This document shows, one piece after another, positions 1 to 64,000 of a DNA stretch of 64,000 nt. Made by a program: the position numbers and the translations under genes. Source of the DNA: Acephala macrosclerotiorum (lineage: Eukaryota > Ascomycota > Leotiomycetes > Helotiales > Mollisiaceae); contig MU119212.1 in NCBI GenBank assembly GCA_014904845.1, forward strand, positions 62,001 through 126,000, read 5' to 3'. Position 1 is the first letter of the stretch. Every line of letters starts with the position of its first letter. The notes under the pieces were generated by a model that worked only from the letters and a program-made list of their open reading frames with translations, was not told the origin of the DNA and made no database searches.

Positions 1-1
1 A

Positions 2-121
2 AACAATACTTATGTCAGCGGGGCTAGGATTATTTCCACAGATTTCCTGGTCGCCAATGGAGTTTTACACACGATTGATAGGCATGTCCCAGGGCTCTGG
101 AAAATGATGTTGTCAGGCTAA
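2..121 (+). CDS. Fasciclin (FAS1) domain protein, C-terminal end (partial)
   Basis: The reading frame is open from the left edge to a TAA at 119-121 and gives 39 residues. It contains GARIISTDFLVANGVLHTID, which matches the closing H2-type motif of FAS1 domains (N/T-G-V-x-H-x-I-D). FAS1 proteins are secreted or membrane-anchored adhesion proteins; in fungi many carry a GPI anchor. Only 12 residues follow the motif, so no anchor signal is visible. The gene is cut by the window edge, and its start, length and other domains cannot be seen. Confidence 0.7.
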   Translation, partial: NNTYVSGARIISTDFLVANGVLHTIDRHVPGLWKMMLSG

Positions 122-285
122 TCATGATGCCACCATGGAGCTGGGGAACTGATAACGAGCAACTAGCAAAAGCTCTCGAGGAACACATGAAGGTAGCAGG
201 AGTACGAATCAAGCTTTGCAGTGTTAAGGAAAGCATCCGGATCTAACAAGAGGTATGGTGCACAGTGTATGCTGAGCTGAAGGTG

Positions 286-1281
286 ATGACTGGACCGAAA
301 TGCAGCAAATGTAGACGACCCCCCAAGAACGAAGAGGAAAAGCTGCAGGTTTGCGGCGGTTGCAAGAAGGCACAGTACTGCTCGAAAGCTTGTCGGAAGG
401 CGGATTGGAAGAAGCATAAGATCCTCTGCAAGTTTCTCGGCAATGGTAGCTCTGCAAATGCTGCTACTAGCAGTGCTTCGACAGCTCTTGGCGCATTCGA
501 GTACTATCAACGCGTCGCACCGAACAGTCCAGAAGCACAGGAATTGGCTCGGGAAATTGGCCTCAAGCTTCCTGGTCCAAGTGTTCACCCACAGGGCATC
601 ATGTAAGTTCAGTACTCCAATATCAACCTTGCACCTACAAGCCTGAGGAGTTTCACAAATCGCGCCCATTAGCGATGCATGACAGAGACCGTGGCATCGA
701 AGTATATCTGGTGACCAAGTTAAGGCTTTCTGAAAATATTTCGAAGTCTTTAAGATCATGGAATTGGATTTGTGGTGCCTCTCAATTTTCTCGACGTTCT
801 AGCAGCTTTTCCCAAACAGTCTCTGTGTTCTCTGGCTGTACTGATCGAGTGCCTCTCTAGGGCACCCATTAGACGCCTTGTCATCACCGGAAAGGATACA
901 CCAGAAAATATTCCAAAATTCATTAGCCGAAGCGATGGAGGTGAAGTTCGACAATGTCACAAGGATATACGCCTGGAAATTCATCTTCAATGTCCCCGTG
1001 GATCCCCCAACTTTGCTGTTATAGTACGTGGTGAATATGACGAGAATTGTCCTCCATGGACTCCACGAGAGGCCTGCATCGAGGAAGCTAGACGCACTGG
1101 AGAGATCAGGGACGTGCAGGAGAAGATTCGTCGTCACATGGGTAACCGCAACATGAGCAGTATCAACAACAAGGACATGACAGACATTCTTGTTGTAAAT
1201 TTCGGCTCTCGCTGGGCTGAAGTTTTGCAAATATATCAGACTGCTCTGAATGTAATAGATCAAGGCGTTCCTGCTCCTTGA
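286..1281 (+). CDS. MYND zinc-finger protein, splice structure unresolved
   Basis: Exon 1 (ATG at 286 to about 602, donor gtaagt) encodes a MYND finger near its start: CSKC, CGGC, CSKAC and a final H...C, about residues 5-43. MYND fingers mediate protein-protein contacts. A second open stretch, 755-1281, has coding character (PLNFLDVLAAFPK, RRLVITGKDTPEN) and ends in a TGA. I could not find a single intron that joins the two in frame: exon 1 leaves two bases and none of the acceptors between 642 and 820 fits. A small middle exon near 686-715 or a frame-breaking mutation is possible. The MYND call is solid; the complete gene model is not. Confidence 0.5.
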
Positions 1282-1838
1282 GAGCCGTACACGTTGTATT
1301 ATCTACATCCTGGATGGTCCTTTCGACTCAAAAAGTAAGGATCCGGGACCAGTCATTTGATGCGTTCTGGTAGAGGAGCATAGACGTAACTAGTAACAGT
1401 ACTAGGCTACCGCTGGCCTTTAGCTCTCTTTACACAATGGAGTATTTGCAGGCAATATTGCCTGGAGGAGGAGCAAACATGTATTATGAATTAAGCAATA
1501 ATAGCATAGAGTTGGCTGAAACCCTCCGATTACACGGGGTGGAGGAGGAAAATCCGAAGGTTCTTGACCATATCCGAACCTTACACCAGATGAGCATAGA
1601 AGAAGCTCCACAGCATTGAGAATGTAGCCATGCAAACGTCCTGTGGCGCTGCCTGTTTACACTGAGGTTGAATTTTGAAGTAGCAATTGCAAGTGTGAAT
1701 GAAGGATAAGTCTTCGATTAAAGAAAACAAGCGCACAAACCTGATGTTGGAACGAGGACTTCGATCAGGGGCGTGTGGGTATATCTTGCTATCATTCAAA
1801 TTATAAGCCGAGAAGCCGAGCTCTATTCAAAGACAACC
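1282..1838. other. Intergenic stretch
   Basis: This lies between the MYND gene and the 3' end of NAA35. It holds a 60-codon plus-strand ORF (1437-1619) with no recognisable features. I see nothing else. Confidence 0.5.
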
Positions 1839-4432
1839 TTAAGGTACTACTGGAACGACCTTCGGCACAACCCACCAATCATGATATCCTTTACCTGACG
1901 GAGGTATCTCAACCTTAATCTTCGGCTTCCCATCCTTGCCCGCTGCCTCCACAGCCTTCTTGACTGAGGCGATTGTGATGCTGGTGAAGATACAAGCCTT
2001 CAAACAAGCTTTGATATTATTTAACCAACTATCATGAGAGCCCTGACAATAAGCCTCTTTCGCACTCAGCTTGCTGAGCACCTCGAAACCTTTCTTGGCA
2101 CCCATAGAGGACTCGGCTGCAAACTTGAGAAGATCAATAGTTGACTCCTCAGGTTGCATGACCACTTTAGTCAATTCGTCGAATGGAATGAGCTCCGGCA
2201 GGCCAATGGGAGAGAAAGGTTTCATCCGTACTTCATACCGCATGTTATCGTCGCTGTAAGGCCGAGGTGGTGACTTGATGAGATTCAATCGACCAAGAAC
2301 CGTGAATAAACATGAAAGAGAGTCTGCGAATCCATACGTGGCGGCAGCTTCCATAGTCGAGAAATTGATGAAAGATATGGCGTGCAAATACGCTCTCATC
2401 TTGTCTGCAGTGGCCTTTGGATTTTTGCGAGCAGCTGCGAGGCTGCGCATGTCAAAGCCTCTAATTCGTTCCAGGTGACGACTGCGTGTTTTCGCTAGGT
2501 ATTGGAGATACCAGTACATTCCTGCTAGCTCATCTGGTTGATAGGTCTCAAGTTCGAATCCCATTTGAACTATCCATTCCATTTGCTTCAGCTTATAAAA
2601 GTATGCCCAAGACGACAGGGGAAATGAATAGATCGGGTCCGTTGATATCTCAGGGTCGACAATTGGTTGTTCTTCGGTGAAGACTCGAAGCTCGACATCA
2701 AGTTCTTCCGCATCAAGTTGAAGGTTGTCCCAATCTGCAATTGTATGGCACAGGCCCCGTCGTATTCGACATCTATTTTGGCAAATGGTACGAAGGATAT
2801 CTAGGTATGAACCTGCTGCTCGGGCGCGGAAGGTCTCCATACGAACTGACATTTGATGCCGAGGGTCCCGAGGGACTTCAATTTCGTCGTTGTCGCGGTC
2901 CAGAAGCTTGTCATTTGGCAGAACGGTGGCCGCTAAGTCGTCGTCAAGGATGTGACGGATCGATTTGGTCCCTAAGATCACCATATCTGCGAACAGGTAG
3001 TGCTGCAGTAAGGTTCGCACATAAACCGAAGGCTGGGGTTTACGGGCCTGAAATAACATCACAAAAGTCTATGGATCGAGTTAGCTTTGTAACGGGAGGG
3101 AATATTTTTAGACAACATACCATGAGACTATGGCTGTCGTAATACTTCAGCACCTCCACGACGACAGCCGCATCTCGGCACAGTCTCTCCAAGTGGTCAA
3201 AAGAAGCTTCTTGACTGACTTGCACGATTGGTCGAGGAGGTACCGTGCTCGCCAATTTACGCTGGATCTTCACGCTGAATGAAGCTGGTACAGATTTGCC
3301 AAATTTACTTGACGAATTGAGATAAGGTACGAAGTCTCCTAGGGTTGTCCACTGCTTCACCAGGCTATCCGATGTCCTCGAGTCGGCCATTTCCACTGTC
3401 TTGAGGAACTGTGCTCGAAATTGGAGGCGGCAATCGAGAGCTCTTTTGGTATCTGATGACAGGGCTTTAGACTTAGCTAGCAGCTTCGTCGTTTCGTCAA
3501 GGAACAGAAATATTTCGTTATGCTCGACACCTTCGAGTAGGCTCCTGTTGAAGGTATGGGTGACGAAATCTTCTTCCTATTATGGCTTCTGAGTGAGCTG
3601 GTCTCCAGAAAGGTGGTTCATCCTTACCTCGTAGAAATGCTCTGTCTTGACCCGACTATTCACATAGAAACAGGTCTTGATCAGACCTAGACAATAGGCC
3701 CTCAGAATCCGAAGTGTGAGTGGCTCATCAGAGATATGTCGACTGTCAAAGTGTGTTTGCTGAATGTTGGTAGGGCAAGGTGATAACAATCTGTCAATGT
3801 AGAGACTTGTGAATATTGTCTGTGCAAGTGGATGTCCCATATGCCATGCCATCTAGGATGTCATCAATGGAGATACTTTATGGCCTAGGGACAAGAGACT
3901 CTACCTCATGACATAGCAGCTGATCAATAATGCCGATAATCTCCTCTGGAAGAAGTGCTTGGTTGAAATCGTACTCATCTTCCATGGTTTCTCCTGGTTC
4001 GAGACAACCACTGTCCATCTTTCGGTCCATGATCTAAGGATCTCTGTCAGCACGAAACGGATTGAAATCAACTCCAACACTAACTTCCAAGGCACCAACA
4101 GATTCGAATAAAGTGAAGTAAGGGTCTTTGACCAGCTGCCCAACATCAAGCTCTGCTACCGATTAACACGTGATCTCTTTCTCTGATGCAAGCGGGTTGC
4201 ACGAACGTCGGGCAGCATTGCCAAATTGCTCAGTAATATCCATGGCTATCACTCCTTTGCTCTTCAATTTTGGAGCAGGTGGAGGTGCTGCATCCCACAT
4301 TGCAAACGGGTCTCTGGCACTATCATTGATATCGAGGTTTGCGATGTCTGAAAAATGTGTAAGCTTAGGCCTCGCCATGTCTTTGGAAAATATCTTGCCT
4401 GGGGAAATGGCATCGAAGCCATTGCTGCTCAT
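1839..4432 (-). CDS. MAK10: NatC N-terminal acetyltransferase auxiliary subunit (Naa35/Mak10)
   Basis: This is the auxiliary subunit of the NatC complex, which acetylates N-terminal Met-hydrophobic ends on the ribosome. Six exons can be read on the minus strand: 4432-4207, 4152-4085, 4033-3905, 3852-3628, 3576-3121 and 3068-1839, all in phase, giving about 777 aa against 733 in yeast Mak10. Family blocks are clear: ALE-IMD-KMDSGCLEPGE, IIDQLLCHEMAWHMGHPLAQ, YYDSHSLMTFVMLFQARKPQ and PSVYVRTLL. The family has MDPKMDSG where this protein has MDRKMDSG. Intron 1 ends at a tandem TAGCAG acceptor (4156 or 4153), so both QLDVG and PELDVG versions are possible. A second in-frame ATG at 4465 would add 11 residues. 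Confidence 0.93.
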
Positions 4433-5064
4433 CGTTGTGTAGCTCTTCCCTCTCTCGAGAGTCAATATGCGTGTGCTAGTTGAAGTCTAAAACAAAGTTT
4501 GAAGTCGCGACCTTCGAAAGGGCTCTGGGTCGGGATATCTCGCTTCGGTTACAAGGCTCCAGCAGTGTCCCTTATAAGAACGAATGTGACACTCAGGGAG
4601 AGCGGTACATGAGAACTCTTTGATTCTAGGTGTATTGTTTGAATATCACTGAAAATCATACTATATACTATACATTACAGGTATATAACTACTCTGCCTC
4701 AGAGCTTCAACGAGCTTGGTGATAGCTAGGTTGGCTATAATATTGAGATGCGCTTAAGCCTCTGCTTGAATATCATGGGTTATGCGTTTCACTACGAACA
4801 GAGACCTGATTTGATATTTGTGTGGAGGATTCGTTGAGGTCACAAAAGGTGTACATGACGATCCATCAGATTGGCGGTTGCAAAATCCCTCCACTCAACA
4901 CATCTTGAATTCTCCCAGAGTATATCGGAATTTTGAAGGGCTCTTCGATTTTTGAGTGTTGGCCCTGAGATAATACACATGTACAAGCCTCCCCTAAAGC
5001 TCCTCAGCCTTCCCACACCCATCCTCCACTCATCCACCCGTCGTCCATGCCAAACATCGCATAC
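4433..5064. other. Intergenic: MAK10 upstream region
   Basis: This holds the presumed promoter of MAK10 and the 3' flank of ATP15, both on the minus strand. A low-GC patch with repeated TATA-like steps lies at about 4650-4690. No gene is recognised. Confidence 0.5.
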
Positions 5065-5450
5065 TTAGGATGATGTTGAAGCGGCCTCCGTAGCAGCAGC
5101 AGCGTTCGCGTCTGCAACACTCTTGACATCGCCTTGCTTGCCGTTCTGTGTTTAATTCCATCGTTAGCTACCTGCCCCGTAGAAAACCACTTCGCCCTAG
5201 GATCTGCACTCACATTCCACTTGGCGAATCTCAACTCCATCTCTCCTCTCCGCTCTGCTGCCAGTCGCTTGTCATCCTTCAAGCTTCGTCGAACGACTCG
5301 TGCGGCGACCGAGAGGTACTTGTTGTAGCTATTTAGGAATGATTAGTCCAAGCTCTTCGAGAGGTCGTGGCTGCTTCAATTGAAGCGCAGTCGAGCTAGG
5401 AGAAGGATAAAGACGTACGTGAGACCTGATGCTTTCCACGCGAATGCCAT
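5065..5450 (-). CDS. ATP15: Mitochondrial ATP synthase epsilon subunit
   Basis: This is the small F1 central-stalk subunit of mitochondrial ATP synthase. Three exons (5450-5419, 5328-5214, 5145-5065) join in phase to 75 aa beginning MAFAWKASGLTYNKYLSVAA and continuing RVVRRSLKDDKRLAAERRGE, MELRFAKW and NGKQGD. This is the fungal ATP15 pattern, with an Ala/Ser-rich tail; the yeast protein is 62 aa. There is no cleavable presequence, as is usual for this subunit. It is easily missed because exon 1 is only 32 nt. QCR2, another oxidative phosphorylation gene, is the next gene on the same strand. Confidence 0.92.
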
Positions 5451-5915
5451 TGTGTCTGATGGTAGTTTGTGAGGTGAGGTGTAGCGTTTGATCACTGTGC
5501 TGCGTAGAGGTTAAGCTCAGATTTGCACGGCTCGGAAGTTAAGGAGCGGAATCTGCCGGAGACACGTGATACTCAGTTCGGAGCGATTTCTTCCTAGTCT
5601 ACCGGGTCTTTTAATTTTGATGACTACAGAGGTGAGAATTCCACAATTTCGAAGAGTGGGACGAACAGACTTGGGAGTAGATTTTATAGGGTTGCCATCA
5701 AGGCTAATTCTAGGAACTATTTATATCAAATGTCAAAGCACCGAATTTCCGTCATGCTGGGCCATTTGAATTGTGCACCAAGCTCACAAAGGGATCACAA
5801 ACATAGGTCTGTATATAGGAACATTTTGGACATAATAAATTTGCGCTTATATCTACAGTACACTCTAGAGCTGTTGATACAATCCCTTCCTTGATTTGCA
5901 AAGCTTCCAACCCAT
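5451..5915. other. Intergenic: ATP15 upstream and QCR2 3' flank
   Basis: This is presumed ATP15 promoter sequence. A 67-codon plus-strand ORF at 5566-5769 shows no coding character. Nothing else is seen. Confidence 0.45.
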
Positions 5916-7466
5916 CTATATCTTGAGACCAAGCTCTTCCGCATATGGGAGGACATAAAGGTCACCGACAGTTGATACTGTGGCCTTTCCATCCAGAAGA
6001 CTCTTGGCAGCCTGGGAGTGGAGTTAGTGTCCGAATACAGGATACTGTTCTTGGGGAAGCATACCGCTTTCAGCTTGTCAGCTGTGACTGACTCCACACT
6101 CTTGGCAACCTCGTCGATTTGGAATGGCTTTCCACCATGAATGAGACCAGATCCAGTTGCAACAATTCCGGATTCGATGTTCTGACCCTCCTCAAGAGCA
6201 CGGTATTTGGCAAGAGCAACAGCCTTTGTAAAGTCCTCCTTGCTGATTGAACCCTCTGAGATGCTCTTGAGAGCCTTGACAGCCTCGGTTGAAGCAGAAC
6301 GGATGGCTTCCGCTGAACCACTAAATTGGATGGTCAACAAACCAGCATCCGAGTAGGCAAAGTGAGTTGTCGAGGCACTGGCTCCAGGGAAAGCTGAGAC
6401 TACCTTTGCGAGTAGCGAGAAACCTGAGGACCATTTGATGCTTGATTTGCCACCCAGGAGAGCTGCAAGGACCGCGATTTCGGGTTTGTAGGATGAACCA
6501 GATGTGAACGAGCTCGATCCTGGGAACGCAATGACCAAAGAGTTGCCAGAGTCATGTGCAATTCGCTCTTCACCACCATGGTACTTTGTGGCCTCACTTG
6601 TCAACGCAGCAGCAGAGCTTGATGTCTCCTTGAAGAACTCGCCAACCCACTTGGCCAGATCGGCCTGACTAGCACCATTGGCAATCACTGCAATGTTTGG
6701 CTTCGAGTAGGCGCTGGTTGAGAATTCGGCAATGGATTCTTCGTTGAGGTACTTCGTCAATGGCGTTGAGGAGGGTGGATAAAGAGGCGTACCCAGGCCT
6801 CGGTGGAATGCAAGACCATGAGCAGAGTTGAGTGCAAGTTCCGAGACACTAGCAAGGAGTTTCTTCTGGGAGAGCTTGATGACTGGCTCAACCTCCTCGT
6901 GGTATTCATGAGCTGAAAACTTGTTAGCCGCTTACTGGCTGAAGAAGCTGTCCCCCTTACCGGTATACTTGGTTTGTGAGATGACTTCGCCGAGCAATTC
7001 CGTGAAGTATGGCAGATCCTCTCGGAGGAACTTAGCTTCGACAACCAGGGCCTCTCGGGTGTGGTATGAGTTCAATTGACCACCAAGAAGCTCAGATTCT
7101 CGAGTAATTCGCAGAGCTGATCGTTTGAAGGTGTTCTGCAAGTAAATGATCAGTTGTTGCTTCTTTCTGAGGGTAAATAGTAGAAGAGAGTCTGCCCACC
7201 TTAAACGCGAATTGCTCCAATCCAGAGGTCAGGCCTGGCGCAGACTGATATCTCGTACCGGCCTTTGCAATCACAGCAAGCTTGGTCGTAGGTCCTGCCA
7301 CATCTCTGCTAGCTATCTTCACGCCGCTAACATCCGCCGAATCGTATGAGAAGCTGGTTGAGCCGGATACTGCAGCAGCAAAGCCTCGACGGTTGGTCGG
7401 CTTTGCACAGCATTGCCTGCGAAGGGCAAGCTGTGCATTTCTTCCAGTCGCCGACCGTGAGATCAT
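5916..7466 (-). CDS. QCR2: Cytochrome b-c1 complex subunit 2 (core protein 2)
   Basis: This is a core subunit of respiratory complex III in the inner mitochondrial membrane, an M16 peptidase-like fold without catalytic activity. Four exons (7466-7200, 7135-6961, 6912-6065, 6011-5916) give about 461 aa. The N-terminus is a typical matrix presequence, rich in Arg/Ser/Ala with no acidic residues (MISRSATGRNAQLALRRQ). Recognisable blocks are GSTSFSYDSADVSGVKIASR, AGTRYQSAPGLTSGLEQFAFK, LGGQLNSYHTREALVVEAKF and a C-terminus ending EELGLKI. It is transcribed away from RPC82, whose ATG is 296 bp upstream. Confidence 0.95.
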
Positions 7467-7762
7467 TGTTCGGGGGAGATTGGTGGTTGTGGAAGGACAA
7501 TGGCTTTGCGAATTCGATCGGGTGAAGTCGTGGTAGAGCTTTGAAGATTTGGTGCTGAACGAGTCTAGCCGAGAATGAATTAGCTTACGAGCGCTTGACT
7601 CTGGATTTGGCGGGGATTTTGAGTGCTCTCTCGTTCCCCACCAGCCTCGAAATATTTTCTTCAGGATAAGTCCACGATCTTGTACCTCCAAATCGTCAAT
7701 GAAGAACCGGTAGTACTTGTGGAAGCTCTAGAGATTGTGGGATACTCTCTAGTAGCAGGAAA
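7467..7762. promoter_or_regulatory. Divergent QCR2/RPC82 promoter region
   Basis: A gap of 296 bp separates the two divergent start codons and must hold both promoters. The QCR2 frame stays open upstream of its ATG to about 7691. That stretch was not taken as coding because the presequence starts cleanly at 7466. Confidence 0.5.
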
Positions 7763-10010
7763 ATGTCTCGAGTAAGTTTCACCTATTCAATCAGGAAGCG
7801 CAATACTGCCTGCTTTGTGCCTGGTCTGTGACTGACTCCAATATAGTCAACGCATGCGGTAGAGCTCTGCGCTCTGCTCGTCGACGAGACTTATGGAGAA
7901 TTAACCTCCGTATGTTTACTATCTCTAAGCGCACGTCAGAAATCTTTTGCGCGCAATATTGTCATACTTTGAGCACGCTGAGTAAATCATTTTGATTTGG
8001 TCAAATCTGACATTGTACATAGCGGATATTCACGATCCTCCTTCGAAAAGGCAGACTTCCAATTCGACTGCTATCCAAACATACTCTCCTTAATGCCCGT
8101 CAGTTACGACATGGCCTTGCCGTCCTAATTCAACAGGGTCTCGTTTACTATAACCAAGACTCCGAGACGGGCACTACATTCTATGAAGCAAATTCCGACG
8201 CTGCATACGGATTGGCTCGGGCTGGGAAGATCATCGACATGGTAGAGACTAGATTCGGACCTGCTGCAAGGGACGTGGTGCAGAAGCTGTTCCTACTGGG
8301 CAATACCAGCGTAGCTAGCCTCGAAGCGGCCTATGAGTCAAAGCACGAACAGCTTGTTAGTGGCAATGCAGAAGGCTCCTCTGACGTTCTAGACGATGTG
8401 AATGGGCACAGTGTCTCCCCTGTCAGTTCCACTGGCCATCTACACTCGGTGTTGACCCGATTACTAGAGGTTGGATTTGTTGAGCCTGTGGTTCAGAGCA
8501 TGTTCCTTAGCCCAGCAGACACATACAACAAAGTCGAGAGAGAGATCCTCCAAGAGTTTTTCGGCGGCAGTACGAAAGGAGCGAAACAAAAGGACGACTT
8601 GAAACTCAAGGTTAAAAATCGACTGCAAGCCATTCGGTCCGAACGAGAATGGAAAGGCAAAGGTATCAAGCGGCCACTGAATGGGGGCCATATCAATGGT
8701 GTCAATGGCACGAACAAGCGAAGACGCCTTTCAAACGGCAGTAGTACTGTTAGCAGTGGTCACATGTACGAAGATGATGGCACAAGACTTGAAGTGGGTT
8801 CTCCAGCTTCTAGAAGCAGGAATAGATCTGATGCTAATCTCAATTCAAGCCGACATTGGTCTTTCACATCAACTACGAGAAATGCACAGTTGCGCTTCGT
8901 AATGAAGCCCTTGTGTCGTTTGCGAAGGAGCGAATTGGCGAAACCACTTCCCTCATCTATGCCCAAGGTCTGAGATTGTTGGAGGCGAAGATTCCGCGAT
9001 GCCGCCTGGACCCTATTGACAATATTGTCGACCTTCCCGATGGCCCCATGTTTACGACCAAAGAGCTTGCTGCAGCACTCAGCCATAATGTCAATCCTGG
9101 CACTGGAATTGGAAAAGCCTCTGGTGACCAGGTCAATCTTCAGGATTTGGAGCAGCAATTAGAGGCTCGCAAACCCAAGTCAGGGGAGGCCGAGGTTGAC
9201 GGAGATATCGACATGGGAGATAGTGGATCAGACGACGAGCCGAAAGTCAATGGCCATAGCAAACTTCCAGATGCCGACGACGACCCGTTCACTGATAACC
9301 CCAAGCCAGCAAAACGTCCCAAGGTCACTTTCCAAGATAGGTTGCCTGCATCGGAGACTTCTGATGACAGAGAAAATCATGTGGAGCTTGTCAAGAAGCA
9401 TTTGCTACTTCTGGCTGCGGATGATTCTCAATTTCTTCGCAAATGCGGCAACAACGGCTTGGGAGAATGGACTTGTGATTTCGAATTCGTTATTCAAAAA
9501 ATGCAGGATGCCGAAATAGATGCTATGCTTTTGGAGAAGTTTGGTAATTCTGGTCACCGTCTGTCGAGGATGTTGAGAAAGTTGGGGAAGCTTGAGGAGA
9601 AAAAGTTAGCCGAAGCAGGAAAGCTCAAGCTGAAAGACGTTCGTACCAAGTTGGCTGAGATGCAGATGGCTGGCGTTATCGATATCCAGGAAGTCCCAAG
9701 AGACAGCAATCGCACGACCAATCGTACCATCTTCCTGTGGTTCTTCGACCAAGACCGAGCCGCCACCTTGGTCGTACAAAACACCTACAAGGCCATGTCG
9801 AGAATTCTCCAGCGCTTAGACGTTGAGAGACGACGAGCACATGATGTTCTAGCTTTGACACAGAGATCTGATGTCAGAGACTTGGACCCTGCGGTGTACT
9901 TGGATGCACATCAGCTGAATGACTTTCGCGCAATCGATGGGAAGATCGATAAGCTCTTATGCCAGATTTCACGACTGGATGGATTGATTGGCCTTTTCCG
10001 AGAATTTTAG
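7763..10010 (+). CDS. RPC82: RNA polymerase III subunit RPC3/RPC82
   Basis: This is a Pol III-specific subunit of the initiation subcomplex, made of tandem winged-helix domains and homologous to human RPC62. Four exons (7763-7771, 7847-7909, 8023-8793, 8850-10010) give about 667 aa. The first exon encodes only Met-Ser-Arg. Diagnostic stretches are STHAVELCALLVDETYGELT, GLAVLIQQGLVYYNQD, TLVFHINYEKCTVALRN and the C-terminal winged-helix segment RTIFLWFFDQDRAATLVVQN. A central acidic, disordered linker (about residues 395-430) carries a KRPK basic patch. The third intron (56 nt, donor gtgggt) lies just before the TLVFHINYEKC block. Confidence 0.95.
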
Positions 10011-10996
10011 CGATGCATTTTCGGGGGACCCTTTGACGACATGTTATGGATGAGAAAATTATGCATTGGGTGGGCGTCATTTACTGCATTTGGAAGGCGT
10101 TAATGGGTCAAGCAGCATTGAGCGCTGATGGCTTTGTGATACCATAAATCTGCTTTCAGCTCACGTAGCTGTAGGGAATACATACTTGACTCGCATAGTC
10201 CACGAAACTTTGCTGGTGGGCTTGTGTTTGACGTGAAAGAGTCTAGGTGTATGTCGACTATCGTTTTTTTTGAGGATCGTCTCACTTGTACTGTCATCAT
10301 GTTCTTCGAAGCTATTCCTAGGGAATTTTTTTATCTTTCGAGGTGACTAAAGCTTTGCATTGAAGTCTACATGGGAGTCCATCTACACATCATGGATGTC
10401 AACTGCTGCTAAACATCAAATAGAATGTTCCACATACTTCACTAAAGTAGCAAACTTAGATCACCAGGGCGTACAACGACCAAGATCTCCCCCCAAAAGC
10501 CACAGCCAATTCTCAATCCCTCGAAGCTCCCTCCATATTCATGACATCCTCCTAACCCTTGCATGCCTTCTACGGCTTGCGAGACCAGCTACATTAAAAG
10601 CTTTACACTGTGCCCCTGGTCATCTGTCTAGGTCTTTCAGACTTCTAATGTCTCTGGATTTGACAGCGAATAAGAGCTGTCAAAAAGTATGTATCGTATG
10701 GAAGAACTGATTGGGTGCCATATGAGTGGCAAACATATGATCTTGGGACACTCTGTGCTTACCTGGTGAATTCTCTTCTAGCATGACTGCTCCGCTAACT
10801 TATGAACTTAACCCACATAGTATATTCCTCACCTTCTCCACTTCATGACTTTCGTGTTCATCTTCATTATCATTCCTAACCTCATTCCCCTTCTTACTCC
10901 CCTCCTCAAACCACTACGACTATAAAACATCATCCAACCTTCCAAATAAGCCTCCCTAACCTCCCACTACTCACGGCGGTCATCTGACTTGATATG
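10011..10996. other. Gene-free stretch, about 1 kb
   Basis: Only short unsupported ORFs occur. Around 10,830-10,960 the plus strand is pyrimidine-rich (runs of CCTC/CTTC). Nothing else is recognised. Confidence 0.5.
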
Positions 10997-11391
10997 TTAA
11001 TCCTTCTTCATAGACATCCCAACCGAGTCTTCCATAAGAGCAATTAACAATGTCATTCTCGCCTGTGCAGCTGACCCAAGGAATGAAACCAGCGCACTCC
11101 ACATCGTAGGAGCCTTCAAGTACAAAGGTATACTGCTAATGGAACACAAAGCTCCAAGAGCAGTGAAAACCCGTATCCATCTCCAAGCAAAAGCTGTGGA
11201 GCGTCTGTAGATGGGATACATTGCAGTGAAGAGTCCGAGGAGCTGCAAGATAGAATTTTGGATCGGGAGGCAAAAGTCGACATCGAATGTGGCGCCATGA
11301 GTGTTGGGGGCCCGGTGCTATGCGATGATGAGTGGAATGATGGAGAGGACTGTTGTGATTAGGACAACTTCTAACAAGTACGAGGTACGCT
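10997..11391 (-). pseudogene. Remnant of a small integral membrane protein gene
   Basis: One minus-strand frame reads hydrophobic, protein-like sequence on both sides of an in-frame TAG near 11,320. Upstream it gives SYLLEVVLITTVLSIIPLII; downstream it gives HRAPNTHGATFDVDFCLPIQ, then LGLFTAMYPIYRRSTAFAWR and two more hydrophobic segments, ending at 10,997. The open part has about three membrane segments. No start codon or convincing upstream exon was found. I read this as a decayed or truncated membrane-protein gene of unknown function. An unusual splice removing the TAG is the alternative. Confidence 0.45.
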
Positions 11392-11674
11392 AAATGGTAA
11401 AATTAGTACCAACGAGCGGCGAATAAGAAGCTCCTACACTTTGTTGTGGTTGACTAATACAAGAGCCATAGTCTTCATTTTCTTGAACGTAGCTCGTTCT
11501 AGCTTTCTCTTCGTGATCCTAGGCCTAGGCTCATTCGAGGTTTCTGATGAGTGGTCTGGACGTCTGTTATGGATCGATTCAAATCCGTCGAGTGACCTGA
11601 TCTTTGACAGGGTGTCATGGTAAAGTCGTGAAATTTTTTTATTCCAGCTCCTCTTCTATCTGAACGAAACAGTC

Positions 11675-12094
11675 CTAGGAAATTTCTTGAAGCTCTAATA
11701 TGGTAAGGGCACCGTTCTTAATCTTAGGAACGAGCTTTTCGAATCCAGGCTTCAGAAGCATTTTCATGACACTATTCGAGACCTTGAGGGGTTCCAATAG
11801 GTAAGTTTGGTACACCGCAAGAGTTCTAGCTGCTATGCTCCAGACTTTGATCGATTTTTGAATTTGGTTGCGCTTTAAAGATGACAGCTGAAACAAGTCA
11901 TTGTTGATGGAGGCCTGACCCGAAAGCGATAATTGGTCTATAAGTTGCTGGAGGCTAGCAAGATCGGTCTTGTTAAACGGCGACTTGTGCGTTTCGTCTG
12001 AGCGAATTTTATCTGCATGGCGCTGGGCTCGTTTAATCAACGACTTCAGAGCGCCGTCGATTTCATGAAAAATGTAAACAAGTTCTCTCGGCAT
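11675..12094 (-). CDS. Hypothetical 139-aa protein
   Basis: The ORF runs from an ATG at 12,094 to a TGA near 11,675. The product is helical and Lys/Leu/Gln-rich (SLIKRAQRHADKI, LASLQQLIDQLSL, KRNQIQKSIKVWSIAARTL). It has no signal peptide, membrane segment or domain that I recognise. It sits about 240 bp from the TIR element, in a gene-poor stretch, and could be a lineage-specific gene, a gene fragment or a chance ORF. Confidence 0.35.
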   Translation of the reverse strand: MPRELVYIFHEIDGALKSLIKRAQRHADKIRSDETHKSPFNKTDLASLQQLIDQLSLSGQASINNDLFQLSSLKRNQIQKSIKVWSIAARTLAVYQTYLLEPLKVSNSVMKMLLKPGFEKLVPKIKNGALTILELQEIS

Positions 12095-12332
12095 GTCCCG
12101 ACATCCTTGGGACAGATTCGAAAATGGATCCGCATCAATGGCAAGCGCTACTTCACGTGTCAGAAAATGTCACATTGTTTGCGAGATTTTCATACCGGTC
12201 CAGAACGGGATATGGTAAAAGCGTGCAGTAGGCGATCCGAGGTGGTATGTATTCTCTTTGTTTGAGAATGGGTGGAGATGACACGGGAATAGCAACATGC
12301 ATTTATATCCACAGAGTCTGCCTTGCAGCCTT
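12095..12332. other. Spacer left of the TIR element
   Basis: No gene or repeat is recognised between the orphan ORF and the inverted-repeat element. Confidence 0.4.
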
Positions 12333-12617
12333 ACGAGCCTGGGATCATAAGTCTGTGCTTTTCAGGCTGTTTTCAGGCTACTTTTTCGCGAAGAACTTTA
12401 AAGTCTACGCCGTTACTTAAAAAGTATAAAACAACTACAAATTAAAATCCTTTAAAACTATAATTTATTATTTAATAGAAGCTAAAGTATCTTTTTATAA
12501 ATTTATTAAATATATTTATATTTTAATTCAAAAATCGATATTCGGTTTCAGCGTGTATTTATTAGCGAGAAGCCCTGAAAAGCCCTGAAAAGCACAGACT
12601 TATGATCACAGGCTCGT
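12333..12617. mobile_element. MITE-like non-autonomous element with about 45-bp terminal inverted repeats
   Basis: The left arm from 12,333 reads acgagcctgggatcataagt then ctgtgcttttcaggct. The reverse complement of the right arm, ending at 12,617, reads acgagcctgtgatcataagt then ctgtgcttttcagggct. The arms match for about 45 nt with a few differences, and both contain tandem TTTTCAGGCT-type units. The interior, about 12,400-12,545, is extremely AT-rich (TTTATAAATTTATTAAAT) and has no ORF. Size, long TIRs and no coding capacity fit a MITE or foldback element. The AT-rich core may reflect RIP. No clear target-site duplication was found at these edges. Confidence 0.75.
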
Positions 12618-13220
12618 CACGGAGACGTATTTCTTAGACAAGACATCGAAATCTTTTCTTCAAAATTGATTGGATCAGAAGCACATGCACTCGCAATTGC
12701 ACCGAATATCGATTGACTGTTTTTCTCCACGACTTTCATGGACGATAGGGCTCAAGCCTGTCTTTATTATGGTGTAGATATTCCGTGGCGTTCTGGTCGA
12801 GAGCGGGTTTTGATGTCGGAGGGTCTCATAAAAAAAAATAAAAGTTAGAATAGGATATCGCAGGAACGAAGGGACTTCGAAGAAGTCAAGCAAAAGGGGT
12901 CGGCCTGTAGGTATCATTTCTAGCTCATAACATGTAGGGATTCTGAAGAGTGTTTTGAAGTGAAGCTCAAAAGGCTTGAGAATTAAAAAGGCTTAGCTCG
13001 CTCACAAGCAAAATCCGGGGCCGAAGCTTTTCCGAACCCTGCTGCTGCAGGTATCACGAATGCTAGAAAAAAAAAGTTAATCATCAGGAAGAATTCTGCA
13101 ACGACTTTTTTCCACACTCTTTGGCGCTTAAAAACATCGCCTAAACCTAAAGACAAGTTGTCGACTGGATTCTTCCTCCCTTCGTCTGACAATCGGGTCT
13201 CAATTGCAAAAGACGTCAAG
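12618..13220. other. Intergenic: upstream of the GTP/GDP carrier
   Basis: This holds the presumed GGC1 promoter and 5' UTR. A minus-strand ORF at 12,983-13,219 overlaps the carrier start and looks like a shadow. Poly-A runs occur near 12,830 and 13,065. Confidence 0.45.
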
Positions 13221-14512
13221 ATGTCCCCAATTGCTGCATCAGGGGCCTCGAAGGACTACAAGAAGGAGTCGACGTTGGCAAGATTGTTAGGATCAGGTAC
13301 GCGTGGAGAAAGATCTGGTACAGCTTTGACCAATCTGCTAACGGATAAAGGGTCCGCCGGCATTGCTGAGCTTGCTGTTTTCCATCCTGTACGTTCGAAC
13401 CAAAATTTAGGGAGATAAGGATTGTACTGATGGGTAAAGGTCGATACTATTGCGAAGCGTTTGATGAGCAATCATGGCAAGGTAGGGCACCATACATCCC
13501 AGGATTTTATCTTGCTAACATCTTCATAGATTGCCTCTGCCTCGCAACTAAACTCGGTCATCTTCAAAGACAAGGCAGGAGCTACAGTCGGCAAGAAGTT
13601 CTTCTCTCTGTTCCCAGGTCTTGGATATGCCGCAGGCTACAAGGTTGGTGGTAGACACATGTTAAGGGGACCAGTGGTGCTCATGTGACAATAGGTTCTA
13701 CAACGAGTGTATAAGTATGGTGGGCAACCTTTTGTCCGAGACTACCTAGCAAAGAACCACGGCGATTTCTTCGACCAAACGTTTGGGCCGAAGACTGGGA
13801 AGGCGATGATGCATTCATTTGCAGGAAGGTCGGTTTCTTGCCGCGCTCAATTGTTGAGTAACAAAGACTGACATTGTGTAGCTTGATCGGTATTGGTGAA
13901 ATTGTCCTCCTGCCCTTGGACGTTCTCAAGATCAAGCGACAAACAAATCCCGAAGCATTCCGAGGACGAGGTATTGTTAGAATTGTGCGAGACGAGGGTT
14001 TCGGATTGTATAGAGGCTGGGGCTGGACTGCTGCGAGAAACGCTCCAGGATCTTTCGCTGTTGGTCTCCCATCTATCCTTTTAAGTAATTCTCATGACTA
14101 ACATCAGCACAGCTATTCGGTGGATCAGCCTTCACGAAAGGATACTTCTTCGGTCTGTCGGACTATAACAAAGCTACTTGGTTCCAGAACTTCATCGCCT
14201 CGATTGCTGGTGCTTCGGCATCACTGATAGTATCCGCGCCTCTTGATGTTATTAAGACCCGTATCCAAAACCGAAACTTTGACAACCCAGAGAAGGGCTT
14301 CAAGATCGTTGGAAGCATGATCAAGAATGAAGGTCTAACAAGTTTTTTCAAGGGCTTAGTACCTAAGGTAGGCATCCTACTCAGTGTCGAAGTTACTTGA
14401 CGCATCACTAACATGTATATAGCTCCTCATGACAGGCCCTAAGCTAGTGTTCTCCTTCTGGCTTGCCCAGACCTTAATCCCAGCTTTTGACGTTGCACTG
14501 TCGCCAAAATAG
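13221..14512 (+). CDS. GGC1: Mitochondrial GTP/GDP carrier
   Basis: This is an inner-membrane carrier (SLC25 family) exchanging matrix GDP for GTP. Eight exons (13221-13296, 13351-13388, 13440-13481, 13530-13643, 13695-13828, 13882-14059, 14113-14367, 14423-14512) give about 308 aa. All three carrier signatures are present: HPVDTIAKRL, PLDVLKIKRQ and PLDVIKTRIQ. GGC1-specific text includes FFSLFPGLGYAAGYKVLQRV and GLYRGWGWTAARNAPGSFA. Intron 1 (54 nt, with a CTAAC branch site) is stop-free and a multiple of three, so an unspliced transcript would insert 18 residues into the first helix. Splicing it restores the family sequence LLGSGSAGIAELAVFHP. Confidence 0.94.
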
Positions 14513-14969
14513 AAGAATACCACGATCCTTTACGTGTATAAAATGGATAGAACAGGGACATGGAATGTAAAATGGCGTTTATGAACCAAAAGGATATATA
14601 TCCAAATTCTCTGTACATAATTGATAAAGCTACACTTTACAGCGAAAGATTCTCGACTCCAAAGCTATCCTGATGCCAGAAATGCCTGTTCACTTGTTGG
14701 AAATCATCCCAATCATAAAATGCAATTTCATGACATCGACATTTCAACATCCATATCTTGACACCGTGCCATTATAACCCACGAAACGGCAATACACATA
14801 GATGCCTTCAGATTGATGTATTGCAGACTACATGTCCTTGATCAGGTGATAGCTTTGTGGCGGTCCAATTTATTTCTCGGGTCCATCCGCAGAACCTCAC
14901 CTTCCAAAACGACTTCGTAACAACCGCATCTCAAGCAAGCTTTCAACGAACATAATTTGACACCTCAAA
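14513..14969. other. Intergenic
   Basis: This separates GGC1 and the NCE101-like gene and holds the latter's promoter. Nothing specific is seen. Confidence 0.4.
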
Positions 14970-15209
14970 ATGCCTGCTCCAGCACATTTAATCTCTAAGA
15001 TTGGCGATCCAGTCTTCGCCGTCTTCATTGGCCTCTCTGCAGCCGCGACACGGATCAATCGTGAAGAGAAAGAGCAAGGTCGTTCTACGCAGCAGACAGT
15101 TGATGCCGGTTTGAGGTATGATCTAAAAACCACTCCTCGCCTTCATATTCTCTAACATATTTCTAGGAGAGTTGGGTTGGGTAAAGAGGCAACTGTGAAG
15201 GGCAATTAA
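14970..15209 (+). CDS. NCE101: Non-classical export protein 1-like small membrane protein
   Basis: Two exons (14970-15115, 15167-15209) give 62 aa: MPAPAHLISKIGDPVFAVFI, then GLSAAATRINREEKEQGRST and a short basic tail. The order ISK-x-GDP, one membrane helix, then TRINREEKE matches the fungal Nce101 family, linked in yeast to export of proteins lacking a signal sequence. Length and the single transmembrane segment (about residues 14-30) fit. The biochemical role of the family remains poorly defined. Confidence 0.8.
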
Positions 15210-15544
15210 GCTGCAGGGAAGATGTCCTACCTATTCAAGCATATTCGTTGAGGAGGAAGATACGGAGCTGAGCACCTGCTGAGAAGGGACATACTGTCAC
15301 GGAAGGAACACAACGGCACCGGCGCCTTCTTAAGACCAATTTCGTTTTCATGGAGAGCATGCAGCAACAGACCAATTTCAATTTTTGGCACCCTCGCTGT
15401 ATTCGAGTACGTGGGATATCAATACCAAAATCAATCATTGAACGTCATTGGTACATACATCGGCATACATAACCCCACGATACTTGTCGGTCTTGTCTGA
15501 GTACACGCTGAAGAGCTCGCCGTTACAACCATCCTCCCAATTCC
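15210..15544. other. Intergenic
   Basis: No gene is recognised. A minus-strand ORF at 15,235-15,438 has no coding character. Confidence 0.4.
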
Positions 15545-17213
15545 ATGTGTCGGATATTCCAGATGGAGAGAAACACCAATTCTGACTTCTTTCGCGTGCC
15601 GGCTCCTGATGAGAAGGAGATCTCTACGAATCTCAAGCTCCTTGTCGATCGTGATCTGGAGAACTTTCGAAAACGTCTCTGGGCACTTGAAGGCGAGATG
15701 TCTGACATTGAGAAGGGTTACTATTGGCAGCCAAACGCTGCTCCTCGTCAGTCTCCCTGCAGTGTTCGACTTTCACATGTCCATACAGCAGACGCGGAAC
15801 CTGCAGAATTGCATCTTCGATTGACCCCATCCGTGGAGGGAACGCCACTCACTTGGAACACAAGTCCGCCACAAAAGGCAGTCAGCAGTGTGGAAGCTAC
15901 CCCAAGTCCCAGTGCCGTTCAAGATAGCCTCGAATCAGAACCAGCCACTGCTCAGAAGCCAACCGAAGCACAAAGTACTACAGGTCCTGGAGCACGAGAA
16001 GAACTAGAGGATGTCCTTGCACTACCACTGACTCCGGTCATTACCGCCAAAGTTCCGGAGGAAAGCATTTCAAGCATTTCAGTCGATGAAAACATTTCAG
16101 AGGACCATCGACGAGACGTTGCACGTAAACAATACTACGAACGTAGCGGCGTACTCTGGGACTGTACTGCAAAATTGCTCGAGGTGAGTCTGCAATTCAA
16201 AATAAATACCACTTTTGAGACTGACAACACCGATTCTCAAGAAACACTCCCTCCACCCCATGAACCTCAATGTTTATGAATTCACGAAACTGGTTTGTAT
16301 TCAAGGTCACGAGGTCTTTGCGTGGATTGAGACGAATCGCAGATTCCTCGTCGATCGTGCGAAAGGGCAGTGGTTACAGGCGAATGCTCTCCTGAGAAAT
16401 AACGCTAATCTCAATGGTCTGAATGCCAATTTCATGGACGATTTTCTGTGGATGGAGCCCGAACATCAAGTGTCCTTCATCGGATCTTACAAGCGATTGC
16501 AACTGGAAGCTACAGCTCTCAGGGAGGGTGTAAAATTGCCGAAGTCGGAACTTGATGCCCTTTGCTCCATGTCTGACGACGAGAAACTAGCGGTCATCCA
16601 CGCATACAAGGAAGACGGGATCAAGATGGTGGCTAACAAAGCAGCAGTCATTCGGCATGACAATGAGGACCGAGAGTCCAGCGAAGGCCCAGAAGAATTG
16701 CCTGTCAAGGCAGACAACTTATACCTCAAGTTTCTGCATCTGGGTCTCGGTCTGGAGAAATCCCCCCAGGATCTTGTTGGAGCCACTAAGAAGGTGGACG
16801 TTGCTCAAACAGCCGACTGTGCCATTTCTGCCATTGCTGAATCGTTCTTTCGCACTGCGGACAACGTTCCTATGAAGATCAGCTGGGCAAGCAGCGACCA
16901 TGACGTCTTGTGCAATCTCTCCGAGGCCTCGAGTTCAGATACCCGTGTAATCGACCTATCAGAGCCGAGCCATTCAATTGCTCCTTCTTTGAAGACGCCG
17001 CAACTCCAACGCCATAAATCATCATACCGAGATCTTCGTGCCTTTCTCTATGGGAACACCAGCAGCGAAATTTATGATGAGGGCTCTGATTGCGATTTCT
17101 CTCCACCAAAATCGCTGAGGAGAAAGTGTAGTAAGCTGCTGGATACTGTCAAGAAGTCGTTCACTATGTCGAGCATTGGCAGAAAGCGACAACCGGTTAA
17201 GAATTACTTCTAG
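15545..17213 (+). CDS. Hypothetical 536-aa protein
   Basis: Two exons (15545-16183, 16242-17213) join in phase. The start may instead be the second ATG at 15,563. The N-terminal segment has a DxxNFRKRLWALEGEMSDIE helix. A Pro/Ser/Thr/Glu-rich, disordered stretch follows (about residues 75-175). A conserved-looking globular part covers roughly residues 195-370 (YYERSGVLWDCTAKLLE, EVFAWIETNRRFLVD). The C-terminus is Ser-rich and basic (FSPPKSLRRKCSKLLDTVKK), possibly nuclear. I recognise no named domain. The clean intron and long open frame support a real gene. Confidence 0.8.
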
Positions 17214-17935
17214 ATTAGATCGTGATTGGGGAGTTGCATGGACGGGGGAATGGCCCTTGCTTCGTTCTCAGGGAGTTTGTGTAGTGATTGTTAGACCTGC
17301 TCAGGTCTTAAAGCTAGAGAATCCCATGAAGCATTCATACCAAGCTTGCGGTACCAAATGTGACTCGCCAATGTGCTAGAAGGGACGGATACCAGATTAG
17401 GCTTCGTGCCGGGTATTTCTTGATGAAAGTCCTCTTTCAAAGGACGTCCGCCTTCCTGGCAATCACTCATTCCTTGTATTGACTCGTAGGAAGTACATAC
17501 CAATCACATGACCTGTTCGCACATCTACGCCTTGGATAATGGCCGAACAAAGAAACTTTCACGCAAGAAATAGACATCTGAGTATGGCAGAAAGCATCGT
17601 ATTGCACCTATCCCCAAGCCCTGGAGATCAAAAGCAGTCATACTCGACAAAAACCACTTCCCACTTCCGCTCCTCCTAGCCTGAACCGATACCCTGCCCT
17701 GCCCCGTTCTGCCTCAACCACTTCACGTAAAGGAATAAAGGAAAGGAAAAAACTGCCATTTGTTGGGGGTACAAGTTGTCGGAATGCATGATTGAGGAAA
17801 GCCAGATCCTGATCCTGAACCCGTGCCTGTCCGCTGTGAACTCGTGAATTGCCCACCGTGATTGTCCGAAACGCCGAGAGAGATTTGGTTTACTGAGAGG
17901 AAGATGAGAGGATTCGGAGAGAGGAGGTTGGCGGT
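17214..17935. other. Intergenic: 3' flanks of the 536-aa gene and ATG8
   Basis: This is a convergent region of about 720 bp. It includes short ORFs on both strands without coding character. No terminator or repeat is recognised. Confidence 0.45.
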
Positions 17936-18544
17936 TTAGATGGCGTACTCCGAGCCGAAGGTGTTCTCGCCCGAGTAGGAGATGTACAGGAATCTGTGGA
18001 GAAGTGTCAGCCTGTGATCTTGTGTAGTTGTTTGCGCGAAGAGGGATTCTGAGATCGTGGGAGTCATGCTCAAGGCGACAAGAGCAAGCGAGCTCAAGGC
18101 CCCCAAGCGCCGAACCTTGACCCCACTCTCGATAACGACTATCAAAGGAAATGGAGCAACGTACCCGTCCTCATCCTTGTGTTCCTCGTAGATAGAGCTC
18201 ATGAGCGCAGCGGTAGGTGGCAGAACCTCATCGACGAAGATGAAGATGGCCTTCTCGGGAGAGAGCTTGATGCGCTTGCGGATTACGTAGACGAACTGGC
18301 CGACGGTGAGATCAGCCGGGACCAGGTATTTCTTTTTGTCGATAGTAGCAATATCGCTCTTCTCGACCTTTTCGCAGATGACGGGGATACGATCGGAGTA
18401 TTTTTGACGCTGTGAGAAAGAGTAGATGTTAGTTTGTAATCGGTGCGAGGAGGCTTGTGGGATGGATAGAAAGGTACTTACGATTCTCTCACTCTCAGCC
18501 TTCCTTTTTTCAAAAGGGTGCTCGTCCTTAAACTTGCTGCGCAT
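17936..18544 (-). CDS. ATG8: Autophagy ubiquitin-like protein Atg8
   Basis: This is the ubiquitin-like modifier attached to phosphatidylethanolamine on autophagosome membranes. Three exons (18544-18482, 18409-18165, 17993-17936) give 121 aa: [54 protein letters not shown] and the C-terminal YSGENTFG followed by SEYAI. Atg4 would cleave after the Gly of ENTFG and remove five residues, exposing the Gly for conjugation. Both introns (72 and 171 nt) are multiples of three and lack stops, so the genomic sequence reads as one frame from ATG to stop. It is divergent from HEM13. Confidence 0.97.
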
Positions 18545-19176
18545 GGTGATGGTGTTTGTTGTTATTTGTTGGGTTCTTGTGGTTCTTGTAGGAGAGTTGG
18601 GTGTCGAGTGGTTATGAAGGAAGCTCTGCGTCGTGGAAAGCGCGGGGAATGACTGCCTAGCACTAGGTAGCCTAGGGCGGTGTGAATCAGGACTGGACCA
18701 GATAGAAATCACGTGGAAAGTGCGGAATGACTGCAGAACGTGGTACCGAAAGGGGCGTGATCAATACTATTGCAGGAACTGTAGTCGATTTGTAAATCAT
18801 GCGGCGAATGATGACTTATTGCTTTGAGGCTGTGTCCTTCCTTTATGCTCTTGATCAAAGCCGACGGTGATAAGCACTCTTGCGGCCTTAGACGCTATCA
18901 TTTGTGCCTCAGTCCACAAGGCTCTGCCAGCATTTGACTGGCCCCTCTGACGCCGAGATGGCTGATAATCCCTGTCGTCGAATGAGCTCTAAGTCGGATC
19001 ATGACTTTGAGAATATCGCATCGCACTCTGTCATAAACGTTCCACCTTCGTTCCTTTGTTGAAAAGGTCAGACCGCCGGCTGAATCCATCTGACAGGGAT
19101 TCTCCCCATTTGTGGTCTTATGTTCCTGTTACGATAGCCACTCCTTCACTGCAGGCGGTGCCCATTTTCATACATA
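18545..19176. promoter_or_regulatory. Divergent ATG8/HEM13 promoter region
   Basis: A gap of 632 bp separates the two divergent start codons and must contain both promoters. I did not identify individual factor sites with confidence. Confidence 0.5.
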
Positions 19177-20467
19177 ATGTCGTCTTCAGTCCGTCCTTGT
19201 CTACGGCTTTCGAGCTTCAGCAGACCTGGCATTCTACAATTACGCTCTCTCAGACCTCATCCGCGACTTTCAAGAGGATTTATATCGCCGCTACCGAATC
19301 TAAGAGGAGGCAAAAGTCTACAAGGTGTTTGGGCTCCAAAAACAAGGATAGCTGTTGGCATTGTGTTTATTGGAGCTATGATCTACTCAATGGTAGCCTC
19401 TTACCCTTTCGAGAGGAAGGTAGCCGACCTGAACTAACAATTCCCAGGCTACAGAGGAGCCCTCCAAGCTCGATGCGGCCTCAATTGCTGAGCGGGATGC
19501 TCTTCAGAAGCGAGAATCTGGAGTTACCGAGAACTCCCCTATGCGATTGCGAATGGAAGCGTTCATCAAGGAACAGCAGAAGGAGATAGTGGCAGAGCTC
19601 GAGAAGGTCGACGGAAAGAAGTTTCAAGTCGATACCTGGACACGCGAGAGTGGCGGAGGCGGAATCTCCAGTGTCTTGCAAGATGGAAACGTCTTCGAGA
19701 AAGCGGGTGTGAACATTAGTATTGTCTACGGGACCCTGCCACGACCAGCGATTGAGAAGATGCGAGTGAACCACAAAGCTATCGACCCAGACGTTCATTC
19801 CTTGGACTTCTTCGCTGCGGGGTTGAGTATGGTCCTTCACCCAATTAACCCCATGGCACCAACTGTCCACCTTAATTATCGATACTTCGAGACCGCGAAC
19901 CCCGATGGCACATCGAATGCATGGTGGTTTGGTGGTGGAACGGATCTTACGCCCAGCTACCTCTTTGACGAGGATGCTATCCATTTCCACAAAACGATCA
20001 AGGAGGCATGCGACAAGCATGACAAGGAATATTATCCACGCTTCAAGAAGTGGTGTGATCAATATTTCGTGAACAAGCACCGAGGAGAAGCTCGAGGTAT
20101 TGGAGGAATCTTTTTCGATGATCTGGACGAACAGGAGAAGGACCAGGAGAACACATTTGCGTTCGCGCAAAGCGGCTTGAAGGCATTCCTGCCATCATAC
20201 ATCCCGATCATCATGAAGAGAAAGGATATGCCATACACGGAAAAGGAGAAGCAGTGGCAGCAAATCCGCAGGGGCAGATATGTGGAATTCAACCTTGTAC
20301 ATGATAGGGGGACTGCTTTTGGGTTGAATACTCCCAGTGCAAGAGTTGAGAGCATTCTGATGAGCTTGCCTTTGACGGCAAGCTGGAGGTACATGTTTGA
20401 GCCCGAGAAGGGCAGCAGAGAGCAGAGACTTGTAGATGTCCTAAGGGAGCCCAGAGAATGGGTGTAA
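19177..20467 (+). CDS. HEM13: Oxygen-dependent coproporphyrinogen III oxidase
   Basis: This enzyme converts coproporphyrinogen III to protoporphyrinogen IX with O2 in heme synthesis. Two exons (19177-19392, 19448-20467) give about 411 aa. The N-terminal 75 residues are an Arg/Ser-rich presequence followed by a hydrophobic helix ([16 protein letters not shown]), which suggests import to the intermembrane space. The catalytic core is highly conserved: [82 protein letters not shown] and [20 protein letters not shown]. The last block is the usual C-terminal signature, so the gene looks intact. Confidence 0.97.
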
Positions 20468-21342
20468 ATTATTGTCAGATAGACCTCAAAAAATGTAATC
20501 TATGAATCATGTCCCGACATCCACCGGTGTAGATGCTCTTGTTTCTGTACCATTTCCTTTCTGATCTCTCAATTATTCTACACATTCATTGGGTTCAGGT
20601 AGTCTTTGTATGACTCAATGTTGTCACAAGTCCGAGGTCTTCTGGAGTAATGTTCCTGTGGGCTGAAGAATGATGTACTTCATCTTTCATTCATATGTCT
20701 CTTGACAAAAGTCACCTAATTATCTCAAATTTCTCCGTTCCTCGTCCGTACCATGAATTCGTCTCGTTCAAGTGGAACGAGCCGTTAACATGACTTTCTA
20801 CGTCAATAATCACTATCGGGAGCATCTCCAACTGTCGCCGAATGAGTCACTGACGATGGCTTCAATTCATTACAACTCTTGGGGCCCATTGTAACCCACG
20901 AGATTGTAGTCTGCGGCGCTGCTCGCTTCTCTTCTTTTGTCGGACCTTTGGCCTTCCGCTCTCAGAAGTAGCCTTTGACTTGCAGCACAGTCCAACACCC
21001 CAAGATTCCAAACGAGAGTTCCAGGTACCGGCTCAGTATTTCTCGGTATTCGGGTTGGTATTCGATTCGACCGTATTGACAGCTGCTCTAAGTGGTCAAC
21101 CAACCCGTGCAAAGCCGAACGATAGCCAGACAATGAAAAGCAACGAGTAAAGAGAGAAGGACAAAGTGCGTAGCCTTTCTAACTTTTAGAGAAACTCTAA
21201 GCTGATCAATTGGCCCACGTGTACAACTTACAACAGAAATACTACCTGATTTCCTTCTCTAGATATACAACTTCCCTTGGACGAACAACTCGCCATATCT
21301 AAGGTCTACGGGTACTAGTCAAACTACTGCGTGCAAATAAAG
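20468..21342. other. Intergenic, about 870 bp
   Basis: This is the HEM13 3' flank and the upstream region of the broken decarboxylase. A minus-strand ORF at 20,870-21,133 has no coding character. Nothing else is recognised. Confidence 0.45.
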
Positions 21343-22835
21343 ATGTCTACTCCTTCAAACTACCATTCTCTCCTGGAGGAAATCCTCTCCTCCATCCCCT
21401 CAGCTGCCCAGAGCATTACCAACTCCTACATAACCGAGCAACGAAACCTCGATACCCATCCAATCGTGAAAGTCGCCAGCAATGAAGAAGCAGCACTCAT
21501 ACGCTCACAAGCACAACCTCAAACTTCCCCAAAACCCATCACCGAGGTCCTCAATCAAGCAAACAATATCTTCACCTACCGGCTACTCAACCACCACCCA
21601 CGTTTCTTCGGCTTCATACCCGGACCAACTCATCCTGTTAGCATACTTTCTGACTTACTGTTATTGTCCAAGAATCCACATGCTGGGTCTTGGATCCAGT
21701 CTTCTGGGCCGTCGGCTATTGAAACTGGCCTTGTTCGATGGCTTGCGGAGACAGCTGGTTTGCCTAAAGAGACTGCGGGAGGGTTATTTGTTTCTGGAGG
21801 TTCAATGGTGAATCTTGTTGGTCTCCAGGTTGCGAGAGATCAGCTGCTCGGTGAAGAATGGGAGCAGAGAGCAAAAGGAGTCATCTATGTAAGCGAGCAG
21901 ACTCATTCGAGTATTGCTAAAGGGTTGAGGATTTTGGGATTCAACAACAAGCAGATCCGGAAGGTTGATGCGATGAAGAATTTCGGATATCTGTTCCTGA
22001 TCGAGAGACCATGAACAAGGAGGATAGAGAGGAGGGCTTGGTACCCTTCTTAATCGTCGCGAGTTGCGGAACAACAAACACTGGCAGTGTCGATCCATTA
22101 ACCACGCTCTCCGCCATAGCAGAATCCCAAACCCCGAAGATGTGGCTCCATATCGACGGCACATATGGAGCATCCGTCCTCCTTTCAAAATCCCACAAAT
22201 ATCTCCTCCACGGTATCGAGCACGTAGACAGCATATCTTGGGACGCCCACAAATGGCTCTTCTAAACCTATGGCTGTGGCATGGCTCTCCTCCGTGGCCC
22301 CTCCCATCTCTTACAATCCTTCGTCACAGGAGCCGAGTATACTCGCGACGCTGTTGATTCTGGGGACTTCGATACTCCTAATATGTGGAATCTTGGACCG
22401 GAATTGAGGCCGGTGAGGGGGATGAGGTTGTGGTTTTCGTTGCAGGTTTTGGGGTTGGATTATGTGGGGCAAATTATTGATCATGGGGTTTTGCTGGGAG
22501 AGACGGTCGAGAGGGAGTTGAGAGGAAGGGAGGGGTGGAAGGTGGTTAGTGGGGCGAAGATGGGGATTGTTTGTTTTAGGTATGAGCGAGACGGTGGCAA
22601 GGGAAGGAGTGAGGAGGAATGGGATGAGTTGAATGCGGAGGTTTCGAGGAGATGTGTTAAGAGTGATAGAGCGGCGGCGTTGACGACGATGTTGGGTGGG
22701 AGGACGGTGATTAGAATTTGCAGTATTCATCCTGGGATGACTGTTGATGGGATGAAAGAGGTTGTGAGGAGTCTTGATGAGGTTACGAAGGAGGTGGCTG
22801 GAGAGAGTGAAAATATATCACCTCGAAAGCTATGA
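21343..22835 (+). pseudogene. Group II PLP-dependent amino-acid decarboxylase, broken
   Basis: The sequence resembles aromatic-amino-acid/tyrosine decarboxylases: [55 protein letters not shown], and the PLP-lysine motif ISWDAHKW. Two lesions break it. First, one base is missing after about 21,971: the frame should read V-D-A-D-E-E-F-R-I but shifts and stops at TGA 22,013-22,015. Second, immediately after HKWLF a TAA stands at 22,263-22,265, where the family has Gln (HKWLFQTYGCGMAL), so a CAA to TAA change. The remainder is open to 22,835 and keeps family features. No intron explains either lesion. The broken frame may still be transcribed. Confidence 0.85.
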
Positions 22836-23143
22836 AAGCGGTGGGTTTAAATTACGTACCTGGATTTATAAGAAGCCGTTCCGACATATTCTCGGACATA
22901 GAAGGTTTTTACAACAAAGTGTCAAGATGCTGCTCACTTGATGACGCTCTCCCCTCAATCTCTAAGCGAGATTTCTCAACCTCAGCCATTCCTTCCTTCT
23001 ATATCGTATCTCACAAGAGACGATCAACATTCAAACCATTACACATACCCAACCTGGAACGAAAAACTAGGTCTTACTCGCCGAAGAATGTCAACCCCAC
23101 CACTGAACCTTCCTCAAGGTCGCAAAACCCAAACATCTTCAAG
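22836..23143. other. Spacer between the decarboxylase remnant and the SWIM gene
   Basis: The plus-strand frame stays open here upstream of the chosen SWIM-gene ATG. The predicted sequence lacks family features, so I treat it as promoter and 5' UTR. Confidence 0.4.
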
Positions 23144-23968
23144 ATGACCTCGCTCCCCACGTCTCGGGTTCTTCTAACCTCCCTCCTCAATACCCTCACA
23201 ACAACTCCTAGATCTTCTCAACAACCAGTCAACCAACCATATTTGGCCCCTGACAATCCACTCAAGAACCTCCCCTCATCTCACAGAGCAATTCTCACAA
23301 CACTGCACGTGCTCTTCCCACCGCCCATGCTCCTCCAAGCCCTTGACCTCCTAGATCGCGGCCTCGTCACACGCCTCATCTCTCCTCCCTCCTCTTCAAA
23401 TCAACCGCAACGCCCTCAAAATCCAGCCCAACAACCCCCAGTCTACCCACCACAAGCACACATCCACCTGCCTGACCTTCCAGCATCCGCAACCTCACTA
23501 CCCACTTCCGAAGATCTCGAAAGGATCGAGAATGAAAGGAAAAGGGGTACGAAGACATACTTGGTGACGTCTTCTCAGCCTACGAAAGAACGGTATGCGG
23601 CTGGGGTGGGAAGTGTGTATGTGGTCTATGTTGAGAGTTGGAATTGTAGTTGTGCTGCTTTTGCTTTTGCTGCGTTTCCTGCTTTTTTGGGAGGTGTGCC
23701 TTGGAGGTTGGATGGGGATGAGGGAGGTCACGAGCATTATGGGATGGAAGGTGAGGGTTGCGGGGGAGGGGAGGGGGAGAAGGAGGAGGAGGAGGAGTGG
23801 GAGTTTGGTGGGCTGAGTCTTGATGGGAGGGAGGGGGAGGGAGGTTTGCCTGTTTGTAAGCATTTGCTTGCTTGCGTTCTTGGGGAGAAGTGGGAAGATG
23901 TTTTGGGGAGTTATGTGAAGGAGAAGGTGGTTTCGCGGGAGGAGATGGCTGGGTATGCTGCTGAATGA
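23144..23968 (+). CDS. SWIM zinc-finger protein, Sws1/ZSWIM7-like
   Basis: This single-exon gene encodes about 274 aa from the ATG at 23,144. The N-terminal helix (LLQALDLLDRGLVTRLISPP), the strand TYLVTS...YVVYVESWNCSCAAFAF, and the closing LPVCKHLLACVLGE match the Sws1/Shu2/ZSWIM7 group, which works with Rad51 paralogues to promote homologous recombination. The SWIM ligands CxC and CxH are both present. Unusually, they are separated by a long insertion that is extremely Gly/Glu-rich (about residues 190-245), whereas ZSWIM7 has a short spacer. An in-frame ATG further upstream at 22,832 exists but gives unlikely sequence. Sense-strand skew changes from C-rich to G-rich near 23,560. Confidence 0.75.
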   Translation: MTSLPTSRVLLTSLLNTLTTTPRSSQQPVNQPYLAPDNPLKNLPSSHRAILTTLHVLFPPPMLLQALDLLDRGLVTRLISPPSSSNQPQRPQNPAQQPPVYPPQAHIHLPDLPASATSLPTSEDLERIENERKRGTKTYLVTSSQPTKERYAAGVGSVYVVYVESWNCSCAAFAFAAFPAFLGGVPWRLDGDEGGHEHYGMEGEGCGGGEGEKEEEEEWEFGGLSLDGREGEGGLPVCKHLLACVLGEKWEDVLGSYVKEKVVSREEMAGYAAE

Positions 23969-24258
23969 TAGATACTGTAGCCTTGGGGAGGTTGCTGTTT
24001 TCGAAGCCAGGTTTTGGAATTGGCGTTATAGCGAAGCGAAATGGCTATGAGCTGGGCATGAACAGGTGTTACGGAAGAGTTTCAGAGATGAGTAGGAGCA
24101 AGGGACACGGATGAAGACAATTGCGCGGCTGCTATTTTCTGCAGGCTACGCATCTATGATACAACGGCACATCTCATTATGATCAAAAATATGCCATGCC
24201 ATGCCGCTTTGATGCCCCAAGAATACCGAGAACTAAACGCCACCACATCATAAGTTCA

Positions 24259-25420
24259 TCACTTCTTTTTCTCTTTCTCATCTTTCTCCTTTTCTGCCTC
24301 CTTAGCTTCGCCATTGACACCATTCACTCCATTGGCCTTCTTCTCTTTCTCGTCCTTGACCTCATCCTTCTGGGTATCTTGTTGTTGGCGATTCTGAATC
24401 TTGTTCTCGATCAGGTCGTGGAAGGCGGTGATAGCTCGGATCAAACTGCTGAGATAAATGGCCATGAGTTGATCGTTGGTCTTGATGCTCATCGCGTGTG
24501 CTAGCTCGCTGTCGTTCGTCGCGGGTCCATCGATACCGTTGGGGACGTTCGAGGAGGTTTTTGGTGTGGAGAGGTTAGGTAGGAGGTTGAAGACGTCTTG
24601 CAGATTTCCAAGGATGGCATGGTTGACTGGAAGTTCTCCTTGCTCGACCTTTTGTAGGTATAGTTGGATGTCTCGTAGCCGTAAATGCAGCCCTTGCAAT
24701 GATTGGAGTTGGTTTGTGATTCTCGTCGACAACGTTCCTACAGCCACATCTCGAATATCTCTCAACAGATGCTCTACTCCGATTTCCTCAGCCTCCTCAG
24801 CTTCGATGATCGACGGTGTATGTACGAAGGTCTTGGATGTAGTGGTTCCGTCCTAAATTAGTCAGACCATTTCCATACAGTGTGCAAATAATATCCCTAC
24901 ATCCTTGATCTCCTCCACCGCAAAGTACGCGTCTGTTGGTACGCCGGCTTCTTTAGGTTGAACGTCGATGATAACCAGTAGAGGATTCGGTGTGTATCTC
25001 TTGAACAGCTCGTTGATCTCCAAATCAGAAGCTCTCAACTTCGGCCCTGAATGGTACCATCCTATCAGCTTCTCCCTCGCATTGATCTTCTTGAACATAT
25101 CGTTCATCGACTCGACGTAGTTGTGATCCAGAAACCATACTGAAGGGTCCTTGTCGTCTTCCTCGAAAGGCACTGAGGGCTAAATTAGCATCACATTTCG
25201 GGCCGCCTTTAGGATGCCAGAGCTAGGTCTACATACCAGCAAAGCTGTTTGACACCCGCACGTTCTTCCCATCATTCTGTCCTAACAAAACTCCAACTAC
25301 TCGTTTGCGCGTGCCCTTGGCTGACCGGCCATAATGATCTGCTGCTGAGAGAAGGACGAGAGGGGCAACGGAGACGTTCCTGGACACGAAGGAGAGTGTT
25401 TCCGCAGTAGTGGCAGGCAT
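24259..25420 (-). CDS. RPN8: 26S proteasome lid subunit Rpn8 (MPN domain)
   Basis: This is a structural subunit of the 19S lid that pairs with the deubiquitinase Rpn11. Three exons (25420-25237, 25172-24901, 24852-24259) give about 349 aa. The MPN domain is near-canonical: [60 protein letters not shown] and [18 protein letters not shown]. The JAMM zinc motif (HxH) is incomplete (YHSGP), as expected for the inactive Rpn8. The C-terminus ends in a Lys/Glu-rich, low-complexity tail. RPN8 is divergent from adenylate kinase with 522 bp between starts. Confidence 0.96.
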
Positions 25421-25942
25421 TTTGGAACGTGGTTGTGTTTTGGGGATTTTCGAGTTTCTGTTGACCACCAGGCTGTGATGAACTGCGCGGCTCTGTCTAC
25501 TTCCCTTGAGCTCCTCCAAAACAGCCTAGCCTCTCTAGCGCCACACCCGGTCACGTGTTAGCGGCTGAGTGCCAAGACCCCCAATGTCTTGAAAATTCTG
25601 GGACAATCAGATGAATTTTATAAATCCCGCTTTTCCTCCGAATCTTCTGAGTTCTAGAGAAGATCTGTCTCATTGTACAAATTTCCGTGCACGTTTCCGA
25701 TCCCACTGGCCGGAAATCCAAGCTCGCGAAAGAAGCTCGGCCAGGAGGAACGAACTCCGGCCCCAGCCAGCCGTTAAGAGAACCGAGCTTCCAAGCTACT
25801 TCAAGGAAATACAACCTCGTCAAGAGCCCGAAGCTGTCGCAACCCACGACAATTTCTTTCACTCTCTCCAATTTCCTCCCATCAAGGCCTCCTGCCTTTC
25901 TCCCTACCTTGGTCAGGTTATTTCGCACGGATATCCTCTACG
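25421..25942. promoter_or_regulatory. Divergent RPN8/adenylate kinase promoter region
   Basis: A gap of 522 bp separates the two divergent start codons. No individual element is assigned. Confidence 0.45.
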
Positions 25943-26945
<1,003 letters not shown>

Positions 26946-27651
26946 GCCTGTATTGTCATGTACCCATTTCACGAATCGACAAGACCTGCATAGAACAAAA
27001 GTTACGAAAGGGGGTGTGAATTAGGTATGGGAACATATGGTTCGCATCACAGGAGGACAACTGCACGAACTGTACGACCACTTAGAACATCGGTATCATT
27101 CCCAGAACTCAAAGTGGTTGGTCAGAATTGTACAATAGTTTTCTCTCTCTCGTACAATTCAAGAAACGTTAATGGCTTATGCATCCACCACATCATCGTC
27201 TACTCAACATCTACTTCCCCATATCGTATTTGCAATATCCGGGACAGCCATTCTCCTGTTCCGTCGTATAAGATGGGACGGTGGCGTCGAGTTTTGAGGC
27301 TGGCTTGCAGGCAGATGGGTAGTTCCCGAACCTAAGGTAGGAAGTGGTTGATGCGAGATCCCGTTGATAGAGTTACACAGCAAGGTGTTTTCGATACACA
27401 CCTGCTTTCCAGGTGCATCTAGATCACGAACGACTTGTTGATGCAATTGTGGGCAGAGGGGAGGTATAAATGCGGATGTCCTCTTGTGTGAAGTGGAATG
27501 ATTCTAGAAGAGGTACAAGATACATCGGGCGACATATATATAGGTGGCCGCGTTGAGCTGATTGCTTCAGCTGCTGACGTTGAGCTATAGCTGAGCTCTA
27601 ATCTAGACAGCTTTGGATTTGAGACTCGACTTTCTTCTCAGGCTCTTCAAG
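26946..27651. other. Intergenic, about 700 bp
   Basis: This is the ADK1 3' flank and the upstream region of the next gene. Nothing is recognised. Confidence 0.45.
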
Positions 27652-28889
27652 ATGTCTGCGCAAGGAAAAACGAAATGCTCTAACGCGAGACACTCTCTCG
27701 ATGTACCAATGAGCACCTTCAACAAACAGCTTATTGAAAAAGCCGGGAAGCTGTCTGCTTCGAAGGATCGTGCGTCTCGAGCACCTTCGAGAGGGGATCA
27801 TAGTAGAAAGACGGTACGTCTCTTCATTCTCCGAGTTGTAGGACCGAAAGCTAACACGAGCGATCAGCCAAAGCCACACAGCAGAAGTGCCTCTACCAGC
27901 GCCGTCGCCAGACACGATTCACATCGAGCATCTATGCAGCAACATAAGAGACGAAGCATGAGTGAGCAACAAGTCTGTCCCTCACCTTCCTCACCCTTTA
28001 TCTACCCTTTCGCCGCCTCTACCAATCTCTAACTCTCCACAGACTTCCACCACGAAAAAGAGCCGATATATCCGTCCCACAGGCCCCGAACTCGTCTCCT
28101 CAAAGCACCCTTCTTGTATAGGTCTCCCTCAGGCCTGGACCTGCATCCATGATCGCTTCATAGCATATCTAGCTACGCATGCTCCACTGGATAAGAATGG
28201 CAAGATTCCAAGGCATGAGGAGAAGAAGGAGAGGTGGCGGACAGAGGATATTGCGAGGGAGGCGGTAGAGAGGTTCCCAAAGTTGGGTGGTCATGTAAGT
28301 AGACTCTTCTGGGTGTTGGTTATTCGCAGTTGTGTGGAAGGTGATTTGAGGTTAGTGGTTGCCTTGAGTTGGATTATTGGCGCCTGCTGAATGTCGGTTG
28401 AGACCTTGGGACATTGAAAGTCTTCAGTGTCTGGGAGGGGTGATTATCAATCGTCTTCGAGAATTTTCTTTACCTAGTGGAACCTTGGAAGTCTTCAATG
28501 TCCCAAGATCAAGAGACATTGTCCTTCGGGATTTCTGATCTTGAAGCTAAAGCAATGAGATGCTCCGGGGTCGGCTAAACAGCTTTCCCGCGAAATTGCA
28601 ACCTCCATTGTCCCTACATGCCTCGCTTAATATGATCTCGAAAATATCCCTTCTCCTTGCGGACATTGAACTGTCCACATCCGCCAGACTCTCCCCTCGA
28701 TCTTCTGCATGACGTCCAGAGAGGTTCAGCTGCACAAAACCGGGAAACATCAAGCTAACGAAGGATAATTAGATCAAGCCCAGCAGCATCGAGAAACGCC
28801 TCATCCTCCTCGACCAAGCAGGAGATAACGATTACTTCAAGAAGTCCTATGGCGCATACACGTACGAAGAATGGGGCCGTGGCATCTAA
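27652..28889 (+). CDS. Hypothetical 211-aa basic protein
   Basis: Four exons (27652-27813, 27868-27972, 28043-28294, 28773-28889) join in phase and end YTYEEWGRGI. The first third is Ser/Lys/Arg-rich and probably disordered (SRAPSRGDHSRKT, HSRSASTSAVARHDSH). The rest looks globular (LPQAWTCIHDRFIAYLATHA, WRTEDIAREAVERFPKLGGH, IEKRLILLDQAGDNDYFKKS). I recognise no domain. The third intron is 478 nt, far above the window norm, and contains an inverted repeat. The exon 3-4 join rests on phase and on the sensible helical sequence on either side. Confidence 0.7.
28405..28512. repeat. Inverted repeat inside a long intron
   Basis: The left arm (about 28,405) reads cttgggacattgaaagtctt. The reverse complement of the right arm (about 28,480-28,507) reads cttgggacattgaagacttc. 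The first 14 bases are identical; the rest is similar. With about 60 nt between the arms it could fold into a stem-loop. It may be the relic of a short inserted element that enlarged the intron. Confidence 0.5.
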
Positions 28890-30332
28890 GGTTTCTGGGT
28901 GGCAAATGTCTGGTGGAAGCAATACTTACTTGCTTGGTATGTGGAATAATTGCGATTTGCGCCTATGGCGGGTTTTTCATTTCTCGGGTTCGTGTTAAAA
29001 ATGAGGGGGATAGATTGTATCTTGCGTCGGAGGAGGCGGGAAAGTGTTGTTCTAGCTTGTATAGGACTGTATAATTGATTTGAGTAGCATTGTCCAAGAG
29101 TGTCAACAAAATACCGATCCTCGTACGATTCTTGCGTGATTAAGGACTTCCTGACTCGTAACCGTTCTTGGGAGGTTCTTGCATCTGATAAGTTGACAGT
29201 GCTTATCACCCGCATCGGAGACATCGAAGACTTCTCTCGATGGCCCTCCCTATCGAGAAAGTAGATCTCGATGGGCTTTCTTTCTCGATGAGCATTCAAG
29301 GCGAATATCCCTCTCATCGAATTGTTTCAAGTAACACTACTGAAATTACTCCTTCCCGAACTTCGCGTACAATTTGCTTCTCTATTATCCATACTAGTAA
29401 AGCTCATAGGACCCTCTGAGAAATATAGAAAGCTAAGAAACAAACCCTCGAACAAACAAGCTTTTTTTAAGTCAACATTGCTACTAGAGCTAGCAAAAAA
29501 AGTCCCCAGATCAACTTGATCAAGTTCTCCAGCCGACGAAACATCTGCAGGCACACTTCCACTCCCTCTATCAAACCCCATCGGAGGCGGACCACACTCC
29601 TCAAATTTCAAGATCAGTAATCAGTTTTGTGTTACCAGTACTGCTTTCCCCTTGAAATGTGCCTATCAACCCCGCCTAATGAAACTCCACAATCTCTCCA
29701 TCATCCCTGCATTATACCTCAACTGAGTCAAGTAGGAGTTGTGAGAAGAGTTCTGTTGCACGTCGAATGCGGACCTTTTGTCCGTGTACAGTTGTAGGAA
29801 ATGTCAGATCCGAACGATTCTTGAGATCTACGGAGGCGGAAAGATTTACCGGGCTAGGGTAAGGCCTGGCCCGAGGGGCTTTCGGCGGTGGTGATTGGTT
29901 AATAATGGTGGGATATCTGGAGGGGGTCTTAGGACTGACAGGTTGCCGTTGTTATTGGAATAGGCAGGAGAATGGAAAGGAAAGGGCTGATGTTGGATTT
30001 CAAGGGTAGGAGGGATATGTAAGGGTGGTGGCTTTCCTCAACAGTTGACCACAGCACACACACCTCACCGAAACATCTCATCCAGGTATCATAAACAGAA
30101 GACAACGCATCGTGTGTATGGCAAATAAGACAACGTCGTCTAAGGGGTATAAAGCAAACTTGAGTCCAGCCCACCAATCCATCTATCCTTGCATGAAAAA
30201 ATGCCAGCCTCCATGAATTTATACCGTCCATGCAACCCATCACAAGAAATGCTAATCAATACTATCCACTCATCATGATGAGCCCCTCCCAATGCAAGCA
30301 CAAATCATAATTGTTCCTTCTTCACTTCCTAA
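28890..30332. other. Gene-free stretch, about 1.4 kb
   Basis: Short ORFs on both strands have no recognisable product. Several TCTCGATGG-like repeats cluster near 29,230-29,290. Nothing else is seen. Confidence 0.45.
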
Positions 30333-33300
30333 TCACCGTCTGCCCGTAGCTTGCACTATCTGCCTCTGCTTGTTCAACCAACTCTTCTGGGCATCTTGTC
30401 GACGTTGCAGTACAACGTGGTTGCTTTGAAGTCGACTCGTGAGGCCGTACCAGGCTGTGGCGATGAGGGCGTTCTCGCGGGTGAGGTTTTTGATCATGGA
30501 TTCATTTGCCGCCTTCACATTGTCATCAGTTCACTACCCCGCACTCTGTATGGGGCTGATACCACAGGGCTGAAGGGGAAAGAGATAAAGTAAAACATAG
30601 ATATTAGATCGATAAAAACATAGATATCATCTGTAAAAAGCACAGTACTGTTGGTGACAAAAGGAGATTGTCGACACGATACCTTCTGCGCCTCTGGTGT
30701 TGCCTCTTCTGCGGTTTTAAGTTTTCGTCGGAGTTCTTCAATTAGAGTGTCTTTCTTGGTGATTTGCTGTGATAGTTGTCAGTTTAGGTTGAAACTCTTC
30801 TGTCGCGACGATGACGGAGAACATGGAAACGTTGAAGATGAGCGTTTAGAGGAGATGGGGGAAGTTGAACTAGTCTTGGTGAAATCTCAGGACGTGGGAT
30901 TGTAGTTCCTCTTCCAAGAGCAGCGAGTTCATGCGTAAGTAGCGCGTCTTGGTCTACTGGTACCTCAGATTCGACAGCACCACTTTCGAGTGCGAGGCGT
31001 GTTATTTCATCTGTTTGACGGAAAATCCGTTTATGACTTCGTGAAGTTGTTGGACGAGGACTGACTTCAGGTGCCACAGAGTCCTTCTTTTGTGTGAAAG
31101 GGCTGAAAAGAGATAGACGTGAAAACCTGCCCAGGAATCTCGACTTCCTGGCGGTTGGTGCTGGGTACTCTGGTCCGGCTATGGCGCTTACCTGTTCGAG
31201 TTCCGTTTCCTTTGTGCTTCGAGCTTTCGCTCGTTCGATCTTCTCGGCCTCGCTGGTACCTGTTCGCTCTTTAAGTGATGCAAGGTCCTGCATGAGTCTA
31301 TCCTTCGATAAGAGGGTCTCAAGCAGCTGACTTTTCTGTAATTCGAAGTCAGTTGACAAATCTAGGTATTGCTGGCGAAGCACAAGAAGGTCATTCTCCA
31401 GAGAGGTCGTGATGATCCCGTTGGTAACCTTGAGACTATCTATAGCATCTAGGTCACTTTGGTTGACCGCGCTTACTATAGATATATTAGTAAATGTCTT
31501 TGAACACAACATGGTGAAGAATTGTCGACTTACAATCTGACTTGGCAGCGATTATTTCGCGATCTCGACTCGTCAATTCTGCTTCGACTGAGGCAAGCTT
31601 GTTCTTAACAGCAGATAGCTCTTGGTTGGCTTCGAGGTACAATTTCCGCGTATGTGCAAGTGCTTCGTTTCTGTAAAAATCGTCTGTGAGAATCTGAAGC
31701 GGTCCAAGGCTGAGAACTTGATTCATGAGTTGTACTAACTTTTCGCCCGACGAACTGCTGATAGCTGCGCTGAGTTGCTCTTGAGTGATTGCGTGCTTCT
31801 CTGTAAGCTCGCGAAGATTCTCTTCAATTCTCTTTCTGATCCTCTCGGATTCGGCAAGATTGATACGAAGGTTAGCATTGTCCGTTCTGCGATCACCATC
31901 TTTCAGGGCGTTATTCTCGCTCTTCAGCCTAGAAATTTCAAGAGCATAGTTCGGTGTGTCCTCTGCGCTTTGCTCAAGTTCTTGCTCCAAATTCAAGCCG
32001 CCGCCATTTGCCGTAGGAGAATCGGGGGATAGGGGGCCAGTCGATTTTGTTCTGACCTCTTCTTGCAAGTCCTTGATGTAGCCCTCATCATGCTGCTGAC
32101 GTGCTACCAGACTCTCGATCTTAATATTCTGGAGACGTAGTTCCTTCTCAAGAAGTGATTTGTGAGTAGTATGTTCTACAATCTCCAACTCGTATGACTC
32201 AAATTTCCTCTGGTATGCTAGAAGTGTGGCGTTAATCTTCTCATTCTCTGCATGCACCTTGTCGAAATGGACTTGGTTAGCTTCGAGAATCTCAACTTGC
32301 TCACGCAACTTGATATTCTCCTTCTCCACAGCAACCTGATGGGCAAGCTTTCTTTGATAATGGTCGACCGTATTAGCCTTTTTCCCGAGCTCTATGTTGG
32401 CTTGCTTTAGCTCTTTCACTTGGTCTTCTGCGTCGACAAGGCGGTCTCTTGAGGGTCGTAGTGAGATAAGCTCTTTCAGGTAACTCTCCTTTGTGACTCG
32501 ATCGGATTCCGCCTGACTCTCCTGCTTCTCGATGAGATTGTTTTGCTCTTGGATCTGTTGTAGCAGATTGTTGATATAGTCCGACTGATCACCACCATTA
32601 GCTCTTTCTAAAGCTTGGATCCGCTCGTCTTTTTTTTCGTCCTGCAACAATAACTCCTCGTTGTTAACCTGAAGGCGTTCGAGTCTAGTGAGTGTGTCGG
32701 CGTGTTTCTTCGTTTGGTCCTCTAGGTCCTTGCGAAGAGTAGCAATCTCTTCTTCAAGGGCAAGGCCATGGTCTGAGGCATGAGTATCACTGGAGGTAGC
32801 TATCGCTTCGCCCGAAATCATCTATAGTAAAATCAATATGTCACCCTGCCATGAATCACCACTGTAATATACCTTCTCTATAATGTTCTTGATCTCTCCT
32901 TGTGCTACGGGCTCGAGTCTGGTGGTAATAGCCATAACATAATGCTCGTTCCTGGGTCCTTGTACGGCGGCGCTGAGGAATATCGTTAGGAGCTTGATGC
33001 AGGCGTTAGTTAAACTGTATGATTCGATTTCTTGTAGTAGGCCGGCTACCTTGCTTGTCTGTTGTCTATCATCGTGCTCTGCTATAGCACCGAAATCTAC
33101 AGGATTTTCGAGCCCTAGTTGATTAACATCGGGGCATTCTTCTCGGATGTATCGGAAAAGCGACTTGTATACTGCCTCCAAGCTCTTCTTCTTGGTCAAC
33201 CATTTCGATGGGCTGGTATTTCTGTCGAGATCGTGGACCACGTATGCTGGATCGATGTCCTCTTTTCTTTTGGTCAGCCTAGGAACAATAACAGAGAGTG

Positions 33301-33485
33301 GGAAGGGTGCTTACCCAACATCTTGGAGAAAACGTAGCCATCTGTCAGGTCTGCCGCAGACTCGATCGGCGAGTCGAGAGGGAATAGGTTCACCTGTACA
33401 TTATTAGCAGATGGTGTAAGCTTTGTAGAAGAGGGGCCATTACCCATTTCAGCAGAGCTGCCTCTGCAGTCGGGCTGTATGGCAT
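30333..33485 (-). CDS. Hook family dynein-adaptor coiled-coil protein
   Basis: Hook proteins (fungal HookA) link dynein and dynactin to early endosomes. Seven exons (33485-33444, 33393-33315, 33261-32873, 32821-31534, 31475-31192, 30766-30683, 30512-30333) give about 781 aa. The N-terminal Hook domain shows LLKWVNLFPLDSPIESAADL, TDGYVFSKMLEDIDP and ACIKLLTIFLSAAVQGPRNE. Long heptad-rich coiled coil follows from about residue 175. The C-terminus has the conserved ITKKDTLIEELRRKLK and NLTRENALIATAWYGLTSRL. The 425-nt segment between exons 5 and 6 is an open frame and could give an alternative Ser/Arg-rich tail of 135 residues. Confidence 0.88.
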
Positions 33486-34304
33486 TGTTAAGTTTTCGAC
33501 CTTATCGAGTGTAAGGTACTCGCAACAATCTGCTGTGTTTAGGAGTAGGAAGAATCTGTGCGACGGAAGGAAAATTGATGATTGAATTTGGTTTGAAAGC
33601 TGTATGGCATCTTGATAACCGGCACCGCATTTATGCAGTGTTTCATTGAGACGTCGCGCGACAAAGCAAAGTCGCGTTCAAAGGAAGCTCGTTGGACCAG
33701 ACCGAAAGCGAGAGCTTGGATCATCGCAGTAACAAGCACCTATCCTCACAATTGATTTGTACAAAGACAAAAGGTCGGATCACAACTTTATTCCACTTTT
33801 GTTTCACTCAACGGACCTGAAAAGAGTTTGGCTGTCCACATCCGGTACTCCTAGAACATCCGTCCAATGACATCACGCGTTTTGAGGCTTGAGGCCTCCA
33901 GGAACTTGGCCGTTTGCAGCGTCACAAAGACTCAATAGAGTAACAATACGCAATTGATGGACCTGGCCGATTGAGCTCTTCTCTTGATTATGAGCATATA
34001 GAGAAGTCACAACTGTATAGAAGCAGCAGTTGCTGCAAGAGAACCATCGTATTTAAACCGCAGTAAGAGCATATGCATATCCAACATGGTTGTTGCAAGG
34101 TCGCATCTTCCAAGTATGCCGGTATTATTGCTATTGAGTATCGCATGTTCCTAACGACTGAATGTACAATCTAGCGTCCCTTTGCACCAAAATATCGGCT
34201 CCTTGCGCCTGAGACTCCTCCATATGTATGCTCCCTAACCCGTGGTATTGCCCTCCATGAACGAATGTCTTTTCCCATTATCCCACATAACTCCAACCAT
34301 TTAT
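33486..34304. other. Intergenic, about 820 bp
   Basis: This holds the Hook promoter and the 3' flank of the I9 inhibitor gene, both minus strand. Nothing is recognised. Confidence 0.45.
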
Positions 34305-34651
34305 TTACGACTCCCCACCAACGATAGTAACCATTTGATCCTCTTCGATCACAGCATGAAAGTCGTTGCCCATGGTTTGGATGTTCTCGAGGACTTTGGC
34401 TGGTGCTTTGGCTGCGAATCCCCTATAAAGTGGGTTAGGACACTGCCGTGTATGATGATATATGTGACTTACTTGATCAATTTATATTCATGCGTTATCA
34501 TGCCTCCAGCAGCTTTGATAGCATCCATGGCTTGGCTTAGAACGGAGTCCGGTACATTGTCGTCATAGGACACGATGATGTTCTTCTGAGGAAGCTGTGC
34601 AGATAGCGCGAGTGCCACGAATGACAGAATTGTGAAGATTGTGAACTTCAT
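34305..34651 (-). CDS. Secreted inhibitor-I9-like protein (proteinase B inhibitor family)
   Basis: Two exons (34651-34473, 34422-34305) give 98 aa. The N-terminus is a signal peptide (MKFTIFTILSFVALALSAQ). The rest is a subtilisin propeptide/I9 fold: KNIIVSYDDNVPDSVLSQAM, DAIKAAGGMITHEYKLI, then GFAAKAPAKVLENIQTM and IEEDQMVTIV. Family members such as yeast Pbi2 inhibit subtilisin-like proteinase B and are cytosolic. The signal peptide suggests that this version acts in the secretory pathway or outside the cell. Confidence 0.85.
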
Positions 34652-35291
34652 GTTGGAAGATTTTGATGTTGTAATGCTACAGAAAAGATTGGGTGATCGA
34701 GAGATATTGAGGGGGGATGATCGTCCCGATTGTTGGTGCCTAGCGGCGCATGATATTTTTAGCCTGAGGCCACATAGCGCCTTACGGACAAAGACTTTCC
34801 CTTTGCTATCCTCCCGCATCCTATCTTCTCCATCCCCATCTTCGACAACTACACCACCTCGACATTCAACGCAACATCGCCACATATCGAACGTCGAATT
34901 TCTACAATACCGATGCTAACTAGAAGCTTAATCGACTAACGACGTTTCCTGCGAAGTTTTAGGGTGCGAGAGGGGAGGGTAAACGGCGCGAGGCTGACCG
35001 GATTGACAAACACGAAGTTGAGGGGCGAGTGGTCATCGGGAGTTTGGCAGAATATACACACTTCTAGTTCTCATTGAGACTTGAATACTTTTGCATGGAT
35101 CTAGATAGCTGTCGTTGAATATTCCCTTTGTCAGACCGAGACTCCAGTGTGGTGGGTTGCCGGACAAAGATATCTTCATCAGTTCCTTCTCTGCCCACCT
35201 TCGACATTATACCATTCTTTGGCAGTTCGCCAGATCCAGATCTCTTCCCCACTAGCACTTGCATTTCTCTTTGGCTTTCCTTCAACCCATC
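34652..35291. promoter_or_regulatory. Divergent I9-inhibitor/PCF11 promoter region
   Basis: A gap of 640 bp lies between divergent start codons. No specific element is assigned. Confidence 0.4.
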
Positions 35292-37725
35292 ATGTCTTAC
35301 GAGATCCCTGAAGAGGAGGTTGCTCAGGATTTTGCTGCAGCCCTTGCAGACCTCAGCATGAACTCGCGTTATGAAATCAGTAATCTTACCGTGATAGCTC
35401 GAGAGAATACGGCTTCGGCACTTGCAATTTCGGAGGCACTGAAGGCGCATATCAAGCAGGTAGGGCAGTCCATTTCCTTCTAACGAACCCAGCACCTATT
35501 TATTAGTCATTTCTTTGTTGAGATTCCACTTTCTAGTGTGTGTGAATATTCAAGCTCTCGTACTTACAATTCGTCCAGACCTCTCCTGCCAAGAAGCTGC
35601 CTGCTTTCTATGTCCTCGATTCCATTATCAAGAACGTCGGCACTCCATACACACTGTTCTTTGGTAGACAGCTCTACTCGACATTCATGGAAGCATATGC
35701 CCTCGTTGACAACAATGTTCGGTCTAAAATGGTTGAGATGTTGAAAACTTGGAAAGAGCCAGTCCCCGGATCTATGGATACCAGACCTGTATTCCCACCA
35801 GAGGTCACACGTCCTATCGAGAACGCCCTAATCAAGGCACGAACATCTTTTCTTCAAGCTCACCAAGAGCAGACAAGAAGCCAGCAGAACGTCATTGGTC
35901 GGGGACGTCAAATGCAATCATCCACTCCCTACCGCGAGACCCCAACACCTCCAGGCAGCTATCGCCCACCAACTCAGCCTACTCCCGGATATGCCTCGAA
36001 TTATCCCCCTCAGCAGTATCCAGTGCCCATCAATGGGCAACAGTACCCGCCACAAGGTCCTCCACCGCAGCAATATCCAACCCAGCAGATTCCACCGAAC
36101 GGACAGCAGTACCCTTCTCAACAAAATAGCTACCAACCACACGGTCTTCCCCCAGTAAGTAAACTGCGATCTGCTATCTTGATTGTGAAGATACTAACTG
36201 CTGCCAGCGCCCTCCAAGTCAACAATACTCTCAACCACCACCAAACGCAGCAGGCTGGCAGCAGCAATACCCAAACCAACCTCAGCCACCTTATCAAGCT
36301 CAGTCGCCAGTTATGGGCTATACGTCCACTGAGGATAGCTTAGCCGCGTTGAACAGTGATATCGAGAATTTGATTAACGAATCAAAGGCGGAGTGGTCTC
36401 GAAATCCTCATGAAGTTAGCTTTCAAACTAAGCTAAAGGCGTTGTTCGATCTGCAAACTATCTTGCGAAGCCAAAAGCTTCCGCCTGATCAGATCTCTCT
36501 CATTCAAAATCAAGTAGCACAATTAAAGAAAGCCCCTCAGTCTGCACCTATAATGCAAACTCCTCAGGCTCCTTTGCCTCCCACACCTGTAGTGGCTCCT
36601 CCTGCGCCTGCACAGCAACAGCCTACTTTGAGCTCTATTCTTGGTCCTGGTGCTCTTGCAGCACTGCTCGCAAGACAATCTGCGACTCCTCAACCAAGTT
36701 CTGCAGTACCAGATTCCATTCGCTCCCCTCAACAAGCTAGTATCCTGCCCTATCAGCCTCCACCTTCAGTTACACCCGCCGCAACTCCAATTCCGGACCC
36801 AAATTCCCTCCTCGGTCGCCTGCGAGCTGCCGGTATGCTTCCCGGACTTGGGGCCACTACATCAGCGCCAACCCCGACAGTCTCTACACCAACTCTTCCT
36901 TCCCCACCATTCATGAACACTCCTCCAACCTCAACAAGAACTCCACTAGGAATTATTCCTAACGATGTCGTCTTGAAGCCTGCTTCCCTAAAGATGTAAG
37001 TTCTCTGTCTCCTTTCGAAATCGTTTTTAGCTAATCTTTCATAGTCCTCGCCCCCATTTACTTGCTGGCCTGTATGAACATCTTGGCGCACCATGTACAC
37101 AATGCGGCAGACGCTTTCAGTCCGACGAAGAGGGCAAGAAGAAGAAAGCTGCTCACATGGACTGGCACTTCCATGTCCGTCAACGCATGGATGAAGCTGA
37201 GAGTCGAGGCCAGCACCGAAGCTGGTATGTCGACGAGCTTGTAAGTCTTAATATACCGAGGTTGCCACAATATTTCTGACCATATCTGCAGGATTGGATC
37301 AAATCCCGTGAAGTCGAGGGCGAGTCCAGCGCTACGACAACGGACCCGTCACAGAACACAACCGCAGCGACAGCAGCAAAAAATTCTAAGCAGCAATACA
37401 TTCCAGCTCCTGATGATCCAACACTCGCTAGTGTCCCTTGCCCCATCTGTCAAGAGAAATTCGAGATGAAATGGCTTGACGACGCACAGGAGTTTGTCTG
37501 GATGGATGCCATGAAGGTAGGCGAGAAAATATATCACGCAAGCTGTTTCACGGAGGCCACGAAGGACGTAAATACGCAAGCGAAGCGTGGTACCCCTGAG
37601 CCTGTTTTGGGCAAGCGGAAGGCAGAGGTATGTGTTGTCCCCAGTCCTCGTAGTTGGGAATCTTGCTAACTAGCTTACAGGACGATGGCTTTGCGTTCAG
37701 AGCAAAGATCAAGTCCGAGGCCTAA
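35292..37725 (+). CDS. PCF11: mRNA cleavage factor IA subunit Pcf11
   Basis: Pcf11 binds the RNA polymerase II C-terminal domain and drives 3'-end cleavage and termination. Six exons (35292-35459, 35579-36154, 36208-36995, 37045-37240, 37292-37627, 37681-37725) give about 702 aa. The N-terminal CID is clear (residues 1-130: DFAAALADLSMNSRYEISNL, LPAFYVLDSIIKNVGTPYTL, FFGRQLYSTFMEAY). A long Pro/Gln/Tyr-rich region follows, with repeated QQYP units. Two C-terminal zinc-finger modules carry CTQCGRRF...HMDWHFHVR and CPICQEKF...HASC. The end, DDGFAFRAKIKSEA, is typical of the family. Confidence 0.95.
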
Positions 37726-38242
37726 TTGATGTATACCTTTGGACATAGAACGTGCTTACATGGCACCATATGGCGTCTGTTTGGCTTGGGCGGAAGATTT
37801 ACATTCACAAAAGCATAGCAGCGGAGTTCATTGGGTGTAGCCGAATGCCGGCGATAGATACCAAAAAATAATCAATAGATAGCATTACCTCAAACATTAT
37901 CGAGTTCTTGACAGGAGTGAGTGTGGACATGACGCCAATGACCGGCAAGTGCCATGTCAGAAGAGCGTTGCTTGTTGCTTGCAACGTTCCTACATCTTTT
38001 CTGTTCTAGTTTCACCAGCAAATTTGCACTCGCATCGAGACAGAAGAAAGAACACGAACAAGTCGTCTGAAACAGTCACAGGGTGGGGAAATAAGACAAA
38101 TTGGTGCTCTGGCTTGAAAACGACTACATTCCTCCCTCTTACAAATCGTCTACCAATGATATGAACACTTTCAGACACCAACCTCCAGAACAACAACCTC
38201 TCGTAGTCTTCGAGTCCAGCCAGGTTTCCACCGACTTCATGC
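37726..38242. other. Intergenic: 3' flanks of PCF11 and the repeat precursor
   Basis: This is convergent intergenic DNA of about 515 bp. It marks the boundary between conserved genes and the accessory cluster. Nothing else is recognised. Confidence 0.45.
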
Positions 38243-38620
38243 TCATGCCTTGTAGAAGGACATGCCAGCATCGGCGTCCTCAGCACGCTTCTCCTTGTAG
38301 AAGCTCATCCCAGCGTCTGCGTCCTCGTTTCGCTTTTCCTTGTAGAAAGACATTCCGGCATCAGCATCCTCACCCCTCTTCTCCTTATAGAAGCTCATTC
38401 CAGCATCAGCATCTTCAGCACGCTTCTCCTTGTAAAAAGACATTCCAGCGTCGGCGTCTTCCTCACGCTTGGCCATAATACTAACGGCAATGTTGGCTGT
38501 TCAAGTGTCAGTGGCACATTCTGGCAGGATACTTTAGTGTGTCGAAGACTTACGATCGACTGCGGTTGGCAAAGCAGCTGCCATGATAGGAAGCACGAGG
38601 AGGATGAAGTTAGGATGCAT
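38243..38620 (-). CDS. Kex2-processed repeat precursor, candidate dikaritin-type RiPP precursor
   Basis: Two exons (38620-38554, 38496-38243) give 106 aa. Residues 1-17 are a signal peptide (MHPNFILLVLPIMAAAL). From residue 34 there are five 15-residue units of the form xEDADAGMSFYKEKR, with x = E, A, G, N, A. Lys-Arg pairs end at residues 33, 48, 63, 78 and 93; the last unit ends ...SFYKA at the stop. Codons differ between copies (Ser TCT/AGC/TCC) while residues do not, which points to selection on the peptide. Kex2 would release five near-identical peptides. The acidic spacer and aromatic core before KR resemble ustiloxin/phomopsin-type precursors. The divergent neighbour is a UstYa oxidase. 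It differs from known alpha-type mating pheromones, which carry a WCxxPGQxC-like core. Confidence 0.85.
38246..38464 (-). repeat. Five tandem 45-bp coding repeats
   Basis: The 45-bp unit encodes the 15-residue peptide block of the precursor. Four copies are complete and the fifth lacks the final EKR. Copies differ mainly at synonymous sites. Confidence 0.9.
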
Positions 38621-39586
38621 TTTGAAGTTTAGAGAGCTAGAGTAGCTTGGACTTTGTGAAAGTTTGTTGTTTTGCTGATATTGAGCTCGAAAGAGGGATG
38701 ATTGCTGTTGCCAGAAGATTTTGAACAGCTGAATTCCTTCACTCTTATAGATTTCATTCCTGCCCAAAGCAGATTCTGATCGGAATCCATCCATGAGCAT
38801 CTGCCGTCTCATCACTTCTCGTTGTCTTGCTAGTCAACCTCATGACAAGGGAATTTGCATTGACGGTTCCCGTGGCAAGGGCATTGTCCTCTCATCGTCG
38901 GCCGCTTGTACGGCATCGTGTCCTTTCCCTCATTCAATTGCCTCCTTAGAAGTTGTTCATGAACGACAAGGAGATGCGTTACCACTACTGTACCAGAATC
39001 CGCAAAGGTATGGACGAGCTGAAAAACAGCAAGTTACATCGTGGAAATTTGTGTTACTCCTCGTATAGTATTTAGCCGTTACGCAGTAGCACGAGCATCA
39101 AGGTCACAGCTTTCAGTCAGCTTCCAATTTGGGAAGAACTTGAAGCTTAGAGAATGTCTCGGTATCACAAGATAAGGTTATTGTGTACCCTGAACACCAC
39201 GGCCCGATGGTCGCTCTCTGCATACAGCCCTGCTGTTTGTGGAGACAAATGACAATTGTTCGTATAGAGGCCGCGCCGCTTCCGTCAATTAGAGTTTTTG
39301 CGGCTGAGTTGTGAGACATGCATGCTCTCAACTGCCGTTTATGGCGGTGAATGACCAGTCATCGCTGTATCGAGTAGCTGTGCCACCTATCAAAGCACTG
39401 GTGAGGGAGCTTTGATGCCTGCTATTGCAAGGACAGACTTCGAACATCGTGCCGATGATGAAGATGTTATGGCAGCTCAGACAGTTTCCCCTCTCGCGCA
39501 GCTTTCTGCTCGTGATTTCCTCCTCCCTTCTCGTTTTCCGTGTCTCCTTCACCATTCTCCAATTTCTTCAAGATACCAAATTCAAT
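38621..39586. promoter_or_regulatory. Divergent precursor/UstYa promoter region
   Basis: About 970 bp lies between the divergent start codons of the repeat precursor and the UstYa gene, an arrangement suited to co-regulation. A TATAAGAG box lies on the minus strand at about 38,743-38,749, some 125 bp upstream of the precursor ATG. No pathway-specific factor gene is visible nearby. Confidence 0.5.
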
Positions 39587-40572
39587 ATGACTTATGCAGA
39601 TAGCGACTCGAAAGACTATGAAGCTCTGCTTTATGACGACGAGTCACTGGGAGAATCGACAGTTCCTTCCATCAGAGAACGTCCTCGGTCGTGGATATTG
39701 ATCCACTCGCTGGTGCTGCTCTCATACTCCTTGCTTTTCGCCTTCTTGGTGTATCGACAAACTAGCACAGAAAACTGCCCTTACAGTCCTGCCCTCATAC
39801 ACTGTAAGTTTTTAGATTATAATGATTCTGCTTAGACAGCTAACTTCCCAAACAGCTCCGGCCAATGAAGCACTCAAACCAGAGAAGATACTATTCGACG
39901 ACGATATAGCAAAGTGGAATCCTTACAGAGGCGAACCACGCCCTGAGATGGACGAAGCATGGCACGAGTTGTTGAAGTACTCGAACATTCGAGTCTCGGC
40001 CGAAGACCTGAAAGCGATCGATCGGACATCCGTCAGATTGTCAGATGGCTCTGGGATGTACATGTCTGAACTCAATGTCTATCACCAACTTCATTGTCTG
40101 AAGATGATCCGACAATCCATGCGTGAGTTGACAGCCAGTTCCGGAAGGAATTCTGCTGATTCTCGCAGATCTAGATAAATACGACATGCCTATGGCTCAT
40201 ATGTCGGAGCATATCGATCATTGTCTTGACAATTTGCGTCTTCTGGTGATGTGCAAAGCGGATGTTTCTCTGCAGACGTATGACTGGCTTGATAATACCC
40301 CGCGACCATTCGCCAATTTCAAGATTGAGCACGAGTGCTACAATTGGGATTCTGTGAACGAATGGGCCAAAGCACGCAGCTTTGATCTGTATGACAATGT
40401 CACGCTCATTCATCCTACTCTAGGTATGTCGAGCACTATTCTTGTATTGGAGAAAGATGCTGATGTATTTGCGCTAGGGCCATCGTTTCCAGTCGACGAG
40501 ACTGGTACGCTTATTGAGATCGAGACCGGAGATTCTTTCTTGGGCAAAATCATCACCCCGCCGGTTGAGTGA
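39587..40572 (+). CDS. UstYa family (DUF3328) oxidase
   Basis: Four exons (39587-39803, 39856-40122, 40169-40423, 40478-40572) give about 277 aa. The order is a short cytosolic acidic N-terminus, one membrane helix (about residues 33-55, WILIHSLVLLSYSLLFAFLV), then the UstYa domain. Both hallmark motifs are present: HQLHC (about 149-153) and HIDHC (about 176-180). The following LDNLRLLVMCKADVSLQTYDW is also typical. UstYa enzymes catalyse oxidative cyclisation, halogenation or chlorination in fungal RiPP and other pathways. Intron 3 (54 nt) is stop-free and in frame; splicing gives the usual HPTLGPSFP. Divergence from the repeat precursor strongly suggests that it modifies that peptide. Confidence 0.9.
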
Positions 40573-40647
40573 GACGTGTTGAGACACTAGCTTTATGCCA
40601 GTGAGAATGGCAGGTGTCCATATTTCTCACCTAGTATACTATCGAAA

Positions 40648-41823
40648 TTAATTATGTGGCTTCTGTCCGACGGGCAGGTTCGAAAGCTCCAAGACTCTCA
40701 GCCGATCCCAAGTTTCAACCAGAATGAAGTCTAGATTGACGCATTCTCCATCTTCGAACCGGCTCCAGTCTGCGGACGCACTTTTATGGATCTTGAAGTC
40801 TCGCATCCCCTTGGCTTGTATCAGAGCATCCTTTAGCAGCCCACTGTTGAAACACTTCCATCCCGAGTATTGCTCTTCTCGGATGTTTAACGAAGTTTCT
40901 ATCTTTTTCAATTCTAATCCACCCCTCTTTCCGCACAGTCTTTTGAAAGCCTGATACTCTTCGTTCTCGTGAAATATTGTCCCGGGGAGACCAGCCTCCT
41001 CGTAGTTGGCGTCGATGATCAACTATCTGATGACCCTTTCGCATCGGGACAATTCCATAACAACGATGTTGATCCTGCGATAGAAGTCTTTGAGCTGACT
41101 CCAATTCTGAGTTCCCAACCACTCATTCAGCCGACTCTCAATCAGGACGCACAACCACGGCCACGGAAGCAAGTCGTCAGTTTTCCCAGCCAAGCTCCTT
41201 AAGACGGGAGTCTCATAGCTTACTTTCCCGCCTTGCCATCCTCGCCACACCTGGTTCGTAACCACAATCTTTTTAAAACTTCGAAATCCTACCAGTCCTT
41301 TCCTCAAAGCTTCAACGTCCCTTTTATATGCAATTTTCTCCTCGCTATGCAGCGGATAGCTACAGGCGGCGAGATCGCCCATGTCCTTCTTTTCTCTCAC
41401 CTCATCCCCATTCTCCCCGAAGAGTTCTCTAAGCAAGGTAGCATCATTCTCAGCATTCTCGTCACGTTCCTCAATGAAGCCTTGCTAAATTAAAAAATCT
41501 GTCCCAGTGTGTCTTTCAACCTATTGACACACCTCTAAAGCTTCAGACATGTGTCCTTCGTACACATAACTACAGGCCATATCCTCGAATGTAGCATCGT
41601 CTCATACTATCTCGCGCGCTTGAGTTGAGAACTCATGGTGCGATAGGGTTGAATGGTAGATGGAAGAGTTGTGTGAGTGTGGGGAGATGAAGGCTCGAGG
41701 GAGGCGGAAGATGAAAGATGACTTCAGATGGCGGGAGACGAGGCGCAGGATCTTGATAGTGCTATTTAGGAGGTATGATCTAATCGAGGCGAGTATCTCG
41801 GGAGGGATATCGGTTAATAGCAT
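40648..41823 (-). pseudogene. F-box protein gene with two premature stops
   Basis: The frame starts at an ATG at 41,823 with an F-box (LLTDIPPEILASIRSYLLNS, then RLVSRHL). One intron (41532-41485) is recognisable. The same frame is interrupted by TGA at 41,602-41,604 (just after QAREIV, before DDATFEDMACSYVYEGHMSE) and by TAG at 41,023-41,025 (after SRCERVIR, before LIIDANYEEAGLPGTIF). Coding character continues on both sides, to a final stop near 40,648. An intact version would be about 375 aa. Both stops can arise by C:G to T:A change. F-box proteins recruit substrates to SCF ubiquitin ligases. Confidence 0.7.
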
Positions 41824-42337
41824 CTTTTTGTCTGAATAGTGATGCGGTGTGCCTGATATTGAGGTTGAAGTAAGCGAGAAGGGGGAAAGCCTGAAGCGCA
41901 GACACCACAGAGCAAGTAGAGGAGCGTAATCGAATGATAGTAGAGAGTTTACTATCTTTACAGGTAGACCAAGAATTGTGGCACAAACGACGCAGACGTG
42001 CATGCACTGATAATTTAGGCTCCATATGAGGATGTTGGTTTGATGGCAGACCGGACACGATAGCCGAAACCATATGTAACTAGGCAGATGAGCAACGAGT
42101 TTGACCTCTCAGCCACTAGGCGAGTTGCAAGGTCAAAGTGAAGTCTGTAAATTATTTCAAAGGCGTGCAAGTGGTCGGGCAAACTCGCTCCAAAATAGCC
42201 CAACGATGAGATTTCGGTCACTGGAGAAGGGAGATTGATGATTTAGATCTTTGAGTTGATTAGTAGTAGGCTCGGCAAAAAATGTATTAACACCATTTCC
42301 TACAACGAAAAGTGAGAATGATAACACAAACAAATAA
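41824..42337. other. Intergenic, about 510 bp
   Basis: This lies between the F-box remnant and the FAD oxidase 3' end. Overlapping minus-strand ORFs (42,015-42,390) show no coding character. Confidence 0.45.
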
Positions 42338-44243
42338 TCATATAAGCTTGAAACCACTCGTCCTCCCAGGAAAAAAGCCAGTTGGATCATACTCCTTCTG
42401 GACAGCCTTCAGTCGTTGATACGTAGCATCGCCGTATCCTTGTAAAACAGGTTGATCAAACATTGCATCATTCATAAAGGTAGCCGGAGCGAACATTGCT
42501 TGCAGATCTCCAGATCGAAAGTTTGAGGCCTTAACGCCAGGATAAGCCGCCCTGACATACGAGGCAACGTTGTTGATGATATTAGTTATCATAGACTGCC
42601 CGGAATTATCCCCATCAACTGTAAGCCAAGAGACAGTGGATGCCATCCACATCTGATCTCCATAGTCCGTGGATAGACCGAGAAGATTTCCGAGTGGATT
42701 GGCTCGTGCTGAGGCTGCTGGGATTGCATATGGTATGGGCTGGTAGATGAGGACGAACTGGTAGAAGGACTTGAGGAGACCCTGACTCAAGACATAGGAG
42801 ACGAAGTTGTTGTAATTTGCATTGATGAGATCGGTACCGTTCGTTGAGGGTAGATTTGGGATAGTGGTGCCTCGTAATAAGTATCGCAGGCCATACACGC
42901 TGGCAATGTTGGCATTGGTAGCAAGCTTTACATGTCAGTGACCGATTCGATGCGAACTCAAGAAGGGGGCTGTGATTCACCATGGTGCTATATGATTGTG
43001 TCTTTGTTGTGTCTGCTGTAAACGGCAACGAAAGGAATTCGTCAAAGACGCCTGGAGGTGGGCTGGGACCATTATAGAAAAAGAAGACTGTCGCGAATTG
43101 GTCAAGGTTGCTGGCGACAATTTCCAAAGTCACTATGATCCCGGCACCCGGGTCGCGGAAGTTCGCAGTGAAATCTTGTGTTGCGCTCTGAAAAAGCGTC
43201 AGTTGACAGCTTGACCAAATCCACATCCGAGAGTTGCCTACCAATATCTGATGAGCATAATTGCTGCTGTAGGTGCGGTAGCCGCCCCAAACCTAGCGAA
43301 GTCAAAACTCAGTCACAGAGCTTGAATCTGCCGTCAGCCCTCTTACCTGGCCGATTGAGACTGTCCTGACAGTAAACTTGGTGACAATTCCTACAGACTT
43401 AGCATTTTCATTGGCGAAGAACATCGATAGAAGTATCACCAACCAAATTGATTCCCACCACCTTTCAATGCCCAAAACAAGTCGGTATTAGATGTAGCAT
43501 TTGCGTTGACTATGGTGGAATTTGCTAGGACGACTTCGTAGTTCAGGACTGAAAGCAGTCAGTAAGCTGATTATCCGGAAGTGCAAATTATGACTCACTG
43601 TTATCGCAAGGAAGACCGTATAGAGCACTCAGGAAACTCAATCCACAGCCTAGAAGCAAACCCCCAACGCCAACGTCACCTAGATGAAGGGCAGACATTA
43701 GCCATATTCGAAGATTTCCACACCAATCCAAGGACACAAACCAATACGACCTCCTACTGCAGCAACGTTATAAGGTTCCAAAGCAGCAAGGGTCTGGGCC
43801 CAGGTAGCACCAGGACTTAGATATGCTGTCTGTAAGTCTGCGGATATCGCCGTTGAGTTGATGTTTGCCATAGAGATCAACACCCCGCCATCTGAACTCG
43901 AAAATCCAACATTTGCATTGTGACCACCACTCTTTACAGCAAACCCGATATCTGGATATCCAAGCAGGACTCTGATGGTATCTGAGACGTCTTGAGCATT
44001 TTGGGGGAGGACCACGCAGGCAGGAGTTTTATCGGCGTTCGCAGCATTCCAGTAGTGACTCCTCGCAGTTGAGTATTGAGAGGTATACTGATTCATGGGC
44101 CAAATCTCTGTCTGAACATGGGTATTCGCAGCAATGGCTGCACATGCGGCTATGCCTCCACTGGACACAGGCGATGGAGCTCCTAAGATGACAGATGGGA
44201 CACCTAGGACGCCACTCAAAACAGAGGAAAGGAGACCTGCCAT
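42338..44243 (-). CDS. FAD-linked oxidase (berberine-bridge-enzyme-like)
   Basis: Seven exons (44243-43748, 43679-43599, 43548-43444, 43390-43347, 43292-43242, 43187-42981, 42925-42338) give about 523 aa. The N-terminus is hydrophobic and probably a signal peptide. The FAD-binding half has [20 protein letters not shown], the FAD-His motif [27 protein letters not shown], and [20 protein letters not shown]. The BBE tail ends [13 protein letters not shown]. Such enzymes oxidise secondary metabolites and oligosaccharides and are common partners in RiPP and other clusters. The Cys in [10 protein letters not shown] is unusual; Gly is the common residue there. It may belong to the same cluster as the precursor and UstYa genes. 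Confidence 0.88.
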
Positions 44244-46245
44244 GGTGACGAAGCGCAATGAGAAAAACTTGAGGACAATCACCTTGAACTTCAAAGTAAA
44301 GACCAAGTGCAAAGAGGTGCATCATGAGACTGGAGGATCGTTGCAGGTGGCGAGTTGCATCATTCTGTCATGTCTCTGATATTCGAATCTGGAAAGAGCG
44401 TCAGCCCTTGCTTGGCTGCATCTTTGCAATCGGCGATGACGCTGGTGTTCGTGACACATTACCAACAACTCGTGGGCCAAGCTTCAGCTCCAAAGACCAG
44501 GTATTTCTACACAGGAATCATATCGGCCGCACCGAGTATTTACGTACCGGAAGACGATCTGATGGTAATTCGATGGACATTGTCCACGTTCAAGATGACC
44601 ACATGGTAGGACGGTGTTGCCATTCTCGCAAACTATTGCGTGGGAAAGAGCGATATCGATGTGTGATGGTTGACTTGTCACGAAACACGATCGAGGCTTT
44701 AAAGCATATCGTATCGAGATCGAAGTTGATGAATTGCTAACCGAAGGCAGCAGCGTTGTGCCAATTTGAATAACGGCGATGCGCGAAGAAACGAGACTCA
44801 CGGCATGCTTAGAGGGCAATGAGGTCGCGATCTTGGGAATGTTTACGCTGTTAAAACGGCTCGGGGGCTGTAGAAGGGACGATCGTGCGTGGACCTGGGA
44901 GAATGAAGAGCCACACCATCTGCCCGAGTTCGAATGGGGAGGCTTGGGGAGAGCGTGAAGGTCTTGGGAGCCATTGGCGGCAATTCAAGCTTGGAGGCCA
45001 TTTTCGAAGATTCTGTCTTTAGTGAAGCACTCGATTCATGTCGAACGACATTAGGAAACGGTGCGTAGAAATGGCTTTCGTGTCGACAGAACTCGTGGAA
45101 GGTATGTATTCATGATGTAAAGATGGGAGTGGTGCAAATGTTGTCTGAACATACTCGAAGAACTATATTTAATTGAGCAAAGAGAAATGAAGTAAAGTGA
45201 GGATGTTGGTTGTTCGGCAGTTAGAGGTAGCCTATCACCAGCTATCAGCACCTCTATACAGATCAATGCCATGCAAGGCTACCGGCGAGGCTGGTTCAGG
45301 ACTATTAACAACAATATGCATCTGCTGAGCATAGAGACAACCGTATACGCTCTAGCTTGCAGAATGCTGGCTCTTCTCAAGATAATACATTCACCGTAGT
45401 ATATCGCGCCGTTGCCTCCGTTTGCCTCCCCCCCTCCCTCTCTCTCTCGACTTTGTGAGTATGCCGCTATACGCTATGATCTGCCATGGCAAAAGGAGGA
45501 CTCATTATTCGTTTGGATTCGGTTGATACTGATATTCGTTCATGGCTTTGGAAGTGCTCGGCCAGCTGTCGTTTTCTTCGTCTTTGTGCCTTCGGCTGTA
45601 GTTGGCTGCGCAGGCATGAAATTTCATGGAGATGTTGGACTTGACTTTCTCCCAGAGGGTCTTGACTACGATAGAGGTGAGGTTGCGCAGCTTCCACTAG
45701 TGTCTCTCAAGTCGAGCTATCCTGATTGAGGCTAGCGCGCATGGCAACATACTCCTTTACAGTTTTTTCAAGCCTCTCTCTCACCAGCTCTCACAGATAT
45801 TGCAAATACTTCGTCAGCCTCCATTCTCTTGAAATCCCCACAACCAACGGGGCCTTTCCCGAGACAGTGCAGCAATCAAGAGTCTCCCGCGTGCAGAGAA
45901 TTGTTTCTGGTCAGAATCCGTCTTTAGTTTTTAGCTGGGTATCTAGGAAGGCGTTGTCAGTGCACCAATGCAGCGTACCATTCATTCTGCAATAACGCAG
46001 AGTGAAGAGGATTGTTATTATACTCTATTACGGCCCCTAGGCATCCGCTGCAATAATTTCAGTGCAAAACCCAAGGTAAACTATGCATTAGAGGCTAAAA
46101 GCACAAAGGAACTCGACAAAAACGCAATCGAACTCCGTACCAAGTCCTTTAACTCGCTGCGCTAGAATCGAGCGAAAATCAAAACTACCAATGTCCTACG
46201 ACTGCAAGAAAAGACCGACGTGTGATATCAGATTCATCTGCCACA
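44244..46245. other. Gene-free stretch, about 2 kb
   Basis: This includes the FAD oxidase promoter. A minus-strand ORF at 44,484-44,819 carries a Cys-containing segment (CENGNTVLPCGHLERGQCPS) that might be a relic, but I cannot assign it. Nothing else has coding character. Confidence 0.45.
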
Positions 46246-47172
46246 TTACTTAGAGCTCTCACCCGGAACCCACGAGCTCATTCTCAACCAACCTTTGAAG
46301 CTTAGGAGACCTGGATACTCCTGCCTCAAGGCTCTAATGTCTGCTGCATAGCCAGTCTCCTTCCAAAACTTGAACATTAGCCCTACGTCCTTGATCGCCC
46401 ACAGCAATGCTGATCCAACGATACTATAAGTAGTCGGGATATCAGATCCAACCTGCTCACGGAAGATGGCATTCGCCTCCTCGAACGTCAAGTCATCCCC
46501 AGCGAGACTAACTGCGCGGCCGGCGAACTCTTTGGTGTGAAGCAACGCTTGGGCTCCGAAGTAGCCAATATCTGCAGTTGCAATGAGCTGCAGCTTAGTG
46601 CTTGGTGGTAGGCCAACCTTCCAAGCAGTGGGGAAGACCCTCCCAGCGAAGCCTGCCGCGATGTTTTCCATGAAAGCGGTGGGACGGAGGATAGTCCACT
46701 GCATCTGACTGCCCTTGCAAGCCTCTTTCAGATACTTCTCAACATTTGCTTTGCGCCAGAAGTGTGGGATGTCGGTATCATTGGCATCTGATTCTGAACC
46801 ATGGCGATCAACAGACGTATAGACGAAATGTCTGACGCCATGCTCGAGACTTGCGTCGATGAGAGCTTTTCCCTTCACCTCCTCGCCAGAACCATCACTC
46901 ATCGGGCTCATGTCAGGGAGTGACACGAAAAAGACTTTCTTGATCTTTTCGGGTGCATTGGTGAAGATTGTAGTCGGATCTTTTAGATCGCCAGCCAGCA
47001 ACTTGATCTGCTCTGGCGCTTTGACAACTAGCGCCTTCGCTGAGGGAGATTTGGTGTTACGGGTCAGAGCAACAATCTTGATGTCTTTCGCATCAGGAGA
47101 TGCGAGTAGAGCGTTGATCACAGCACCGCCTTGCTTTCCTGTCGCACCCGTGACGAGGATTGTGTGGACCAT
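46246..47172 (-). CDS. NmrA-like NAD(P)-binding protein
   Basis: This single-exon gene encodes about 308 aa from the ATG at 47,172. The Rossmann motif VTGATGKQGG starts at residue 5. HFVYTSVDRHGSESD and WTILRPTAFMENIAAGF are typical of the NmrA/HSCARG atypical short-chain dehydrogenase group. Members act as NADPH-sensing regulators or as reductases. The active-site YxxxK of classical SDRs is replaced by a HFWRK-type segment. The gene is about 2 kb from the FAD oxidase, so membership of the RiPP cluster is possible but not shown. Confidence 0.88.
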   Translation of the reverse strand: MVHTILVTGATGKQGGAVINALLASPDAKDIKIVALTRNTKSPSAKALVVKAPEQIKLLAGDLKDPTTIFTNAPEKIKKVFFVSLPDMSPMSDGSGEEVKGKALIDASLEHGVRHFVYTSVDRHGSESDANDTDIPHFWRKANVEKYLKEACKGSQMQWTILRPTAFMENIAAGFAGRVFPTAWKVGLPPSTKLQLIATADIGYFGAQALLHTKEFAGRAVSLAGDDLTFEEANAIFREQVGSDIPTTYSIVGSALLWAIKDVGLMFKFWKETGYAADIRALRQEYPGLLSFKGWLRMSSWVPGESSK

Positions 47173-48115
47173 TTCCAAAGACCAACGATCGTCAAGTGGT
47201 GTTCGAATTCAGGAGTTAATTCAAGCAATTGCAAATTGAAGCACACGTGGAGAATGAGGGGAAATGTTTCACGGTAAATTTCAGCCCGATCTTACCTGTG
47301 TTCGCGGAATTCACCCATCATGTTTTGATTGGTTGGATGTTTGCGTTTACCGCCTCATTTCAGCTTGTTTCCGATGGCTTGCAGATGGGCGTTCAATCAG
47401 CCTCGCCAAGTCACGCTTTGGCAAGTAACAATCTGGATTGGTTGAAGTGGCCCCTATCTGAAGAAAGTCACGTCGTTGCCCCTGAATCGAATATCGGGCT
47501 ATTTTTATCTCGCTTGCCTTGGAGAGTCAAGATCTGCCTCTACAACGGCTGGTGGTATTATGGAGCTGAAACAGAAAACAATGCATGCTTTCGGTGTGGA
47601 GATGAAGGATCTACCATTTGTTTGCTTGGTTCTGGTAGAGATGCAAGGGAGTCGTTCGGAAGCAAGTGCTCTAATTGTTCACCCTTGAACCTTCATTTTC
47701 TGCCTTCAAATTAATAGCTTTCTTTGTTGTCAAAAGGTCAGCCTTTCTCCCGTGCGTCACCAACATTAAGCTTAATTTGGAAGCCTGGTATCCGAGAGCC
47801 AATCGTCAGGCGACTTTCCCAGCCGTACGGTGCCACGAGAGCAGGAGACACGAGAAGGATGCTTAGCCTCCACCAGACTGCCAATAATAAGTTCAATTCC
47901 GATGAGTCCTTGCTCTACAGAGACGGACAGCAAGGCCTGTCAGGAATCCGAAATGAGAGCCTAGGAGTCCTTGCTCCTTGACTATAAAGAGATGGATCCC
48001 TCTTGATTTCATCGTGACTACACTTTCTACCCAGGCTTCTCGTGATCTTCAGTTGTCTATTTCAGCATTCTTTCAACACATTCGTTCTTAGAACATCGTC
48101 ACTGTCTTCGTCGAG
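47173..48115. other. Intergenic, about 940 bp
   Basis: These are the upstream regions of two divergent genes. A CTATAAAG box near 47,981-47,989 lies about 130 bp before the start of the Cys-rich gene. Short plus-strand ORFs are unsupported. Confidence 0.45.
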
Positions 48116-48887
48116 ATGTTCTTCTCCACTCTCGCTGTCTCAGTCCTCCTGGCTGCAGCTCATGCCTCCCCCGAGCCAGCACCTTATAAGCTGGGTTCTA
48201 TGTCATTGAACAGAGCTTTCGGCCTTCTCAAACGTCAAGCTGGGTACCAACCAACACAAACATATTGCGGTCCGGGAGCAGATTGTGCCACCTCTTGCGG
48301 AGCAGATTTCGTTCAATGTGCCTCTACCGACGGAGATTTGCACTGTTACGACCCATCCATCAAAGATACATGCTGTCCTGATGGTTCCGGAAGTGGGTTG
48401 CCCACCTCTAGTCCCTTCCAAAGTCCTAGCTAACAAAGGTAATCAGATTCTTGCTCCGATGGATACTACTGCACCTCCGACGCCTCAGGCGGAACATGGT
48501 GCTGCCCAGACGTAAGTCCTCCTCCCCCTCACCATATCATATACTAACAAAACCTAGGGAATGGACCTCGCAGCCTGTGCCGCAGCTTACAGTCTAACCG
48601 GCTCTCTCGTCTCCGAAACACCCACCTCAACCCTCTCTTCTTCAACAACACCAGGTTCCGTCTCTGTGTCCACCACCTCCACTCCAACAACAGCCAGTAC
48701 TTCCTCTGTATCAAGTTCGGCAGTGAAGACCAGCCCTACAACTAGTGCGACGCACGTTACGGCTACAGCAAATGGGACGGTGGCGTCGACGACTAGCTCA
48801 GTACCTTTTACGCAGGTTACTGGTGCTGCGAACGCGAAGGTGGTGCCGGCTTTGATGCTTGCCGCTGGGGCTTTGTTTGCTCTTTGA
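48116..48887 (+). CDS. Secreted Cys-rich, Ser/Thr-rich GPI-type surface protein
   Basis: Three exons (48116-48392, 48447-48511, 48558-48887) give about 223 aa. The features in order are a signal peptide (MFFSTLAVSVLLAAAHASPE), a KR-Q site near residue 40, a Cys-rich region (TYCGPGADCATSC, DTCCPDGSGNSCSDGYYCTS, GGTWCCPDGMDL), a long Ser/Thr stretch likely to be O-glycosylated, and a hydrophobic C-terminus (VVPALMLAAGALFAL) after GAANAK that fits a GPI signal. It is probably a cell-wall or surface protein of unknown role. Confidence 0.85.
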
Positions 48888-49675
48888 GCTATTTACCCAA
48901 GATCCAATGGGTAGGGAGGATATAATCGGAAAGAAAGATTGTTGAGTCGAACTGTGGAATATAATATTAGCTTTGCGCATCACTGAGTAGCTCTGAGTAA
49001 TCATTAGTTGATGGTGCAGTGACTTGCCGTTCTTGGTGATGATTGTGATTTGACTTTGAGATGGAAGAATGAAGTGAAAATGACAAGAAGCTGTCTGCGG
49101 GGAGAATAATGATATTCGGCGACATATCGGAGAGTCTATCTCACTTTCAATACTCCTCAACTTGCCTCCTAGCTTTGCCGAAGCGAAGCAACCCCCTCCA
49201 TTACTACGCGCTCGTTCTTCTATTCCAAAATATTTCATCAAAAATTTCAAATGAAACGGGATCCACCTCCCAAAACATTAAAAAAAAGAAATATCTAACA
49301 ATTACAGTATGTAAAAGCAGCAAAACAAGACCGTAGGGGTTGGAGCTGTTACACCCAACCACCATTACGACGCGGGGTAAATGTCGTAATATCTTGAAAA
49401 TCCGTCGCAGGTTGGTCGATTTCACTGATCGTCGTGAGTCGGGATCACTCGTGCAATGACTAAAAGCTACTCAAGTCCTCGGGATTTTTTTGATGGGAGA
49501 GAAATGCTTATTTAAATCTATATAGACGTTAGTGAAGCGATGGGACTTGTGAAGCTAAGGCCGGAATTTTCCATTTTAGGATTTCGGAGGTGAAGCGAGG
49601 CAAGAGGTACGGGATATATTTGTTCCTTGATTGTGAAGGGAGCAAAATAAGAGGTTCGAGTTTAGATACATGGCT
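48888..49675. other. Intergenic, about 790 bp
   Basis: This is a convergent region between the surface protein and the dehydrogenase. It is AT-rich near 49,260-49,310. Nothing else is seen. Confidence 0.45.
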
Positions 49676-50905
49676 TTACTTCCCGTTCAATGGGCTCTTG
49701 GGGTCGTAGACATCCGTCTCGATAAGTTCTGGATATTTTAATCCACCTTGTCTTCTCGCCTCATCCATCGCCTCCATAATAACAACACTTTCCTCCCAGT
49801 TCAGCCCATCGCTCTCGAGCTTTCCATCCCTGACGCACCTCGCTGCTTCGTCGGCTTCCCAGAACATGCCATGTCCCCATCCATCCCTATCCCTATCCGT
49901 CGGAACCGGATACGACACATCCTCCACCTTCCCCTTCTCACCACCCACCATAATCACCCGATAATGCGTAGGTCTATACAACGGACCGATGATTTGGATT
50001 TCTCCTTTTGTGCCTTGGATTCGACAAGCCGGTCCCGCAGCCGGACTCCCTTCCCCATCCGGTGTAGTAGCAACCCTCATACTCGTCGTCGCAATCCCCA
50101 TACTCTTTTGTCCAGGGAATTGCAAAATCATACTCGTACTTTCATCCGCGCCCGTCAACTCATATTTTTCAATCGCAGCCAACACTTTTGGCGCTTCTCT
50201 CTGCTTTTGGGCCTGGCAGTGGTACAGGATCTGGAATACCCACGTCAAGCTGTAAATCCCCAAATCGAGGAGACAGCCGCCAGCGAGATCCATATTCACC
50301 ATCCTATTCTCGGGAGGGAATTTCACTGTCCCATCATCGTTTGCTTGCGCGAGACTTAGATCCGCAGTTACTCGATGCACTTTCCCAATCGTCCCCTCTT
50401 TAACCAATTCTCGAACCTTGATACTGAGAGGAAAGTATCTCGTCCAAACAGCTTCCATCAAAAACAACTTCTTTGCTTTTGCAGTCTCGACCAGTTTCTT
50501 GGCTTGGGAGGCATTGACTGTGAATGCCTTCTCGCATAGAACGTGTTTCCCGGCTTCGAGACAAAGCATTGCGTTTTGGAAGTGGTGGGAGTGAGGAGTG
50601 GCGACGTAGATTATATCTACATTGGGATCGGAGACGAGTTCGGCGTAGGAGCCGTACGCTTTCGCTCCTTCTGGGGCTTTTACATCTTTGAGAAATTGGG
50701 AGGCTCGAGAAGCAGAGGAGTATGAGGCGGCTGCTACGACGGAGTGGTGGATGTCGGTGACGTCGCGGGTGGCGGGATTGGTGAGAAGGTCTTTGGTGAA
50801 TGCTGGGTGGTGTTAGATGTTTCTTGAAGATAAGGAGAGGATAAAGTTACTTTGAGCGATTCCTCCGGTTGCAAGTATACCCCATTTTATGGTGTATGGA
50901 GCCAT
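49676..50905 (-). CDS. Gfo/Idh/MocA oxidoreductase, D-xylose 1-dehydrogenase (NADP+)-like
   Basis: Two exons (50905-50851, 50802-49676) give about 393 aa. The Rossmann start YTIKWGILATGGIAQTFTKD binds NAD(P). The motif HVLCEKAFTVN carries the conserved catalytic Lys of the family, and LFLMEAVWTRYFPLSIKVRE and DLGIYSLTWVFQ match the dimeric dihydrodiol/D-xylose dehydrogenase group. Such enzymes oxidise D-xylose or trans-dihydrodiols with NADP+. Sense-strand skew runs from C-rich in the 5' half to G-rich in the 3' half. It is divergent from the aldo/keto reductase. Confidence 0.9.
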
Positions 50906-51374
50906 TGTATCGAGGATTTTGCTGAACGCTCTAGTCACGTAGGTCTTTATTACTTCCGGAAAGTTCTTCGGAAAGTTCTTCAGAAAATGATCTTGGGAGC
51001 AGATATTGAAGAGAATGTGGAAAGTTGTCGTCGTTATAAAGTACCCCGCCAAAGCGGGCCGTATGAGTCTGAATCGAAGTGGCGTCCGTGCATTCGATGT
51101 GACGTTGATAGAACTCGGAAGTTTCCACTTCCCTCTGCAACCTTGTATCTTCGGCAAGCTTTCAGAAACAATTGGCGCGCATCAAGTGGTGACACTCCAT
51201 CATTTGAAGATAACGTAGTCGTGCTTATTTGGCTTGATAATCAACTCTCTCTTGACGGATTTAGAGCCTATAGCCTATTTCCGAAGAGCTACCTTCCTTC
51301 ACTTCATGATTCTTCAGCCGATATCGCTCCGAAACGTTCCTTGGCTCACGAGGCTGCGATATCAGGTCAGGACC
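50906..51374. promoter_or_regulatory. Divergent dehydrogenase/aldo-keto reductase promoter region
   Basis: About 470 bp lies between divergent starts of two sugar/carbonyl reductases, which may be co-regulated. A direct repeat CGGAAAGTTCTT occurs twice in tandem near 50,957-50,980. Confidence 0.45.
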
Positions 51375-52368
51375 ATGGCTTCCACGGCAAGTACGCCGGA
51401 ATTGGCCGCCCCCATGGCGTTCAGGAGTCATCCTGAGATCAAGATCCCAAAGATGGTTTATGGGACAGCATGGAAGAAGGATAGATCAGCTACCCTGGTG
51501 TATCAAGCTCTCAAAGCGGGCTTTAGAGCTATTGATACAGCAGCCCAGCCCCGTCATTACAATGAGAAAGGTGTTGCGGAAGGTGTAGCGAAGGCTATCG
51601 AAGAGGGTATCGTGAGAAGAGAAGATCTCTACGTACGTTTGCCCCTCCAAAGGTCCAGCATCACCTGACACATCTCAGATCCAAACCAAATTCACACCTC
51701 CCTCAGGACAGGATCCCAATAACATGCCCTACAATGCATCCCATCCCATAGAACAACAAATCCAAACTTCCATCGCCTCCTCGCTCTCCAACTTCACCTT
51801 TCTAGGACAAGAAGAGCCCTACATTGACTGTCTAGTCCTCCACTCCCCTTACCGAAAAATAGAAGACACCCTCCTCGCCTGGCGAACATTCGAATCCTAC
51901 GTCCCTTCCAAGATTCACTCATTAGGTATATCAAACACCACTCTCCCCATCCTCCAAACCCTTGTCCAATCGTCAACCATCCCACCCTCCGTATGTCAGA
52001 ATAGATTCTACCTCGACACACGCTATGAAGTCCCCCTCCGCTCCTATTGTCGAGAACAAGGTATCATCTTCCAATCATTCTGGACGTTGACGGGGAATCC
52101 GCAGTTGGTGAAGAGCAAGCCGGTGATGGAGATGGCGGAGAAGCTGAGGGGGAAGAGAGAGGTGGATGGGGATGATAGGGCGTTGGCACTTTATTCTTTG
52201 GTACTGGGGTTGGAGGGGGTGAGTATTTTGAATGGGACGACGAATCAGGAGAGGATGATGAGGGATTTATTGACACTGGAGGCGGTGGGGCAGTTGGTGC
52301 AGGAGGAGTGGAAGGAGTTGTGGGATGGGTGGTTGAGGGATTTCAAGGCGGTGATTGGTGAGAAGTGA
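51375..52368 (+). CDS. Aldo/keto reductase
   Basis: Two exons (51375-51632, 51679-52368) give about 315 aa. The catalytic tetrad can be read: Asp and Tyr in FRAIDTAAQPRHYNEKGVAE, Lys in IQTKFTPPSGQDP, and His in YIDCLVLHSPY. The last two blocks begin exon 2. NADPH-binding text is weaker (SLVLGLEGVSILNGTTNQER). Substrate cannot be assigned. The coding strand shifts from strongly C-rich to strongly G-rich at about 52,080. Confidence 0.9.
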
Positions 52369-53064
52369 GGATGAGGACTGAAGTTCTTATGAATCCTGAT
52401 GACAGCCTTTGATGTTTTGATTCTTGTACCGTATTCTAACTTGCATGGCTATTTACCCGCATCTCTTAATTAGGCCCTCAACCTCGAAGCAGGAGCATGA
52501 GAATGGTTCGCTGTGAAGGCTCTTTGCTATCAACTTTCTGCTTCCTGTCCTTAAGATCTCATAACGCAGAGAGCCACTTTCAAATTTCAAAAGTCAAAGC
52601 GGAGAAAGAATCGATTTTGGTGAGGCCCCTCACACTGGTATCATCGCATGCGCCATCGCTATGCATGCAAAGACGAAAAATCTAAAGCAAAGAGAAGAAA
52701 ACAGTATGTTCATCTCATCCCAGCCGCCCCGTAACCATCCCTAGACCAGCTAGTTCGGTCACCACTGTCAATCATTATGTAATTCGAATCCCAGCTCAAA
52801 AACCCAGACAGAAATGAACACATCACGAGAGAAACCGAGTAAGCCTTCCCTAGACTCATCATCAGCCAAGCAGGCGCTATGAAGCAAACCTACCCCTCAC
52901 CCGCGCGATCGGGTTCGGGCAACAACTAAGGCGTTGAGGTTGGTGATGATGAGTTTTCGGTCCAGCGCAGGAGCCACGGTAGAACGAGACGAGAGCAAGA
53001 GAGAGACAGAAGCACATATCCTCACCACACGACGCGGGAAGTGGTCTGGGACGCCGCAGATCAC
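52369..53064. other. Intergenic, about 700 bp
   Basis: This is convergent between the aldo/keto reductase and the ubiquitin protease. Nothing is recognised. Confidence 0.45.
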
Positions 53065-54542
53065 TCACCTCCGCACGCGCTGGTAGAAGCAAAGATACGG
53101 CGTAAAGCCACCTCTTCCCTTCCCCTTCTCCGCCATCGCCGCCAATTCGCCCGCAGAAACGCCGTACACGCTCCTGTCATCGAATTCGAGCCATTGTCCA
53201 TCCGAACTACGAGAGATGCAGACATAGTGTCCGCCATTGAGAGATCCCTGGTGGAGTACCACGGCCGACAACTCGTACTCTGAATTGGACTTGTTGTTCG
53301 AAGTCCGGTTGGCGTTCAGATCGAGCCGGAGATTGATGGGGACGGGGTGGGAGTCCTTCTGGCCGGCCCAATTGAAACGCTTGAGCTGGATGGTGACGAT
53401 GTCTGGCGAGTGGGCGAGCTTTCGGGAACGCTGCTTGTCGGTGGTTGCGTCCTTGCAGTGGTCGCACTTGTAGCCACTGACGTTGTACGTCAGGAATTGC
53501 TGAACGTACGCAGCCAGATCGCCGCCGCGGATTCGTGGTTGGAGGTCGATGGCCAAGGTGCCTTCGATGTCTCCGACGGTGCTGGAGATATGCCCGCAGG
53601 CCTTGCATGTGGTGGCAGAGTCGAGGACGAAACGAGTCATCGCCTCGAAGATGGTATAATGACTGGAGATGAGTTGTAAGCATCTGCAGCATGTCCCGGG
53701 CTGGAAGAAGACTTACGACGCAGGGAGTTGCTCCGAGAACTTGTTGATGATCCACTACAACGAATCAGTATGGTGTTTCCCCGAGAGTGTAAGAGGGGAG
53801 AGAGATCGGTAGATCCTTGACAGTAATAACTGAAAGGAGAAACGAAAAAAGGGTTGCTTACTGTCAACTGGTCCTCAGGATCTTGTTGACCACCCTGGCC
53901 ATTCTGCCACCTGTCTATTTGAATGTCAGCAGAGGAACGAGAGCTTTTCGGGGAATAGGCTACTCACTCTCCTTGAATGCTTCGTTGATATCAATCAAAG
54001 CTTGGTGGCAGGCAAACTTGTCCCCAGACCAGTAGGCCTGGACAAGCTTGCGTAGCTCGCAAGCCACACAAGCAGGAGAACCGACAACGTGGATGCAATG
54101 TTGTGGCTGATGCTGGGTCATCAACCACCTACAAAGCTGAGGTTGGTGCAGGAGGGATTGGAGAAGGGAATTCCGGTAGCAGAGAACTCCAGTCAAGTTA
54201 CGCATACCCTGTTGGGCAGAGGCAGGCATTCCCTTCCAGGCTGGTCGGACGACGTTGGCGACGCGGCGGCGGCGGCGAAGATCGAAGACCGTGGTGTACT
54301 CAGCCTTCGTCCTCTTGCCGTACCTTGTTCTGTCCTTGCCGGACAGAGGAGTACTAGGGACATTACCCCCTTTGAGATCTGTATTATTCGTCAATCAGGG
54401 AACTTGGGAAGCAGGGGCAAGATAGGGACTTACCTGGTGCGTCGAAGACCTTCTGAACCTTGGCAACAGGCTCTTCGGCAGCGGCGGCGAGCTCAGCGTC
54501 CTCACGGGTACGCTTGGTAGTAGATCGAAGCGTTGGAGACAT
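53065..54542 (-). CDS. Ubiquitin carboxyl-terminal hydrolase (USP family)
   Basis: Five exons (54542-54434, 54378-53968, 53914-53862, 53754-53717, 53662-53065) give about 402 aa. The N-terminus is basic (STTKRTREDAEL). The Cys box reads MRNLTGVLCYRNSLLQSLLH, a variant of GLxNxGNTCYxNSxLQ in which the usual Asn-Thr before Cys is Val-Leu. Zinc-type CxxC pairs (CKAC, CDHC) and the His box GSLNGGHYVCISRS plus FDDRSVYGVS follow. The last codons AGG-TGA overlap a gtgagt donor, so an extended isoform is conceivable. Upstream of the start lies a diverged tandem repeat. Confidence 0.85.
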
Positions 54543-55848
54543 TGCTCGAGATTGGAACTTCGGTCTAAGTGGTAGTGGTGTCCTTTGAAAAGAAAGTAAT
54601 CTGTGATGCTGGTGCTGCTGTTTGAAAACAATTCTTCTCGTGGAGGCAGGGAAAGAAAACTTTGTGAAAGATCGCCCAGAAGTTGGGCTCTTATACTGAA
54701 CTCCCCCCATCTTCCCTCCGCCAGCGCCGGAGCGCTCGATCATTGTCTTCATTGTGAAGACTTTCAGGGTTGGAAGTTGTATTTTGCTCAACAATAGCTG
54801 TCGTGAAGTTGAAAGTGGTGACAATGGTAGCACTAGCGAGGGACAATAGGAGAGTCGTTGCAAGCAGAACAAAATCCTCTTTCTAAGCGAGCGAGCCCAA
54901 AGAATGTCCCAACACAATGGTAACAGAGTTTTCGTAAAGCGTCGTGTTTTTGTTCTCAGTCGATCTGGGATAATGCGAGCCGGATGCGAAGGGTCTTTCA
55001 AGCCCTTCTAAAGTAGGACAAGCGTCTTTCGAGGTGCCGCAACGAATGCCCTACCACAATTGCGCAAATGGCCTTTCGAAAAGTATCTGTTATCAATCCC
55101 GGCCGGTTTGGGACAATAAGATTCCGTCGAAAGAGCTTGAGTCTTCGCAATCCAAGTAGGAGATACGCCGTTTCGAGGCAACGTAGCGCAGGGAGATTCC
55201 AGTCGTGGTTCCAGAAATTTTTTCGAGATGTATTGTGTATGGCACCCCGTTGGTATGGGATAATACGGTTCAGATCGCACTCCTTAGCCTCTTCCCAATC
55301 GGGAAATTCTCTTAAATAGGGATCTCTCCTTCAAAATGTCCCCTCAACGACCGACGATATGTTCAATGCAGTTCGGTATATATATCAATATAAACTTATG
55401 CTCCCTATGGAGCTCAAAGTACAATTCCACGCGAATTATCTTTTGATATAGCATGGAGGCAAATTTTGATACGGACGGTTAAGTAGCAACGTCAGGTGTC
55501 TGAAGCTTTTCGACACCGAAACTCTTTAATGTGTCTTGTACAATGATAGTAAATAATATGACGAGATTGATATAGCTATTGTGAAGACGTTGGTGGCATT
55601 GTCAAGAAAGTGAAACTGTATGAAGTCAGTATCGGTTCTCAGAAAAATTATCGAAGCCCTGTCTCACTAGCTTCACCCTACGGCAGACGCCGCAACCATT
55701 CCTAAAAGGGGTTAGGGCCACAAGGCTGAGAAATCTCGAATCTCGACTGCGCAAAGATCTTGTCAGTCTGATGTTTATGTCTCGGAAAACCATGCATGTC
55801 TGACACTAGAAGATAATAAGCTTCTTTTAACGACATAACGTACGAACA
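54543..55848. other. USP/TRM9 divergent intergenic region with repeat tract
   Basis: This gap of about 1.3 kb holds the USP and TRM9 promoters and the diverged tandem repeats at 54,840-55,280. From 55,330 to 55,848 nothing is recognised. Confidence 0.45.
54840..55280 (-). repeat. Diverged tandem repeat, 127-147 bp period
   Basis: On the minus strand the landmark TATTRTCCC or its near variant recurs at 55,257-55,265, 55,110-55,118, 54,967-54,975 and about 54,840-54,848. Each of the first three is followed about 35 nt later by TTTCGAAA-like sequence. The second and third copies align well beyond that (ATTGTGGTAGGGCATTC against ATTGTGTTGGGACATTC). A chance ORF across the first two copies shows matching peptide halves (YYPIPTGCHTQYISKKF and YCPKPAGIDNRYFSKGH). 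Units are old and imperfect. Confidence 0.6.
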
Positions 55849-56559
55849 ATGGGCTCCGAACAGGAGATCGAGCCGCAAAAGTACGAGGAACAACATGTCC
55901 ACGAGGTTTACGAGCAGATCGCGTCGCATTTCTCTTCGACGAGGTACAAACCTTGGCCAATAGTCGAGTCATTCCTTAAGTCGCTTTCACCTGGCTCTAT
56001 TGGACTTGATGTTGGGTGTGGGAATGGAAAATACCTCACCGTCAATCGAGATATCTTCATCGTTGGAAGCGACCGTTCTTCAAATCTGGTGAAGATTGCA
56101 TCACAGCATCAACCTCACGCAGCTGTTGTCGCCGACACACTCTCTTTGCCTCATCAAAAGGGGAGGTTTGAATTTGCGATCAGTATTGCTGTCGTACATC
56201 ATTTATCTACCCCAGACCGAAGGAGGGAAGCTATCAAAGCTATTCTGGGATGTCTCAAATATGGTGGAAAGGCATTGATCTATGTTTGGGCATTGGAACA
56301 GAAAAACAGCAGGAGAGGATGGGATGAAGGGCACGAACAGGATGTCATGGTGCCTTGGGTCATGAAGAGCGGCAAGAAGAATCCCCACGAGGACGGGTCT
56401 GCGGAGAAGACATTCCAACGATATTACCACCTTTACCGATCTGGCGAATTGGAAGGCGACATCACCGCTATTGGAGGAGATGTTATCGAGTCTGGGTATG
56501 AGAAGGACAACTGGTGGGCTATTTGCAAGAGGGCTGGGAGCCGAAGTGGTCTCGAATGA
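55849..56559 (+). CDS. TRM9: tRNA (5-carboxymethyluridine-34) methyltransferase Trm9
   Basis: This enzyme methylates cm5U to mcm5U at the wobble position of tRNAs, using S-adenosylmethionine with Trm112. The single-exon gene encodes 236 aa. SAM motif I is SIGLDVGCGNGKYL, followed by FIVGSDRSSNLVKIA and HAAVVADTLSLPHQKGRFEF. YEEQHVHEVYEQIASHFSST at the N-terminus and LYRSGELEGDI near the C-terminus are Trm9-specific. Length agrees with the family (279 in yeast, shorter in filamentous fungi). Confidence 0.95.
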   Translation: MGSEQEIEPQKYEEQHVHEVYEQIASHFSSTRYKPWPIVESFLKSLSPGSIGLDVGCGNGKYLTVNRDIFIVGSDRSSNLVKIASQHQPHAAVVADTLSLPHQKGRFEFAISIAVVHHLSTPDRRREAIKAILGCLKYGGKALIYVWALEQKNSRRGWDEGHEQDVMVPWVMKSGKKNPHEDGSAEKTFQRYYHLYRSGELEGDITAIGGDVIESGYEKDNWWAICKRAGSRSGLE

Positions 56560-57565
56560 ACTTGCAACGAAGTTGTGCCGCCAAACATCGATGTGAACGA
56601 TGAGACGATGATTTTCTTCCTTGAGTGGAGAATCCGAATGCCTCATTTATGCGTAAAAAAGCAGGGCGGTTGGTGCCGAATAACAAAGTGGAAATTGTCC
56701 GCCCCTTGTCTGGTTTGGTCCGGTCGAAGGATAATCAGTGGGTCTACTCCCGCAGACCCTTGCTCACCGAGAAAGAGGGAACCAGGAAAACTTCCGAGTT
56801 GACATAAGAAAACTTGAATGGCCAGCAAGAATGATGTACAGTTGTCTTTCAGATGGACGTTGGAACACTTGGCGGCTAATGTAGGGCCTGACTCTGTTTA
56901 CATGGGTGAGGCTGCTTGTCTTGTTCTCCACTTCGTTTAAAGGCAACAGCAGGATCCACGAAAACGAAGTGGGCTCTTGCAAACTGTTTTCACACAAGCT
57001 TTGAGACGAAGCGAAGTCGCGGAGAACATGGAGAGTCAGGGAATTGTTTTCTAGATTCTGACATCGAATGTTCTCCCGGCAATCTAGAAAAGTAAGAGGG
57101 TCAAACAAATGTCTAAATTTAGGCCATCTGGAGATCCTGCTTGGAATATCCGAGACTGTCCACTGTCACACAAGGAAGCCAGCAAAATTATTTTGATATC
57201 CATCGTGGGCTTCATGTGTTGTACAGTACAAATTTTCCTAATACAAGTCTAGAATGGAAAGCCCAAATACCAATGGTCCATCAGAACCTGCAATAGGTGC
57301 TGTGATGAAGGGATATCATATCGTACCAATGCAATTCCATGCCTGATATTGCCGCTCGAAGTCGAACCCTAACACCAAATATCGAAGCTCTCGCGATCAA
57401 GTCTACCAAATCCCTCTTCGCCTTCGCCAAACAACGCCTGTGCCGCAATACCCTTTTCAACTCCCTGCTATTTTTCCGTTCCTCCTACTGTAGCAAGCCT
57501 ATCCCATAGTCTTCTCAATACTGTCACACAATAGCTACTGGACCTGCCTCGCAGGCTCTGAAGTG
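56560..57565. other. Intergenic, about 1 kb
   Basis: This lies convergent between TRM9 and the Myb gene. Nothing is recognised. Short ORFs near 56,600-57,100 look like chance. Confidence 0.45.
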
Positions 57566-58745
57566 TCATTGTCTTCGTCTAGTCGGCTCTCTTGGCCCAG
57601 CATCAGGACTTGCTCTTCGCTTCCCATCACCCCTGCCTCCCATTCCTGGTCCTGGTCCCATCATCCCAATACTCGGTAAGGCTGGGCCAGGGCTCGAATA
57701 ACCTCCCATCGGCATACTCATCGCATACGCTGGCGTGTTGTAAGGACTGACTCCTGTTGTCATTTCCGCTACACCTGGTAATAGCTGGCCTCCTCTTCCC
57801 ATTCCACCCATTCCCATACTCATTCCCATGCCTCCTTGCCCAATAGCCGCCAACGCAATCCCATCGTTTGGACTTGGAGGTGGTACAGATCTTGGCGTAC
57901 TCTCTCTCCTCGCTGCTATCGTCCTCGCTGATCCTGCACTTGCCGTACCTCCTCCTCGTCCACTTGAGCTGCTATGCGCCGTAGCAGGTCTACTAAAGCG
58001 CTGTCCTGATCCAGAACCGGAAGGCGACACTCCCATAGCGCTCGATTGAGACTGGCTATGTGCGTGTCCTCGCGAAGGAGAGGATCTATGGCCCGGAGGT
58101 GGAGCGTCTAACGTTACGCTTGACAACGAGAAAGGGACAACACCTGCTCGGCGCGCCATGTCTTGCTCGCCTAGTTGCCAGTGCATGGCCTCTGCTGCGC
58201 GCCAGGGAACAGCCATTTCTTCTGCTACTTTTGACCACATTTCTGGCTTGAATCTAGAGACTGTTAGCTACTTTGAAGGGAAAGGCGGTAAAAAGAAGAC
58301 CGAGGGAGTGTCAAGATGTAAATGCAAGCTTGTAGATGGGGTACTACCTCTCGTAGAGTCTTGCGAGCTTGTTCTTGCGCTCCTCATCCCATTCACTACG
58401 TCGCTCAAGGTAGTTTTGATAGTGAAGCCGACAGCTAATCGCGCTGCGTCCTGGGAGTCTCTTGGAGATGTCCTCCCACTTCATTCCACCGCCCCGGAGC
58501 TCGATGATCAGAGAGTCCTCTTCCGCGGACCACTTGCTCTGCTTCTTAGCTGGAGACTCTGCTGGGTGAGGAGGCATGCTGCGCTTGCCGCCGGAGCCGC
58601 TGCTGGCGAGGGCATAGGAGGGTGCTTCTGGCTGTGTTCCACTTGTTGATGGGACAGATGTTGAGCGCGTGTGGTGTCTATGTGTAGGTGAGGATGTTTC
58701 GGACTCATTAGAGTCTGGGGCCTTGAGGAGGAGGGAGATATCCAC
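57566..58745 (-). CDS. Myb/SANT domain protein with Gly/Met/Ser-rich tail (5' end uncertain)
   Basis: Two exons (from about 58,745 to 58,348, then 58253-57566) give about 361 aa of open frame. A single Myb-like repeat lies at about residues 68-120: KWSAEEDSLIIELRGGGMKW, EDISKRLPGRSAISCRLHYQ, with its regularly spaced Trp residues. FKPEMWSKVAEEMAVPWRAA follows and resembles a second, weaker repeat. The rest is low complexity (GSGSGQRF, GMGMSMGMGGMGRGG) and ends in a basic RREPTRRRQ-like tail. The frame has no ATG before 58,745, so the true start is in an unseen 5' exon, or is the Met at the SMPPHP stretch about 55 residues in. Confidence 0.75.
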
Positions 58746-61700
58746 GGTGACGGTTCGAAGTCGCCGATGCCGTCAAGGTTGACGGATCATATGCGAAGTA
58801 TTGCCCAAGTTGTAGGATAGATGATATTGCAGAGGTCCAGGCGGATAAGACGAAGCTTGTCGATAGCAGCTTCGTTGAAAGAGCGTTGAGGCTGACTACC
58901 AGTTTATCCGTGTTGTTGAGGCTGGTGATATCAAAAGCAAGAAGGGTCCGAAATAACGTCTTGACAGTTGGGATAAAGGTCACTGACGTGAAACGAGAAA
59001 GTAACTTTCATAGACTTGATGGTTCAGGGCATTCGGCAACTGGAATCTTGAGACGAGCCACTTCCGACGAGGACAGCGTTCCTATTTCAGGGCTTCAGAA
59101 AGAATTTTGGTGGCTCGCGTAGATCATGACAGCCATCAACATGATTGGCAAGAGCACGTCTGAGGTCTAGCCAATCGCAAAAGATGAGACGAGAGTAGAA
59201 GAAAAAGCCAGCGCCAACGGAACAATACGTCAAAATGTGCTTGATGAGCTTTGAGAGTACAAGGAACTTTGTTCGAACTGGTGATCTCCCAGGCTTTACA
59301 TGGTTACAAGCTATACGGACTGTCGGGAAGATGCGCGATGCAGATAGAGTGTACCCATGGTGGGGGAGTCAGCAGGGGTAGAACTAGTGTGGAGGAAAAT
59401 CTGCTAGGGCGTGGCCACGAATTCATGCATGAACATGAACGAGGAGCAATGCTTGCCACCTTGGACTGTGGATTTATGGCTCAGTGGTGGGAGGAAGTCA
59501 CGGATTCATCGGTTGAAACCCGCCGTGGCGGTGTTGAAACTCTTATATAATCTCAGACTTCTGTGCGACCCCCCGAGACCGTTTTAGGCGCATGTCTGTG
59601 CGCAATCTCAACATCACATACATGTATTGTTGCACTGTACCTCACTTGATTGTGACTTTAAGACGAAGCTTGTCGCCCCCGAACTGCGACTTCATGGATC
59701 CTGTTCCAGGTGGCCACTCACCCAGCATGATATCCAAACACATCAGATCTTGGATTGCCAGCTCGGGCCAACGAACTGGCGGTCAAAGGTGCAAGGGTGG
59801 CATTCTAGGACCTCAGGGATCAAGGTGTATGATCTCCATGGCTTGCAGCGCCTCACAGAGACTGCCATGAACTACGATCTTCGTTGTTCAGCTGGGTGAC
59901 CGAGTTGAGCATGTTCTTCTCAAGCCACTCAAACCGCTCGTTGGTGGCTGAAAAGGAACACTATGCCTGTCCATGACGAGTAGTATCCGAGTACGTTCAC
60001 TCCTCACTTGATGCCTAAACAAAGCAATATGACTTCTGCGTTGTCAACAGGGAGGAGGTAAACAATCACAATCCTCGCCGTTTGCACCGGGGTCTCGCCG
60101 CCTAACATTATAAAGAACAATCCTCATGTGCTCGCCCATTGTCCCATTGATTCAGCAGCGGGTCCTCACAGACTCAAGAGTGCCAGACTGGCGGTGAAAA
60201 GGCACCAGTCATGTGAGTATGCGTCGGGCTTCACGGGATTTCAAAAGTCGAGTCAGAAACCTTCTCCAGAGTCAACGAGACGGGGCATCCATGTGTTGCG
60301 GCTGCACTATCGGAAAGAGACAATGACTAGCGTGTGAAAATGAATTTCTGGCGGAGAAGGCGTTTCTAGAAACGTGCGATAACATAAAAGATGTCTTGGA
60401 TAACCTAACTGTCGAACCTTATCTTCCGCGCCTCAACTAAACCGTGCTAGATAGTACCATGGTAGCGGTGTGTTCAGTATTTTCAGGCCATGATGGAGTT
60501 TTAGCCCGCAGTAGGATCTCGATCATCAGACGAGTAGGTACCGATTCACTGCACGGCCTCCCATAATAGCTCAGCTCTAGCTCTATGCCGTGCATTAGCT
60601 GCGCCGCATCAATGGAGATGGCCGTGCTATAATTGTTTTCGCTCCACTTGCGACAACGTCCACAAAGCCCAACTATGGCATTTGCGACAGACAAGAGCAT
60701 GCATCTCCTGCGAAAAGCCGTCATAGCTTTGTCCGTTTGCTTGAGCCGTCCACTGAGGAGGTTTTGGTGATGTGGAAATTGAGGGAGAGCCCATCGACCG
60801 CTTTCCAGCTCTAGCTTCTGGCTTGCAGCACAAGTGTCATTCGGACCGTTGCCGATGTTATGCCTTATTAGCCTCCTAAGCCTTGTCCCTGCCAACAATG
60901 GAGCAAGCAAGCGAAGCCGTCATCGTCGACCTAATCGACCCCTCCTGTTGCATTTTGGGATCGCAGAGAGTGGAGGGGATCCAAATCCGTCCGAGCCGGG
61001 GGCAGTTGTTCGAAGTCCCACTCCGCGTGATGCCCGGATCTGCAGGGCTGGAGAAGCGTCTCAGGACCCATGGATGTTTGAGCGGTGAGGCAACATATCG
61101 ATTATAGACATGGAAACCAGCGTTGTTAGGTCTTGGGCAATACAACACAATGGCATCGGACGTGACCTGTCAAGCATTCGGGGACAGCTTCGATGCAGGG
61201 ACCGAAGATTCATGCTGATTCCCGACTGGCTGCCATTCTCAGCCCAATGGATAAAGTTCACGACGTGATCTGCAAACGGCCATTGACCAATGGATGCGGG
61301 TTGAGCTAAAGCCCCCCATTTTTGTCAGAGCGCCAAATCGTGAAACGGCTTGGAACCACAGCATTGTACTGCCAGTGTCATGCTTTGTTCTTTTCAACGG
61401 TGAAGAAGCCGAGTTGGGACGGCGATGGCAGAACAGAAAACGAACGCGGTAGATGAACTTTCCAAGGAGTGCTTGATTCTGTCTCAAGGCATGTCGTTGT
61501 CGTCGATCGCCTTTTTATCGCTACCAAGATGTCGTGGTACCCTCGTACTTGTGGCTGGTGAGCCAAAATCAAGGAGTGTCCAATGCGTGGCGTGGCTGAT
61601 GAACCGCGACAGAAAACTCCTTGGAAGATCAGCTTGGATCCTGGAGCGATCACTGGGAAGGGAGAGCTTACGCCATGTGATATAATAGAACATTGAGATA

Positions 61701-62060
61701 TATAACATTGTGTTGGAGAGTGAAGTGACTTTGGAAGAGGCCTATTTTGATGTTGAAATTACCTTGAGACAATATCGCGCTAGTCTTGTTCGAGACAGGT
61801 CGGAAGATATGATAGAAAATCTACTACACCCAAGCCAAAGCAACAACAAGGCGTCCTGACTTTCCACGAACACCTGCCACAATTTTACCAAACCGTTTTG
61901 AGGCTTGTGCTTCAAACAATCCATGACAAGGTCTTCCCCGTCCTGCGAACGTAAATTACAAATTCTTCGGAGGATCAACACAGGTGTTGCGCGATCACCA
62001 GGCTTCGAGATCACATCACAGCCAGTCGCCATATCAGAATAGGGCTTGCGATCCTTCGAT
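58746..62060. other. Gene-free stretch, about 3.3 kb
   Basis: This is the longest part of the window without a recognisable gene. Many short ORFs occur on both strands (for example 59,251-59,550 +, 60,437-60,910 -), none with family features, introns or signal peptides that I can support. No terminal repeats or transposase fragments were found by eye. Part must be the upstream region of the Myb gene and of TBCB. Confidence 0.5.
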
Positions 62061-63289
62061 ATGAGCATGCAAACTGCAGGGGATATACCCCTCTCGATCA
62101 CTAGCGATAACTCCTCCTCCGAACGCCGCATCTCCCCATCATGGACCCTTGGTCAACTCAAGGCGAAGCTCGAGCCCATTACCGGCATCCCGCCTCTGTC
62201 ACAGAAGCTGACCTTGAAGCTCGGGACCCTGCAATCCGTTCCTCTTGAGGCTGTTGACGAGGAGAATACACAGCTGGGGAGTTTTCCCTTGGCGCCCTAT
62301 GCGGAGATTCACGTGAGTTTTGAATTCATTGATGTTCGCTTTGCGAAACAGTTTGTGACACTCCGCACCCTGTTTCGCTGAAGGCTGGGTTCCTGGCAGG
62401 ACCGTTGCACCGAGGTTGAGGTTTAGCTTCGCGACGGCTCAGTGTGTTCGGTCGATCGTTCGACGCTTGCCCAGGACAAGTGTTTGTTGCGGTTCCAGTT
62501 GCATTATCAAGTGATGATGAATCGGGAAGTTCTAAGGCAACAAACGATCTCCACCTTTTGCGAAGGTTCTAGCGGAGATCTTCGAACGCTTCATGCTTTC
62601 GAAGTTTGAGAGTCAAGATGCCTATAATTTCCACGAATATATCTTCGGTCGGAGTTGGCTCTTTTCTAATCTGCCGCCTGTCATGATTGTCGTCCTCGAG
62701 ACGTGGTCCGAACTCTATAGTAGCCGCCAAGCCACCTGTTCATGTTCGGTGTAATGCCGTCCCAAGATTTGTTTTTCCACCACTGACCTTGTCCATACAG
62801 GTCACAGATACCCGCCCACCTGGCATGCGTCAAAACTTCACAGATGTCTCGTTAGTTCCGAAGTATGAGATGCCACCATCCGAGTACGAGCGGAAGACCG
62901 ACAGTGTTCTAGCATGGAAGAAGGCAAAGAAGCTTGGTCGTTTCGATCCAAACGCTCCTTCAATCGAACAAGCAAAACTTCAAGCACTTGAGACGGACAT
63001 CAAGGACAGAGGCATTGAGGTAGGTAAGAGATGTCGGGTAGGGGGTGAGGATGCAAAGAGAGGAGAAGTCATGTATGTGGGCGAAGTGGAGGAGATTCCG
63101 GGTGGTGCAGGGAAATGGATTGGTGTGAAGCTGGATGAACCCGTCGGAAGAAACGATGGAAGCCTTGGAGGTAAGCGGTATTGGGGCAAAGAAGGAGATC
63201 CTAAGTTTGGGGTTTTCGTGAGACCTGAGAGGGTAGAGATTGGCGACTTCCCAGCATTGGATGACTTGGATGATATGGAGGAGATCTAA
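62061..63289 (+). CDS. ALF1: Tubulin-folding cofactor B (CAP-Gly)
   Basis: This chaperone handles alpha-tubulin during folding. Two exons (62061-62312, 62801-63289) give about 246 aa. The N-terminal ubiquitin-like domain (residues 1-84: DIPLSITSDNSSSERRISPS, SQKLTLKLG) is joined to VTDTRPPGMRQNFTDVSLVP, then YERKTDSVLAWKKAKKLGRF. The CAP-Gly domain follows: GKWIGVKLDEPVGRNDGSLG, RYWGKEGDPKFGVFVRPERV. The acidic end DDMEEI is typical of the family. The single intron is 488 nt, unusually long here; the join EIH-VTDTRPP is exactly what the family predicts. Confidence 0.92.
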
Positions 63290-64000
63290 GTTAGATAACA
63301 GCAATCAAGAGTCAGCGAGCATACTTGCAACTTGATACTTCTTGGGAGCTCATTCTTGAGTGTCTTGCGAGCATTGCTGGCAAGTTTGGCGTAACAAGCT
63401 ACGGATTCGAAGTTGATTGTTTGAGAGAGTGGATATCTCCCGTATCTCATGAGGCACCGCAGCTCTTTCCCAGAAGGCAGCTGTTGTCTGTGCCACGTGA
63501 CATTCTCTGTCCAAACTTAGGAGGTACGATGGAGAGTACATCAAATACTAAGCACGCGTCTCATTTCTACATCCATTCAAATTTATCCCCCACCATCGGG
63601 TCTCTTTTCAGCCACTCAATCTGGTTCCTAAGCATAAGCATCAGGGGAAGCTGAATAAGGTAATATAAGCGAGCCACTGTCTGTGCGTGCATCGCGCCAT
63701 GCACATCTTAACGTCGACAGAGCTGATTGCTCTTAACTCCATCCTTGAAAGCTTTGGCGAACCATAATTCCCAAGCTCTCATCAACTTCAGCCAATATAC
63801 ACCCAAGTGGCCGGTTGTTGGCGTGCAGAGCCGCAGCCAAGCGCCGTCCCAAATTATCCTCTAGGCTGCAGCTTTATTCGAAGGATTGGCTTGGCAATTC
63901 CCTCAATTACCATCTACACCCCACGATTACCCATCATTCTCTTTCTTCTTCACCTCTAGGAACTCGTCAAGTTTTTCGAATTGCCTTCAGAACAGCTAGC
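63290..64000. other. Right-edge intergenic
   Basis: No gene is recognised. The pyrimidine-rich stretch from about 63,900 to the edge resembles the promoter or 5' UTR of a gene starting beyond the window. Confidence 0.45.

What the first reader, a model, noticed from the sequence alone, without database searches (positions are those of the whole stretch)
38243..40572. Candidate new dikaritin-type RiPP locus: five-copy Kex2 precursor divergent to a UstYa oxidase
The sequence shows a 106-aa secreted precursor with five 15-residue repeats (xEDADAGMSFYKEKR) separated by Lys-Arg. Divergent to it is a membrane-anchored protein with both HxxHC motifs of the UstYa family. In ustiloxin, phomopsin, asperipin and epichloecyclin systems this pairing defines a ribosomal peptide pathway: Kex2 cuts the precursor and UstYa cyclises the core through an aromatic side chain. 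The repeat here has adjacent Phe-Tyr, an acidic Ala-Asp spacer and synonymous codon divergence, which argues for selection on the peptide. I do not recognise this core from any described product. The product, cyclisation site and exact core (perhaps GMSFY or MSFYK) are inferred.
Basis: partly seen in the sequence, partly recalled or inferred. Interest (0 to 1): 0.92.

Follow-up and report, generated by a model that had tools for sequence, protein, structure and literature searches.

The report
Fungal repeat-peptide gene beside UstYa oxidase
A root-associated fungus carries a small gene encoding five near-identical peptide copies, back to back with an oxidase of the UstYa family that ties such peptides into rings elsewhere, so this is probably one more pathway for a ribosomally made cyclic peptide whose product nobody has yet reported.

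Summary
The two genes match Acephala macrosclerotiorum (Helotiales) models. A two-exon gene (38620-38243, minus) encodes a 106-aa secreted precursor with five Lys-Arg-spaced repeats xEDADAGMSFYKEKR, the last ending FYKA. Divergent, 966 bp away, lies a 277-aa four-exon UstYa protein (39587-40572) with a membrane helix and both HxxHC motifs. The 11 invariant repeat residues vary only by synonymous codons.

New support: the best-scoring paralogue of this UstYa in the genome (51%, contig C71) also lies within 1.5 kb of a signal-peptide gene with DEDALFWYK repeats; both C71 genes carry stop codons. A third, intact paralogous precursor (C5, ADADxATLYKTNKR) has no UstYa nearby. All three keep an acidic stretch and Tyr-Lys, placing the core around [S/T/F][F/L/I/W]YK.

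Best reading: a minimal two-gene UstYa-type RiPP pathway. No tyrosinase match lies on this contig, so the strict (ustiloxin/phomopsin) gene set is not met; asperipin-2a is the nearest architecture. A published survey counts 1758 precursors with UstYa genes nearby, so this is a new member of a known kind. Product, cross-link and expression are untested.

The parts
38554..38620 (-). Precursor exon 1: ATG and signal peptide (MHPNFILLVLPIMAAALPTAVD)
   Evidence: 67 nt, phase 1; hydrophobic core; signal peptide judged by hydropathy, SignalP not available
38497..38553 (-). Precursor intron, 57 bp, GTAAGT..CAG, phase 1
   Evidence: same splice implied by the public protein P0001
38243..38496 (-). Precursor exon 2 with five Kex2-spaced repeats (38464-38420, 38419-38375, 38374-38330, 38329-38285, 38284-38246) and stop
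38621..39586 (.). 966-bp stretch between the two divergent start codons, possible shared promoter
   Evidence: promoter function inferred
39587..40572 (+). UstYa-family protein, 277 aa, exons 39587-39803, 39856-40122, 40169-40423, 40478-40572
   Evidence: same as BDZ45DRAFT_737301
40083..40097 (+). First HxxHC motif (HQLHC, residues 149-153)
   Evidence: His and Cys at least 90% conserved in 31 sequences
40210..40224 (+). Second HxxHC motif (HIDHC, residues 176-180)
42341..44321 (-). Neighbouring FAD-binding (BBE-like) oxidoreductase, possible but unproven tailoring enzyme; exons not modelled
   Evidence: Pfam FAD_binding_4 39.8 bits; BBE 20.4 bits, just under its cut-off of 20.6
46249..47208 (-). 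NmrA-like reductase, possible but unproven partner; the asperipin-2a cluster has an isoflavone reductase
   Evidence: Pfam NmrA 132.2 bits; asperipin cluster from PMC6514808 passages

Best explanation
A minimal UstYa-type RiPP locus. Shown by sequence: a secreted precursor with five Kex2-spaced copies of one peptide, divergent to an uninterrupted UstYa-family gene with a membrane helix. Inferred: the precursor enters the secretory pathway, Kex2 cuts after each Lys-Arg, exopeptidases trim the ends, and the UstYa oxidase forms an oxidative bond on the side chains of the F-Y-K core, most likely through the conserved Tyr, giving a cyclic peptide 2 or 4 hydrogens lighter than the linear one. The acidic DAD stretch is a spacer or recognition sequence inside each repeat.
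For: Anatomy. Purifying selection on the repeat, only synonymous changes, Ser written AGC in some copies and TCT/TCC in others. Second pair: the UstYa that scores best against this one in the genome (C71, 51%, 124.6 bits; next by score 34%, 80.1 bits; some shorter, weaker matches reach 44%) lies within 1.5 kb of a gene with a signal peptide and DEDALFWYK repeats. That UstYa has two stop codons inside its conserved exon, one at the only invariant column, W108, and the C71 precursor has a stop inside a repeat: both members of the pair look decayed. A third precursor at C5 keeps the acidic stretch and [T][LI]YK. Of the 30 UstYa exon loci read with 1.5-kb flanks (some overlap), three (L016 window, L012 C71, L006 C87) hold a precursor-like gene. 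A kexin P-domain match exists at C7, 57 of 86 positions, 63 bits. Umemura 2020 (PMC7329392, abstract and section 7): 1758 of 7878 precursors have a DUF3328 gene among their 15 nearest genes, most often the adjacent one, and Tyr is enriched in their repeats (65.6% against 38.2%).
Against: The intact paralogous precursor at C5 has no UstYa near it: the UstYa matches on C5 are at 222-254 kb, the precursor at 841 kb; its right side runs into AT-rich sequence and the contig end. The C71 pair is in tandem on one strand, not divergent as in the window. Window and C71 repeat units are only weakly alike (shuffle P 0.044; window-C5 0.0025; C71-C5 0.0065); the window query did not find C71 and the C71 query found only C71 itself. 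No relative of the precursor in 5.8 billion proteins other than itself, so linkage could not be followed in other species. No tyrosinase match on the contig; no transporter domain among the 50 ORFs scanned. No expression or mass data. UstYa has no solved relative by sequence or fold.
Confidence: 0.77

Rival explanations
1. The precursor makes linear secreted signalling peptides (pheromone-like or otherwise) and the UstYa protein works on something else.
For: Most fungal Kex2-repeat precursors (6120 of 7878) have no DUF3328 gene nearby (PMC7329392). The C5 paralogue has none near it. The acidic Asp-Ala spacer resembles the dipeptide spacers of alpha-factor precursors (recalled, not tested).
Against: Precursors annotated as mating factors or pheromones almost never sit with DUF3328 genes (0 of 227 and 3 of 216, PMC7329392 passages). 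Both members of the C71 pair are decayed. The repeat has no Cys, whereas PMC6339444 (passage) describes an alpha pheromone with two conserved Cys in Leotiomycetes.
Confidence: 0.12
2. The locus is a larger cluster in which the BBE-like FAD oxidase and the NmrA-like reductase further modify the cyclic peptide, in the way the asperipin cluster includes an isoflavone reductase. This extends rather than opposes the best explanation.
For: Both genes lie within about 7 kb of UstYa. The asperipin-2a cluster consists of precursor, UstYa homologue, transporter and isoflavone reductase (PMC6514808 passages).
Against: A gene of uncertain kind (F-box-like, 15.5 bits, below its cut-off of 24.3) lies between. 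FAD-binding proteins are expanded in this fungus anyway (PMC7550596 passage). No transporter or tyrosinase domain in the 50 ORFs scanned. I recognised no such enzymes by eye in the 13.5 kb around the C71 pair (no domain scan was run there).
Confidence: 0.25
3. Chance neighbours: an unrelated repeat protein beside a UstYa gene.
For: 59 UstYa exon matches in the genome give many opportunities.
Against: Even allowing 3 kb for each of the 59 matches, they cover about 0.25% of 69.66 Mb (arithmetic). A second pair exists with the best-scoring UstYa paralogue, although I found it by looking beside UstYa genes.
Confidence: 0.04

Closest known systems
Asperipin-2a pathway (Aspergillus flavus aprA, aprY, aprT, aprR)
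   Same: Repeat precursor with a single UstYa homologue, no tyrosinase among its four genes, aromatic core with adjacent Phe-Tyr (FYYTGY); an isoflavone reductase in that cluster and an NmrA-like reductase about 6 kb from UstYa here (PMC6514808 passages)
   Different: Core around SFYK/MSFYK differs, no transporter recognised, link to the reductase unproven
Ustiloxin / phomopsin dikaritins
   Same: Signal peptide, Kex2-spaced repeats, UstYa-family protein, Tyr in the core
   Different: No YxIx core; one UstYa gene here against two and five (PMC7329392 section 7); no tyrosinase match on the contig; a methyltransferase-domain ORF lies about 15 kb from UstYa at 55831-56556, with no sign that it belongs
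Epichloecyclins (Epichloe)
   Same: Plant-associated fungus, ribosomal peptide cyclised oxidatively on Tyr, with a modified Lys (PMC6514808 passage)
   Different: Different core (recalled); Lys methylation not testable here
[quoted passage not shown]
   Same: Signal peptide, repeated peptide, Lys-Arg between copies
   Different: No relative outside this genome found; with C71 and C5 it may form a small type of its own

Membership tests
Kex2-processed repeat protein (KEP) | Secretion signal | tested here: met
   Hydrophobic N-terminus, mean hydropathy 2.85 over 11 residues; SignalP not available
Kex2-processed repeat protein (KEP) | Several near-identical peptides separated by Lys-Arg | tested here: met
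   Five copies, KR before the first and between all
Kex2-processed repeat protein (KEP) | Host has a kexin | tested here: met
   PF01483 P-domain match at G000:C7:216496-216666, positions 1-57 of 86, 63 bits, one stop in the stretch; the protease domain was not searched
UstYa (DUF3328) family | Pfam PF11807 above cut-off | tested here: met
   82.8 and 68.3 bits, cut-off 25
UstYa (DUF3328) family | Two HxxHC motifs and an N-terminal membrane helix | tested here: met
   HQLHC, HIDHC; hydrophobic helix 35-60 in the model
Dikaritin, broad sense (DUF3328 as defining gene) | UstYa/DUF3328 gene with a signal-peptide repeat precursor | tested here: met
   definition as quoted in PMC12048977 section 22, which adds that DUF3328 is not exclusive to RiPPs
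Dikaritin, phomopsin-type gene set | Tyrosinase in the cluster | tested here: not met
   0 of 42 tyrosinase exon matches in the genome lie on C11
Dikaritin, phomopsin-type gene set | N-methyltransferase in the cluster | tested here: inconclusive
   Methyltransf_11 ORF at 55831-56556, about 15 kb and several genes away
UstYa-type RiPP (asperipin-like) | Precursor gene next to a UstYa gene | tested here: met
   966 bp apart, divergent; a decayed pair in tandem at C71
UstYa-type RiPP (asperipin-like) | Linkage conserved in other species | not testable with these tools
   UstYa orthologues found but no contigs of other fungi could be read
UstYa-type RiPP (asperipin-like) | Oxidatively cross-linked product | not testable with these tools
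   Needs mass spectrometry or expression

The most novel reading that the evidence does not exclude
The window, C71 and C5 precursors form a new peptide family with an obligatory Tyr-Lys pair and a dedicated UstYa subfamily, and the oxidase makes a cross-link not yet seen in fungi, for example one involving the Lys or Ser next to the Tyr, working without a tyrosinase. The C5 precursor would be modified in trans by the same enzyme.
Probability: 0.15. Interest if true: 0.65.

Novelty: new member of a known kind. Interest (0 to 1): 0.38.

Why it matters
If right, it adds a compact two-gene route to a cyclic peptide in an ectomycorrhizal, root-associated ascomycete, where such products could act in symbiosis or competition. 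Its small size would make it convenient for learning what a single UstYa enzyme does without a tyrosinase, a question still open for much of the family. The decayed sister pair in the same genome supports the view that precursor and enzyme stand and fall together.

Tried and rejected
Precursor homologues: two protein searches (3 and 155 candidates) returned only the gene itself, so species-to-species linkage could not be tested. For UstYa, PDB by sequence gave 0 matches and by fold 41 matches, none with E at or below 0.001. The bacterial-type promoter scan of the intergenic stretch does not apply to a fungus and is not used. A strict Kex2-split scan missed the C71 and C87 precursors because of stops and introns; a stop-tolerant repeated-word scan found them. 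That scan is loose: within the 30 UstYa loci it flagged L006, L012, L016 and L021. L021 was read in six frames, has stops in all, and was dropped; an L006 cluster at 293-332 is a short tandem duplication without signal peptide or KR-spaced array in the three forward frames, and was dropped. The L006 cluster at 3098-3496 had only two or three words per step and was kept because reading it showed a signal peptide and repeats. Clusters outside those loci (window 36022-36114 and 59202-59399, C71 9440-9615, C5 1109-2674 and 11814-12008, strand copies included) were not read further. Considered and set aside: alpha pheromone and chance neighbours (see rivals). Literature: 'MSFYK' occurs in 2 papers, unrelated by title; 'TLYKTN' in none; of 11 papers naming A. 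macrosclerotiorum I read passages of one (PMC7550596). The held library is only part of the literature. Seen of papers: PMC7329392 abstract, passages, section 7 and part 1 of section 6; PMC12048977 abstract and section 22; PMC6514808, PMC6339444, PMC7099791 and PMC7550596 passages only; others in search listings only.

Full report
What the window is. The two genes of the finding match public gene models of Acephala macrosclerotiorum at 100% (P0001 BDZ45DRAFT_797397; P0002 BDZ45DRAFT_737301). This is a Helotialean ascomycete, family Mollisiaceae, called ectomycorrhizal in PMC7550596 (passages). The genome held here has 69.66 Mb in 778 contigs; the window is contig C11:62001-126000.

The observation. 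The precursor gene runs on the minus strand from ATG 38620 to the stop at 38243, with a 57-bp intron after the signal peptide; the public protein implies the same splice. The 106-aa product has KR before the first repeat and between all five repeats. The fifth repeat ends FYKA and has no EKR. The UstYa gene starts at 39587 on the plus strand and ends at 40572, with three introns of 52, 46 and 54 bp. Its second and third exons reach 82.8 and 68.3 bits against Pfam UstYa, cut-off 25. It has a predicted helix at residues 35-60 (model of mean pLDDT 72.6, pTM 0.61) and the motifs HQLHC and HIDHC, whose His and Cys are at least 90% conserved in an alignment of 31 sequences.

More than chance. Among the 11 invariant repeat codons nine vary between copies and every change is synonymous. 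At least 13 substitutions are needed; if each were neutral and independent the chance that all are synonymous is about 7e-10. Repeats can be homogenised together, so the number is a guide, but Ser is written AGC in some copies and TCT or TCC in others, which argues for selection on the peptide. A strict Kex2-repeat scan of the 64-kb window found this ORF alone.

A second pair. I searched the genome with the UstYa family (59 exon matches) and with the window's own UstYa (34 matches). The best-scoring paralogue, at C71:217394-217869 with a probable first exon reaching about 218161, is 51% identical over residues 91-203; the next by score is 34%, and some shorter, weaker matches reach 44%. Upstream of it on the same strand, so in tandem and not divergent, a signal-peptide exon (ATG at 219346, 70 nt to a GTAGGT donor, phase 1) is followed by repeats with DEDALFWYK. 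Two copies are uninterrupted; a further one contains a stop. The C71 UstYa has two stops in its conserved exon, one at the only invariant column of the family alignment. Both members of the pair therefore look decayed. That is what one expects if they served one purpose, although decay of a whole region would look the same.

A third precursor. The window precursor finds one other place in the genome, C5:841260-841457, E 1.4e-4: an intact two-exon gene with repeats such as EPADADIATLYKTNKR. No UstYa match lies near it (those on C5 are at 222-254 kb); to its right the sequence becomes about 10% GC and the contig ends. All three precursors share an acidic stretch and a Tyr-Lys, and each can be read with a phase-1 intron right after the signal peptide (exon 1 of 67, 64 and 70 nt); the splice is supported by a public model only for the window gene, and the C71 acceptor was not settled. 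Unit-to-unit similarity is modest: shuffle P 0.0025 (window-C5), 0.0065 (C71-C5), 0.044 (window-C71). The window query did not find C71, and the C71 query found only C71.

Base rate. With 1.5-kb flanks around 30 of the 59 UstYa exon matches (L002-L031; several overlap because they are exons of one gene or neighbouring genes), precursor-like genes appear at three places: the window (L016), C71 (L012) and C87 (L006), the last with a signal peptide and AYTGPGG repeats apparently spread over several short exons. The strict scan of the same loci had found only the window. In print, 1758 of 7878 fungal Kex2-repeat precursors have a DUF3328 gene among their 15 nearest genes (30.1% in Ascomycota as the paper states), with the peak at the adjacent position, and 65.6% against 38.2% of repeats contain Tyr (PMC7329392, abstract and section 7). 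So the pair is ordinary in kind; its particulars I did not find in print in the searches I made.

How it probably works. In the asperipin-2a pathway a single UstYa homologue, AprY, is essential and is credited with sequential oxidative macrocyclisation of FYYTGY (PMC6514808 passages). By analogy the precursor here is secreted, cut by Kex2 (a P-domain match lies at C7), trimmed, and oxidatively cross-linked by UstYa. What survives in the three paralogous precursors is the acidic stretch and Tyr-Lys, so the core most likely contains FYK rather than ending at Tyr. None of these steps has been shown. The neighbouring BBE-like FAD oxidase (42341-44321) and NmrA-like reductase (46249-47208) are possible tailoring enzymes.

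Membership. It meets the criteria of a Kex2-processed repeat protein and of the UstYa family, and by gene content the asperipin-like sense of a UstYa-type RiPP locus. In the broad sense, where DUF3328 defines dikaritins, it qualifies; in the phomopsin-type sense it does not, since none of 42 tyrosinase exon matches lies on C11. UstYa enzymes also serve non-RiPP pathways (PMC12048977 section 22), so gene content alone is not proof.

Conservation. Related UstYa proteins occur in Phialocephala subalpina (72% over 67% of the length), Diaporthe, Pestalotiopsis, Colletotrichum, Letharia and Talaromyces (31 proteins, itself included, of 482 candidates). The precursor has no relative outside this genome in two searches. 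Short precursor genes are often left out of annotations, and the search needs shared five-residue words, so this absence is weak evidence.

Verdict. Real, correctly read in outline, improved by the C71 pair, and a new member of a known kind. Interest 0.38.

Noticed in passing
L006 2994-3500 (G000:C87, about 0.9 kb downstream of the UstYa match 151070-151669): Another likely precursor beside a UstYa gene: signal peptide followed by GVSILNR..AYTGPGG repeats that seem to be spread over several short exons.
   Followed up: partly
G000:C71:217394-219346 (L042, L043): Decayed precursor with DEDALFWYK repeats in tandem with a decayed UstYa gene, the best-scoring paralogue of the window's UstYa.
   Followed up: yes
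L033 1362-1722 (G000:C5, near 841260): Intact paralogous precursor with repeats such as EPADADIATLYKTNKR, beside an AT-rich (about 10% GC) contig end, with no UstYa match near it.
   Followed up: yes
G000:C226:1986-11985: A tyrosinase match (1986-2744) about 8-9 kb from two UstYa matches (10927-11550 and 11809-11985), a possible canonical dikaritin-type cluster.
   Followed up: no
G000:C331:46191-52859: Eight UstYa exon matches within 7 kb on one contig, suggesting a UstYa-rich biosynthetic cluster.
   Followed up: no
window 48092-48430: Short ORF with a likely signal peptide and a KR site, no Pfam match; possibly a small secreted protein.
   Followed up: no
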